A model generated the notes under the pieces. That model did not search any database, was not told where the DNA came from, and saw only the letters and a list, made by a program, of their open reading frames with translations. Positions 1-64,000 of a DNA stretch of 64,000 bases are shown one piece after another; the first letter of the stretch is position 1, and every line of letters begins with the position of its first letter. The stretch spans positions 42,111,697 to 42,175,696 of the forward strand of contig NC_089722.1 of the NCBI RefSeq assembly GCF_035083965.1. Direction: 5' to 3'. This stretch comes from Branchiostoma lanceolatum. Its lineage: Eukaryota; Chordata; Leptocardii; Amphioxiformes; Branchiostomatidae. The position numbers were made by a program, and so were the translations under genes.

Positions 1-840
1 CTATAAATAGGTGCAACAAGCCAGAAAACAGGTACCATAAGCCATAAAACAGATACTACAAGTAATGAAACAGGTGCCACAAGCTATAATACAGGTGCCA
101 CAAGCTATAAAACAGGTGCCACAAGCTATAAAACAGGTGCCATAATCCATACAACTGGTGCCACACGCTATAAAGCGGGTGCCACAAGCTATAAAACAGG
201 TGCCACAAGCCATACAACAGGTGCCACAAGCCATACAACTGGTGCCACAAGCCATACAACTGGTGCCACAAGCCATACAACAGGTGCCACAAGCCATACA
301 ACAGGTGCCACAAGCTTTACAACTGGTGCCACAAGCCATACAACTGGTGCCACAAGCCATACAACTGGTGCCACAAGCCATACAACTGGTGCCACAAGCC
401 ATACAACTGGTGCCACAAGCCATACAACAGGTGCCACAAGCCATACAACAGGTGCCACAAGCCATACAACTGGTGCCACAAGCCATACAACTGGTGCCAC
501 AAGCTCCAAATCAGGTGCCACAAGCTATAAAACTGGTGCCACAAGCTTTAAAACCGTTGGGGTACATGTCTCCGCCAATTCAGGAACATGTGCACCTAAG
601 GCATATCCAATCACTTTGAAGCAAGCTCTAAATCAGGTGCCATAAGCACTAAAATAAGTGTCGCAAGCCACAAACGCAGGTGCCATGAGCTCTAAACACA
701 GGTTTCATCAGCTCTAAAACAAGTGTTGCAAGCCACAAACGCAGCTGCCATAAGCTCTAAACATAGGTGTCATAAACTCTAAAACAGGTGTCACAAGCTC
801 CAAACACGGAAACAAGTGTAACAAGCTATAAAGATTTAAT
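1..840. repeat. 21-bp minisatellite
   Basis: Units of about 21 bp built on ggtgccacaagccatacaac run almost uninterrupted from the window start to about 560; more diverged units continue to about 840. Because 21 is divisible by three, long open frames with a 7-residue period (VPQAIQL type) appear on both strands. They follow from the period and are not taken as genes. The array may extend left of the window. Confidence 0.9.
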
Positions 841-857
841 GATTGATATGTAGCTTA

Positions 858-2035
858 ATTACAGGTGCCTGCCAAAAGTGTAGGGACGCGTAGATATAGA
901 GGTGCCCTCCCAAAACTGTAGGCACGCGTAGATATAGAGGTGCCCTCCCAAAACTGTAGGCACGCGTAGATATAGAGGTACCCTCCCAAAACTGTAGGGA
1001 CGCGTAGATATAGAGGTTCCTGCCAAAACTGTAGGCACGCGTAGATATAGAGGTGCCCTCCCAAAACTGTAGGCACGCGTAGATATAGAGGTGCCCTCCC
1101 AAAACTGTAGGCACGCGTAGATATAGAGGTACCCTCCCAAAACTGTAGGGACGCGTAGATATAGAGGTGCCTGCCAAAACTGTAGGCACGCGTAGATATA
1201 GAGGTGCCTGCCAAAACTGTAGGCACGCGTAGATATAGAGAAGCCCTTCCAAAACTGTAGGCACGCGTAGATATAGCGGTGCCTGCCAAAACTGCAGGAA
1301 CGCGTAGATATAGATATAGAGGTGTCCTCCCAAAACTGTAGGCACGCGTAGATATAGAGGTGCCCTCCCAAACTGTAGGCACGCGTAGATATAGAGAAGC
1401 CCTCCCAAAACTGTAGGCACGCGTAGATATAGAGGTGCCTGCCAAAACTGTAGGCACGCGTAGATATAGAGGTACCCTCTAAAAACTGTAGGCACGCGTA
1501 GATATAGAGGTGCCCTCCCAAAACTGTAGGCACGCGTAGATATAGAGGTGCCCTCCCAAAACTGTAGGCACGCGTAGATATGGAGGTACCCTCCCAAAAC
1601 TGTAGGCACGCGTAGATATAGAGGTGCCCTCCCAAAACTGTAGGCACGCGTAGATATGGATGAGCCCTCCCAAAACTGCAGGTTTGCGTAGATATAGAGG
1701 TGCCTGCCAAAATTGTAGGTACATATAGGCTTACAGATGCCTACCATAACTGTAAGCATAGAAATGCCTACCCTCAGCTGTCGGTACATGTAGGTTTAGA
1801 GATGCCTATCCCATGTATAGGAACATATTGGTTTAGAGGTTCTTGTCCAAAACTACATAGGTACGTCTAGTTTTAGAGGTGCCTGCCCAAAACTGTAGGT
1901 ACATATAGGTTTAGAGGAGCCTATACAAAACCGTAGATACATGTAGGTTTAGAGGAGCCTGTTCCCAACTATAAGTACATGTACATGTAGGTTTACAGGT
2001 TCCTGTCGAAAACTCTACCTATAGGTTATAAGAAG
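858..2035. repeat. 38-bp minisatellite with degenerate tail
   Basis: About 22 copies of a 38-bp unit (gtgccctcccaaaactgtag followed by gcacgcgtagatatagag) span 858-1716, with variants missing one or two bases. From about 1717 to 2035 the unit decays: the gcgtagatatag part becomes acatataggtttag and spacing drifts to about 40 bp. The unit is not a multiple of three, so it cycles through all frames. The resulting long open frames on the minus strand are artefacts. Confidence 0.9.
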
Positions 2036-2379
2036 AGGGTGTCTTTCCCAAACAATGGGCAGATGTAGGTCTTGTTATGACTTATCATCAAAGGTATCAT
2101 CAATTGTATCTGAAAATAGTCATGAGCCACAAAAGGCTACACATGGCGCTCAGCCCCACAAATACGTAACATTTTATAAGAACAGTCGTGATAGCTGATT
2201 CTATAGAAGCCCCACAGGTTATCAGGTAGAAAAATGAGAACGCGTCAGTAATTGAAAAGGTGCCCTTCGGTTTCACAAGCAAGTTGCTGCCACTTTAGAC
2301 AATGAAGCTTGTCCACAGACTATCTTCACTACCTGAATAAGACGTCTATCCACAGTCCTAGAAGCGTGACCATGGGGCT

Positions 2380-3055
2380 GATCCACAAGTTTCCATCAGA
2401 AAGTAAACCGTTGGTCCTCTTTCAGTCGAACAAGTGTGGAAATGCCAAATGATAGCAGCTATACTAAAGACAATAGAGCTGATCCACAGGTCATTATGTC
2501 AGTCCAGAGTCCCACAAATCTGAAAACAACACTATATGAAAGCAGTTGCTAAAGATGCTGTCACAGTTTCACAGGTTATCATGGATGAATTATGAATCAG
2601 TACCTAAAAGTTGACCCCCAGTCCCTCAAATTTGAGAACAGCCAAGTAAAAGTAGCTGCTAAAGATGCTGCGACAGTTCCACATGTTACCATGGATGAAA
2701 TGACAATGAGACATGCACAATGTTACCAAGCCCTCCTCATCAGTCCTCAAGTATGCCAATAGCTGTATTATGATTAACTGTTTTTCAGAGTCCCTCAAAT
2801 ATTAAAACAGCAATGTTGAATCAGCTACAGATGCTGGTAATCATGGAGAAATTAATGATCGATGAGGACCTAAAAGTTGGTCCACAGTCCCACAAATATG
2901 AGAACAGCCAAGTAAATGCAGCTGCTGAAGATTAACAGTCACACAGGTTATAATGGATGAAAATGACTATGACACTGGTTACGTGCAAAATGTAGTCCTC
3001 AGTCCCTCAAGTATGGAAATAGCTTTGAAAATTATAATCAACAGTTTTCCGATCA
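2380..3055. repeat. Degenerate tandem repeat, about 266-bp period
   Basis: The block beginning acctaaaagttg occurs at 2602 and again at 2868, each followed by similar text (agtcc-cacaaat, gagaacagccaagtaaa, gctgctaaagatgctg). A weaker partial copy precedes them from about 2380. Substitutions and indels are frequent, so this is an old array. No coding potential was recognised. Confidence 0.6.
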
Positions 3056-3400
3056 TGCTTAGAAGGACATGCACATATATATGTGAGACCAACACCAATA
3101 CTTTAGTATGAGTCCCGATAGACTAGTTAAAGAAACGCTTCTTTTCATGTACATCATACTGAGATGGTAACAGAGAGAGAACTTAGAAACTGTTTGAAAT
3201 GGCTGAATATCAATGTAAGCCATAAATGTAGAAAATAGGATGTTTATGAGAACACTGATGTACACTGTTTGGTCACAAGAGTGTATGTTTCCCATCTCAC
3301 ACACAACTGCATAAGATCCAACGAATATACAAGAATAAATCTTATGAATATTTGTATATATTTTACTATATAGGACTATTAGTATCATCAATATACATAT

Positions 3401-3490
3401 GCCAAACAACAGTTACTCAAGCAACTGGATATGATTTTGAAAAACAGTTTTAAAAATCATATCCAGTTGCTTGAATAACTGTTATTTGGC
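3401..3490. repeat. Near-perfect foldback (hairpin) element
   Basis: Two arms of about 38 bp (left begins gccaaacaacagttactcaa, right ends gttatttggc) are inverted copies separated by about 14 bp. Only a few positions differ. This is the form of a small MITE or foldback transposon remnant. Confidence 0.8.
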
Positions 3491-4029
3491 GTGTCTTATT
3501 TCCTGGGTGTATAACCTTCATTGACGTATGAATATACATGTATAATCTTCATGGTAAGATCTAAAAATATCTGTATGGTGAAAGGACTAATTTGTTTGGT
3601 TCATTCCTTTTTAATACAACTTGTAGTGGCTGTATTGTTCTTCTTACAACTTTACCAACAACCTTAACAATATGTTTAAGGTGTTCTAGTCACTTCATCG
3701 ATTTAGGTTAGTTTTCATCATATCCTCAATGTTATAAAACCATTAATGTTTATCAAATATTATGATTATAATAATACCTTTAGGGTGAGGAGAACTAACA
3801 TTAATTTAGTAGTTGTTTACCTTCTAAACAGAATAGAAGATTAACCCTGTTAATTGTTACAAACGACTTTGTGATCAAAGGATGAATTTATATTTTAACA
3901 TTTGATATCATGATGTATAACTATTATATCATTTTCTTTTTATGCTGCGGAAACAAGTGTTATACTTCTTCAGATACTATTTTCTGAACTCAAAACACAT
4001 CATATTGGCAACTTCACCAGGTAGCACTA
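3491..4029. other. AT-rich spacer, no feature seen
   Basis: About 540 bases of AT-rich sequence between the hairpin and the next minisatellite. I see no gene, RNA or clear repeat. Confidence 0.5.
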
Positions 4030-4490
4030 AGTTTCAGATAAACCCCTGAGCACCCCAAAATTTTCCCAACATTTCATACATACACAGCAGTCATGTTCTG
4101 ATAAACCCCCCAGCACCCCCGAATATCAACATTTCATACATACACAGCAGTCATGTTCTGATAAACCCCTCAGCACCCCCGAATATCAACATTTCATACA
4201 TACACAGCAGTAATGTTCTGGTAAACCCATGAGCACCCCCAAATATCCACGTTTCATACCTACACAGCAGTGATGTTCTGATAAACCCCTCAGCACCCCC
4301 AAATTATCCAAATATTTCATACATACACAGCAGTAATGTTCTGGTAAACCCCTCAGCACCCCCACATATCCACATTTCATACATACACAGCAGTAATGTT
4401 CTGATAAACCCCTAAGCACCCTCAGATATCCACATGTCATACATACACAGCAGTGATGTTCTGATAAACCCCTGAGCACCCCCAGATGTC
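4030..4490. repeat. 60-bp minisatellite
   Basis: About 7.5 copies of a 60-bp unit built on cagcacccccgaatatcaac, atttcatacatacacagcag and tcatgttctgataaaccc. Copies differ by a few substitutions and one 4-base insertion near 4300. The period is a multiple of three, which explains the repetitive open frame on the minus strand. Confidence 0.9.
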
Positions 4491-4892
4491 CTGTAGTCTT
4501 ACAAAAGCGGTGTGATCATCAGTAACTGACATAAATTGGACTTCATTTTTCATTTGTAGGTCTCTAAATTAAATCTGATGAAGGCTTGGTTGATTTCATA
4601 TTCATGAATGATCATTGACGGTGTTAAAGAATAACACTTGTTTCTGTCAAATTATTGCTTTAAAACTTCATAGTTACAAGAATGCTATATACAATCCTTC
4701 GGTGAAATGAAATACGTTACTAAAACTACTGGTAAGTAAATACATCTAGATTTTGGTGTTTCAAAGTTCCATAATGGAGTTCAACATTGTAAAGATTTAG
4801 TACTATTTACAACTTACAGTTAATACCTATTTTGGTGGAAAATGGGTTGAATAAAAGTTCCAAAGGGGAACTAAAATCCTGCGTCTCCAGCG

Positions 4893-5672
4893 TGGTTAAT
4901 GAAGGATGATTGTGGTGTAGGTGTGTCGGTTGTTACTGAAGGATGATTGTGGTGCAGGTGTGCCGGTTGTTACTGAAGGATGATTATGGTGCAGGTGTGC
5001 CGGTTGTTACTGAAGGATGATTGTGGTGCAGGTGTGCTGGTTGTTACTGAAGGATGATTGTGGTGTAGGTGTGCCGGTTGTTACTGAAGGATGATTGTGG
5101 TGTAGGTGTGCCGGTTGTTACTGAAGGATGATTGTGGTGCAGGTGTGCTGGTTGTTACTGAAGGATGATTGTGGTGTAGGTGTGCCGGTTGTTACTGAAG
5201 GATGATTATGGTGCAGGTGTGCCGGTTGTTACTGAAGGATGATTGTGGTGCAGGTGTGCTGGTTGTTACTGAAGGATGATTGTGGTGTAGGTGTGCCGGT
5301 TGTTACTGAAGGATGATTGTGGTGCAGGTGTGTCGGTTGTTACTGAAGGATGATTGTGGTGTAGGTGTGTCGGTTGTTACTGAAGGATGATTGTGGTGCA
5401 GGTGTGTCGGTTGTTACTGAAGGATGATTGTGGTGCAGGTGTGTCGGTTGTTACTGAAGGATGATTGTGGTGCAGGTGTGTCGGTTGTTACTGAAGGATG
5501 ATTGTGGTGCAGGTGTGTCGGTTGTTACTGAAGGATGATTGTGGTGTAGGTGTGTCGGTTGTTACTGAAGGATGATTGTGGTGCAGGTGTGTCGGTTGTT
5601 ACTGAAGGATGATTGTGGTGCAGGTGTGTCGGTTGTTACTGAAGGATGATTGTGGTGTAGGTGTGTCGGTTG
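4893..5672. repeat. 37-bp minisatellite
   Basis: About 21 copies of a 37-bp unit (ggttgttactgaaggatgat then tgtggtgcaggtgtgtc). Copies are highly homogeneous. The variable sites are mainly tgcagg/tgtagg and gtgtcgg/gtgccgg/gtgctgg, so variant units could be ordered along the array. Homogeneity suggests recent expansion. Confidence 0.93.
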
Positions 5673-8266
5673 GCTTCAATTGAGGATCTACCATCTACCT
5701 TACATAAGAACTAGCCCGATGATTGCAGTTGTCCACTCAAGTACAGAGCATTAGGATTAACAATAAATGGCAGTAATAAGGAGAGGGGACTAAAAAGAAG
5801 CTTTTCAAAAATGTTGTAAATCAAAAAGTGATTGAGTATGAGTTTATTGAGCATGAGTGTGGTCACACGCACAGCTTCCCCACTGTACCCCCCTCCCCAC
5901 AGATCACCCCCCTCCCCACAGAGTAAACCCCTCCCCCCGTCAGAAGTCACAGTGGATCCACAAGTGAGTGCCGCAGGTGGCAATTACATAACTGACTGCA
6001 TCTTTGACGTTCAGACAAAGGGAAGCGACCCTTAAGCGATACAGAATGGCAAATTGTTGGAGCGAGTACATGTCACACACTTCAGTAGAGACACATTTGC
6101 TGTACTTTTGAATACTCAGGCAAGTCGTCCTAGTTAATTCCTGACAGAATGCTGTTAGCATTTCTAAGTAACATGCTCATCATCCCCTTCGGGCTGTTGG
6201 GGTGCCCCACTCGAAGTCCTGAACAGTATCCTACGTTTCTCTGACCTCCCCTTTTCTTTGTGCCTATGCTAACCACGTACCTATGTCTTGCTGTCTTTGC
6301 ATAGACTAACTCTGTGTTTGGTTAGGTCTGAAGACAGTGCCACTTGTGTTGGTCATTCCAGCTCAGAAAGAGTTTGATAGCACCTCAAAAATCAGCTGTC
6401 TCTGAGAAACACACTTTGTTTTTGGGTTCCTGAGAGTGCAACGCAAGCAACAAATCACCTTCACCCGGTTGGTTTATCACCTGTGCTGTGGGCACGTAAA
6501 ACAATAGGCAGTGTGCGCTCAGATGTAAAATCAAATCCATCTTGTTCAACCACTACGGTACACAGTGTCAGACGGACTCCTGATACTTACAGACGTGTTC
6601 AGACTGAAGAACCCAAAATCGGGACGGACAAATCCATTGCCGTCTCTGTAAGGGGTGTTTTTGCGTGATATCCACCACCCCGCCCCCCGTCCCCCAGGTT
6701 AAGCACCTTTTGGTACAGTCATACATTGAAGCCCAGGCGAGACCATTACAGTCCTGTGAGGGGTGTTCTCGCGTAAGTTCTGTCCCCCCCTCCCCCCCCC
6801 CCCCCCATGCATATGTTGGTACGGTCATACAAGCCCGGGCGAGACCATTGCGTACACTGTGAAGGGTGTTCTCATGAGTGGGTCGCCGCTACAGACGTCA
6901 AAACGTAGAAATGCAAAATCAAAACATAAAAATCTAATTATTTGACGGACATACAGTCACACTCTCATTAGTCGAACCGCTAATTGTGATGGACAGTCAG
7001 GATCAGTCTATTAGGGCTTGGATTTTCTGTCAGTTCTCACCACACAACGACATCGTATCTTTGCTCCTTGATGTCGATATGTAATGGTTAGGTGTTATTG
7101 AAACTTATTATGTGTAGGAATGACTAGAAATTGGATTTTTTTAATTCAAGATTCAAGCCTCATATATAAATGCTCTGGATACCTTTAATCTTTACCGCTG
7201 TTATGTGGCCGTATAGCGTTGATATAGCGTTGATTGGCAGCCACTTCGAACACTTTTGCGTTTCAGCTATGCCAGTAAACATTTCTAGCAAGTTAGCCCC
7301 TGCAGTTGGCTGCAATACTGAAAGTGCTCAGCCCTCAGACGACCGTGAAATTTGTTGTGTCCTGGTCGTGTACATTTCATTTACTTTCCGGGCTCGGCGT
7401 GTACTTTCCCAGTAACCCAGACGTTGCTTCCCATTACAAAAGAAATATGGAAGGCTTAATAGGTGTGTTTAGCTGAACCGCGCATGCGCGCTAGGTGATG
7501 TCAATCGAGGAGATAGATAGGTGATAATTGCCGCTAAATTATGTATGCCCCATTAACGCACGAAGCAACACGGCGGATTTCCTGTACGTTTATTTCTAGG
7601 GTATGTGTACGGACATTTCATGTCCTTTACACGTCCTGCACACAGAAATAGTCCATTTCTGAGGACAATAAAAAGACCGGACGCGCCAAGGAAGCAGGGT
7701 AGAAACCATGTTGTTGGTAAAGGAAATGTAGAACTTCCAGGGATGTGAAGGGCTTCCAGGGATTTCTGACCCGAGCTTTTCGTGTAGACAACACAACACA
7801 ATACCTTTGACAATACCGATCTCGCTCCGTGGCATAAATGTAGTTCAGTGCTTTAGTACAATGACGTTGCCATGATTATACTCCAGTACGATGGCATCCT
7901 GCGGTGAGGGGCGGTAAGTGCTACGATTGTTAGAAACCTCACACGCACCTGAATTTTCAAATGCACGTGGCTTTGTGGTTTTGTACCTTTAACGCCGTTC
8001 CTGATCTAACCTTAAGTCAAGCCGTCTGAATAGTAAAATGTCTTTGTGGTTTTGTACAGCCTTTAACGTTATCCCTGATCTAACACTCAGTCTTGTGCAA
8101 TCATCGATGTGTGAACATCGCAGTCTCTACCAGACTAACTACGCCGGCTATAATGAGAATATTTGCCGGGGGGGGGGGGGGGGGACTTTGGCCATGGAGG
8201 GTAACATTCGCAGGCGCAATATTCGACCCTCTCTCCGTAGCCGACTCCCTTCATATAATTGACTCT
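5673..8266. other. Intergenic region upstream of the potassium channel
   Basis: No gene recognised. Contents: a C-rich tract (5880-5940); two imperfect copies of a roughly 115-bp segment around 6640-6860 sharing gcgagaccatt and ggggtgttctcgcg with a C16 run between; a roughly 70-bp tandem duplication at 7970-8105 (gtggttttgtac ... ctgatctaac); and a G17 run near 8168-8184. The channel promoter presumably lies in the last kilobase, but I see no decisive element. Confidence 0.5.
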
Positions 8267-8383
8267 CACTGCACGAAATGGCCTCGTATCCCTCGGATAC
8301 GCTAAATCCGCACCGGGATATGGAATATTTCTGGAGGAATCCCTGTACGTATACGCCGGGATACGAGGCCATTTCGTGCAGTG
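8267..8383. repeat. Foldback element just upstream of the channel start codon
   Basis: A 26-bp left arm (cactgcacgaaatggcctcg...) and its exact inverted copy at 8358-8383 flank about 65 bp. An in-frame upstream ATG at 8278 lies inside the left arm. The in-frame extension between 8278 and 8457 is therefore mostly transposon-like DNA, which argues for translation starting at 8458. Confidence 0.85.
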
Positions 8384-8457
8384 TCTATTTGGCCAATTTC
8401 TACTATTTTCCCAGCGACCCGCGGAGGCTGGTAGAGCCTAGAGCATCACACGACAGA

Positions 8458-11365
8458 ATGAAGCAGACCACTCTCCTCGTTCTAGCCGTGACGTTTGCGG
8501 GATACCTGTTTATCGGAGGAGGCGTTTTCCACGTCTTGGAGGCGCCACAGGAGCAGAAGATACGAGATAAAACCTTCAAAATTCATCAAGATCAAAACGA
8601 ACTCTTCGAGCAGTTGTTTGACCATGACTCCTTCGACAACCACAACAACAACGCCACAGACGACCCGGACCGTCTCCTGGGACAGGATGACGTAACGGTG
8701 CTGGTGAGAAGAGTGAAGGAGCACCTGGACGAAAGTCTCAGAAACCTGACGTGGGAAACTCCTGGAAACACGACCAACATGACTCAACCCGTGATCAGAC
8801 TCAGGCACGTCCCCACAATGGTTCTGTCTCAGCATCAGCTAGAGGACATCATCCACACGGTGTGGACAGCTTCAGAGAGCGGACTGCACCCATTCAGTGA
8901 CGATGCAGATAGCTCGCCGCCGCACTGGGACTTCCTGCCGTCCGTAACCTTCTCGATGACCGTAGTCACGACCATCGGGTACGGCGCACACACTCCGCAG
9001 ACTACAGGTAGGGGGAGGTACTTTTTCGCAAAAGTGCAGATTTTGCTGAACATGATACGCACCTAGAAATATGGGGAGGGTCTATCTGAATATGAAAATG
9101 CAACAATTTTGTGATTATTTCAATATCAACCCCCCCTCCGTACATACCCCCTGAATTTTGTACTATGACTATGTACCAAACTAGTATACAGGTATATGCT
9201 AGCAAACATAGTTAACACCATAAAGTATAGGTAGTTCAAAAGATATTACAGTTAATATCTGAGCCCCAAATCCATTCTCCACATAGATATAGGCTATTCC
9301 CAAATCACCCCCATTGCAAAAATGTCCTATTACACCATGTACAAACCTCAAGGGGTATGTACAGGGAGGTTAGAGTCCACTACTTTCTGTGCTTAGATAG
9401 ACCATCTCCATATTTTGAAATGCGTATTTTACAAACTTGGAATTAATACTGGGGTCGTGTTGCGCAACGGCAGAGCGTTCGACTCAGAACCAAGAGGTCC
9501 CGAGTTCGAATCCTGTCATGTCACCGATCTTGTGCCCTTGGGAAAGGCACTTCACACGACTTTCCTCACTCCACCCAGGTGTAAATGGGTACCTGACTTC
9601 GGTTGGGGAAGGTCGTATTGAGGTCACCTGGTGACGCCGAATGGCAGCCGCCCAGACCCTTGCGACAATTCCACAAAATGCAAGTGTGGATAAGATATTA
9701 TATACATTGTGTTTTGTGTGAAACCTGTAATACCCTGCATCAATTCAGCGCTAATTAATAGGCTGCCATTGTGGGTAATCTCTGACCAATAAAAAACATT
9801 ATTTTAATACTACACTACAGGGGGCCGCGTGTTCGTCATCTTCTACGCGCTGCTGGGGATCCCTCTCACGGCGGCGTTTCTCAGCGGGCTCGCCGGAGTC
9901 ATGAGCGACGTGGCCCGGCGGTTCACCGACGCTATCCTGCGGTGGAACCCGAAGTGCACGCCTGCCACGGCCTCACGCATAGCGTGGGCGTGCTGTCTGG
10001 TCCTGGGGACGGGAGTGTTCTTCGTTCTGCCCGCTTGGGTGGTGCACTTCGTGGAGAAGTGGAGCTTCTTGGATTCCGTGTACTTCATGTTCGTGTCTCT
10101 TAGCACCATCGGGTTCGGCGACTTCGTGGCGGGAACAGAGAAGCAGAACTACTGGGAGGGCTACAGGATCATGATGAAGGTAATGATGATCTTTTTTTAA
10201 TTAGAATTCAAAATAAGGCCATGCTGATTTGATTATATGGTTGACATCCGCTCGGGCATCATTTTTTGTCCGTTTCCAAAAAAAAAGGCTTCGTGGCCGG
10301 CACCGAGTAGCAGATCTACTGGGAAGGCTACAGGATCATGATGAAGGTAATAATGATCTTTATTTGCACGTTTCTGTCCGCGTGGGCTAAATGCAGCAGT
10401 TTCACTATTACATGAAACCTTTACGTAAAGAAAATCACTTGTAGCGTTCTTGAACAGTAGGGGGAACAAAACAACTAAACCTATGCTAGACTTCATTTGT
10501 CGTTTATGCCATGTTGATTTGATTACCCCAAAACTGATGCGAGTGTGCTAATAAACTTTGAAAAGTTTGGCAAAAACAAGTTGCCTTCAATATAAAATCC
10601 AGGTGGCCAGGAAGAATAAACAATACTTAACACACAGTTTGGTATACCGAATAATAGAATATTCATTTTTGTTCTTTCAAATCTTCTTCGTTGACTTTGG
10701 AATTGACTTTGGCATTCTATGACATTAGTATCCGTTTTCCGAAATACATTTTTTGCAATTTACAGCATATATTTTCTCATTTTGCAGCTGCTTTCTATGA
10801 TTTACAGTATAGTAAAATCCTTTTTGGGGGGAAACGGACGAACATTGATTGTCCACATCATCAAATCAACATAGCCTTACAAAACAGCCCAACATGTACG
10901 GCTATGCTGTCATTACATCTATCGTTTAAATGTCTCTTCCCTCTTCTTAGAACAAGTGTGTACGAATTCGTCGTACAATGTTATCAGAGGATGTTACTTA
11001 ATATATATACAAATAGTTCTACTTTTTCCAAGGTGTGGATCGTCGTGGGGCTGGCGTTCCTGGCCACCATCTTCGACCTCGTCTCACAGGCCATCAAGAA
11101 GGTCGAGGAGAAGATGGATGGGGGAACGTCGGAGGATGGAGATGAGAAAGGGGAAGACAATCTTGGACAGGATGTGGGATATACGGAAGAGCAGAGTGAT
11201 GGCAACAACAAGAAGGAACAGAACCTGCACAGCAAAGACGCGGCAATGGGAGGGAGGGTCGCTCCGGCGGCCAGACCTCGCAGGAGGCCGCAGGTTCCGC
11301 TCATTATGATCGTGGACAACCCTGCAACCGGGCGGCAAGCTAGGCAGCATGTCTGGCAGATGTAG
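8458..11365 (+). CDS. KCNK: Two-pore-domain potassium channel (TASK2/TALK-like)
   Basis: Predicted K2P leak channel of 413 aa in the plasma membrane. Exons 8458-9007, 9821-10179 and 11033-11365 join in phase with GT-AG introns. TM1 is about residues 4-25. Pore 1 carries TIGYG (172-176) and pore 2 carries TIGFGD (279-284), followed by TM4 from residue 304 (VWIVVGLAFLATIFDLV). The GFGD second filter and FVAGT resemble the KCNK5/16/17 group. The TM1-P1 extracellular cap is unusually long (about 135 residues), acidic, and has four N-glycosylation sequons. The start at 8458 is chosen because the next upstream ATG sits in a foldback element and MKQTTLLVLAV begins directly before TM1. The C-tail is charged. 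A SINE lies in intron 1 and an exon 2 echo in intron 2; the terminal exon is tandemly re-copied downstream. Confidence 0.9.
9447..9690 (+). mobile_element. tRNA-derived SINE
   Basis: A tRNA-like head (ggggtcgtgttgcgcaacgg with A box, then B box cgagttcgaatcc) is followed by a body containing cttgggaaaggcacttcaca, cactccacccaggtgtaaat and gggtacctgacttcggttgg. Similar pieces recur at 41852 (+) and 16735 (-). It lies in intron 1 of the K2P gene in the sense orientation. The head is diverged and is not called as a functional tRNA. Confidence 0.75.
10291..10350 (+). pseudogene. Echo of KCNK exon 2 3' end with in-frame stop
   Basis: Bases 10291-10350 repeat the last part of exon 2 plus its donor (ttcgtggc-gg-ac-gag ... 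ctacaggatcatgatgaagg taat) from 10121-10190. The copy encodes FVAGTE and then TAG where the parent has a lysine codon. It retains a GTAATAATG-type donor. It is a partial exon duplication in intron 2, not a functional exon. Confidence 0.85.
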
Positions 11366-11779
11366 ACCGTGTTAAACACAACACTTTTACAGCCCTGAAC
11401 AGTTTCATCAGGTCGGTAAGTCACTGGAAAAGGCTCTTTGTACACAACCAAGTGGTTTATTCAACCGACGCTTCGATGACCATCTGTCGCCTTCCTCAGA
11501 GCAAATCTGACTGGTTCACTTTGCGTTGCAGCACAGGTGTTTGGATACGCATCTATAAGCAGCAAAACAGGGAAAGGCAGTATTGGACAGAATGAGGATA
11601 CGAAGGACCATAGTGATGGCAACAAGAAGGACCACAATATGCACAGCAAAGACGTGGCAATGGGAGGGAGGGTCGCTCCGGCGGCCAGACCTCGCAGGAG
11701 GCCGCAGGTTCCGCTCATTATGATCGTGGACAACCCTGCAACCGGGCGGCAAGCTAGGCAGCATGTCTGGCAGATGTAG
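11366..11779 (+). repeat. Second tandem copy of KCNK terminal exon 3' end
   Basis: A roughly 414-bp unit re-copies the K2P tail and 3' UTR. An open frame from 11537 to 11779 ends with the same residues as the parent (GGRVAPAARP ... QHVWQM) and the same stop. It is preceded by an acceptor-like ttgcgttgcag/cacag followed by GTG, in phase with exon 2. Residues 1-35 of this copy do not encode TM4. A transcript using it would lack TM4 but keep the C-tail. Whether it is expressed is unknown. Confidence 0.8.
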
Positions 11780-12193
11780 ACCGTGTTAAACACAACACTT
11801 TTACAGCCCTGAACAGTTTCATCAGGTCGGTAAGTCACTGGAAAAGGCTCTTTGTACACAACCAAGTGGTTTATTCAACCGACGCTTCGATGACCATCTG
11901 TCGCCTTCCTCAGAGCAAATCTGACTGGTTCACTTTGCGTTGCAGCACAGGTGTTTGGATACGCATCTATAAGCAGCAAAACAGGGAAAGGCAGTATTGG
12001 ACAGAATGAGGATACGAAGGACCATAGTGATGGCAACAAGAAGGACCACAATATGCACAGCAAAGACGTGGCAATGGGAGGGAGGGTCGCTCCGGCGGCC
12101 AGATCTCGCAGGAGGCCGCGGGTTCCGCTCATTATGATCGTGGACAACCCTGCAACCGGGCGGCAAGCCAGGCAGCACGTCTGGCAGATGTAG
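11780..12193 (+). repeat. Third tandem copy of KCNK terminal exon 3' end
   Basis: A near-identical 414-bp copy of the preceding unit, with open frame 11951-12193. Differences include P to S and Q to R within the basic run. The in-frame stop and the upstream acceptor-like site are kept. A fourth, partial copy (gcaaccgggcggcaagccagg) at 12269-12312 is cut by an inverted-repeat element at its stop codon. Confidence 0.8.
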
Positions 12194-12255
12194 ACCGGTG
12201 TTAAACACAACACATTTACAGCCCTGAATAGTTTCATCAGGTTGGTAAGTCACTG

Positions 12256-12261
12256 AATAAA
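12256..12261 (+). terminator. Possible polyadenylation signal
   Basis: AATAAA occurs 63 bases after the stop of the third tail copy. It is the first canonical signal seen downstream of the K2P gene. If used, the primary transcript would contain all tail copies. Confidence 0.35.
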
Positions 12262-12307
12262 CATACTCTGCAACCGGGCGGCAAGCCAGGCAGCACGTCT
12301 GACAGAT

Positions 12308-12523
12308 GTAACCTCCATTCACATTAATCCGCCGGGTTACTTAATTCCGGCACCCTGAAAAGGTACGTCCAAACAGATCTTCAACCCAACGTTCCCCGAT
12401 ATAATGCTCCCTGTATATCTGAACTTTGTATATCTGGGGGTGCTGCACTAGAGATCTCTCAAATCCGCTGTTTTTTAAAAGTGTCGGATTTATGTAACCC
12501 GGCGGATTAATATCATGAGGTTA
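12308..12523. mobile_element. MITE with roughly 45-bp terminal inverted repeats
   Basis: The left end (taacctc...attaatccgccgggttac) and the right end (gtaacccggcggattaatat...gaggtta) are inverted copies over about 45 bp with few mismatches. The element sits exactly at the TGTA of the fourth K2P tail copy (cagatg/taacctc). Tail-like text (gatgttaaacacac) resumes on the right, so it inserted after the tail duplication. Confidence 0.75.
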
Positions 12524-12973
12524 GATGTTAAACACACAAAAATTAAAGCGGTCATCTTTGATTGAGGTGAAGCATGATGCTTTTTCAAGTAGCTAGTGGT
12601 AGCGCAATGCGGCTTCGCCACGGCTCATGTTTTTTACAGAATGCCAACGATCCCAAAATTTCAATCTATTGAAAATGTGGATAAAGTTTCAGTCCCAAAA
12701 CTGTTGTACACGTGTATTTATTTGATGTTACTGGTTTATTGTTTATTTCATAGAGACATTGTTCCTAAATAATGAATAAAACAAAAGCTAATTCATACAA
12801 ACTATACTTACAATACTAATGGGACAAGAATCATAACGTTACCTTACAACTACGTATGAACAAAAGTTAATGGAGGCAAACTATGTAAAACTATAGAGAG
12901 AATATTTGAAATAAAGATTGATATTATACAACTAAAAACTAATGTGGATAGATTATACATGTACAAGTAAGCT

Positions 12974-13339
12974 CGATGGACCGTTTCAGTCGAACACCGC
13001 ATAAGCCACGTCCCTTGTTCTATTTCGAACACCTCCATCAAAAACAGCTCTTGACGGACATAAAAGCCCGCCTGAGAATAATGCGGACTGAGTTCTGCTG
13101 AGCTTTCATTGCTAGCGGCTCTGAAACTCTTTCGGAGTGGACCAAAGAAAAATGCTATGCCTTCTTTGTTGACGGCTGTATCCATCGAGTATGGAAAACC
13201 TGTCACAGATATACGTACCCTGCTTTACACGTTCCATCTCTGTCCTGCTAGCGCTACGCGCTGTTTTTGACGGAGGTGTTCCAAATAGAACAAGGGGTTC
13301 TATATGTTCCATATGGCGTTCGACGGGAACGGTCCATTG
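12974..13339. mobile_element. MITE with roughly 80-bp terminal inverted repeats
   Basis: The left end (atggaccgtttcagtcgaac ... cttgttctatttcgaacacc) and the right end (ggtgttccaaatagaacaag ... gttcgacgggaacggtccat) are inverted copies over about 80 bp. The internal 200 bp has no recognisable coding sequence. It is non-autonomous. Confidence 0.75.
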
Positions 13340-14268
13340 AACGTTAGCTTGAAAGTTTATCTGTGTTGGTAGAAATCATTCTGAAACAAAGTTGTACTTC
13401 CACTTATAAATTCCTCAGTACTTGACAAAGACTCGGGTTGGACAGTCGAACATTTGGGTAACTCCAAATTTTTGTGTTGGAAATTACAGTTCAACGTTGC
13501 TGAAACGTTATTAGCAAAATGCAACTAAAGTCAGAGTGAACTTAGTCGGCCGGGTAAGCAATCCGATATGAAGATTATGATAAGAAAATCACGAAAACTT
13601 ATGTTGGTAAACTAGACATAACCAAATCATACTTAACAGTGCGATGATTGCAATACACTAGCTACTCTTGGCTCTTAAAATTTACATTACATGATATAGA
13701 AAAACGGGCGAATTTGGGGCCATTTTCGTACCCTTTTATCACCTTTACTTCCAAAACCGTGATTGCCCTAGACCGAAAAGGATTGCGATTTTGTTATTCG
13801 TTATTCAGTTATCACCCAGTTCTCCATTTGAGTTCCTAATGCTATAGTGTCTATTCGAGCCATTGCCTTTGTCACACGCTTTAATTGATTGTCTGGTTAT
13901 TTGTGTGTCCTTTTAAGTTTTAGACTTTGTATTTATTACGTTCTGTTTTATAGATCAGGGCTCCTCGAAACCAGCTTGCTCAAATAAAGCCGAAGGGACT
14001 TCCCACTAATCTGAAGATTTGATAAATAGATAAGTAAAATTTTAAAGATTATCTTATAGTAGTTACGATTATGTAATAGTAGTTAAACTAAATATCTACA
14101 ACGAAAGACGAAGGAATAGACCAGTTCGGTAACTCAGGCTGCAATTCTGTACTTTTCCTCTGTTCCTCTTGCCTCAGAGGTGAGGCTAATTTCCAGGGTT
14201 CAGATATTCAATAAAAGCAAATATTTATACCTGTTCCCTTGGAAATTATCCGTTGTCATGGCAACATT
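13340..14268. other. Intergenic, between K2P and XKR 3' ends
   Basis: A segment at 13350-13440 (tctgtgttggtagaaat ... cttgacaaagactc) resembles 39585-39685 and is a dispersed repeat. Otherwise it is AT-rich. A minus-strand AATAAA complement near 13932 could serve XKR polyadenylation. Confidence 0.4.
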
Positions 14269-17200
14269 CTAGAATTTCACCTCCCCAAACAGCTTCAAAT
14301 ACACTCCTCCTAGAACAGCCGAGATTACAGAACACGTAACCACGGTAACCAGGTAGGTCAGCTCGTAGCCGTTCTCCTGGGTTCCCAGAACGTACCAGGC
14401 CGTTGCCATGGCGACGTTTCCGGTCAGGGTCAGCACAACGTTGACCCCCAAGGTCGAGGTCGTTGTCATGGAGAAGTTAATGCTGAAGGTCTCCACGGCG
14501 GCGAGGATCCCCCCAATCAGAACGCCGACGCACTCGTGAAGGTCACCCACCACGACCAGCATCACGGCCTGGAGAGGTTTGTCATGACTTAATAAATTCA
14601 ATACGATCCATGACGTGACTGCAAAAGAATGCTTTTGAAATACAACGCATAACGAAACACTCAAAACTTACACACTTCCTTGTCAACGAAATCCGTTTGA
14701 ACAACTACTAATAAGAGATTTGGTCGCTCAACGTTGGCCACTTCAGTGGAAAAGAAATGACTAAAAAGGAAAAGTACCGGGTACAATGACATCGTATATA
14801 TACACGTATAATGTCGTTGAATTGAAAGTACAAAAGAAAGTACAGAAAAATTTTAGATATGCATGAACTGTATAGATGAAAAGTTCATGGCGCCTTTACT
14901 TAATCTCCAAGTAGATGTTTCGATAGCAAAATGTCAACTGTCAGCCGAGACTGTGGTGACCACGGCAGCTACGAATTTGCCACCGAAACATCTGCTTGGA
15001 GATTAGTCCATACCAGCATGACGAGCCAGTGCAGCCCCAGGGGCAGGGTGAACCACAGGCGGAAGGCAGAGGCGCACAGCCCGACCGCCAGCACGCGTGC
15101 CCCGAGCTCGGGAACCTTCCACACCGCAAACAGCAGCATTCGGGACACAATCTGCAGCAGGAGTAAAGGGACGGGAGAAAGAACGTAGTACGCATTGTGA
15201 CACACGTAGAAAGGCAAAATCCGTTTTTGCTAGGTCATCCAGTTTGTCCTAAGGGTGCACTAGTAGGCTCCTGCCACATTTGGGACAGTGCTCTCACCGC
15301 AAAAGCGCCACCTACATCGGCTACTTATAGCGGTGAGAAGCAGTACTCCAGTCAAAAGCTCTGATGAAGGTGTCTGACAGACATCGAAACGTTAGCAGGT
15401 GAGAATTCCCGGTTGTGTAAAAAGAATCTCCGATACTCTATGTTCTACCAACCTGATGAAATTATTTTCGGGGGTATCTGTATCTGTCTGTATCTATATA
15501 GCCATGCGGCGTAACACACCAGCAATGGTAATGTTTCTCAAGCTCTTATCTTATCTTTAAAAAAAATCTTTATTGGTTTTTCAAAATAATATTACAAATA
15601 CAATAAGCGAACCATCCAGCAAGAACCGATATTGTGCAAATAATGTGACATCATATATAAAAATATTCATAGAAGTTCGGTGTAATCTTATATTATCTCA
15701 TATCATATCATATGTTATCATATCATATCATACGTTAGATTATTCTATTTATCTTATCTTATCTTATTTTACCTTGTTTTACCTAACCTAACCTTACCTT
15801 ACCTTACCTTACCTTACCTTACCTTACCTTACCTTACCTTACCTTACCTTACCTTACCTTACCTTACCTTACCTTACCTTACCTTGCCTTACCTTACCTT
15901 ACCTTGCCTTACCTTACCTTACCTTTTATTGTTACTTATACGTAGAAAAGGCGACAAAAGACCCATTAGACAAGCACAATCGTTGCATCTTCAGATTCAG
16001 ACCTTTCCCTGCGGCTGTTCTGTTTGTGGCGTTCCCCTTTCGGTCCCGTCATTTTTCAGCTCCAAGCAGATGTAGTGGAACACCACCACGGCTCGCAGCG
16101 CCCCCAGGAGAGCCACGACCATAACTGCAGCCCTGAGGCCGCTCACGCCACCCGACAGGAAAGAAATGTACACCTACACGTCGGGAGAGAGAAAAGTAAA
16201 GCATCCGTTCTTAGACTGACGCTTTTTCGACTAGAAGCGTAAAGCGCATTTTCGATAGTTTAATACTAGTGCAATGCTGCTATGCTGTGGCTCGCGTTTT
16301 CAGCCAAGCACACTGATATAACTTGTTGAAGTGAACATTACATATTCATTTATTTATGGTCTTCGGGGTGGTACTTTCAGTTACTGAGTAAATGATTCCC
16401 AATGTAAAATGTTGTTATTAAGTACTATTTCTGTCAGGAACCCCAGACTGTTTAAAGCGCCGACTAGTAATCAACGATGGTACTGCAGCCTCGACAAGGG
16501 ACTGTACATGTATTCTAGTATTCCTTTTTCAAAACTAGTTGTCTGAAATGTTAGGACGACCGGCTATACCATGCTTTTGGAATACCAAGATTAGAGCACC
16601 CGTCGAACACGGACAGTTGCAAAACAGGTTACGTAGAGGCAGTAAGTTTCATACCATTTTTGAGGCCGTGGCGGCAATGCCAATGGTTGTTAACCACTGT
16701 ATCTGGGACACGGTATTGGACGGTGGAGCCAAAGACCTTTTACCTCCCCAGCCGAAGTCAGGTACCCACTTTCACAACTGGGTGGAGTGAGGGAAGTCGT
16801 TAAATTTAAGTGCCTTTACCAAGGGCACAACATCAGTGGCATGTCAGGGGGTTCAAACCCAGGACCTCTGTGTTCCGGGTCAAACACCCGAACAGACCCC
16901 GAAGATCTTTAGAAGAAAGTTCACCTGCGTGCAGAGTTGTGGGAGCGACTGGTGCACCGCCGCCACCAGGTGCATGATGGGAGGGAACCACGCGACGTAG
17001 TCCGCCCCTCTCGTTCCCAGTCCCCGCCAGATGCGGAGGAAGATGACGACGTAGTCGATGACGACACCCAGCTGCAGCAGGTGCAGCAGGTAGAGCGCGG
17101 TTCGACCCCGGGTCAAGATGACGTCATCGAACGACAGAAATACGGCGGCCAGGATCTGTAGAAGAACCGACGGTCCCACCACGAACCCTAGCGTCAGCCA

Positions 17201-18980
17201 CGACCTAACGATATTGATCAATGATGAAGACCTTTATTGTACACATATACCCATTGGGTTTAGTACAGGTCAGAACACAAGAATAGTATACAGATACGAA
17301 TTCGAAATATACGATAAAAACATGTCATACATAGCATACAGGTACGATGATAAATACATACGATTCATCTATACATTGTCAAATTACTACAAGAATGATA
17401 AACTACATGGGTTCGACTTCTCAGCACCGCGGCTTGATAAATGAAGGTTAGGCATGCGGATAAACAATACATAAACAGCAGAAACGTCGGTAAGTACATC
17501 TCCGAGTTTTATCCAGTTAAATTCGGTCTTTATATAACAACATTTATATGCCTGCCACTTTTGATCCATTACTGATATCACGTGTTTGCAAGATCACGTG
17601 ATTGGTCAATCGAACCTGAAGAAGGCTGCCGAAGAGAAGGCCGACAATCTATCAATCAAGTTGGAAGACAATACAATCCTCACTTTACTCAGGTGTAAAT
17701 GAGTACCTAGCTCTTCTAGAGTTGGGGACGGCCCTCGGATAGGACGTTAAATGGAGGTCCCGTGTTTGAGGAGAGTCACACCTTGAGCACGTAAAAGAAC
17801 CCACCACATCTTTCGAAAAAGAGCAGGGGCATGCCCCGGTGTGAGTGGACCAAAAACATTCCGGCCTAAATGGGGTAGGGAATTTTCCGAGCAGCCTTCG
17901 TAACCCCTGCTTCTCCTTATGTGTCAGTGAAGTCAATACTTGTCTCGAGCATTGATTTTTCTGACCTAGGGTGAAGAGATGCTGCTACAGTAACAATTGA
18001 GCCGACTTTCTTCGTAAATCGATGGCAACATCAGGCTCTGATGAATTTATTTTAAAAAAAAAGACGTAGTACTAGTGGTGGCGCACTCAAGTCGACAAAG
18101 TGATCTTAGCGCCACCACTTAACGTATACATATACATATACATAAAAAAGACATAAAGATGAACAACATAAGCTGAAAAACAAAATTGTAACGACATATG
18201 ATGACCAACTTGTATAAATGTGATGGACTTAATAAATGTGTAAGAAGCAAAGGATACAGTATAACATAAAGTTGTTGAAGGCGCAAGTCCGATTCTCTAC
18301 CCCAAGTGCGAAAAAACGAATTGAACACAAAAACTTAGTTAGTTAGTTATCGACTAGAGGGATAACCCGATGGAAAGTTAATAAGTTGATACTAACCAGC
18401 CCAGGTGTCCGGTGTCGTGATACCTGGCAGCCAGAACCAGCGAGAGGATGACGTCAGCCACGTACAGTCCGAGGGGGACCGTCACAGAAACGAAGATTTT
18501 CACCGCTCGATATTCCCACATCTCACTGATGACGTCAGCCACGCTGCCGCTGCTGTCAGGGTTTGCGCTATCTAGCTGCTGTTCTCCAAGGTCAGCCGTT
18601 ATTGTGATGGCAGTCTGTGCGTTTCTGCCGTCCGGTTCCGCGTTGCTATTCAATAGATCACTGTTCCTCTGAGTCAAACTGTCCAAGACGTTGCTGTCTC
18701 TTCCTCTTGTGTTCACGTCCTTTGGACTCATGGCGGACGCCCTTGTGCTGTCCACCTGCTCTCTGCTGTCGCTGACATTGCTGTTCTCCCGTCCGACCGC
18801 CTCCTTTAGTTGTTGTAGACTCTCGGCTTTGTTACTTGTATCTGACTCGTCGGCGCTGTCCGCACTAATATTGCTGTCCATTCTTACCGTGACGTCGGTT
18901 AACTCGATGTCCTGATTCTCCATGCTGTCGGCTTTGTTGATGTTCCGTGTCCTGTACTGTCTATCGAGCTGTGTCCGCAC
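14269..18980 (-). CDS. XK-related multi-pass membrane protein
   Basis: Five exons join in phase: 18980-18397, 17204-16925, 16173-16003, 15151-15014 and 14568-14269, giving 490 aa. The first 155 residues are hydrophilic and rich in Ser/Asp/Asn (no domain recognised). From about 160 on there are successive membrane segments. The family signature HLLQLG is at residues 236-241, followed by an SLPQLCTQV stretch like the conserved APQLxLQ of XK/CED-8 proteins. XK-related proteins include phospholipid scramblases active in apoptosis and the Kell partner XK; the exact subfamily cannot be fixed by eye. The ATG at 18980 is the first in frame; an alternative is at 18923 (MENQDIELTD). The exon 3 donor is weak (gtctga). 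Introns carry a foldback, a pentanucleotide microsatellite and SINEs. Confidence 0.8.
14901..15005. repeat. Foldback element in XKR intron 4
   Basis: Arms of 22 bp (taatctccaagcagatgttt cg) and the inverse at 14984-15005 flank about 60 bp. It lies 8 bases inside the intron from the exon 4 donor at 15013. The same arm sequence, single-ended, recurs at 45329 and 45577 (aatctccaagcagat), so this is a repeat family. Confidence 0.8.
15358..15425 (+). repeat. Retroelement-end-like motif with CTGATGA ... CGAAAC core
   Basis: The sequence ctctgatgaaggtgtctgac then agacatcgaaacgttagc, ending ggttgtgtaaaaag, matches in layout the reverse complement of 31845-31905 and 11440-11500 (gaaacgttggtgga ... 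ggttgtgtaaaaag). It is therefore a dispersed element terminus. The CTGATGA, 7-bp hairpin and GAAAC arrangement resembles a hammerhead core, but stems I and III are not evident. Confidence 0.45.
15775..15925. repeat. (ACCTT)n microsatellite
   Basis: About 28 pentanucleotide units of accttacctt type with two g substitutions, in XKR intron 3. It follows a run of atctt/tcata-like short repeats from 15690. Confidence 0.95.
16735..16905 (-). mobile_element. tRNA-derived SINE, minus strand
   Basis: On the minus strand it reads tRNA-like head with B box (gggtttgaacccc) then gcccttggtaaaggcactta, cactccacccagttgtgaaa and gggtacctgacttcggctgg. This is the same family as 9447-9690. It lies in XKR intron 2 near the exon 2 donor. 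Confidence 0.7.
17680..17960 (+). mobile_element. SINE-like dispersed element
   Basis: Contains ctttactcaggtgtaaatga, gtacctag, gataggacgttaaatggagg, tcccgtgtttgaggagagtc and gcacgtaaaagaacccacca. This modular text is typical of short interspersed elements of marine invertebrates. It has no tRNA head here. It lies in XKR intron 1. Confidence 0.55.
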
Positions 18981-21900
18981 TCTACCAAGTTCTATCTACA
19001 TGTAGCCTCCACCAGGCCTTCCTACGAGTGTATGGAGTTCAGCAAAAAAGGTAATAATTGGCCTTAGAGTCAGTCCACAGTGAGGGTCAATAAACCCTCT
19101 GGTAGCCTAACTTCCCTGGCAAATATTTTCCCTATACCTGGCGTTAGTTAGTCTGGTAGAGACTAAGTTCTATCCGCATTCCATGGACTATCCCGGCTAA
19201 GATTCCTAGATCTCAGTGACAACAAGAAATAGTATATAAAAGAAACATTTGAAGGTTGAAAAACGGCTAGAGATATCGGAAAGTACTTCTTGGGTCAACA
19301 TTCCGTGTCACCTGGATTGTAATTTTCAAAGCTCGTTACACCACCACCACCCTTCTCGTAAATGCAAGCTCGTGTGTTGCCCTTTTTTTGCGGTCTAAAA
19401 TTGAATTTTTGCCACCTAAGAATGAAATGTTGCGATCTTTACACAAAATGTTACACCGTCAGAGTCTCTATTGTCTCAAAGAGCAAGAAAAGCTCACCTG
19501 TGGCAAAATATTGCGTTGCAATTCGACGAGCGTCCCTGCATACATACTTCGTGCTTGAATGTAAAAATGAAACATTTATGCGGCACTTTTACGACCAAGT
19601 CAGAAATATGTCGGGAAATCGCTTTGTTTTGATATCATGTATCGTTCACTTGTATGTGTCGTATCATGTGTAGTTAGGATTATGGAGAAAGATTCGATGT
19701 TACACGTTTACAATTACATGTCTGGTCATCATAGAATATTTTCTCCAATTACATGTATCTTCATTTCGACTTGGCCCAGAGCTGCATTTTCAGTGAGGCA
19801 CACGTGACATGGTCACTCCTACAATTAGGCACATGTGACATGATTGTGTTTGACATCCGAAGCTCCCTATAAGCCGGTTTTACGGCACCATCCAAAATGA
19901 CGAATATACAATGTAACCCCTAAAATATGACCAAGCGGCTTGACAACCTCCGCACTTCGTAAGCTTGGAATTGATTTGATCCATATACACTGTATATATA
20001 TATAGACGCACGCACACACATTCCTAGATCCTACACACAAACACGCATGATCATACACCCACAATATTGTTGATTGCTATTCTGTTCATGCAAATCCATT
20101 TGTACCATCCTAAATATTGTCTTGTCAGCAGTGCTAGCCCCTTGTAATAGCCACAGGCTAGTTGGGCAAATGTGTCCTGAACTGCCAAACCAATATAAAC
20201 AAATACACATACACTTTACAATGTATATACAGTCACACACATGATGCATACACACTGAGAAAGACACAAAAAATGATTCTATTTACTTTATTAAAGAAGT
20301 TCTGTAAGCCAAGGTGCAAGAAAATATATCAGTCCACAAACATTAGCATTAACGTTTTTGTTCACAGAAGTTTGTCAATTCTTATCAAAGGTGCAAGTCT
20401 TACACAAACGAAGGCGCATGGACGTTTCTATAAGGCAACGGAGCAAAACTGATTCTGAACATCGGGGTGGATAACAACACACACAGCAGGCCCAGACGAC
20501 TTCAACATATGAAACACTGTGTTTAAGTAGTGGTTCCACATAGACAAGGCCACCGAGCATCCATAAATTTGAAAGATCTCTGAAACGTCTTTGAGTGAGC
20601 GCTCAAAGGTCTTTCAAAGATCTCTTAACTCGTGGCCATCCAAAATTTGGACACATCTCTCAACCATCTTTCAGTGAGCGCTTGAAGGTCTTTCAAAGAT
20701 CTCTTAACACTCTCTATGGTCTTCCGATGATCTTCCAGAGGTCTCATCGGTCTCTGTCCTGTGGCAATAGTGCTTCAGTCACAAGGTTCATACAGTCTAT
20801 AGGCGGTGGAGGGACCAAGCAACAAGTACATGTGTAATGTATATGCCCATGGCAAAAACATGGCAACCTAGTTAAGTCGTTAACATGGATGAAAAATAAG
20901 CCAGGGCTTTTGCCAGTTTTCAATTTTTGTTGTTGATGTGGCATCAGATTTTTCATACAACCATGATGGACATATAAATTTTGGTATGAAGTTATGGCAT
21001 AGTTTGATGAAAGTTCAGTTTTTCCACAACGGAATATGCTTGAAACTACAATTCAGGAATACAAGAGAAGCCAAAGGTTTTATGCACGAGGAAAAATGTG
21101 TCAAACAATAGACTCTAGCAAAAGCCCTGGAATAAAAGCTCTTACGGTGACAGTGACAGAATTCTGCTTGTGTTTCAACATAAAAGCAAGCAAATGCAAA
21201 ATGTTAACAAATTTTTGAGTCTCAGATCACAGGTGGCACTAATGTCATGTCTATGGCTAAAACTTTGTACATCAATGAATCGTCACCAACACAGCAGTAT
21301 GGTTCTATTAGTCGGACACACATCTACACAATTCAGGGGCACACAGCACCACCCACCCATCTCTGTCTACTCCAGTCTCAGTTCTGATTCATTCTTCAGA
21401 CTTTCAAACCACACCAATACAATCTGATCGTTCTTGGAGTGAGGAATAAAAGAACCCTAAACATGTCGTGAAAACAACATGAAAAGGGTGACAAGTTTAT
21501 GCTTTAGATTTCAGGGATTGGGTATAGTCAGATTCAAGTTATCTTCCCAATTGCCTCTGTTTTAATCTAATGGTATTTTGCTCAATATTTATTCATATCC
21601 AAAAACCGAAGAAATAAATTGGTGTGACCTGATAAAGCCGTTTCCCAAACTCTAAGAGCACAATGTTAAAAGTCTTGCATTTCAATCTGATACTAGATGT
21701 ACAGCAAAGTTTCATAATGTTGTTCAAAAGAAAGGAAGACCATTCTTTCTTCTATGTATGTTATCATATCTTCCTTTCTGCAACAACTAGTGTGTGTATA
21801 GGCTTTGGAAATTTGCTTGAAATCCCAAATTTTGAGTCTTTCCTGATTCTAAGTGACCAATGTTGATGCTTTTTTCACCCCAGAAGTGTACTTGAAAGTC

Positions 21901-23676
21901 ATCCCATTGCTGAGCACAGTTCTAACTACTAGTAACATCTTTTACATAAGGCACTTCCACTGTAGTGTAGACCATGCGACTTCTACAGTGGGTTTCAGGG
22001 CCCCCTAGCAGCTTTCATCCAAAACTGCAGCTGTTTTTTTGTTAAGACTACTCTTGCCATACAAAATTGTAGTTCAGCCACAAATTTGGCTGCTGGAAAA
22101 AACACAATCAGCAACAATACGTGTAAGTTGTGGTAGTACAAATAACGAAACGTTACAAATTACATGTCTACGTCCGAGCTATTCATTAAGTACACAAAAG
22201 TCTACTTACACAAATCATGGGCACATAACAAGAAAATCAAGTACAAAATGTCTCACACAGTACAAGGTATAACAATGTAAATCCTACACACTCGCTTACA
22301 AATACAGCTAGCCTTGTTTAATGTAGGTATTCCAAACAAAAATTTTCATAACATTTCCCACTCATAAATTGTAATTTTTCAAATATATACCTTACTTAAT
22401 AAGAGAAGATGACATATTCTTAACGAAGCCAGTAGCTCAAAACGGGTATTGGCAGTTTCCAAAACAACTGGCTAAGTGCTTCCAGCAGCGTTGGAATTCC
22501 TACCAAATGTTATTTTCCAGCTGCAAAGAATTACATTTACAGGAAGTGCAAGCAGTCTTATATTCATCGTCTAACCGTCTCACATAAAATGCAAACAATT
22601 CTAGTAAAACATTGGTAACGGGGGAAAAAAACATCTGATTTGTGCAACGGGGGGTCGTATGTACACTCTCTGCAGCGGGGTTAAGGCTCCACCCACGAGG
22701 CTTCGCCAAAAAACATGGCACATGGACAAATTCACTATTCTACTGACAGCTACATGTACACTTGCGCAAAAATGGATCAATTTCCACCTCAAGATGACGC
22801 TATTTGGAGGGAGAAGTTGGGAGGGGGAGTAAGAAACAATATTTACACTCTCGTACAGCTTATCATACCCTACAGTCGTTTGATAGACTCGATTCTAAAC
22901 AATTCTCCTGGACGCTTACAGGAGTTTTCAAGAAATGCAACACTAAAGAAACAAAGCTTCCCTCGCAATCCTTCAGTCCTCGTCATCACCTACAGCACGC
23001 CTCCTGAAACCTTTCCTTCTACAGACTCTCACATTCTCTCATTCTGAAACCGGCTTGTCTCTTCCAAAGCACCCTCTCCTCTTGCTTGCTACTTTTGGAG
23101 CTTTCTTTCCATCACGTTTTCACAGCTTCCTTCACACATTAGGACCTTCCGACACCATTGCTAGCTGGCTACATTCGGGGCCTTTTTGCCCCAAAATGTG
23201 CTGGGTGCATCCTCCGTACCATCTTTCCATCTAAGAGATCAATCGTCACGGCAACGCAGCGAGAAACGTCGGACACACGACGCACACACAACAGTCCAAG
23301 CGACACTACAGATGGAATGTTTACAATTTCGGGAATGGATGTGGCAAAATTATTCATGAACAGTCTTGCGTGCCTTGCACGCTTGTGATCGCAGGCAGCT
23401 TAATTTTCCTCCAAACAATCATTTTATGCCATTTCTAATAACAATAAAAAATGAGATAATATAGCCAACATTTTGAACTTATCACTACTTAACTGTGCTC
23501 AGTGTTCAACACAGACTTGATTATAGGTGACCACAGTAGGAGAAATTCCTACAAACGTTCCCCAAGTTGTGATCATCGATTACGTATCAAAAATATTCTC
23601 CTCGATTTGAAGCAAAGCTGTACACGTTACTGTTTACATCTGGGGGAGTTTCTCCCTTGGTTTGTCGTGGGTGGGT
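18981..23676. other. Intergenic region, possibly partly catenin 3' UTR
   Basis: No gene recognised between the XKR start and the catenin stop. Open frames here are short and unlike any family. The 2-3 kb next to 23676 are downstream of the catenin stop on the minus strand and may be a long 3' UTR; minus-strand AATAAA complements occur near 21593 and 20287. The XKR promoter should lie just above 18980, but I see no decisive signal. Confidence 0.4.
20565..20715. repeat. Two direct copies of a roughly 80-bp unit
   Basis: The text gagtgagcgctcaaaggtct, ttcaaagatctcttaac is repeated with few changes (cagtgagcgcttgaaggtct). Many short sub-repeats (gatctct, gtctttca) suggest slippage. Confidence 0.65.
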
Positions 23677-26600
23677 TCAGACCCAGGAGTCTGTGGGTTT
23701 CTGTGGGTCGGGGTCCTCCAGCTGGAACGTCCGTGGGTCGGGGTCGTCCACGTAGCCGTAGTCTTGAGCAGGTCGGTTCTTGTCCTTGTTAACCTGCTAA
23801 CAAGAACAGACACATCAGCTGAAGTCACGTCATCAGGACCATTTTTCCTCATGACCAGGTACATACAGGGCTCGAAATACTGGGCGCATGTGCACCTGTG
23901 TGCACCTAATTTTTGACTGTGGGTGCACCAGTGCACCAAGATATTTTTGTACTCTATAGGGAAACGATTCTCTTGTATGCTAGTATACAAAATATTCTTG
24001 AAATGTAAGTATCAGAAAAAGCAATATTACCTTTTGTTGTACTTTATTTGATGTATTTCTTGGTTGAAATTTGAAATCTGATTAGACTTACAGATTGCAG
24101 TTCTTAAGAGAGGCAGAAGCGTCAAACTTATGTTTTGTTGACATTCAACTTTCTTTTATGTGGTGCATCCAAAATCATTTCTGTGCACCTAATTTTTTTT
24201 GTTGGGTGCACTACATGTTGCACTTCTAAATGTTGCACTTTTGACCCTACTTTTAAAATTCAAAACTAAGTGTTACACTTTATGACTGCACATTTAATAA
24301 GTTCTACTAAATGTTTCATTTCTAAATGCATCACTTTATGACCCTATATTATAGGTTTAAATTATATACTTTATGACCCTACTTTTGATACATACTACTA
24401 AATCTTTCATTTCTAACACTGTAAGGCTCTACATTAAAAATGTATTACTAAATGTTACCTTGTTTCTAATTGTTACACATTATAACCCTACCTTTGAAAA
24501 TAAAATGTACAACTTAATGTTACACTCTAAATACCACACTTGGTGGCCTTACCTCTGAAACACACACTACTAAATGTTACCTTTCTAAATGCTACATGTT
24601 TTAGTAATACATCTAATATAATGAAACACATTACTGAACGTGACACCCAACGAACGTACCTTTGCATACAGAGGCTCAGAGTTTTGGTTGGGTGTTCCGA
24701 ACACCGGCACTCCCCCCACCGGTGGCTGGAAGTTCTGCTCTGGCCTTGTGTCTCTCTCCACAGTGGCGTAGCCTGAAAAAGTAACTCTCTCAGTAAGCAT
24801 CTATAAAACTCACAAGGTCAAGTCTAGTGCTGTGTACCTAGTAACCAGTGCTCTCACCAGACTTTTTTCACAGCATAGGGGTCAAGTACAGAAGGCCAAT
24901 TTTGCGTGGCACAAGTCATGCGCAGACACTTTTTTCTGCCTTTTGAGGGATAAATTCATTCTTAAGCCTAATATCAACTTCTTATATGATTCATGAAGTG
25001 TCACAAGGTTCTCCCAGAAAGAAACACGCCTATCCTGATTGAAACACAGTGTAGGGGTCCAGATCACAGTATAGGGGGCCCCTATGATGAAAAGGCCTGG
25101 CAAGAACACTGGTCACTGTACCTGTAAAATTGTTCAGGTACAGGTCCAATTCTGAACATCAAGTGTACCTGTACCTGAACATCAGAAAATAGAGCATGAT
25201 CCATTTCAAAGTCAGGAAATTTTGCCAGAAAGTTTGAAAACCTGGTTCATGTGAGAGTCCACAAATTTTGTCAGAAGGTCAGAAAACTTGATTGAGAAAG
25301 TCAGGCAATTTATCAGAAAATTACATTCATAAGAAAGTCAGAAATTTAGAAAGTCAGGAAACATTATTACAGTATATGAAAGTCAGCAAATTCTGTCAGA
25401 AAATGACAAAATTTCTTTTTTTCTCAGAGTTAGGAAATTTGGTCAGAAAGTCAGAAAACTTTATTTCCATGAAAATCAAGAAATTTGGTCAGAAAATTCT
25501 ATTCAAATGAAAGTCAGGAAATTCTGTTTATTCATATGAAATTCCATAAGTTGATACAATAACTCTATAATAAATTAGAAATATTTAAGGAAGTCATGAA
25601 ATTTCACACCCACCTGGAGTCAGGTCTGTCATTGGGATCTCCTCTGGCGCACCCCGACCTGGGTCACCGCCTGATGGACAGAACGAGAAAGGTGAGACAA
25701 CAACCAGGACGGAAAACTCCTATGTGATACCTACACCCACATCTGCTGCAATGGCTGAGTTGGTACAGTGCTCACCTTTTCATGGGTTTGATCCCAACCC
25801 AAGTCACACTCATACCATTGCTTTGGAAAGGGCTTCAAAAACCTAACTTGAAACCTAAACCTATGAGTTGGAAAAACTTGTTCTGGTGCCACAGAAACAA
25901 ATTTCAATTGATTGCCAAACATCTGCTTTCTGTCAAGGAATTCTGTTGATTAACACATTTTGCTCTATTACCTTACTTTTAGGCTTAAGTGGTTGAAATG
26001 AAGACTCAATCTAAAAGAACTGTACAACCTCTCTCATAAAGTGGTTGTCATTCCAGTCATCTGGCTCGTATCAACTCTACTCAAAATCTACATACCTAAA
26101 ATTACCTGGGGACAAAACGTTATCTCTGTCTATGTGCACTGAAACTACCCATGCCTGTGTTATATAGAAAGACATGCCTGTCTTTGTTTAAACCAGCAAC
26201 AGTGGAGAATTTTTGGGAGACTGGCCGGCTACAATAAGACTTAATGAACAGAGAATGACACAGAGCACTGACAGGTTTAAAGTGTGCTTCAATGATAATT
26301 ACACTTCAACCATGTGACATTGAAAGCATGGACAGGATTACTAATGGATCTGCTAAAATCACCATACTCTGTTCAACTTAGTTAAACTTGTTAACACACT
26401 TGCATGTATCTTTTCGAATTTCACGATTTTACATTTTTTGTAATTTTGGATTGTACTTTTTGCCTGGTCATTCAATTTTCTAGTCCAAGAGCAGTTTGAG
26501 TGTCATGATGGTAACTGTGAATGAAGCAGACATTGCTACAATAAGTTACTAGTATCATCATTGTTATCATATGCTATCATAGTGACCAAAGAGTTTTTGC

Positions 26601-29600
26601 TATGGGACTGAATCATGGGTGGTTACTATGGTAGTGACCCATGGGTCGTCGCTACCCGTATGTTACTGACCAATGAGTTTTTGGCATGGAAATGACTCAT
26701 GACTCGTTGCCATGTTCCCGACCCATGGGTGGTTGCTATGTTCCCGACGCATGGGTGATTGCCATATTCCCGACCCATGACGTGTTGCCATGTTACCGAT
26801 GCATGGGTGGTTGTGATAGGAGCCACTGGGGGTTGCTATGGTAGTGACCCATAGCGTGAGTAGTTGCTATGTTACTGACTGGTTGCTGTTCTACTGACCT
26901 GCAGGCCTGGTGCCGTTGTCGTGGGAGAAGTCCAGCTGCCTCCTGCCCGAGGCCTTGTCCTCCGGCATGGTGGAGTAGGCGTTGGCGTTGCCCTGCGGCG
27001 CGGGGAGGGTCGTGTCGTCGTACTCCAGCCCCGCCCCAGGGGACGCCCCACGGGCCATGGTGGACCCGGGGGGTCGTGCGGCGACCCGCGCGGGCGGGAA
27101 GTGCGAGGCGTTCCAGCCGTCCTTCTTGAAGACGGGACGCAGGTCCTTGAAGGACCACAGGGTGGCGAGGACCTGGCGGATATCAGAAAACTTGATAAAC
27201 GTTGTGTAAAAAAAAGACTTATCTCCATCCAGTTTAGCTTACTGAAGAGCTACAGTATCTACAGGTTTATTGTAGCGGGAAAATTCCCCTAGCTCTTTTT
27301 GACAACTACAATGAACCATGGCGTAACGTCCCGTCCTAAGGACTGCGAACCTATACCAGCTCTCACCGTTATGTATGTTGCGTCATGTATGTGTAATAAA
27401 ATGTGTATACAACTATACATTTATTAGGACTTTGAATGATGTAAATGTATCTTTGTTGTATATCTTCCCTCATGACCTTAATGAAAAGCTCTAATGAATA
27501 AACAAAGGTTCAAACAAACAAACAAACCTGCCGGGCCGCCCGTACCACCTCTGCCGAGTACTTCTCCCTGGTCTTGTTGATGGTGACGAGCCTCTCGATC
27601 CCGCCCGCGTCACGCAGCGACTTCGCGTTCTCCATATTCTTCGAGATGACCTCATGGAGAGTGTGCAGTATCGCCACCATGGTCGGCTCGGAGGTCTTCG
27701 GCGCGCTGTCTCCTCCGGGCAGCCTATAGACGAGGTCCCGCATGGCGTACTTCCCGATCAACTCCTTGTTCCGGTTGTCGAGGGAGAGGTTGCGCAGGGC
27801 GGTCGCCACGGCGCGCACCACACGATCATTGTCCATCCGTATCAGCTCGACCAACACGGGAAGGCCCTTGTCCTTGCGCACCATGGCACGTACGTACGCC
27901 GCCCACTTGTTGTTTCCCGCGGACAGGTTCTGCAAGGCGCCGGCCGCCGCCTCGAGAGTGTCGTGGTTCGAACACTCCAGTAGTAGCGACAGGTACGGAC
28001 GAACCACCTTAAAGCAGAAATTCAAAAATTGAAATTAGTTCTGTCATACTTATAGCTCTTCAAAATAGTAATACAACAAAGGGTTGTGGTTGGAACACAC
28101 TAGCAGTAGAGACAGGTAGGGAAGAACAACCTTTAAACAAAAATTCAAAGTTCAAATTATTTCTTGGGCAGTGTAAGGCCAAAATGGGAATACGACTTTT
28201 GTGCCAAAGCAATATCCAGACTTTGCTATATCTACTATTTGCAATTAAGTCTACCAAGTACTGAATTGGGCAGTATATTAAAGGCCCAAAATGGGAATAC
28301 GATAATCATTATAGTGCTAAAGCAGCTCAGACTTTGCTGTTCATACTATTTGAATCTAAACTTGATCCCCCCACCTCAGGCTGCCACAGCAGTTCCTGTC
28401 CCCTTGCCGGCTCCGCCCGCTGAGGGATGGGTCCCGTCCCGTCCCACTGCTTGATCCCGCTGTCTTCCGACTTCTTCTTCCCCGAACCGAAGCAGCTCGT
28501 GGGGGATTTCTTCTTGGGCGGCGGCTGGGCGGACTTGGCTGGCTCCGCCAGCTCGTAGCGCTGCGCGTTTGGCACTTCTTTGGGCAGCCGGAAGGAGAGG
28601 TTACGCAGCACGCACATGCAGTTCTCCACGGACTTGTTGTCCATGTCGTTTTTACCGATGGCGGTCTGGAGCACGTGTAGGAGGGCGTCGACCAAGCCGT
28701 CGCATTCCCGCATCTTTCGTCTCGCGTCTGGGCCCGCAGAGCTGTAAGTGATATTTGTGAAATTTCAGCAACCTTACATCAGATATTTGTTTATTATAAT
28801 CACAAAAAAGCCAACGTCCATAAGGCGACAACAATTTAAGTTCTTGGTTAACGGATTTTTCTTGCAAAATTTTAGCACTTAGGACATCATTAAAACAGAA
28901 GGCTGGGGTGAAAACTTGCACCTAACCCTGTTCACTCCCTGAAATTGTGTGCACCAAAGTACAGACTTTTCTCTGAGATTCTATTTGCATGTTGATTTTC
29001 CAATCTAGCATTCATTTGAAAAATTCTGTTAACCAAGAAATTAAATTGGTGTGGCCTTAGCAAGGTGAAAAAAAATCACCTTGAATTTGAGATGATTCAC
29101 TTACATTTTAAAACGATTACAAACATACAAACAGTTATATACAATTTGTACATTTAGCTCATTGAGGATATAGCACATAGAAAACCACTGCTTAGTGCTT
29201 AATCTTATTTTATTGATGCACCTGACATTGCAAAGGCATCCTGTGGCGTTCCGGAACACGATGAACCACTGGTGTTTTGCTTTCTTGATGGGTTAGGCTC
29301 AAGTGAGCAAGTATTGTGTGTCCTGTCTTATATAGACCAGGTGTAAAGTACCTTAGGCAGCTTAACCAAGGCATCTTATTTCATTGACTCACCTGACGTT
29401 GCGCAGGCATCCCGTGGCGTTCCGGAACACGACAGACCACTGGATGTCGCGCGGCTTGCTGTCGGCGTCAGGCGCGGCCTCCCAGCCGGAGTGCGGGATG
29501 ATGATACGGTTGGTGAGCACGGTGAGCGCGTCGTCGATCACCGCCTGCTTCAGCGGAGGGTGGGACGAGAGGTTCCACAGGACCCCGGTCACCAGCTCCT

Positions 29601-32600
29601 GCACCTGCACGGCAAACAGAACGTTTTACTGTTTGTATATATGTTTACTGTAATTCTTGATTTGTTAAGGGTAAGTTAATTTTAGCTACTTCAACTGTCA
29701 CTAGTCAACCATAAAATGTCATCATCACTAGTGTTTGATTACTAATCTTTGAGACAGTGACGTTTGTTCCCACCGTTAAAATTAAATACATGTACCATGA
29801 ACTACTCCCTTTCCCCCGAACCACTAAAATTACCACCTGCATTGTTAAAGGATTTACAGTGTACGTTAACATAATCATATGAGTCTGCAGCTCACATAGC
29901 TTTTCGACAAACTGCTAATGTTGCATGTGAGGGTATACTTCTTCAGCTGCTACATGTACTTGTCAATACATACCTTTTAGCCTGGCTTGCAATATCTTAT
30001 TAATGAATTTGTCTGTGAAGTATGTTAGGCTTGTTGATGTGTCATAAGTCCTTGAACCTTTTATTTAATGAACAGAATATGTAATTTAGCCCTTGGTCTG
30101 CCAAATGTGCTTTGAATAAAACCCATTTTTAGTATCATCATTATCATTACCTCAGTGTCGGGTGTCTTCCTCAGCAGACGGACCAGTGCGGGAATCCCGT
30201 TGGCGTTGTTGATGGCGCTCTTGTTCTCGTCGTTCGCCTTCCCGTAAGCGAGGTTTCTCAGTGCGCCCGCCGCGTTACGGTGCACATCCGGGCTCGGATG
30301 ATCCAACAGCTGCACCAATTCAGGGATCCCACCGAGCGACCGGATCTTCGCTTTAACAGGATCATCACCGTAGCAGAGGTGCTGAAGGTACGCCGCCGCG
30401 TTCGCCTGTGGAGAGAGAATTTTACTAGTATTTAGTAAAAGTTACATGTCACAATGTTATTGTCATTGATTTGTATAGGCCATTTGTCACACAATTCAGA
30501 TGTCTTTAACGGCTGCGAGGTGATGGCATAATATGATTTTATTGCATTGATTGTACTATTTGCGAAATGAATGAATAAACCAATGATGGTAGAGAAAGAG
30601 GAGAGATTGAAGTCTTCGCTCACACACAGCTTCTCTATTTCAAAATAATAAATATCCACACTATCGATAAATTGGAACATGGAATAAATATGTGCCACAT
30701 TTCAAGTCAAAAAACATGTATGCTATACTATACCTGTACAGGAGGGTGCGGCTCTCGTAGCATCTCGATGAGCTCCGGGAGGTCTGGGTCACGCCAGGCC
30801 ATCGGGTCTCGTTGCGCGCTATCGAGGGAGGGCGTTCGTCCGCGCAGCGAACCCATACTTCCCGGAGTCTCTGGTTCGGCTAGTGGCGCCCGCATGACGG
30901 GTGTTCCCGGGTCTTCCATGTACGACACGGGAGCGTAGTTGTCGCTGGCATTGACCGGCGGCTGCCCGTTGTAGCTGGAGTACTCCCTGCTCGGGGTGTA
31001 GGGGTTGTGGTAGTCTTGCCTGGAATATTTCGGAATAACATTTTTTTTAACTTTTGGAATTCTTTGCATATGAAATCAGGATTATGCTTCGTTTAGTCCA
31101 GTGGAGCTCTGTTTAATTTACTGTCTAACAATTGTATCAGTTTTGTTCTTTGTACAGTCAAACCTATACAAGTAACCGCATCTACATGAGGACCGCTTGG
31201 ACAATGTGACCACTTTTTGTGGTCCCTTAGATGATTTTTCCTATTCACACAAGCATATGTAAAGAATCCTGTCTATATTGGCCACCTGTCACATAGACTG
31301 CATTCTATCTGCCCATTAATGGTCTTGTTGGGCAGGTTTCACTGTATTTGATTTAATTACATTTAATGTAAACGGACGGAGGAAGAACAGTGTATAATTT
31401 GTGAAAATTGAACACTAACGGAGATCTGAAACAAACAAACAGACCTGGAGTAGTTCTCGGGCTCCCTGGGAGGTGTCGGGTTGTGGTAGTAGTCCCCTTC
31501 CGTGGACGGGTTTCGGTACGACGCTGGCCCGGCTTCCTCCATGATCGGCAAGGGCTCGTCCTGGAGCCTTTCCGGGACCTCACTGTACGGATTTCTGCCC
31601 TCGTAGGGATCGCTGTAGTTGCTCTGTGGGGGCGGCGGGTCCATGTGTCGTGGCGTCCCTCGGTTGGACGTGTTGTCGCCGCGGTACGGGTCGTAGTAGT
31701 TGTCTGCAGGATGGTTCCTGGGCATGACCTCGGTCACCGTGCGGGTGTGGATCACCTGTGCAGAATTCAAGACTAGAATTAGAGACTGGGCTAAAAAAAA
31801 CAAGGACATGTAAGACTTAAATAAGAGAATGGGTTGAATTAAAAGACTCTTTTTACACAACCAAGAGATTTATTCCACCAACGTTTCGGTGACCATCTGT
31901 CTGGTTCACATTACAATTCTGACTGGTTCACATAGCAATGCAGCACAGGTGTTGCTGCTTATACATAATGAGATGCATTCCCAAACTCAAGAGAATGGGC
32001 TAGAAATTTTTGTCTTTCCCAATAAGCAAATTTCTGTCACGGACAGGACGGAGGGATGGGGCTTGGAAACAGCCCTGAATGAAGATCTTAATAAAACAAG
32101 ACCACAGCACGTCCAGGTCAAAAGATACAAAAATTAAAGTCTTGCTGCAGTACCAACGTCACATACCAGGGGGCCCAAAATCGACCCTGAATTTCGGCTT
32201 CCCAACACCTGCCCACATACCAAATATCATTGTAATCCATCAAGAGGCTCTTGAGTTATGCTGACTGGAGTGGTGCGGAAACACAAATACACTGACAAAC
32301 AGACAGACACACCCAAAATTAAATCTCCATTTTTCATGGAGATAATAAACAAACCTTGGTGACTGTCACGGACTCCGGCTGTGATGACGGGGGCCGCTGT
32401 GGGTTGGAGTGGGAGCTATTTATGCTGTGTAGCGATTGGTGGGAGGAATGGACTGGAGCATCCCCATTGTTTCCTCCATTGTAGCTCCTCTCTGGGTACC
32501 TGTATAAAGTACGAGGGGTGGATTCATTCTTCAAGCTAAGCAACATCTAGCTATCACAATGCAGTCATCTCTCATATTCCAGACATCTCTCTCTCTCTCT

Positions 32601-32606
32601 CTCTGA

Positions 32607-32642
<36 letters not shown>

Positions 32643-35600
32643 TCATTTCAACGTCTTTTATTCCCCATCATATGGGGGTTGTACGTGCTTGAACATGGAT
32701 GGGGGAGCCCCAGAACTCCTCATCAAGTGCAAGTCAATCTGGAGCCGCATAGTTCCCGTTAAGAACATTTCTTCGGCCTGTTAGTGTAACACAGACCGGT
32801 TTCATGATCGTGTAGCTTCTTCAATGTACAGAGGCTAAATGACACTTCTCACTTATGTACCTTTCCAGTGCATACCGCCCTGGTAATATGATACCCTACA
32901 GGTGGTTGTGCTCTGACCTTAGTTGACCTACAGCATGACTTCCTCTATTGTGGCAGAGCGATTACACATGTTACAAAGTTGACACATTTGAAAATAAAGA
33001 GGAGTCCTCTGTGGGTACCTGTCGGGATGCGGCATGGCGTCCTTCATGCCCTCCATGGGGTCGTCGTGTGTGTCCATCACACCGCGCTCCTGTGGGAGAC
33101 AGACAGCTGTCAATCATATATCAAACACTTTTCAATTCAAATTTAGGCAACATTGACTTAATTTCTGGCTTTTTTGTGAAAATTCAGCAAAAATTGAGCA
33201 AGACTGGTCAAGATAAAAACTGAATCTGACTATATTCACTGTGTTTTAAACATGACTTCTACCTACACAGACAGCTGTTATCAATCATCTATCAAACACT
33301 TAAAATGTAGATATAATTTCTTGATCTTTTCCAGTGAAGATACAGTATGAGGTCAAGATACAAAATGCATTGACTATAGTCACCCTATGTGTTTTCGTAA
33401 TGACTTCTATGTACATGTATCACAGTGGTACATGCATCTGGAGCTTAAAATTAATTTTTTGGGAATGGTACACTGGTGCACCTAATCTAAAATTTTAGGT
33501 GCACAGAAAAAATGTTGGTGCAGGAAGATGTGATCTCACCTGAAGAACCTTTAGACAGGAGTCGACCAGCTGGGAACCCGACACCTTGGAGTCGGCGTCG
33601 CTCTCGTCGTCTTCTGGGGCGTGCTGCTGCGGAGGGCGCCAGTGGAACGACTCGTCCGTGGACGAGATGGAACTCATGCTGGAGAAGGAGAAGTCAAGGT
33701 TGTTTTAGTCACTGTAGTCAAGTGTAGAGCAACAACATCAATGTCATTCATATCACTGGAGGAAGGCCAATGGTTACTGTTGAACAGGGGGAGTCAAGGT
33801 ATAGAATTCATAGCACATCTTTTAGTTTTACTTCACACATGCTGGGGAACAAGGAAGGCAGGTCTGGTTTAGTCAATGCAGTGCAAAATCAAGGTCATTT
33901 GTATTACTGAGAAGATAGGCCAGTGGCATGGTCACTGTTGAATAAAGTAGGGTCGAAACATAAAATCACCAAGACAGTGAAGTGTTGTTTTTTGGGTCCG
34001 TCACAGTGTATGTCCGTGGAGGAGATGGAACTCATGCTGGGGAACAAACAAGGAATTAAACTAATTTAAAGATGAACATCTCCTACATCTTAAAAGTTTG
34101 TGTACATTTCTTGTTAATCTCTCAGATTCTGGCTAAATTATGCATTTTCTCCACTGGCTCTGAGTCTAGTAATAGAGCAACATAAATGCATGTATAGCAG
34201 GACACTGAAGATAGTGTGTGTGTGTAGATGCACTTTACTGCATTCAAATTACAAAGCACAAGCAAAGAGGTAAAAGAAAGCCTCACTGTAAAGGAAGGCC
34301 AAGGGTTGCTGTTGAACGTGGGGTCAAGGTATACCCCTGGTGAAATACATAAACAAATAAATACAATAAATCCATTTGATATTGCAGTCAGAATTTTACT
34401 AGGGGTTTGAGAAAAGGGAGTAGTTTGAGGCATTTGATTTTTACAGGAGGAACAAAGTTCTTGCCTCTGCACTTAACAGGCATGTGATCAAATATTTACA
34501 ACAATGAAATTTTAGCAGTTGAATAGTGACTGTCAAAGTCGCTAAAATCAAGTTACTCAACTTACTGTTAACAAATCAAGAACTGCAGTAGAAATGATAA
34601 TCATCGCACATCTATTATCAATCAATCAATTATCTGCTAGTGTCAGTGCTTGCTAGATAAATATTTAGCAGCCTCTTGTCTTCTTGTGTGTAAACAGTAA
34701 ACAAACTGGTGGGTTTAACTTTAATCTAGAAATTCCTACCACACAAGAAGCACATGTGATGTACATGTACATGTATAGCCAAACTGAATGGTGCATGCTT
34801 CTACTTTTCTAGCAGCCCTCCCACTAGCACTAGACAGGTAGGAGGGGCTCCATAGAACCCTGGACAGTCACAATTTGAGTTGCCAGTAAGCCAGGGTTAC
34901 ATTTCCAACCCAGCATCTGGCCTGGCAGTTCTTGAGAACGAAAAACGACATACAAGACAACAAAACACACAAAGCGTTAAAAAAAATAGTCAAATAATCA
35001 AATACTGGATAGTACTACTTCTACTACTACTAGTCAAGAGCATGCAGTAATCTTAATATATTTATTGATGTACAGTTTTATTTTTTGTTCCGGCAAAAAG
35101 CCTTGGGCTGGTTTGGAAACATGACCATAACACAGACTACCCATGACTCAGGTAAAACCTGACCACAGGTATGACACATCCCTCTTCCTTCCCAATGGGG
35201 GATGTCCCGGTCTGGAAACTGGTTTCCAAAAATGTCTAACAAATTTCCTGCTATGCTAATAACAAAATTAACATTCCAGGGCAGGAGACAGGAATAGAAA
35301 ATGTGTGTATGAACATCGAGTTAAAATAAAAACAGGACATGGAGTTTGAAAAAAAAATTTCTAGGTTGCTAGGAATGCCAACTGCCAACTAAAAGAAAGA
35401 TTTTCAAGAATGTATATGAGTCACATTGGACCCAGTTTAGAAATCGTACCAGTTCTTTGTTTAGTTTCTTAAGTTAAGGGGGTACATATAGTTTCTCCGT
35501 ACACTTAAGTTCGTGACTAACAGCAAACAAAAATCCACAAGTGTGTATCTAAATATGGAGTACACGAACTCAGGGCTCGAAATTCAGTTTTGGGAATAGG

Positions 35601-38600
35601 TGCACTGGTGCACCCAACCTAAAAAATTGGGTGCACCAAAAAAATTTTGGGTGCACCACATAAAATAAAGTAGAATGTAACTATTGTAAGCAAAACCTAA
35701 TGACAAACCTAATTTATACTGTAGCTCTTCATGCGCGTGAAGGCACGCGATCTCGGCACACAGTTTTGAAGCTTTCAAAATCGAAGTTAACTCAAATTCT
35801 ACCATCAAAATCTTAAACAAGTACTACAACAAAGATTTTATTATTTTCTTACACTTAGATGTCAAGAATATGCTGTCTACTAGTGTGCAGTGATACCTTT
35901 ACACATTAAACCGTACAAAAATATTTGGGTGCACCAGTGCACCCACAGTAAAAAATTAGGTGCACAGCTCCAAAATTGGGTGCACTGGGTGCACATGCAC
36001 CCAGTATTTCGAGCCCTGCGAACTGGTCCAGGTTAGGTGCAGGTAGACATCAGAAATACCTGCATAGCACCAATCATACTTACACTACATCATGTAACTT
36101 GTATTCCAAGCCCTACTGGTCTAGTGGGTTATTGTACATACATGTATGTAGCCAATTTTCCCAAATTGTGGTAAAAATGCTGTCAAAGAAAAGTGAGAAT
36201 CTCAGACCTGCGTACCACAATTGTCAAGGTTGCGCTTGGCTGGTCGGCACAGTTCCGACTCTGACATCACTTCTGGTGACGGCGGAACAATGAAGGTCAA
36301 ACCTGAAGGTCACGGTGAAGACCCAAGAAAAGCCCTACTAAATAACCTGCGGGATCGGGTGTCACGTTAGCAACTTCACCTTTCAAACCTGCTGAACCAA
36401 AATCCAGCTGGACTGACGTACAAGGAACGACACCCAACTGCAAGCTACTATTTCAATACGCCCAACATTTCTTTTGGGGTCCGATTTTTCATCAAAAGTA
36501 AACAAATACTGTAATTCTTGATTTCCTAACAGTAACTTAATGTTAGCTACTTTAACGGTCACCAGTCGACTTTTAAAATGTCATCATCGCAAATATTTCA
36601 TCACTAACATTTAAGACAGTGATATATTGTTCCCACTGTTAAAATTAAACGCTGTGAACTACTCCCTTTCCCCCGAAAATTACCGACCCATTACCTCATG
36701 GATTAATCATTTACTTCTTCTTCGCTTCAAGGCATCCTCATTTGAGGTGAATCATTTACAGTACACCCCAAAAATGAAATACGTGTGATCTAAATAAGAC
36801 CAGCCAATAATCATTCTGGTCCTCTCTCCATGCGTCCAGCTTTTCATACAGGACTACAAGGTCTAATTCAATGAGAACAAAGGTGCAACGACAAAAAATC
36901 AATTCTTCACCCGCCCCTCTATTGACACAACGACACCGAGAGTCCATGAGAAACCTTTCAGGCCACAAACTGAAGAGGGAAGTTGTGTTTTCAAGTTGCA
37001 TTGTATGTGTGTGTGTGTGTGTATGGTCCTGTCAATAATGCATAGGAATCATGTTTCAATACCAGAATTTTTAATTATATATATTTATACTGTAACTCTT
37101 GTTTCTTTCACTGTAACATTTATGTTCACTGTTTTCAAGGTCAACCCTGTACCGTGAACTTGAAAAAAATCACCAAGAAAAAAAACTGTTGTTATTATTC
37201 AAGATTCCTTGACACATCCGCTCTGTAAATAACTTGAAGTTAAAGTTCAGTGAAAATGTCCATCTTCCTTACACAGTGAAATTTTGCTACCGGGAAGAAA
37301 AAGTAATTACAGTAATAACAACCTAAAAGAAAAACTAGTTTGAATCATGTCTAGCAATACTTGAATCTATTTTCACTGTATAAAACTGTGTGTACCAAGG
37401 TACAGATGTAGACTTTCCCCTCATGCTTTGTTTTCATGTCCCAGTTCAGCATTAAAAGTCCAAGAGCCAACAAATTTAATTACTGTGGCCTGCACTAGAA
37501 GTAGAAGCTATCTATTCTCAATGGCTTCCAACAAATCTAAATTTTACAAAACATACCACAAAAGGTATTGCAAGATTTTTCATTCTACTCCTTTATTACA
37601 ATACAAGGGAAAGCCGTCAAAAATATTTCTTATCAGTTGATTTATGTTCGTAATTTTTCCTGGTGATACACATAAGTTTTTCATTAGTGTTTGGATAGTT
37701 TGCAGAGTAGACCACACCCAGAAGTGACTACAACTATCAGCCGTTAGTGGGTTGTTTCATTAGCCTGCTGGTTTTGATACACTGGTGTCGCTTCTGCTAA
37801 CATTTTCCCAGTCGCCAAATATTGGCTCTGTCTACAAAAACACAACAGTTTCACCACTTCTAGCACCTCATATGAAACCACACAAGTTTCCTGTCCAAAA
37901 CCAGCAGATATCAAACTGGCTCCGGAAACAATATCAGGCAGAAACTGTAGCTTACAATCATGGAAGACTATTGCACTGTGAGTCTTTCTGAAACTTAGGC
38001 ACTAAAATTTACAAATCTCTACGCTATGGAATGTAGAATAATGGTGCTGTCAGCTACCTTGTTGAACCTCGGCACCATCTTGCCAATTCTCAAACTTCAG
38101 GTAATTTTGCTTAATTTCTTCAAAACTTGATTGTTTTGGGGCATGTTTCACTCTCCCCAGACCTACACGTTATGTTCAGCGGCAGCTTGCTCTAAATGTT
38201 GAGCCCTGCGTGCAGTACCATGCTCCAGTTTACCTGTACACCTTACAAGGCTGTCTGACAATGCCTCACCACACACATCACTCATCATGTTACATGGACA
38301 TTCCCTGGTTTCAACATATACCTGTTCACCCATGGCAGAACACTGGGCAACAAGGATGGCAGTCCTGGCTGTTCCCAATAGAGATCGGGTGCAGAGGATT
38401 TCCAGCACAGTCAGTATGGAAGATGATGACAGCACTGTAGGGATAGCAGGGAAGGACAGGAAGGTAGCTATACGCAGGATGGGGGAGGCTGCAGAGAGAG
38501 CCTCATGCTGGCTGTGGAACAGGAGAGAGGAGGTATGCTGGAAGCCTGGAGGAGCGGATGGGCAGTGAGCTGGCCACCACTGCCGGCCCGACAGCAGGAG

Positions 38601-41600
38601 GGTGTTACGGATAAGGGCCGAAACACCCAGTGAGAGCTGAACCGTCTGATGACATCCGACTTACTCCAAGCAACAGCACTCCACTCGCCCTAGGTGAGTG
38701 GAGTTCAACAAGCATCATAGTAATCTGATGTATTTTACCAAACGGCTGAAAATCTAGGTCATCTAATCTTGTACCTGTGGTTCTGTAAAAAGTTAGCCTG
38801 GATGCCAGACCCCCACTCTCTAAAATACTAGTATGCATTGTGGATGCCAGACCCACATCTCAAAGTAAAATATCTATTGTGTACGTGGTAGATATTTTAG
38901 AGAGTGGGGGTCTGGCATCCAAGCTAGTAAAAAGTATTTTACTAATACTATTACAGGGGTTTTTCTAGAACAATTAAACAAGAGGGAGCACACACAGTCT
39001 GTATGCTGGATATAAGCTAAAATCTGAATTCGACAAGGGGGTGCTGGGCTGAAACAAGAGGGTGCAGCACCCCTCTTTCCTGATTTAGATGAAGCCCTGC
39101 TATTACTGTTTTCCTTGGTTCTTGGACAACTCTATCATGCCTATGTGTAGCTTTCAAAATGGCAGTTCTGTACTATTTTTTCATAACAAATCAGATGAAT
39201 CTTTCTACAGGTGTAACCTTCCAATGATGAAGCCCCTCCTGGTTTTGATAGCAATCTAAACTCTACACCAGTTCAACAAATTGGTACCACCTTGATTCTA
39301 GATTGACTGATAAGACTTGTGGTCTCTTGTTCTTTTCTGGTCAGGTAGAAGGTACGTGTACTTACCAGTTGTACGTTTCTACCTTGAACTGTCAACTCTG
39401 TCACGCTAGCGTCTGTTTGCTAAAAACTGGTGTTTACAAATGACAGGGCCCTAAGGACATCCCAATTTGCTTTGTGGGTTCTCGGGTTTAGAAAACTAAT
39501 AAACTAAACCTGACGATCAACAAAACTTTGAGGGGAAAGTAGGTACTTTGGTGCTCAGTTTCAAGGAGTCATCATGCGTCAAAGTTCATCTGTGTTGGTA
39601 GAAATAGATATAATTCTGTGTCTAAGTTGAAAGTTGTAACTTCCAACCAAATTTTCGATGGATAAACTCCAATCTTTGTCAAACAATGCAACTTACAGTT
39701 AAACTTTGATGCAGACTATAAGTCAGGTCCAAGTTTTCCTCCCAGTCCTCTGTTTTCATTGCGACGTGGCTGATATTTGAAAATATAAACGTCTGAGAAC
39801 CAAGGCCTAAACCAACACCACGGGCAGCAGCCATGATACGACAGGTCACTTTACCGCCTGTGTTTGACTTTGGACTGGGGGACAAACTGGGCTGGGGAAA
39901 CAATGACTCAACAAACTATGCAGATCAATTCAGGACTGCAAATAGACCGTCAGTTCCAGGACCTTGTGGGCATGGTACGTGACAATGTACCAACAACAGT
40001 ACCACTTTGACTTAAAGGGACAAGAATACAGCTGTAAACGTGACATAAGTATAACATGCACAGGGCTTGGAATACTTTTTTCTGCATACCATGGCTGGTG
40101 CAGTTATATTTTATATTCATTATCATGAGCTACACAAGACTAGTAATCCAGACAAGTTTTACTAGCACTACTCATGATCTTTGCCTCTTGTATTGGTCCA
40201 TCAAAAAATATGTTTTGAAAGTGTGGCCCGTAGTACCATTTTGATTAGAATGTCATCTGCTGTATTCAAAAATGTTACAGTTTTTAGTATGAAGAACGCA
40301 GCCCATGCAGGTTAGGTGCAGGTAGACATCAGAAATGCCTGCGCTACCCAGCATATCAAGGGTGCTACTTTGAGCCCGCATACTGTACCACATCAGACTT
40401 AGTTACGGCAGAATATCATGTATTATATGAGAGCAGATTGCAGAACTGTTAGGAACATAGCTACGTCAACTACCATAACTTTCAGTAATCTGTCATGTTT
40501 CAAGACAAAAATGCCACCTCCTTACCCTTCAGATGATCATTGACAGATAAAACAAAAATAACCTCCATCCAAGGGCAGGCCAACAAAATCAGGATGTTTC
40601 GCTTGGAGGCAAATTTCCAGAATTTGTGACTTGTCATCTGAGCATCCCAACCATCTCATCTGCTAGCAAGAAATATTCCTGACATGTCACCTTTGACCTG
40701 ACCCTGCGACCTTTGCACATATTTCTTACAGGTCCATGTTGGCTCAGTGTGCACCTGTAGCTGCACTTGCAGCAACTAACTTTTTAGTTACAACAGTTTA
40801 GGTACTACAGGTTTGGTCGTAGACAAGTCCTCACCATTATGTCTGGCCAATCGTCCTTTGTTTGTTGTTGTAAATCGCCATCTTTGTATGAGGACATATC
40901 TTCAATCTCAAATCAGGCTCAAATAAACAGTACTGTACTTGGAAGTTGTATTTTGGACTAACCTACCTTAAAAACTGTCAGACCACAGCTGTTTTACTTT
41001 CAGTTTACGGTATTCAGTTATATTTACAGGCATATGTACTGTACACTTGATGGTCAGATCAGGACCTTTACCTACACAATTTTTACATGTACAGGTACAC
41101 TTCGTTCAGGCCTGGGACAGACATATATTTAATGGTACATAGCCCTACACCGCTACCTGTACCTGAGTTAACCTTAGCTTCACCCTTCCATATAGGTAAC
41201 CCCACACCTCATAACTGGTTCTAGTCTACTCATAACAGGTTTGTAGGCACAGCAACCAGCAAGTAGCCTTCCTTCAGCATGGAAACAAACAGTCACGACC
41301 TACATGCTTTATTCCTATCATGGCCATACCACATGATGTCCTTCATTCTCTGACATCTTCCAGTGATATTTCTGTAGATAACAACATGTTAACAGACGGC
41401 TAAGGAAAAGTTGCATTTGACTATAGAGTTATCAACTCCCTGAAACTGTGTGTACCAAGTTTTTTATGCTGATTGTCCAGTTCAGCATTTTTTTTATTTA
41501 ACACAGAACAAGCAAATTATATTGGTGTAGCCTAAGCCATAATGATGGTGTTTGAATTAAAACTTGTACTTCCCTTGGAATCTTTGAAGTATTACAGAGT

Positions 41601-43864
41601 AGAGGCTTTTTTTTCAAGTCTCGTGACAGAGTTATCTGTATTTGTATCTATCTAGTGATCTGTATAGCCAGTATAACTGCCCTTCATTGTGACACAGCAG
41701 AAATGTGTAATACTAATAGTATGCAAGACTTGCAGTACTGTGACAAGTTTTTCACCGTACAGGCGTACACCCACACAGTATTCCTGTGAATCTGCTATGC
41801 TCATAACAGTACACCAAACTAGTTATACAATTACAAGCTTACAGGTAAAGAAATGGGGGTCGTGTGGTGCAACGACAGCATGTTCGGCTCAGAACCAAGT
41901 GGTCCCGGGTTCGAATCCTGCCGTATCACTGATCTTGTGCTTTCAGGAAAGGCACTTTAACTTTCCCAACTTTCCCAACATGCCAGAATGGTCTTCATCA
42001 AGACCGTGGTATCAAAGAAACAAACAAACTCTGCATGTTTAGCTATAGGGTTAAACATGCCTCCAGGCAACCACAGCATGGTTTCAATTACCTCATCCAG
42101 GTGTTTCGCAGAGATGTCAAACTACAGTAATTACAACTTTACAATGGTAATTACACACAACTTAATTACCTGTTCTGACAGGCATGTCTACATTACATAC
42201 ATGTATCACAATGCCTTATCTGGTAGCTGTTGATAGAGGTGCTACATGTACAAAATCAGTGATATATTATCTAAAACATGTCTGTTCCGGTCAAGGTTGA
42301 AAAATCAGTTTCCGACCATCACTATCTCTGAGTTGCCTATCTCAAGGATGCAATTTGAAGGCCAACTATTTACATGGTTGTGTATTTATGTTGTGCATTG
42401 TTGCCACTACTGTCAATCTTTTTATGTAGACAGCCACCTGAAGTATATATATACATGTGGCTGACATGTATTATGGTGTTGTACAGTTATATTCAATAAA
42501 TCAGGTCAATCTTTCTTTTGTGGATTATAGTTGTTATCGTCTCAGGGTACTTTTTCAAAAATCCAATTGTACTATTGTAGATATGAAAAGTTTAACTTTG
42601 ATTTTTACATACAGAAATAAATACAAGTGAAAGTGAATGCAAATACAGAAGTCGGTCATTAAGTTGACGAAATAACACCATAAGTAGTTCACCTTTCACT
42701 TCCACATATCACAATTATTATATTGCTTTTAATTTCATACTTGTTAGAGCAAAGCTTTTGGGGTCAATCCCTCACAAGAAAAAAACCCTCATAAAATCAG
42801 TGTCTGAACAACAAATGTATGTAGTTCAGTAATTTATATGTTTCCAAACTATTTTGAGCATTGAAATGTGGGTCAAAATCTTTCATAGTCACGATTGGTT
42901 ACACTTTAGGTATACAAATCTCACAATACTTTGAGATTGACATGAATGACAACTAATAAAAGGTATAGCATCATACATAATGAATGGCTGGGTGTATTGG
43001 GAGTGATCCACCCATTACGAAGTTAGTCATTGATACCACAAACATTCTCATTCAAATCTTATCGGCAGTTTGTTTGCTTTGATGGCCACAAATTCCACCC
43101 CAGGCCTATAGACTGTGGGTCTGTCACTTGTTTTCTGATGGCATGGTCTGTGTGTATGTGTGTGTGTGGTTCTCATGAACATATGTTCACCTTTCAATTT
43201 CCGGTGCAACTGAACTTATGAGTACTCTTTGTCCCGTTATCTTTGTTTGTGGTTAGCTCCTTGCAAGACTCATTGAATTCCTTTACTTTTATACCTGTTC
43301 AAAGCCTAGGTTGGGTTTTAATTTTTGTACAGGTGTACTATATGAAATTATTTTCAGTCCTGGTCACACCCAGACTAGAATTTTGTGAAGGAAAAATCGA
43401 TGTAGTAGAAAACGTGCCTACAGACGGCAGCTTGTAACGTAAACCCGCTTGTGTCGCTGCCTGACACACAACCTCTCAGCGTTGTTTGCCTATGACCAAA
43501 TTTCCTGCCAGACAAAGGCATTTCACCCCGTGTACAACTAGGCACGACATTTCCACGTCTACTGGCCCATCTAAGTACATGTATGACCGTCGGAACCGGT
43601 AATTTTCAGCCTGGGTAGGCACACAAGTACGATTTTAGATCCCTACCTGGCTGTTTCTGATCCCAACTTGCACCGTTCGAGTTGGTTAGCGACGCTCTGC
43701 CTCTCGGCCTCTAGTTCTCGGGTTAGCTGCTCGAACTGAAGTTCTTGTTCCTTAACAGACTGTAGAATGGATGCTGCTGACTCTGGCTCGCTGTTGAGGT
43801 CGTGGTTCGCCTGTCGGAACGCCTGCATCAGCGTTCTTTCCTCGCCATCGCGGCGGTCGGGCAT
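23677..43864 (-). CDS. ARVCF/CTNND2: p120-catenin family protein (delta-catenin/ARVCF/PKP4-like)
   Basis: Fourteen exons join in phase, giving 1014 aa: 43864-43647, 33678-33540, 33089-33019, 32499-32355, 31755-31445, 31019-30734, 30405-30151, 29604-29393, 28741-28375, 28007-27528, 27172-26899, 25670-25614, 24772-24660, 23793-23677. Residues about 28-65 form the family N-terminal coiled coil ([13 protein letters not shown]...). A Pro/Tyr-rich region follows, then GSMGSL and armadillo repeats (about 370-850: [30 protein letters not shown]). An insert with two KKK clusters lies in exon 9. The C-terminus is DSWV, the class I PDZ ligand of vertebrate ARVCF, CTNND2 and PKP4. It should bind the cadherin juxtamembrane tail at adherens junctions. 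The ATG at 43864 is the first in-frame ATG; a second is 12 codons on. Intron 1 is about 10 kb. Transcript ends are not determined. Confidence 0.95.
23866..24213 (-). mobile_element. Truncated CAGGGCTCGAAAT element
   Basis: It begins with cagggctcgaaatactgggc and then gtgcacc-rich text, matching the reverse complement of the complete element at 35571-36018. The distal inverted terminus is missing. It lies in catenin intron 13. Confidence 0.65.
24214..24655. repeat. Degenerate tandem array next to catenin exon 13 donor
   Basis: Imperfect units of about 55-65 bp (ctaaatgttacactttatga, ccctac, aaatacatactactaaatg...) run up to the donor of exon 13 at 24659. On the minus strand the first intron bases (gtgtcacgttcagtaatgtg, tttca) resemble the unit (ggtaacatttagtagtgtgt, gtttca). 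Confidence 0.6.
24844..25113. mobile_element. MITE with roughly 23-bp imperfect inverted ends
   Basis: The left end accagtgctctcaccagact and the right end (read inverted) accagtgttcttgccaggcc match. Internal gtaggggtccagatcacag and gcataggggtcaag also mirror each other. It is non-autonomous, in catenin intron 12. Confidence 0.6.
25195..25605. repeat. Degenerate array of aagtcaggaaattt motifs
   Basis: Variants of aagtcaggaaattttgtcag aaagt recur at irregular 20-40 bp spacing, ending 8 bases from the donor of catenin exon 12 (25613). Strongly A-rich on the plus strand. Confidence 0.65.
26590..26897. repeat. Minisatellite starting at catenin exon 11 donor
   Basis: Units of about 30-35 bp (gttgccatgttcccgaccca tgggtgg) fill 26590-26897. 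On the minus strand the intron begins gtcagtagaacagcaacca, immediately followed by gtcagtaacatagcaacta and further gtcactaccatagcaac-like units. The functional donor is thus the first unit boundary of the array. Confidence 0.8.
27245..27400 (-). mobile_element. SINE fragment, minus strand
   Basis: Contains gcgggaaaattcccctagct, ctttttgacaactacaatga, shared with 51905-51975 (+, inverted) and 63860-63920. It lacks the tRNA-like head visible at 63950. It lies in catenin intron 10. Confidence 0.65.
27405..27527 (+). mobile_element. Retroposon 3' end abutting catenin exon 10
   Basis: The text atcttccctcatgaccttaa, tgaataaacaaaggttcaaa ending in (caaa)n matches 46065-46195. The (caaac)n tail stops at 27527, directly at the exon 10 boundary, so on the minus strand it supplies the donor gtttgtttg. 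Confidence 0.65.
28078..28150 (-). pseudogene. Echo of catenin exon 10 5' edge with acceptor
   Basis: On the minus strand it reads an acceptor-like tttaaag and then codons for [15 protein letters not shown], next to the parent's [15 protein letters not shown] at 28007. It lies about 100 bp upstream of the true exon in gene orientation. The intronic flank is also duplicated. It is a partial tandem exon copy. Confidence 0.85.
28155..28350. repeat. Direct duplication of a roughly 110-bp intron segment
   Basis: The sequence ttgggcagtgtaaggccaaa, atgggaatacgac ... agactttgct recurs as ttgggcagtatattaaaggc, ccaaaatgggaatacgat ... cagactttgct. It occupies the rest of catenin intron 9 beside the exon 10 echo. 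Confidence 0.75.
28920..29065. repeat. Dispersed repeat (actccctgaaa-tgtgt ... ggtgtggcct family)
   Basis: Shares cactccctgaaattgtgtgc, accaaagtacagacttt and attaaattggtgtggcctt with 37375-37490, 41425-41540, 51350-51460, 57675-57800 (inverted) and 55250-55470 (inverted). At least six diverged copies in this window define a family of unknown class. Confidence 0.6.
29203..29280 (-). pseudogene. Echo of catenin exon 8 3' edge with donor
   Basis: The text aaggcatcctgtggcgttcc ggaacacgat copies gcaggcatcccgtggcgttc cggaacacgac at 29401-29432, including the exon 8 splice junction. On the minus strand the copy keeps AATGTCAG/GTGCAT in place of AACGTCAG/GTGAGT. It lies about 170 bp downstream in gene orientation. 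Confidence 0.85.
29647..29850. repeat. Dispersed repeat (tactgtaattcttgattt family)
   Basis: Matches 36508-36690 over most of its length (tactgtaattcttgattt ... gttcccaccgttaaaattaa ... gaactactccctttcccccg); a third shorter copy is at 37085. Ends near tttacagt mirror the start, so it may be a small inverted-repeat element. Confidence 0.6.
31155..31344. mobile_element. MITE, CAGTCAAACCTG ends, TA target site (copy 1)
   Basis: Starts cagtcaaacctataca and ends ggcaggtttcactg, flanked by TA on both sides. Internal text (gtgaccac, ttagatgattttcc, cctgtctata) matches copies at 46595 and 59685. TA duplication suggests a Tc1/mariner/pogo-type mobiliser; no transposase is present. Confidence 0.75.
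31840..31960 (-). mobile_element. Dispersed element end (acacaaccaagagatttatt)
   Basis: The segment tttttacacaaccaagagat, ttattccaccaacgtttcgg, tgaccatctgtc, then ctgactggttcac and gcagcacaggtgt also occurs in each K2P tail unit (11440-11540, 11855-11950). This shows that the K2P terminal repeat unit contains a transposable-element fragment. Confidence 0.65.
32110..32352 (+). mobile_element. Dispersed element ending at catenin exon 4 donor
   Basis: Contains taccaaatatcattgtaatc, catcaagaggctcttgagtt, atgctgactgg, acagacagacacaccc and ctccatttttcatggagata. I recognise this style of text as a common invertebrate repeat. It ends within a few bases of the exon 4 donor at 32354. Confidence 0.45.
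32580..32641. repeat. (CT)n microsatellite
   Basis: Nearly pure ct dinucleotides with a few interruptions, in catenin intron 3. Confidence 0.95.
33455..33530 (+). mobile_element. Fragment of CAGGGCTCGAAAT element by exon 2 donor
   Basis: The text ttttttgggaatggtacact, ggtgcacctaatctaaaatt, ttaggtgcacagaaaaa matches the left part of 35571-36018. It ends about 10 bases from the catenin exon 2 donor at 33539. Confidence 0.65.
33835..34050 (-). pseudogene. Echoes of catenin exon 2 5' edge with acceptor
   Basis: At 34010-34045, gtccgtggaggagatggaac, tcatgctggggaac copies the exon 2 start and acceptor (gtccgtggacgagatggaac, tcatgctggagaag, 33655-33687). A shorter piece, catgctggggaacaaggaag, is at 33838. 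Intervening intron text (ggaaggccaatggttactgt, tgaa) is also repeated at 33750, 33915 and 34295. Confidence 0.75.
35571..36018 (+). mobile_element. Complete CAGGGCTCGAAAT element, 6-bp target duplication
   Basis: Ends cagggctcgaaat and atttcgagccctg are inverted copies, flanked on both sides by cgaact. Subterminal gtgcacc/ggtgcac repeats are dense. The 448-bp interior lacks a recognisable transposase. The CAGGG ends and short duplication suggest a hAT-like non-autonomous element. Truncated relatives are at 23866 and 33455. Confidence 0.8.
38200..38620 (+). mobile_element. Possible non-LTR retrotransposon 3' fragment
   Basis: One plus-strand frame reads [20 protein letters not shown] and then [10 protein letters not shown] before a stop. 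The composition (Trp/Arg-rich, short, ending in GADGQ) reminds me of the C-terminal tails of some LINE polymerase proteins. The text is GC-richer than its surroundings. The similarity is a visual impression only. Confidence 0.3.
38795..38925. mobile_element. MITE, agcctggatgccagac ends
   Basis: The left end agcctggatgccagaccccc, actctctaaaat and the right end attttagagagtgggggtct, ggcatccaagct are inverted copies with one mismatch over about 33 bp. An element with the same ends is at 53972-54175. Confidence 0.8.
38954..39099. mobile_element. CAGGG-ended MITE, 6-bp target duplication
   Basis: Starts caggggtttttctagaa and ends ttagatgaagccctg, flanked on both sides by ctatta. Internal inverted text (aacaagaggg-agca / gtgctgggctgaaacaagag). 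146 bp, non-autonomous. Confidence 0.65.
41425..41540. repeat. Dispersed repeat, ggtgtggcct family
   Basis: Reads aactccctgaaactgtgtgt, accaagt ... cagttcagcatttttt ... attggtgtagcctaa, matching 28920-29065 and 37375-37490. Confidence 0.6.
41852..41985 (+). mobile_element. tRNA-derived SINE
   Basis: A tRNA-like head (gggggtcgtgtggtgcaacg, B box cgggttcgaatcc) is followed by a shortened body (aggaaaggcactttaac). The same head and loop (ctcagaacc) occur at 9447-9530. It lies in catenin intron 1. Confidence 0.75.
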
Positions 43865-44300
43865 CTCTCGGTCCGAGTCCTCACGCTGGGTAAACAACGC
43901 CAGCCAAGCGCGACAGAAACCAACGGTGCCGCCGGACCGTCCCGCAGCGTCCCTGGGGAAACTAGCCGCGCTCCCGGGGGAGGAAGGGACCCGAGGAAGG
44001 TGTTCTGAGCGAAGATCGGGCGACAGGAGGAGTTTTAGGGGGAGATTTTGGTGTCTGACATGAGAAGATCGGAGGCAGGGAGGGGCGACCGCCAGACAGG
44101 AACACACAACTTACCGCACCTGCGCACTGACGCCGCGGCAGGCCCGCACAGACGCGCGGTCTGATTGGTCACTACCAAACGTATAACCAATTAGCGAGCT
44201 CGGTTTCGTTTTATAACCAATCAGAGCGCGGCTGACGGAATGTGAAAACGCGGGCTGCACAACTATGGAGCAGACCCTCGAAATTCTTGAGGACGGTGTT
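43865..44300 (-). promoter_or_regulatory. Catenin promoter and 5' UTR, CpG-rich with CCAAT boxes
   Basis: CpG-dense sequence continues from exon 1 to about 44300. Three CCAAT/ATTGG boxes lie at 44162-44170 (ctgattggtc), 44188-44193 (aaccaatta) and 44216-44222 (aaccaatcaga). The first and last fit the extended NF-Y site. A strong donor (gcg/gtaagt) on the minus strand at about 44113 suggests that a non-coding first exon, or an alternative one, ends there. The exact transcription start is not visible. Confidence 0.6.
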
Positions 44301-46594
44301 CGGCCAACAACCTACACCTTTAGCCCTTAAAATCGCACCTTTTGTCCGTAAAACGTGCTTTTTACGTCGTGTAACTGCTTAGGAGGTTAATTTTTAATAA
44401 AACTGAATGGTAAAGTGAAGCTAGCGCGGTATTTTAGACCTTGCGGATGACGACTGGCATCGCGACCTCTCCGTCTACAATTCACCTGCCCTTTTATGGA
44501 AGTGTTATTGTTTAAAAGCATTCCTTCTCAATGACGAGCGCACAATGGCTTCAAACTCGCACTCCGGCCTGTTTGCAGAGGTGGAGGTGTTTCCGCCAAA
44601 CACAACACGCGGAGACGCATACCGACGCTGAAAACATTTATTTTGGATTCCAAAGAACGGATAATTAATATTGGTACATTCCGGAGTCCGGGGGCTGACC
44701 GTTATATTGGCCCAAGGCTGTGTCCTACTCTGAGAGTCCTTGAGTGTTCTTGTTGTTACGCTTGTGTCCTTGTCGCCTTGTGTACGAGCACAAATACAGG
44801 ACGTCAAGTCGGCCAGAACGCTTAAAGAACGCACAGGAAACGTGTCTACGAGATGACTAACCGTTCCAATCACGGTAAAGTTACACTGAAGACAGGAAAG
44901 ACAACTAAAGAAAGAGACCAGGATGTCCGAATCGCGTTACCGCACTTCAAGTTGTTTTTAGGAAGTTTCAAAAACCCCAAACCAAGGACCTAAACAAAGT
45001 GGTGTAATCAAAAAGTAGCCTTGAAGCCAAACATTGACGCGTAAGCTTTGCCATCACATAACTTGTAGCTTGTTAGGATTGTAAAATAACCCTTCCTTTT
45101 ATTGTTTTCTGAAGTTAAATTCGGTCACCGGTCGTTTCACTTTCAACGATGTGGTTGCGGTGTAAAGCGATAGCGGTAGAAGGTGTTGATTTACTACCGG
45201 ACCATTGTTATAGCGTAACGTTTGTCTGAGATATCCATTTTCCACTCACGGTGACTTTACATTTAAATATTACACTAATGCGTAACGTGTTAGTTAGTCA
45301 CATTGACTCAGAAGAAAGTCCGGCTCGAGAAATCTCCAAGCAGATGTGGAGAGGAAAGGTCGCAAAAACTTGTTCCGTTTTTCTTTACTGGACGCCAGGA
45401 AAGTGACATAAATTAGTGATTGCTGCACTCTGTCTTCTCAGTATCTGCTTTGATTGACCACAATAATTAGATTATTCATTTATGCAAAAATTCCAGCAAA
45501 GCGACACCTATTCACTTGCTGAAACTGTTTGTTCGTCCAACACTGCGGGCACGAACTTTGCCGTGCGGCCGCTAGTAATCTCCAAGCAGATATGGGGAGG
45601 CAAAATCGTTACGTTTTCCTAGTAGTTTTGCTAACAGAGACCCCTTCGTTTGCCTTACAACAAAAGAATACACACGTTTCGTTTTAGTAGTATGTCCAGC
45701 ACACTGTCACACCAGGTAAATATGATTGCTCCATTCAAGCCAAGTCTGGACCACTAAAAACAACCCTCTGTAATACATTTTCTATTCTTATTTCATGATA
45801 GCAATGACACTGGTGTTGGAATATGACTGGTAAATATCATGTACATCTTTCTGCAAAGGAAGTCAAATTTTTTATCATGTTGACCCTTGACGCACATTAA
45901 ACCTATTCAAAGAGAAGCTGGAACCAATATGATTTCAAAAATCAATAAAGATATTGACCAAATTGAAAGTCACATGTTGAAAATTACATAGTCTATCAAT
46001 GTCACTCACTGGTACTGGAGGCTGTTTTGGGAGCATGTACCAATTACTTAATGACTTTATGTTTATTAGGACTTAAACAATGTAATCTGTCTCCATATTC
46101 TGTCTGACATTTTGATACATCTTCCCTCATGACCTCAATGAAAGCGGCCAATTTGAGTATTTCATGAATAAATAAAGTTCAAACAAAATGTAACCTTATT
46201 ATGTATCTGTTGAATTATGCAATGGAGCGCAGCTCAGCCATCATATTCATAAGGTCTTCTAGAATATACACCAAGAATCAAGATAATAGTACCTATGGTG
46301 TCAAAAATAGTAGTGATATTTGAGCACTGAAGAAGCTGTTAGCAAGAAATATGCTTCACAACAATAAAAAGTACAATGTACAACAATTGTTTGAATGTAC
46401 ATGTGTCTGCCATAACTTTATCTGATACAGCAACTTTCATTTAATCTTCTACACATTGCATTTATTAAGTACGTATCTGAAATAAATTGCACTTTACCAT
46501 CTCAAGTATCAAATATTCAAAATAAAATCCTGGCATTGTCTCATAAAATAATATCACATATGTGCCACAAGGGGTCATAATTGTCAACCAACTA
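44301..46594. other. Intergenic between catenin promoter and small membrane gene
   Basis: No gene recognised. Two single-ended aatctccaagcagat repeats at 45329 and 45577 match the foldback at 14901. A retroposon 3' end at 46065-46195 is listed separately. Transcription upstream from the catenin CpG region cannot be judged. Confidence 0.5.
46065..46195 (+). mobile_element. Retroposon 3' end with aataaag ttcaaac tail
   Basis: The text attaggacttaaacaatgta, atcttccctcatgacctcaa, tgaataaataaagttcaaac matches 27405-27527. Confidence 0.6.
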
Positions 46595-46771
46595 CAGTCA
46601 AACCTGTGACCACCTCTAAGTAAGGACCACCTGGCCAATGTGACCACTTTCTGATGGTCCTGTAGATAATTTCCCCATTGACACAAGTATTAACCTGTCT
46701 ATAGTGACCACCTGTCCACATGGACCAGACTTTATCGTTCCCTTGGGTGGTCTTTTTGGGCAGGTTTGACT
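46595..46771. mobile_element. MITE, CAGTCAAACCTG ends (copy 2)
   Basis: Starts cagtcaaacctgtgacc and ends gggcaggtttgact, flanked by TA. Internal sequence is collinear with copies at 31155 and 59685. Confidence 0.75.
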
Positions 46772-46874
46772 ATAACGTTACATGTATGCCCAACATAAAC
46801 TCTGGTGTGAGATGATCACTGAAATCATATGAAGCATCATTGTCAAAGTCCAGCTGCAATGCACGGGACGTCTG

Positions 46875-47691
46875 CTAGGGGGACCTGCTGCTGGACATGT
46901 GCCGTCCCGAGTCGTGATGGTTGTTGTTGTTGTTGTTTACTGGTAAATAGACGTACACGCCCAGACCCACCATGATGATCAGCAGAGTGATGTAGATTCC
47001 CAACGTCAGGCCTGGACAAACACAGACACATGAGTCCACAGAAGCTTGGACCTTCATTTGAATAGAACATGGCAATAACAATAACAGATGGCAGACTTCA
47101 CCCCCTTACCCATGCTCTCTTGTGGCCCTTCCAGGGTATCCAATTAAAATATAAGCATTGAGGATGTATGGCAAGTTTCTGCATAATAACTTTGCCATAG
47201 GAGTAAAGTTATATTTTTGGTTGGGCTATTGTGGAGTGACTGGATGTTGGCGGCATATCTCTTGTTTGTTGATATTGTGAATCACACAAAACACACACAG
47301 ACAGGCCAAAAGATTGAGAAAGAGAGAGAGGGAGGGGAGAGGGAGGGAGGGAGGGATGGATGGATGGAAAGAGAACTGGCAGAAAGGGAGGAGGGGAGGG
47401 ACGGGGGGAGGGAGGGAAAACACTACTAGTACTTCACTATTTTGGGGTTTAAACCATCACACAGACGAATAGATATTTTTAGCTATTCTAAAACCTAATC
47501 ATAACAAAGCCAAATGTAACAACATCATCACCCAAGTTCTGCTCCTTGAGGATTGTGGCAGGAACCTCCTCCTTGGACACACCTGACCCCTGCTGCTTCT
47601 CCATGGCAACGGCCCCACCCAGCAGGACGGCCAGAGTCAAGGTCAGAGTCAAAGACAAGATGTTCGGAATGACACAACTGGCGTTAGGCAT
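46875..47691 (-). CDS. Small single-pass membrane protein, unknown function
   Basis: Two coding exons (47691-47532 and 47011-46875) join in phase to 98 aa. Residues 1-29 look like a signal peptide (hydrophobic core LSLTLTLTLAVLLGGAVA). A short hydrophilic ectodomain contains KEEVPATILKEQ. The transmembrane helix is about residues 57-77 (YITLLIIMVGLGVYVYL). The tail is short, with six asparagines, HH and SSSRSP; the Asn run is a (gtt)n microsatellite in the DNA. An acceptor-like ttctccag at about 47710 implies an upstream non-coding exon. The layout predicts type I topology. I do not recognise the family. It is divergently transcribed from PPIL2. Confidence 0.65.
47315..47420. repeat. GA/GGGA-rich simple repeat
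   Basis: Runs of gagagagagggagg and gggagggagggatgga in the intron of the small membrane-protein gene. Confidence 0.9.
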
Positions 47692-48313
47692 TGTGATGGC
47701 CGACAGAGGTCTGGAGAAGTGAAACAAAATGATTTGCACTGTTTGTGAAAAAATTAATTTATGGTCCAGTTCCCGTTTCTGTTTCCTCTTCCTCTTGTTC
47801 CAAAGCTTGGATAACGTTGGTCCAGCTTTTCACTGCTAAGACAAATGAATGTCTATTAAAGAAGTGTCCATCTTATACACGTAATATCAGACTTTAGAAC
47901 TGCGTAAAATCCGAAAGACTGGAACTAAAAACGTGGACAGATCATGAGATTCAGTCCATCAACCAGCCCCGGTTCACTTCCGGGTTAAGCAACGATGAAA
48001 GACGCCTCCTGTCGGCAAAAGTAAGTACGACAGGTAATAACAGCATAAGAAGTCTTCAGAATTTCATTCAACAGGGATAATCCCTTTCTACCATGGATAT
48101 GTTAGAATTTGTATTGTATTTCTCTGTATATCATGCCGTAGTTTATCCTTTATTTGATCAAACAAAGTGATGAATTCTTCTTGTATCGGTTGCCGAAACG
48201 AGGGCTAGCTTTCTCTCAGAGGTTAAAGTTCACAGACACCAGTCGCAGCTCGGCGTCACATTTTCCCGTCTTTCCATCACAAACATCGGAGGAAAAACAG
48301 AGTTTAGATCAAC
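47692..48313. promoter_or_regulatory. Shared head-to-head promoter region
   Basis: Only 622 bp separate the ATG of the small membrane protein (minus) from that of PPIL2 (plus), including both 5' UTRs. The arrangement suggests a bidirectional promoter. I see no clear TATA element; no CCAAT cluster like that of the catenin gene was found. Confidence 0.5.
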
Positions 48314-51300
48314 ATGGGGAAGAAACAGCACCAGAAGGACAAACTGTGAGTAGCACGGTTAAGGAAATTGTTATTGTTCTTCTTCTTCCACCAGATTAAG
48401 ATCACTTGTTTTGGCACACATTTGGTGCGGAAGAAGAAAATAATTTTCCCTTCTCCAAAAATTAGTCATGATCAAGCACCTTTCTCCGACTTCATAGTAG
48501 TACTAGCTAGTAGAAGCTTAGATGGTCACAGTGCTCTGTAGACGCTGTTCAGGATTTCCAACGTATCAAAGTAACGTTAACGTTAGGAAACAGCAAGGAA
48601 ATCTCTCCGGGACACAAAACTGTTCAAATGATTGATATGAATTATCTAATTTTCCATCAAACTTTCAAAATCAAAGACTCTGTCTTTTATATCTTTGGAA
48701 GATCAGATTTGTCAGGAAGCTAAACCAGGATTGAAACTTACCATACTTCATGTACGTTTTGTCTCTTTACTCAGATATCTGACCTGCTCAGAATGGACCC
48801 AGTTTTTCGGAGGCAAAAAGTCAGGTAAGGTTTAAGTCCTCTTTCTCATAGGATAAGCTGAAGGTTTACATTTGTATGTACAATGAATATTGTTAGGGTA
48901 GAGATTGGCAGAATCACAGACTCTGCCAGTAGAGATTCTGATTGGAGTCTCTAACTCTAATGACAAATTTAGATATCCCCTTCATAGACAGAGCTTTTCA
49001 ATTCTAGTTTAGATCAATCAAATCTAAGACGTACAGAAGACGTCAAAAATTTGGAGGTGCGTTTATCACTACCTTTCTTTTGAAGTCACTGTTTGAAGAA
49101 TATTCTTGTAGCCAACCAATCAAATTTAAATGGGAGACCACAACCTGATCATGATGATCTCTGTCAATTATTGTACTGTTGACAGGAATCGGGACCACAT
49201 CCAGCAATTTTACCCTGACATAAACATTGGATGTTTTGGAACTCCTTGATGTACAACTGTTATGCAATGAAATTTGTTCATCATGTCAACGGTCTCGCAC
49301 CCAACAGCCAGTGTATAATTGTAACGTTACATGTGATGGTGTATTCTTGTTTTCAGATGGTCCAGAGAGGGGACCTTTCAGACGTCTCCCTTTCTACTGC
49401 TGCAGGTAAACGAATAAACGGCCAACCAACCATGGGCATAAGTAACCAACAGTTGTTTATCTTTCTGTCAAAATTTGCCACATAGACTGATAGAGTGGAG
49501 GCAGCAGGTAACAACAGCATAATGAAACCACTAGATACATGCAATACCCCAAATAGGATAATGTAGTGTTGAAAGTAATGAAAAAAGAGTTTGTTGAGGG
49601 GTTTGTGAATAAATCATGTAAGTAGGAATAGAGTCTAGCAGTACTCAGATTTAAAAAGTCACACTAAGTTGTGTATCACTCAGTTTAAGTTCACTGAGTA
49701 TTACCATGCAGTTCAGACTTGTTTCACTAGGGGGCTCTCTTGAAATGACTAACAACTTTTCATTTCCTCAGCCTTTCGCTGCAACCGTTTGAACATCCAC
49801 TGTGCACGGATAAAGGAGTCATCTTTGACTTGATGTGAGTAACAGAGAATGGTTCTCTCAGTACTATTGAAGCTATAATGAATATCTAAACAGATTTACT
49901 TCACGAACATTATCAAGAATATCATGTTTAGAACCTGATACTGATACAGAGAGAACTAGCTATAGTTGGTGGCCTATGCCCAAGGATGGGCAGTAGGCCT
50001 AGTAAGTACTAGTACCTGATACAGACATATCTTGTACATGTACTTAAGTTGTTAGCTGGGAAATTGATTTTACTGCTTTGAGAAGTTGTTGTCACGTTGC
50101 CATCTTTATGTTACTCTTGTCTTAGAATAAGTTAGATTCTTTCTCTTTTCCTACTGGGGTAATACTGTTGTCTGGAAGTAGATACAAGTCTCTCCCTTGT
50201 TACAGGAACATTGTACCCTGGCTGAAGCAGTATGGCACAAACCCCATCACAGGAGAGGTGAGGGAATCTGTCAATTAATTGATTAATCAATCAATCAATT
50301 GATCAATCGATCAATCAATCAATCAATAGACCAATCAATGTTTTGTGAGTTCTTTTTCTGTGGTTTCTGTAATCATAATATTATGTAGGTGTGCTCTTGT
50401 TGGATTTTTATGACTAAGAACATTGAGTTCCTGTGCTTGCATGGAACTCATTAGATTGTATTGATTACGACAAACTTTCTCAATTCCCTCAAGAGCACTT
50501 TCATTTCTTGTTGATATGTCTTGACCTTGACAGAAAATGGAGGCCAAGGCACTGACCAAGCTGACCTTCCACAAGAACACTGAAGGTCAGTCCATTGACA
50601 TTGCTCATGACCTCATAAGTCATAAGTGTCATACAAATGTATGACTATGAATCAATGAATCTATCAATCAATGAATTTCCATTGTGCATGTTGCAACTAT
50701 TTTTTTTCAACCATGTAATCAATGATACTGCAAACAATTGATTTTAAATGTGTAGCAAAATTAAGTTACTGTGAATTTAAACTTGTGTTTACAGTATGAG
50801 TAGAGAACAAGGAAGAAAAAAAGAGTTTATAATGTTCTGACTAAGAATGGGGGGAATGAAATTTGTCTCCCCCCACTCTTAGTCCACTCCTGTGTACAGA
50901 TTTTACTCCTGTAGTTTTCCATGTCCATCCTGCAGATAAGTACCACTGTCCGGTCACGTTCAAAGTCTTCAACGAGAACGCCCACATCGTCGCCATCAAG
51001 AAGACAGGACATGTCTACAGTTATGAGGTGAGGAGATGTGTTCTGATTAACAAACAAACAAACAAACCAGTCTAGATCTGTTTCTTCATTAGTTTTGTGT
51101 GTGGGTCACGACACCAGCAATAGCTGCCTGTGTCTCACATGTATTGTATTCATCGCAATCTCAATTATAAAACCAAAAATAATCAAATCAGAATCAACAA
51201 TATGTACTCTGTAGTGAATGACAATGTTAAGCCATATCAAATTGTTTTCTTCATTTTAAATCAACATATCAAATTAAAACAATTAAGCAACAAGACACTG

Positions 51301-54300
51301 GACACAAAAACAGAGAGCAGGGAGGATGCTTGCATCTGACTAGAAATCCACCCTGGGACTGTGTGTTGAAATTTCCCTCTTACTTTTTTTGACCTCCAAA
51401 CTCAGCATTTTTTTGTCTTCAATCGGAGAATCTAGGAATGAAGCTGGTGACGCCTTAACAGTTAACTGCCCTGAAATCAACTAACAATAGTATAGATGCA
51501 GTTCATGATTGTGATGATAGTTTTAAGTGCTTCTCATGACCCTTGAACTATGACTTGACCTTCAGGCAGTTGAGAGGTTAAACATCCGACCTAAGAACTG
51601 GAAGGACCTCCTGACGGACGAGCCAATCAGCCGCAAGGACATCATCACCCTCCAGGACCCGACGGACCTGGACAAGTTCAATTTCAACAACTTCCACCAC
51701 CTTAAGCACAACCTCAAACTCACAGACGAGGGTAGGAAAGCCCCGGGAAAAAGCTTACATGTGGACTTCTGACAACTGAGTAGCATGTGTAGTCCAGTTC
51801 TTAGCAACCCTGCCTCTGGACTAAGTGGTTGGGAGTTCAAATCCCGACTGTAGTTGTTCACCCCAGTGATATCTAGGGTTGCGGTCCTTAAGGTCAGAGA
51901 TTAAACCGTGGTCCACTGTTCATTGTGCTTGTCAAAAAGAATTAGGGGAATTTTTCCAGTATGATGAACCTGTAACTAGCATCTGTCTTCTCTGTAATGT
52001 TCATGACCAGTGGAAGATTAGCTTTTCTGTGAGCAAAATCGGATTGATGTGTTCAACAATTCATATTTTTCGAGATCCATAGTAGCAGTAGTAGAAGTAC
52101 TAGTAGTTGTGTAGTAGAATAAGATCCCTATAGTAGAATGGAACTTGTTGTCATTGAGTACCGTAGGAGCATCCTCACTAAATAGCTTTTAAAAGAATGG
52201 TTGCAGTCAGATGTGCAAAAGTTAGGTATGACAGGCCGTTCAGTGTAATATAACCAGCTGGTGTGTTACACTGAATGGCAGTTATACCGGCTATACAGAT
52301 ACAGAAATAACTGTTTCAAGATCACTCTCTCACTTTCCGCCCCCCCCCCCCCCCTGCAGAGGTGGAGAAAGCGAAGAAGGATCCCTCGTACCACCTGAAG
52401 AACGTGAACTCCATGACTGGAGACGTGCTGCAGGAGCTGTACAGGGACTACAAGCCGCAGGATCTGGTCAGTGGAGTCACCACACTCTCATAATATGATG
52501 CATCTATCTACATCTATTCAAGCCCCTGGATAAGTTCTCTAAAGAGTAAGACATGTCAGAGAGTAACCGCCATCTTTCATCATTAATTAAGAATGTCATT
52601 TTGGAATGTCTAATTCTTCAGAGAATTTATCCACTCGTGCTGCTTACCTACATGTGACAGGTTCAGGGGTTTATAGGTACAGCTCTGTACCTGAACTAGA
52701 CTACAGACCGCAGGATCTGGTCAGTACTAGTGCTGTGTACCTAAACATGACATCAGGTACAGGTACAGGTACTGAGTACAGAGGTTTAGGCACAGGCCCT
52801 GTACCTGTGCCTGAACTGGACTACAAAACCCAGAACCTGATTAATGGAGACTTCACTCTCACTGCAGAATTGCATGATAGTTACTTTCCCAGAAGGACTG
52901 AAAATTTTTCTTGTCTGTATGTCGTGTGTGTGTGTCTATCTATCTGTGTGTGTATGCCTATATTGTCTACATGTATGTGTGTTTGCATGGGTGTCTGTCT
53001 TGCGTATGAAAATTAATGATGCTAATGTTGACTTTTTTGCTGTTTTTACCTTTTCAGCTTCCAAAGGAAAAGAAGGAGGAGCACCCAGACAAGATGAGCT
53101 CTGTAAGTTTTCAATTCTCTTAATTTTCCAAAAGATCTCAATGATATCTATCAGACTCTATAAATAATATTTCTTCTATCATTCTCTCCGCCAGTTCAGT
53201 AAAACACTATTTTTGGGTATTGTTGGGGAATTTATGTTGGAGGCTTTTTTCTCCCCTGTTCCAGGCCCACCACACGACGGGCATGGTGGCTGCAGGTTTC
53301 ACCTCCACAGCCGTCACACCGCGTACGGAACACGTGGCCGGTTAGTACGGTTTTGTTGTGTCCGTACATTCATGTAGTTAATTGTTAGCCTGAGTACCAG
53401 CCTCCATAGTGACTGCTTGCTAAGCGATTTATTTTAGCCAGCGGTCACTACGGAGGCTGGTACTCAGGCTAGTTAATTGTTAAAGGAGAAATACAATGAT
53501 TACACTTATTAAGCCTTTGTCCACCCAAAATCATGTTTACTATTAGTTTTGTAGCAAACGTGATTCATAGCTTTCCACCAGTCCCACCACAATTTTCAGT
53601 GATGTCAAGCCCAAATCCATGTCCATGCAATTGTGGTGTAATGAAGTTCTGAGTGCGATCGATTGTTTTATTGTTAACAAGAGAATGCTATCTGAAATGT
53701 CTGACTCTTTAAGGGATTTGTCCAGCTGCTTGTTTGAGTTTGTTTGTGATACAAACTGTAACATGTGACAGGTAAAATTCCTATTTCTATCTCCCTATGC
53801 ATGAGACAGTAAGTTCTGTGTTTTTATCATTTTGCAGCCAAGATTGACAATGATGAGCTGAAGTACCGTTTTGTGAAGAAGAAGGGCTATGTCCGGATCA
53901 GGACCAACAAAGGAGACCTCAACATGGAGCTGCACTGTGACATGGTAGGGACACATATGTCTGCTCTGGTGTAGCCTCGATGCCAGACTCATTTGCCTAT
54001 GGCACAAAGTGATACCAATCCCTTGGGCTATACCGCTCCCAGAGTTGGCGCCCTACACCAAGTAAGCATGGCTTGTGCGAGAGATAATTAGAGGTAGGTT
54101 GCCAACTCTGGGAGTGGGGTATGTTGCTATCCTGGCCGACAGCAGTGTTACGCTGGGTCTGGCATCCACTGGCTAGATTTGTCAGGTTTTTGGATTTGAA
54201 AATATCAACATGAGTATGAGGGGAATCTCAGACCGTACTATTTGATTGATTTCACTTCGTAACTAGTAAAGAGTTCAGTCCCACTTTATACTCACCACTA

Positions 54301-57300
54301 ATGGGAATATTGGGTCACTATTGATAGGTTTAATTGTACTTGGTTCAATGGGGAATGATCTTAGGAAAATAGTGGCTACATTGGCCTTGTGGTCCTCATG
54401 TAGAAGTGTCACTTGTACAGATTTTAGTGTAAATGATCTTAATGCAATGTACATCAACATTGTACTTGGATGATAGTTAATATATGTTATACCTGACCAT
54501 CATTCCAGGTCCCCAAAACGTGTGAGAACTTCCTGAAACACTGTCAGAACAAATACTACAAGGGAACTCAGTTCCACAGGAGCATCAGGAACTTCATGGT
54601 TGGTCCCTTATCCCTACTTTGCTCTTTGATTATGCTGAACTTCACTGATAGTCCCCTTGTCAATAACTCCTCTGCTAAGTCTGGTGGAACGTCCAAAATT
54701 GTCAAATCCTCTCTACGTCTACTTCTATAATCTAACCTTCCCATATCTAACTGCATGCATTGTTTGAAGCTACCTATTAGTAAGTACTTGATAACTTAAA
54801 GTTATCTGTTATACAGATATCTGTTATATCATTTTTTTGTTGGTTGATCTATTCTTCAGTCTGTACCTCTTCTATCCAGTTTCGGAGGAAATTAAGACAG
54901 TTAATGTTACATCTTAGAAGTATGAGGGATCCTTATGAAGCTTAAATTTTTAAGATGATGGCATGCAATCAAACTCTATGATGATCAGACAAATCGCTGT
55001 TGTATAGAGTCAGGCAGAACTTTAATTTGTAATGTGCAAATTTACTACAGAGTCTTACAGAACATTGTAACCTATGGTGTTATTGTGAAATGTTAATGTT
55101 GTCATGTGTGATTTTTCTCCCCAGATTCAGGGTGGAGACCCCACAGCCACAGGAAAGGGTAAGTACACAACTCTGTCTTCACTTTAGGACCTCTTCGTGA
55201 ATTGTTGGCAGATTCTTACTTCTACTAGACATCAAAACATCCATGATTGTGCCATTAGGCCACACCAATTTGATTTGATTGTTTCTTGGATATTAAGTGA
55301 TTCTGAACTGGAACAGACACAGTATCAGGACATGAATCCAGACAGATTCTAGTTTTCTGTCCAGTCCTTTAGACATTGTGTTTTTATCCTGGCCTCTTAA
55401 TTGCTGAACTTTTGGTAAATAATATCTAAAGTCCCAAAACCACAGATTCTGAAATGAATTGGTGTTGTCTAAGGAGAGTCTCCAGTATTGTGTAATTATC
55501 TCCCAGTTTTATTACTAGTTAGGTTGAAAGTAAAAGCTGCTTCCTATGCTATATAGACATACTTGGTTGTACCATTTTGCAGGAGGGGAGTCCATCTGGG
55601 GCACACCATTCAAGGATGAGTTCAAGCCCAACCTGACCCATACTGGCCGAGGGGTGCTGAGCATGGCCAACTCTGGGCCAAACACCAACAAGTCCCAGTT
55701 GTAAGCTGCTGCATTTCATCTTTGTCAGTCAAAGTTTCTCTACCAAACAGTTAAGCCATCATGCAAATGTTTATTTATTTCTGTCATGTTATGTCAAATG
55801 GACAGGTGACACTTTACCATCATATTTTCAAAATCAGTTATGACTGTCACTTTGATTACACTAGGATTGAGATCTAGAATTTTTGATATAAAATTCGAAC
55901 TCAAATATATCCCCATAACTCTGCATGCATGTACAATCATGCATTATGACAGAAAATATTGTATACCATATTCTTGACAGCAAGTTTGTGACTTTTAAAC
56001 GTGTCCAGTTCGCCCATTTCTGACATGAGCTTCCAACGTGGTGATGATAAACATTGAGGACTTATTTTCTGTGTTATTACACAGTTTCATCTATATATGT
56101 TGTTGTCCAGTTTCATCATGACTTTGTATGGTTCCTGTGAAGCTGTAACCAACTGTATGTATGGTGTTATTGTTGATGCTATTCTTGTTTTTGTATTAAT
56201 CCTGTAACCAGTATGTTGTTGTTGTTGTTGTTATTGTTTTTGACCAGTTTCATCACATACCGATCCTGCACCCACCTGGACCGGAAGCACACGGTGTTCG
56301 GGAGGGTGGTGGGAGGACTCGACACTCTCACCGCCATGGAGAAGGTCGAGTGTGACTCCACAGACAAACCACAGGTAGGGTCAGCAACACAGGCAGTGCC
56401 TAATGACACTCACTTCTAGTCACTCTACTGTAAAAGATCTGTGAAAACACAAGAACACAGACATGAAGGCACATTGAAAACAAGTTAAAGCTCCCTGCGC
56501 AGAGGCAGAAAGAACAAAATACAAGACAAAAGTGCAAAGTACATTTAGTGATGAAAGCACATGAAAATAATACCACCAAGTGATGAGATACATGACCCTC
56601 TGGTTGTCTTGTAGTCTCGTAACATGTCCTGCCAGTGTGCAACGGTTCCTGAAATAGGGCAAATATTTAATTAGGTGTCTGCAGTGTGGTACCAGCCACT
56701 GTTGTTTACTGTGTTTCGTTATTTTAATAGCATCATATATTTCTCTGCTGCTTTCCAGGAGGACATCATGATTACAGACACCCTGGTGTTTGTGGACCCC
56801 TATGAGGAGGCAGAAACACTGGTGGGATACCTCATGTTGTGGTCTCAGACCTGTGTTCCATGTGAATTCCATCTTGTATTCCCCTAGGTAGAGCTACATG
56901 TAGTCAGTCATGCACATCAAGCCTATTCCCATACATGTACATGTATGTTTTTGCACACCATTACAATCATGGTACTAATTTTTGTAGCATATATCATTTA
57001 TATCTAGATTAGGTCTGTTCTTTAATTCCATAACAATGTACTTCACTTCTTTTATTGCAGTGCTTTCAGAATTCTGTTGTATAAGATCAGAAAATTAGAT
57101 ACTTGTTATTTAATGTCAGTGTTTTTTTTTAACACTATATATACTGGTACTTGTCCATGTACTTGGCCTTTGCCTTGTCTGATTTTGATAATTCCTTTTT
57201 CATCCATCTTTTCATTCATTCATTTCTTCCTGCCTTCTTCAGGTTGAGGATGAGAGAAGAAAGCAGGCGGCCGCTGAGGAGGAAGAGAGGAAGTCCTACC

Positions 57301-58025
57301 TGAACATTCCTGTCAAGAGGAAGAAGGACGAGGGGCCCAAGGTCTTCAAGTCAGGCGTCGGGAAGTACATCAACATGGCCAGGTGAGGTTAGGTTACATC
57401 AACATGGCCAGGTGAGGTTAGGTTACATCAACATGGCCAGGTGAGATCATGTTACATCAACATGGCCAGGTGAGGTTAGGTTACATCAACATGGCCAGTT
57501 GAGGTTAGGTTACATCAACATGGCCAGGTGAGATCATGTTACATCAACATGGCCAGGTGAGGTTAGGTTACATCAACATGGCCAGGTGAGATCATGTTAC
57601 ATCAACATGGCCAGGTGAGGTTAGGTTACATTACGTCAACATGGCCAGGTGAGATCATGTTACACCTTCAAGTAAGGCCACACCAAATCAATTCGATACT
57701 TCATAGATTCAGAAAAAGCAACAAACAGAAAAATGAACATGAAAACAGAGTCTGAGGGGAAAGTCTGTACCTTAGTACACACAGATTCAGGGAGTGAATT
57801 AAGTCAGATTCAAGTTTATCTCTCTGCCCGTTTTCATCTTGTCCTCTTGCTTAAATTTCATTCTGATATGTAGCTTATCTGTAAACATTTTGGTAACCCG
57901 CCAGCGCCAGTGCCAGTACCAGCAGTGCAGACCCCGGGACCAGTAAACAGACCGACCACGCCGCTGTGCCGCCCAAGAAAAAAGTCAAGTCCTCATCCAA
58001 GCTCACCGACTTCAGCGCATGGTAG
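48314..58025 (+). CDS. PPIL2: PPIL2, U-box and cyclophilin-domain protein
   Basis: Nineteen exons join in phase to 527 aa (about 520 in human): 48314-48345, 48775-48824, 49357-49405, 49772-49834, 50206-50257, 50534-50585, 50936-51027, 51566-51731, 52360-52466, 53058-53102, 53265-53340, 53838-53944, 54509-54598, 55125-55158, 55583-55700, 56248-56374, 56759-56821, 57243-57382, 57905-58025. It starts [15 protein letters not shown] and ends DFSAW, both family hallmarks. The U-box region is about 35-100. The cyclophilin domain is about 278-435 with R321, F326, M327, Q329, F379 and H392 matching cyclophilin A catalytic residues; the Trp121 position is His387, so cyclosporin binding should be weak. 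The C-tail is basic. PPIL2 is a nuclear, spliceosome-associated protein with ubiquitin-ligase-type U-box. A (gtt)n run lies just before exon 16. Confidence 0.97.
51800..51995 (+). mobile_element. tRNA-derived SINE in PPIL2 intron 8
   Basis: The head retains the B box (gggagttcaaatcccgac) and is followed by gtccactgttcattgtgctt, gtcaaaaagaattaggggaa and ccagtatgatgaacctgtaa. The body matches the inverted copies at 27245 and 63855. Confidence 0.7.
52691..52850 (+). pseudogene. Two echoes of PPIL2 exon 9 3' edge with donor
   Basis: At 52701, ctacagaccgcaggatctgg tcagt copies the end of exon 9 and its donor (ctacaagccgcaggatctgg tcagt, 52448-52472). A second, more diverged copy (ctacaaaacccagaacctga ttaatgga) starts at 52821. 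Both are preceded by the same ctgaact-gactac text, and ggtacaggtacaggtac repeats lie between. Confidence 0.8.
53376..53481. mobile_element. 84-bp foldback with 11-bp target duplication
   Basis: Element 53387-53470 has arms agcctgagtaccagcctcc and ggaggctggtactcaggct with further pairing inside. Both sides carry agttaattgtt (53376-53386 and 53471-53481). It lies in PPIL2 intron 11. Confidence 0.88.
53972..54175. mobile_element. MITE, agcctcgatgccagac ends
   Basis: The left end tagcctcgatgccagactc and the right end gggtctggcatccactggcta are inverted copies; subterminal gctcccagagttggc and gccaactctgggag also pair. Related to 38795-38925. In PPIL2 intron 12. Confidence 0.75.
55245..55475. repeat. 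Dispersed repeat, ggtgtggcct family (inverted)
   Basis: Begins attaggccacaccaatttga and ends with a second partial tgaattggtgttgtctaa. Matches 28920-29065 in inverse orientation. In PPIL2 intron 14. Confidence 0.5.
57366..57668 (+). repeat. 29-bp minisatellite containing the PPIL2 exon 18 donor
   Basis: The unit gtgaggttaggttacatcaa, catggccag repeats about ten times. The first tacatcaacatggccag is coding exon 18 itself; each later unit repeats those 17 exon bases and then gtgag. The intron therefore offers about nine further copies of the natural donor. Variants read gtgagatcatg. Reading through any unit meets TGA at once, in the GCC AGG TGA frame. Confidence 0.92.
57675..57850. repeat. Dispersed repeat, ggtgtggcct family (inverted)
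   Basis: Contains aaggccacaccaaatcaatt, gaggggaaagtctgtacctt, agtacacacagattcaggga, matching the inverse of 28920-29065 and 37375-37490. It directly follows the 29-bp array in PPIL2 intron 18. Confidence 0.55.
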
Positions 58026-59684
58026 CCTCTTACTAACCTGGGAGATGCCTGACGGACTTTAGTGATATTAGGTTTAATGTCATCTTTTAATGTTAAGGTT
58101 ATCGTTATAGTGGAAATACCAAACTTCTACTTGTTAGTTCATGTACAGTCAGGTGTTGGACTTGAAGATTTGTTTGAAACTCGATTGAATATGTAGATAA
58201 CGTTATGTAATGGGGACCTGTGGTAATTGTTCTGGTCTATGTAAGACTTGGACAAGTGAATTTTTAACACAAATTATGAAAATAGATTAGATGTACAGGC
58301 TCAAACACTACATAATTATGCAGGATCATTTCACTGTGTAGTTATCATGAAAGCGATGCTAGTTACCTTAAGTTTTAAGAATATGTATCATTTCCATTAA
58401 AAAACTGTATAAACTATTATTTTTGCTGTACTGTATTCTGAGTGTCTTACCTTATCAGTGGTTTGTGTAGTCCAGTGGTTTGGACATCGAAACCTGGCTA
58501 TACTAGTACTCACCCGACACACTACAGGACAGGGCTTTGTAATTAGTCCTTAATTAGGACTGGGCTTTGAACTGTGAACTATTCATTGTCTTAGGACTTT
58601 ACATCTGCATATAATTTGTCTGTCTCTCCAGTTTCAAACCATAAACTGGTTTCAGATCCACTTTTCTTTCAGCATGATGTATCAGAACTCCTGATCCTGT
58701 GATCCAAAAGTTACAGAAATACTTACTAGAGATAAAATTATTGAAAATGAATTAAGCAACTAAAGAGTCAGATGTTTCAGATAGCAAGTCCACTATGTTT
58801 CATCAGTAACCTTGCAGCTGATAAAAAGAACTGGAAACTAGCTTACAGTCACCTGCGTAGCAGCCGACCAATGATGATGAAGAATGAAAGATGATTTGGA
58901 TGCTCTTTTTGAAACACCTGACTCTTAACAGAGAATTTATCCAGTTGCTTGAATCCATTATGCATTACATAATGCTGGATGTCTATCGATCTTCAGGACT
59001 ACTGTAACAACAGGAAGCAAGACACAAGCCACGACTTTTGTGAAATATGTTTATCTCAAAAGATATGATTTCTATAAAAGCATGAAATATTGATTTCGCT
59101 TACATCTGCTAAAACAAACACAATACCTTCATAAGCAAAAAAATCATGACATTGCATTTTTAGAAATCCAACACCATACTTAGTAAACACTTGGCAATGC
59201 CAATGCTTAACTCTAAAATTGGCACAATAATTTTCAAAACATACATTACAATGTACACATTATAAAGAGTCTGACAGAAATCAGACATTTTGGAGCTGCA
59301 ACATACATTTACATTTTCATGAAAATGTTCAATTATAGCAAAATATGAAGATATGACAAATACTTTGAGCTGCCTTAAATTAGCTTTTCTTAGACTTATA
59401 TTCAAACAATCTGGCTTTGTACTTCTGAGTCATTGCATGCTGTAAGATTTGTCAAGTAATGAATTTCAGAAATTCACCAAAACGTTCCTTAGCGGACCAA
59501 AACTGCTGCTAGTCAACAATAATTTTTTTCCAACACAATAATAATGAACTTTCAAGCTAGAACTGCTTCTAGCTTTTTTCTCCATTACATGCAACATTCA
59601 AATAATTGCTGATTTAATGTGCCATGAACATGGACACTAGTACTAGTGGAAGACTGTTCTAACAAGTGCATGATGTGTATTGTA
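58026..59684. other. PPIL2 3' UTR and following spacer
   Basis: An ATTAAA at 58396-58401 about 370 bases after the stop is a candidate polyadenylation signal. The rest is AT-rich with no recognised gene. Confidence 0.4.
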
Positions 59685-59856
59685 CAGTCGAACCTGCATA
59701 CAAGTGAGCACCTCAATTCAAGGACCATAGTCAATATGGGTGGTCCTTTAGATGATTTTCCCTCTTGACACATTTAGCATGAAGAATCCTATCTATAGTG
59801 ACCACCTGGCTGATTTTAGCAGTCCCCTGAGTGGTCTTCTTGGGCAGGTTTGACTG
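59685..59856. mobile_element. MITE, CAGTCGAACCTG ends (copy 3)
   Basis: Starts cagtcgaacctgcatac and ends gggcaggtttgactg, flanked by TA on both sides. This is the copy with the best-preserved ends. Confidence 0.78.
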
Positions 59857-59867
59857 TACATGTTGTA

Positions 59868-60770
59868 AAAAGGTTAACCCTCCAGCCTGTTAAGACAGCC
59901 ATTTGGCTCCAAATCTGTAGTGGTTATGAGAAGAGATAGCATGGGAAAGGTTAACCTTCTCCCTGCTGCCTAATAAAACTCAAACCAATATACTATAGGG
60001 AATTGGGTGCCAAACGGCTACTTGAGTGTGCTAAAGGTTAACCTTTTTACAACAAATTTAACCCTCAAACTGCTAAGGTAGCCAATTTGGCACCATATCT
60101 GTTTTGTTGATGGGTTGTAGGGGGAGGTTAACCTTCTCCCTGCTGCCTAACTCTAACCAGTAGGGAATTGGGGGCCAAACGACTACTTCAGTGTGCTAAA
60201 GGTTAACCTTCTACAACAAATTTAACCCTCAAACTTCTAAGGTAGCCAATTTGGCACCAAATCTGTTTTGTTGATGGGTTGCAGGGGGGAGGTTAACCTT
60301 CTCCCTGCTGCCTAACTCTAACCAGTAGGGAATTGGCTGCCAAACGGCTACTTCAGTGTGCTAAAGGTTAACCTTTTTACAACAAATTTAACCCTCAAAC
60401 TGCTAAGGTAGCCAATTTGGCACCGAATCTGTTTTGTTGATGGGTTGCAGGTTAACCCTCTCCCTACTGCCTAACTTTGTAACCAATAGGGAATTGGGGG
60501 CCAAACGACTACTTCACTGTGCTAAAGGTTAACCTTTTACAACAAATTTAACCCTCAAACTGCTAAGGTAGCCAATTTGGCACCGAATCTGTTTTGTTGA
60601 TGGGTTGCAGGGGAGTGGTCAACCTTCTCCCTGCTGCTTAACTCTGTAACCAATAGGGAATTGGGTGCCAAACGGCTACCTTAGTTCGCTAAAAGTTAAC
60701 CTTCAGCATGGTAAGGTAGCCAGTGTGGCACCAAATTTGTCTTGGTTACGAGGTGGGGTTGCAGGGGAAG
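59868..60770. repeat. 165-bp minisatellite running to the ADPRH stop codon
   Basis: About 5.5 units; ctaaaggttaacc recurs at 60031, 60196, 60361, 60522 and 60689. Each unit has palindromic ggttaacc elements, aactgctaaggtagccaatt, tggcacc, and gttgatgggttgcagg. The final unit ends within a few bases of the ADPRH stop at 60773-60775, so the array is the gene's 3' UTR or immediate downstream DNA. Confidence 0.88.
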
Positions 60771-60772
60771 GT

Positions 60773-63854
<3,082 letters not shown>

Positions 63855-64000
63855 AGTATTTAGTACAGGTTCATTGTACCGGGGAAATTCCCCAGCTCTT
63901 TTTGACAAGCACAATGAACAGTGGATCTTCCAGTAGCGTGCATTTCGGGTGAGCGACACAGCCAGGATCGAACCCGGGGCTTCTAGTTCCAGAGGCAAGA
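63855..64000 (-). mobile_element. tRNA-derived SINE, cut by window end
   Basis: On the minus strand a B box (ccccgggttcgatcctgg) precedes ctgttcattgtgcttgtcaa, aaagagctggggaatttccc. Same body as 51800-51995 and 27245-27400. The 5' head continues beyond 64000. Confidence 0.72.

Follow-up and report, generated by a model that had tools for sequence, protein, structure and literature searches.

A donor-side mirage minisatellite in amphioxus PPIL2, probably neutral, among local duplications that strike exon boundaries at about the background rate

The last intron of PPIL2 in Branchiostoma lanceolatum opens with a tandem array in which the end of the preceding exon and its splice donor are repeated again and again, which raises the questions of how such an array arises, which donor is used, and whether exon boundaries are struck by duplication more often than other positions. 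The array was analysed in a 64,000-nucleotide stretch of DNA (hereafter the window), and the parts of the gene that concern us are as follows.

48775..58022, plus strand: PPIL2, 18 coding exons modelled by homology to human PPIL2, short first 5′ exon not located
57243..57382, plus strand: penultimate coding exon (17th of the 18 modelled), 140 nt
57905..58022, plus strand: last coding exon, its acceptor AG being one of several in-frame AGs in 57904–57925

The 516-aa model protein matches residues 12–520 of human PPIL2 (7abi_t) with an E value of 2.7e-214, which bears out the gene identity proposed in a preliminary description of this DNA; human residues 1–11 lie outside the model, and the match reaches the last human residue (520). 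The C-terminal part of the model matches human PPIL2 by itself (7.4e-83) and holds a Pfam cyclophilin domain. The exon next to the array had been called exon 18; in the model it stands 17th of 18, and the earlier number would require a single short 5′ exon ahead of those modelled. This exon ends with GGG AAG TAC ATC AAC ATG GCC AG/GTGAGG, and homology to the human protein crosses the junction, running through GVGKYIN-MA and then into a tail that ends with DFSAW (DFSSW in human). Because protein homology carries on past this junction as far as the C-terminal residue, it supports use of the exon-adjacent, first donor together with an acceptor near 57905. On the acceptor side, a series of in-frame AGs is present at 57899–57926 (CAGCGCCAGTGCCAGTACCAGCAG); the candidate exon starts are 57905, 57911, 57917 and 57923, the exact base being uncertain, and the choice among them would lengthen or shorten a Ser-Ala stretch without a frameshift.

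Tandem Repeats Finder reported the array at 57366–57664, with a period of 29, 10.1 copies, 88% matches and a score of 462. The ten full units, nine of them extra, occupy 57366–57660; thus the start given in the preliminary description (57366) stands, while its end (57668) overshoots the last full unit by a few bases. Each unit consists of the exon's last 17 bases, TACATCAACATGGCCAG, followed by 12 intron bases, GTGAG[G/A]T[T/C]A[G/T]GT, and unit alignment agrees with the earlier reading of the unit as exon end plus donor. That reading had also put about nine extra copies of exon end and donor at the start of the intron; nine were counted, of which eight have an intact donor. The first intron base lies at 57383, 57412, 57441, 57470 and 57499 in copies 1–5 and at 57528, 57557, 57586, 57615 and 57649 in copies 6–10, and the donor GT is kept in 9/10 copies (1–4 and 6–10), copy 5 having TT.

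57366..57394, plus strand: copy 1, with the donor that homology supports (first intron base 57383)
57395..57626, plus strand: copies 2–9, intronic, of types ABAABABA
57482..57510, plus strand: copy 5, donor GT changed to TT
57627..57631, plus strand: 5-base insert TACAT between copies 9 and 10
57632..57660, plus strand: copy 10, type B, with one A to G change in the exon part

The intron part occurs as two types, A (GTGAGGTTAGGT) and B (GTGAGATCATGT), and the order from copy 1 to copy 10 is AABAABABAB. Copies 1–3 and 4–6 differ at only one of 87 bases, which suggests that the array expanded in blocks of units; the A/B order by itself is not significant, since 35 of the 210 possible orders have no adjacent B pair. 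Moreover, variable columns number 1/17 in the exon part and 4/12 in the intron part of the unit, which is not a significant difference (p = 0.13). When up to 3 mismatches are allowed, the 21-base core of the unit matches the window at 10 places, each of them within the array; the expectation from 100 shuffles was 0. Because the core is absent from the rest of the window, the unit appears to be locally derived, and origin from a dispersed repeat or mobile element was rejected on the same confinement of the core to the array. An exact match to the core was also absent from two sequence collections, viral_contigs and genome_contigs, which carries little weight as these apparently hold no amphioxus genome.

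Arrays of this kind have a name in amphioxus. Canestro et al. reportedly described in 2002 mirage minisatellites in Adh3 of B. floridae and B. lanceolatum, according to papers that cite the work. In a later paper, ‘mirages’ are tandem repeats across exon/intron boundaries in the Adh3 and globin genes; they show length instability, Adh3 data and globin RT–PCR suggest that they leave splicing undisturbed, and they are proposed as raw material of new introns (PMC3087553). TnC and PGBD5 are further lancelet genes with boundary repeats that are said not to disturb splicing (PMC3902484). The published length instability leans toward a varying unit number in such arrays, and the published undisturbed splicing leans against an effect of PPIL2 copy number on splicing, a possibility that was raised in the preliminary description and that the present results do not support.

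In every testable feature the PPIL2 array agrees with this class, and we identify it from its sequence as a donor-side mirage minisatellite: its units cross a homology-supported boundary with 17 exon and 12 intron bases, they carry the splice signal (GT in 9/10), and their length of 29 bp lies within the range of 10–72 bp cited for Adh3 mirages. As in Adh3, tandem units lie across a boundary and copy a splice signal repeatedly into the intron; however, allele and somatic variation and transcripts are reported for Adh3, whereas the PPIL2 array is known from one sequence. The globin genes BflGb6 and BflGb9 have boundary-spanning duplicates on the donor or acceptor side (PMC3087553), as found in this window, and the two-copy cases of the window (123–253 bp spacing) are near them in scale; their units are 150–160 bp long, in contrast to the ten 29-bp units of PPIL2. 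The lancelet PGBD5 and TnC repeats include splice sites, as the PPIL2 units do, although the PGBD5 units are 60 and 108 bp long and imperfect (PMC3902484). The Rogers model of intron gain by AGGT-bearing tandem duplication, illustrated by potato RdRp (PMC4974935), likewise copies splice signals locally; unlike in that model, the PPIL2 copies lie inside an existing intron and no new intron is indicated. The class was therefore already named in amphioxus genes, and what is new here is the PPIL2 locus and the boundary count given below. The preliminary description had drawn no link to mirages or to similar duplications at other boundaries of the window, and in the literature searched we found no report that links PPIL2 with an amphioxus mirage, the sole match for PPIL2 and amphioxus having concerned hes genes.

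We consider it most likely, with a probability of roughly 0.8, that the PPIL2 array is a neutral mirage, a by-product of heavy local tandem duplication, and that the exon-adjacent donor is used. In this account, a 29-bp segment across the junction of the penultimate exon and its intron would have been duplicated in place, the first duplication probably occurring over a 4-base TACA match between the exon (TACATC...) and the intron (TTACACC...). TACACC stands right after copy 10, its first four bases, TACA, being the same as the unit start, and the presence of TACA at both edges is consistent with such an origin. Later growth of the array may have come from slippage or unequal exchange, with some steps adding two or three units at a time. 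Splicing would stay at the exon-adjacent copy, as protein homology suggests, and a transcript spliced at a later copy would meet an immediate stop and be unproductive; the simplest account of why the array is tolerated is that the exon-adjacent donor still works. The array would be one case of a high general load of local tandem duplication in this genome, in which boundaries are struck about as often as other positions.

One alternative makes the later donors active. Splicing at any of copies 2–10 would retain AGG TGA and give ...KYINMAR-stop with loss of the C-terminal tail (copy 5 is included in this count although its GT is gone), so that the immediate in-frame TGA predicted earlier for later-copy splicing is found throughout, and the alternative sites that give premature stops, as in a switch through nonsense-mediated decay, are present in copies 2–10. 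The distances from this stop to the last junction are 25, 54, 83 ... 262 nt for copies 2–10. Nonsense-mediated decay sets in at a distance of roughly 50 nt; by this rule the copy 2 product would escape decay, that of copy 3 would be borderline and the rest would be degraded. In this reading the later donors compete with the first, with copy 2 giving a truncated protein and copies 3 onward feeding decay, and the fraction of PPIL2 transcripts that are unproductive would depend on unit number. The eight additional donors, intact and strong, speak for this, as does the single stop codon shared by all later products at distances that straddle the ∼50-nt rule. Moreover, human PPIL2 chains occur in 10 PDB entries, 7abi and others, several of which are spliceosome structures, so the competition could serve as a feedback device. 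Unit number might conceivably tune PPIL2 output, and copy number would then set the level of a spliceosome-associated protein. Nevertheless we regard competition among the donors as decidedly unlikely, because published mirages are reported to leave splicing undisturbed, the same kind of duplication is found at other boundaries of the window at background rate and needs no special cause, the donor is lost in copy 5, and the exon part of the unit is not significantly less variable than the intron part. The fuller proposal, in which the eight strong donors divert PPIL2 transcripts and unit number, perhaps varying by allele or cell, sets the protein level, is very improbable.

Under the preferred reading of a neutral mirage spliced at its first copy, one donor would need to prevail over eight others of almost the same strength, all lying within 270 bases, and in this sense mirages are natural tests of donor choice. 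The predicted pairing with the 5′ end of U1 is −11.6 or −11.1 kcal/mol in the intact copies and −4.9 in copy 5. Because the eight extra copies pair equally or nearly equally with U1, donor strength gives no reason for copy 1 to win. Among the nine of 17 PPIL2 donors scored, 57383 has the best pairing (−11.6), the others ranging from −5.0 to −11.4. Vertebrate constructs with duplicated identical donors tend to splice at the intron-proximal copy, the opposite of a copy 1 choice, and this preference counts against first-donor use. For one human gene, SRSF1 bound just upstream is reported to suppress the intron-distal donor, an effect that, if valid in PPIL2, would likewise disfavour copy 1. Later donors might be hidden by RNA structure, but the two folding predictions disagree on whether copy 1 stands out: by local folding its donor is the most open (0.40, with 0.14–0.34 for the others), whereas by global folding its value of 0.29 is exceeded by copies 3 and 10. 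The array folds strongly compared with shuffled sequence, both as RNA (z = −2.53, with 4/200 shuffles equally low) and as DNA (z = −7.27), which may be what a repeat with a short palindrome gives. The exon next to the array is GA-rich, with GAA or GAG at 17/138 positions compared with densities of 0.036–0.078 in five of the remaining 17 exons of the model; it is suggestive only that exon definition through this exon helps donor choice, and the human SRSF1 case points against the idea.

Whether boundaries are special was addressed by a count over four gene models in the window: PPIL2, an ADP-ribosylarginine hydrolase (2.3e-78), a K2P potassium channel (3.3e-32) and a delta-catenin (4.9e-148). 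Their 59 boundaries (28 donors and 31 acceptors) were placed by visual inspection, with reading frames, GT/AG and homology as guides; a candidate gene at 14000–19000 on the minus strand and the catenin's 5′ exons, among others, lie outside the set. For each boundary, a 50-base query with the junction at its centre was searched against the 1 kb to its left and the 1 kb to its right, and a match had to extend at least 6 bases across the junction each way with a score of at least 34, a fixed cut-off. By this rule 7/59 boundaries have a duplicate, while shuffled flanks gave 0/2360 with a maximum score of 28. The matching donors are 52467 and 57383 of PPIL2, 63199 of the hydrolase, 29392 of the catenin and 10180 of the K2P channel, and the matching acceptors are 62375 of the hydrolase and 28007 of the catenin. 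Either of two looser rules gives 8/59. PPIL2 acceptor 56248, whose score of 32 is over the null maximum, would make 8/59 if counted. Six boundaries (31755, 31444, 31019, 26898, 63325 and 9821) are at or beyond the limits of the stretches that align to solved structures; none of them matches, and 7/53 remain without them. The duplications, in addition to the PPIL2 array, are the following, donor 62146 counting only under the looser junction rule.

52445..52860, plus strand: second PPIL2 donor duplication, donor 52467, copies near 52698–52740 and 52818–52860
62885..63227, minus strand: hydrolase donor array, donor first base 63199, units of ∼31 bp, degenerate into the intron
62296..62523, minus strand: hydrolase acceptor duplication, exon start 62375, upstream copy 132–138 bp away
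61966..62195, minus strand: hydrolase donor duplication, donor 62146, 54-nt copies 176 bp apart, 93% identical
29202..29443, minus strand: delta-catenin donor duplication, donor 29392, 71-nt copies 171 bp apart, 86%
27982..28149, minus strand: delta-catenin acceptor duplication, exon start 28007, 45-nt copies 123 bp apart, 84%
10122..10365, plus strand: K2P channel donor duplication, donor 10180, 77-nt copies 167 bp apart, 90%

The duplicate copies are on the intron side in all cases, which is partly expected because the exon-adjacent copy, with the protein intact, defines the exon. The exon part of the K2P channel's duplicate copy has TAG instead of AAG.

The same rule applied to interior positions of the modelled genes gave 148/1154 matches in introns and 29/338 in exons, and 369/3090 positions match across the whole window. 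Thus boundaries show no excess over intron interiors (Fisher p = 1.0), and boundary sets shifted circularly round the genes 1000 times gave a mean of 6.05 matches (sd 1.94), with P = 0.41 for 7 or more. Boundary duplicates in this window are about as frequent as random placement gives. The count suggests that mirages are an expected outcome of heavy local duplication and not rare curiosities.

A process aimed at boundaries, such as breaks at donors that are linked to transcription or RNA, would favour duplication there, and it would fit with 7–8 of 59 boundaries being affected in one 64-kb window and with the larger share of donors (5/28) than of acceptors (2/31). Without the repeat-rich hydrolase gene, 5/52 boundaries match, compared with 53/983 intron positions (odds ratio 1.87, p = 0.21) or with a mean of 2.93 in shifted sets (P = 0.15); boundaries may thus have a modest excess, but it is not significant. 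As the donor/acceptor difference is not significant either (p = 0.24), nor the contrast with intron interiors over all four genes, we regard such targeting as decidedly unlikely. An assembly artefact, with a wrong array or unit number or two merged alleles, is highly improbable: short-unit arrays are hard to assemble, and published work mentions one amphioxus mirage misassembled in a draft genome (PMC3087553) and another with different copy numbers in two versions (PMC3902484), but the ordered variants and copy-specific insert among the PPIL2 copies are not expected of simple stutter, and several independent two-copy cases at 83–93% identity occur in the window.

Further repeats are present in the window. 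Large tandem arrays outside modelled exons occupy 9–546, 863–1719, 4895–5672 and 59995–60703 (units of 21, 38, 37 and 165 bp, respectively), so the window is repeat-rich. A repeat cluster at 26583–26813 (units of 26, 52 and 84 bp) starts within ∼100 bases of the delta-catenin donor 26898 on the minus strand, and it did not score as a boundary duplicate. At 11206–12255 a 414-bp unit is present in ∼2.5 copies with 97% matches and takes in the last part of the K2P reading frame, its TAG stop and what comes after; it is a tandem copy of the gene end, not of a splice site. In the last hydrolase intron, a 32-bp array of 17.8 copies (60988–61538) resembles the acceptor of the same intron (exon start 60924, minus strand), with a local score of 15 compared with a maximum of 11 in 300 acceptor shuffles, and it is possibly an old acceptor-side mirage.
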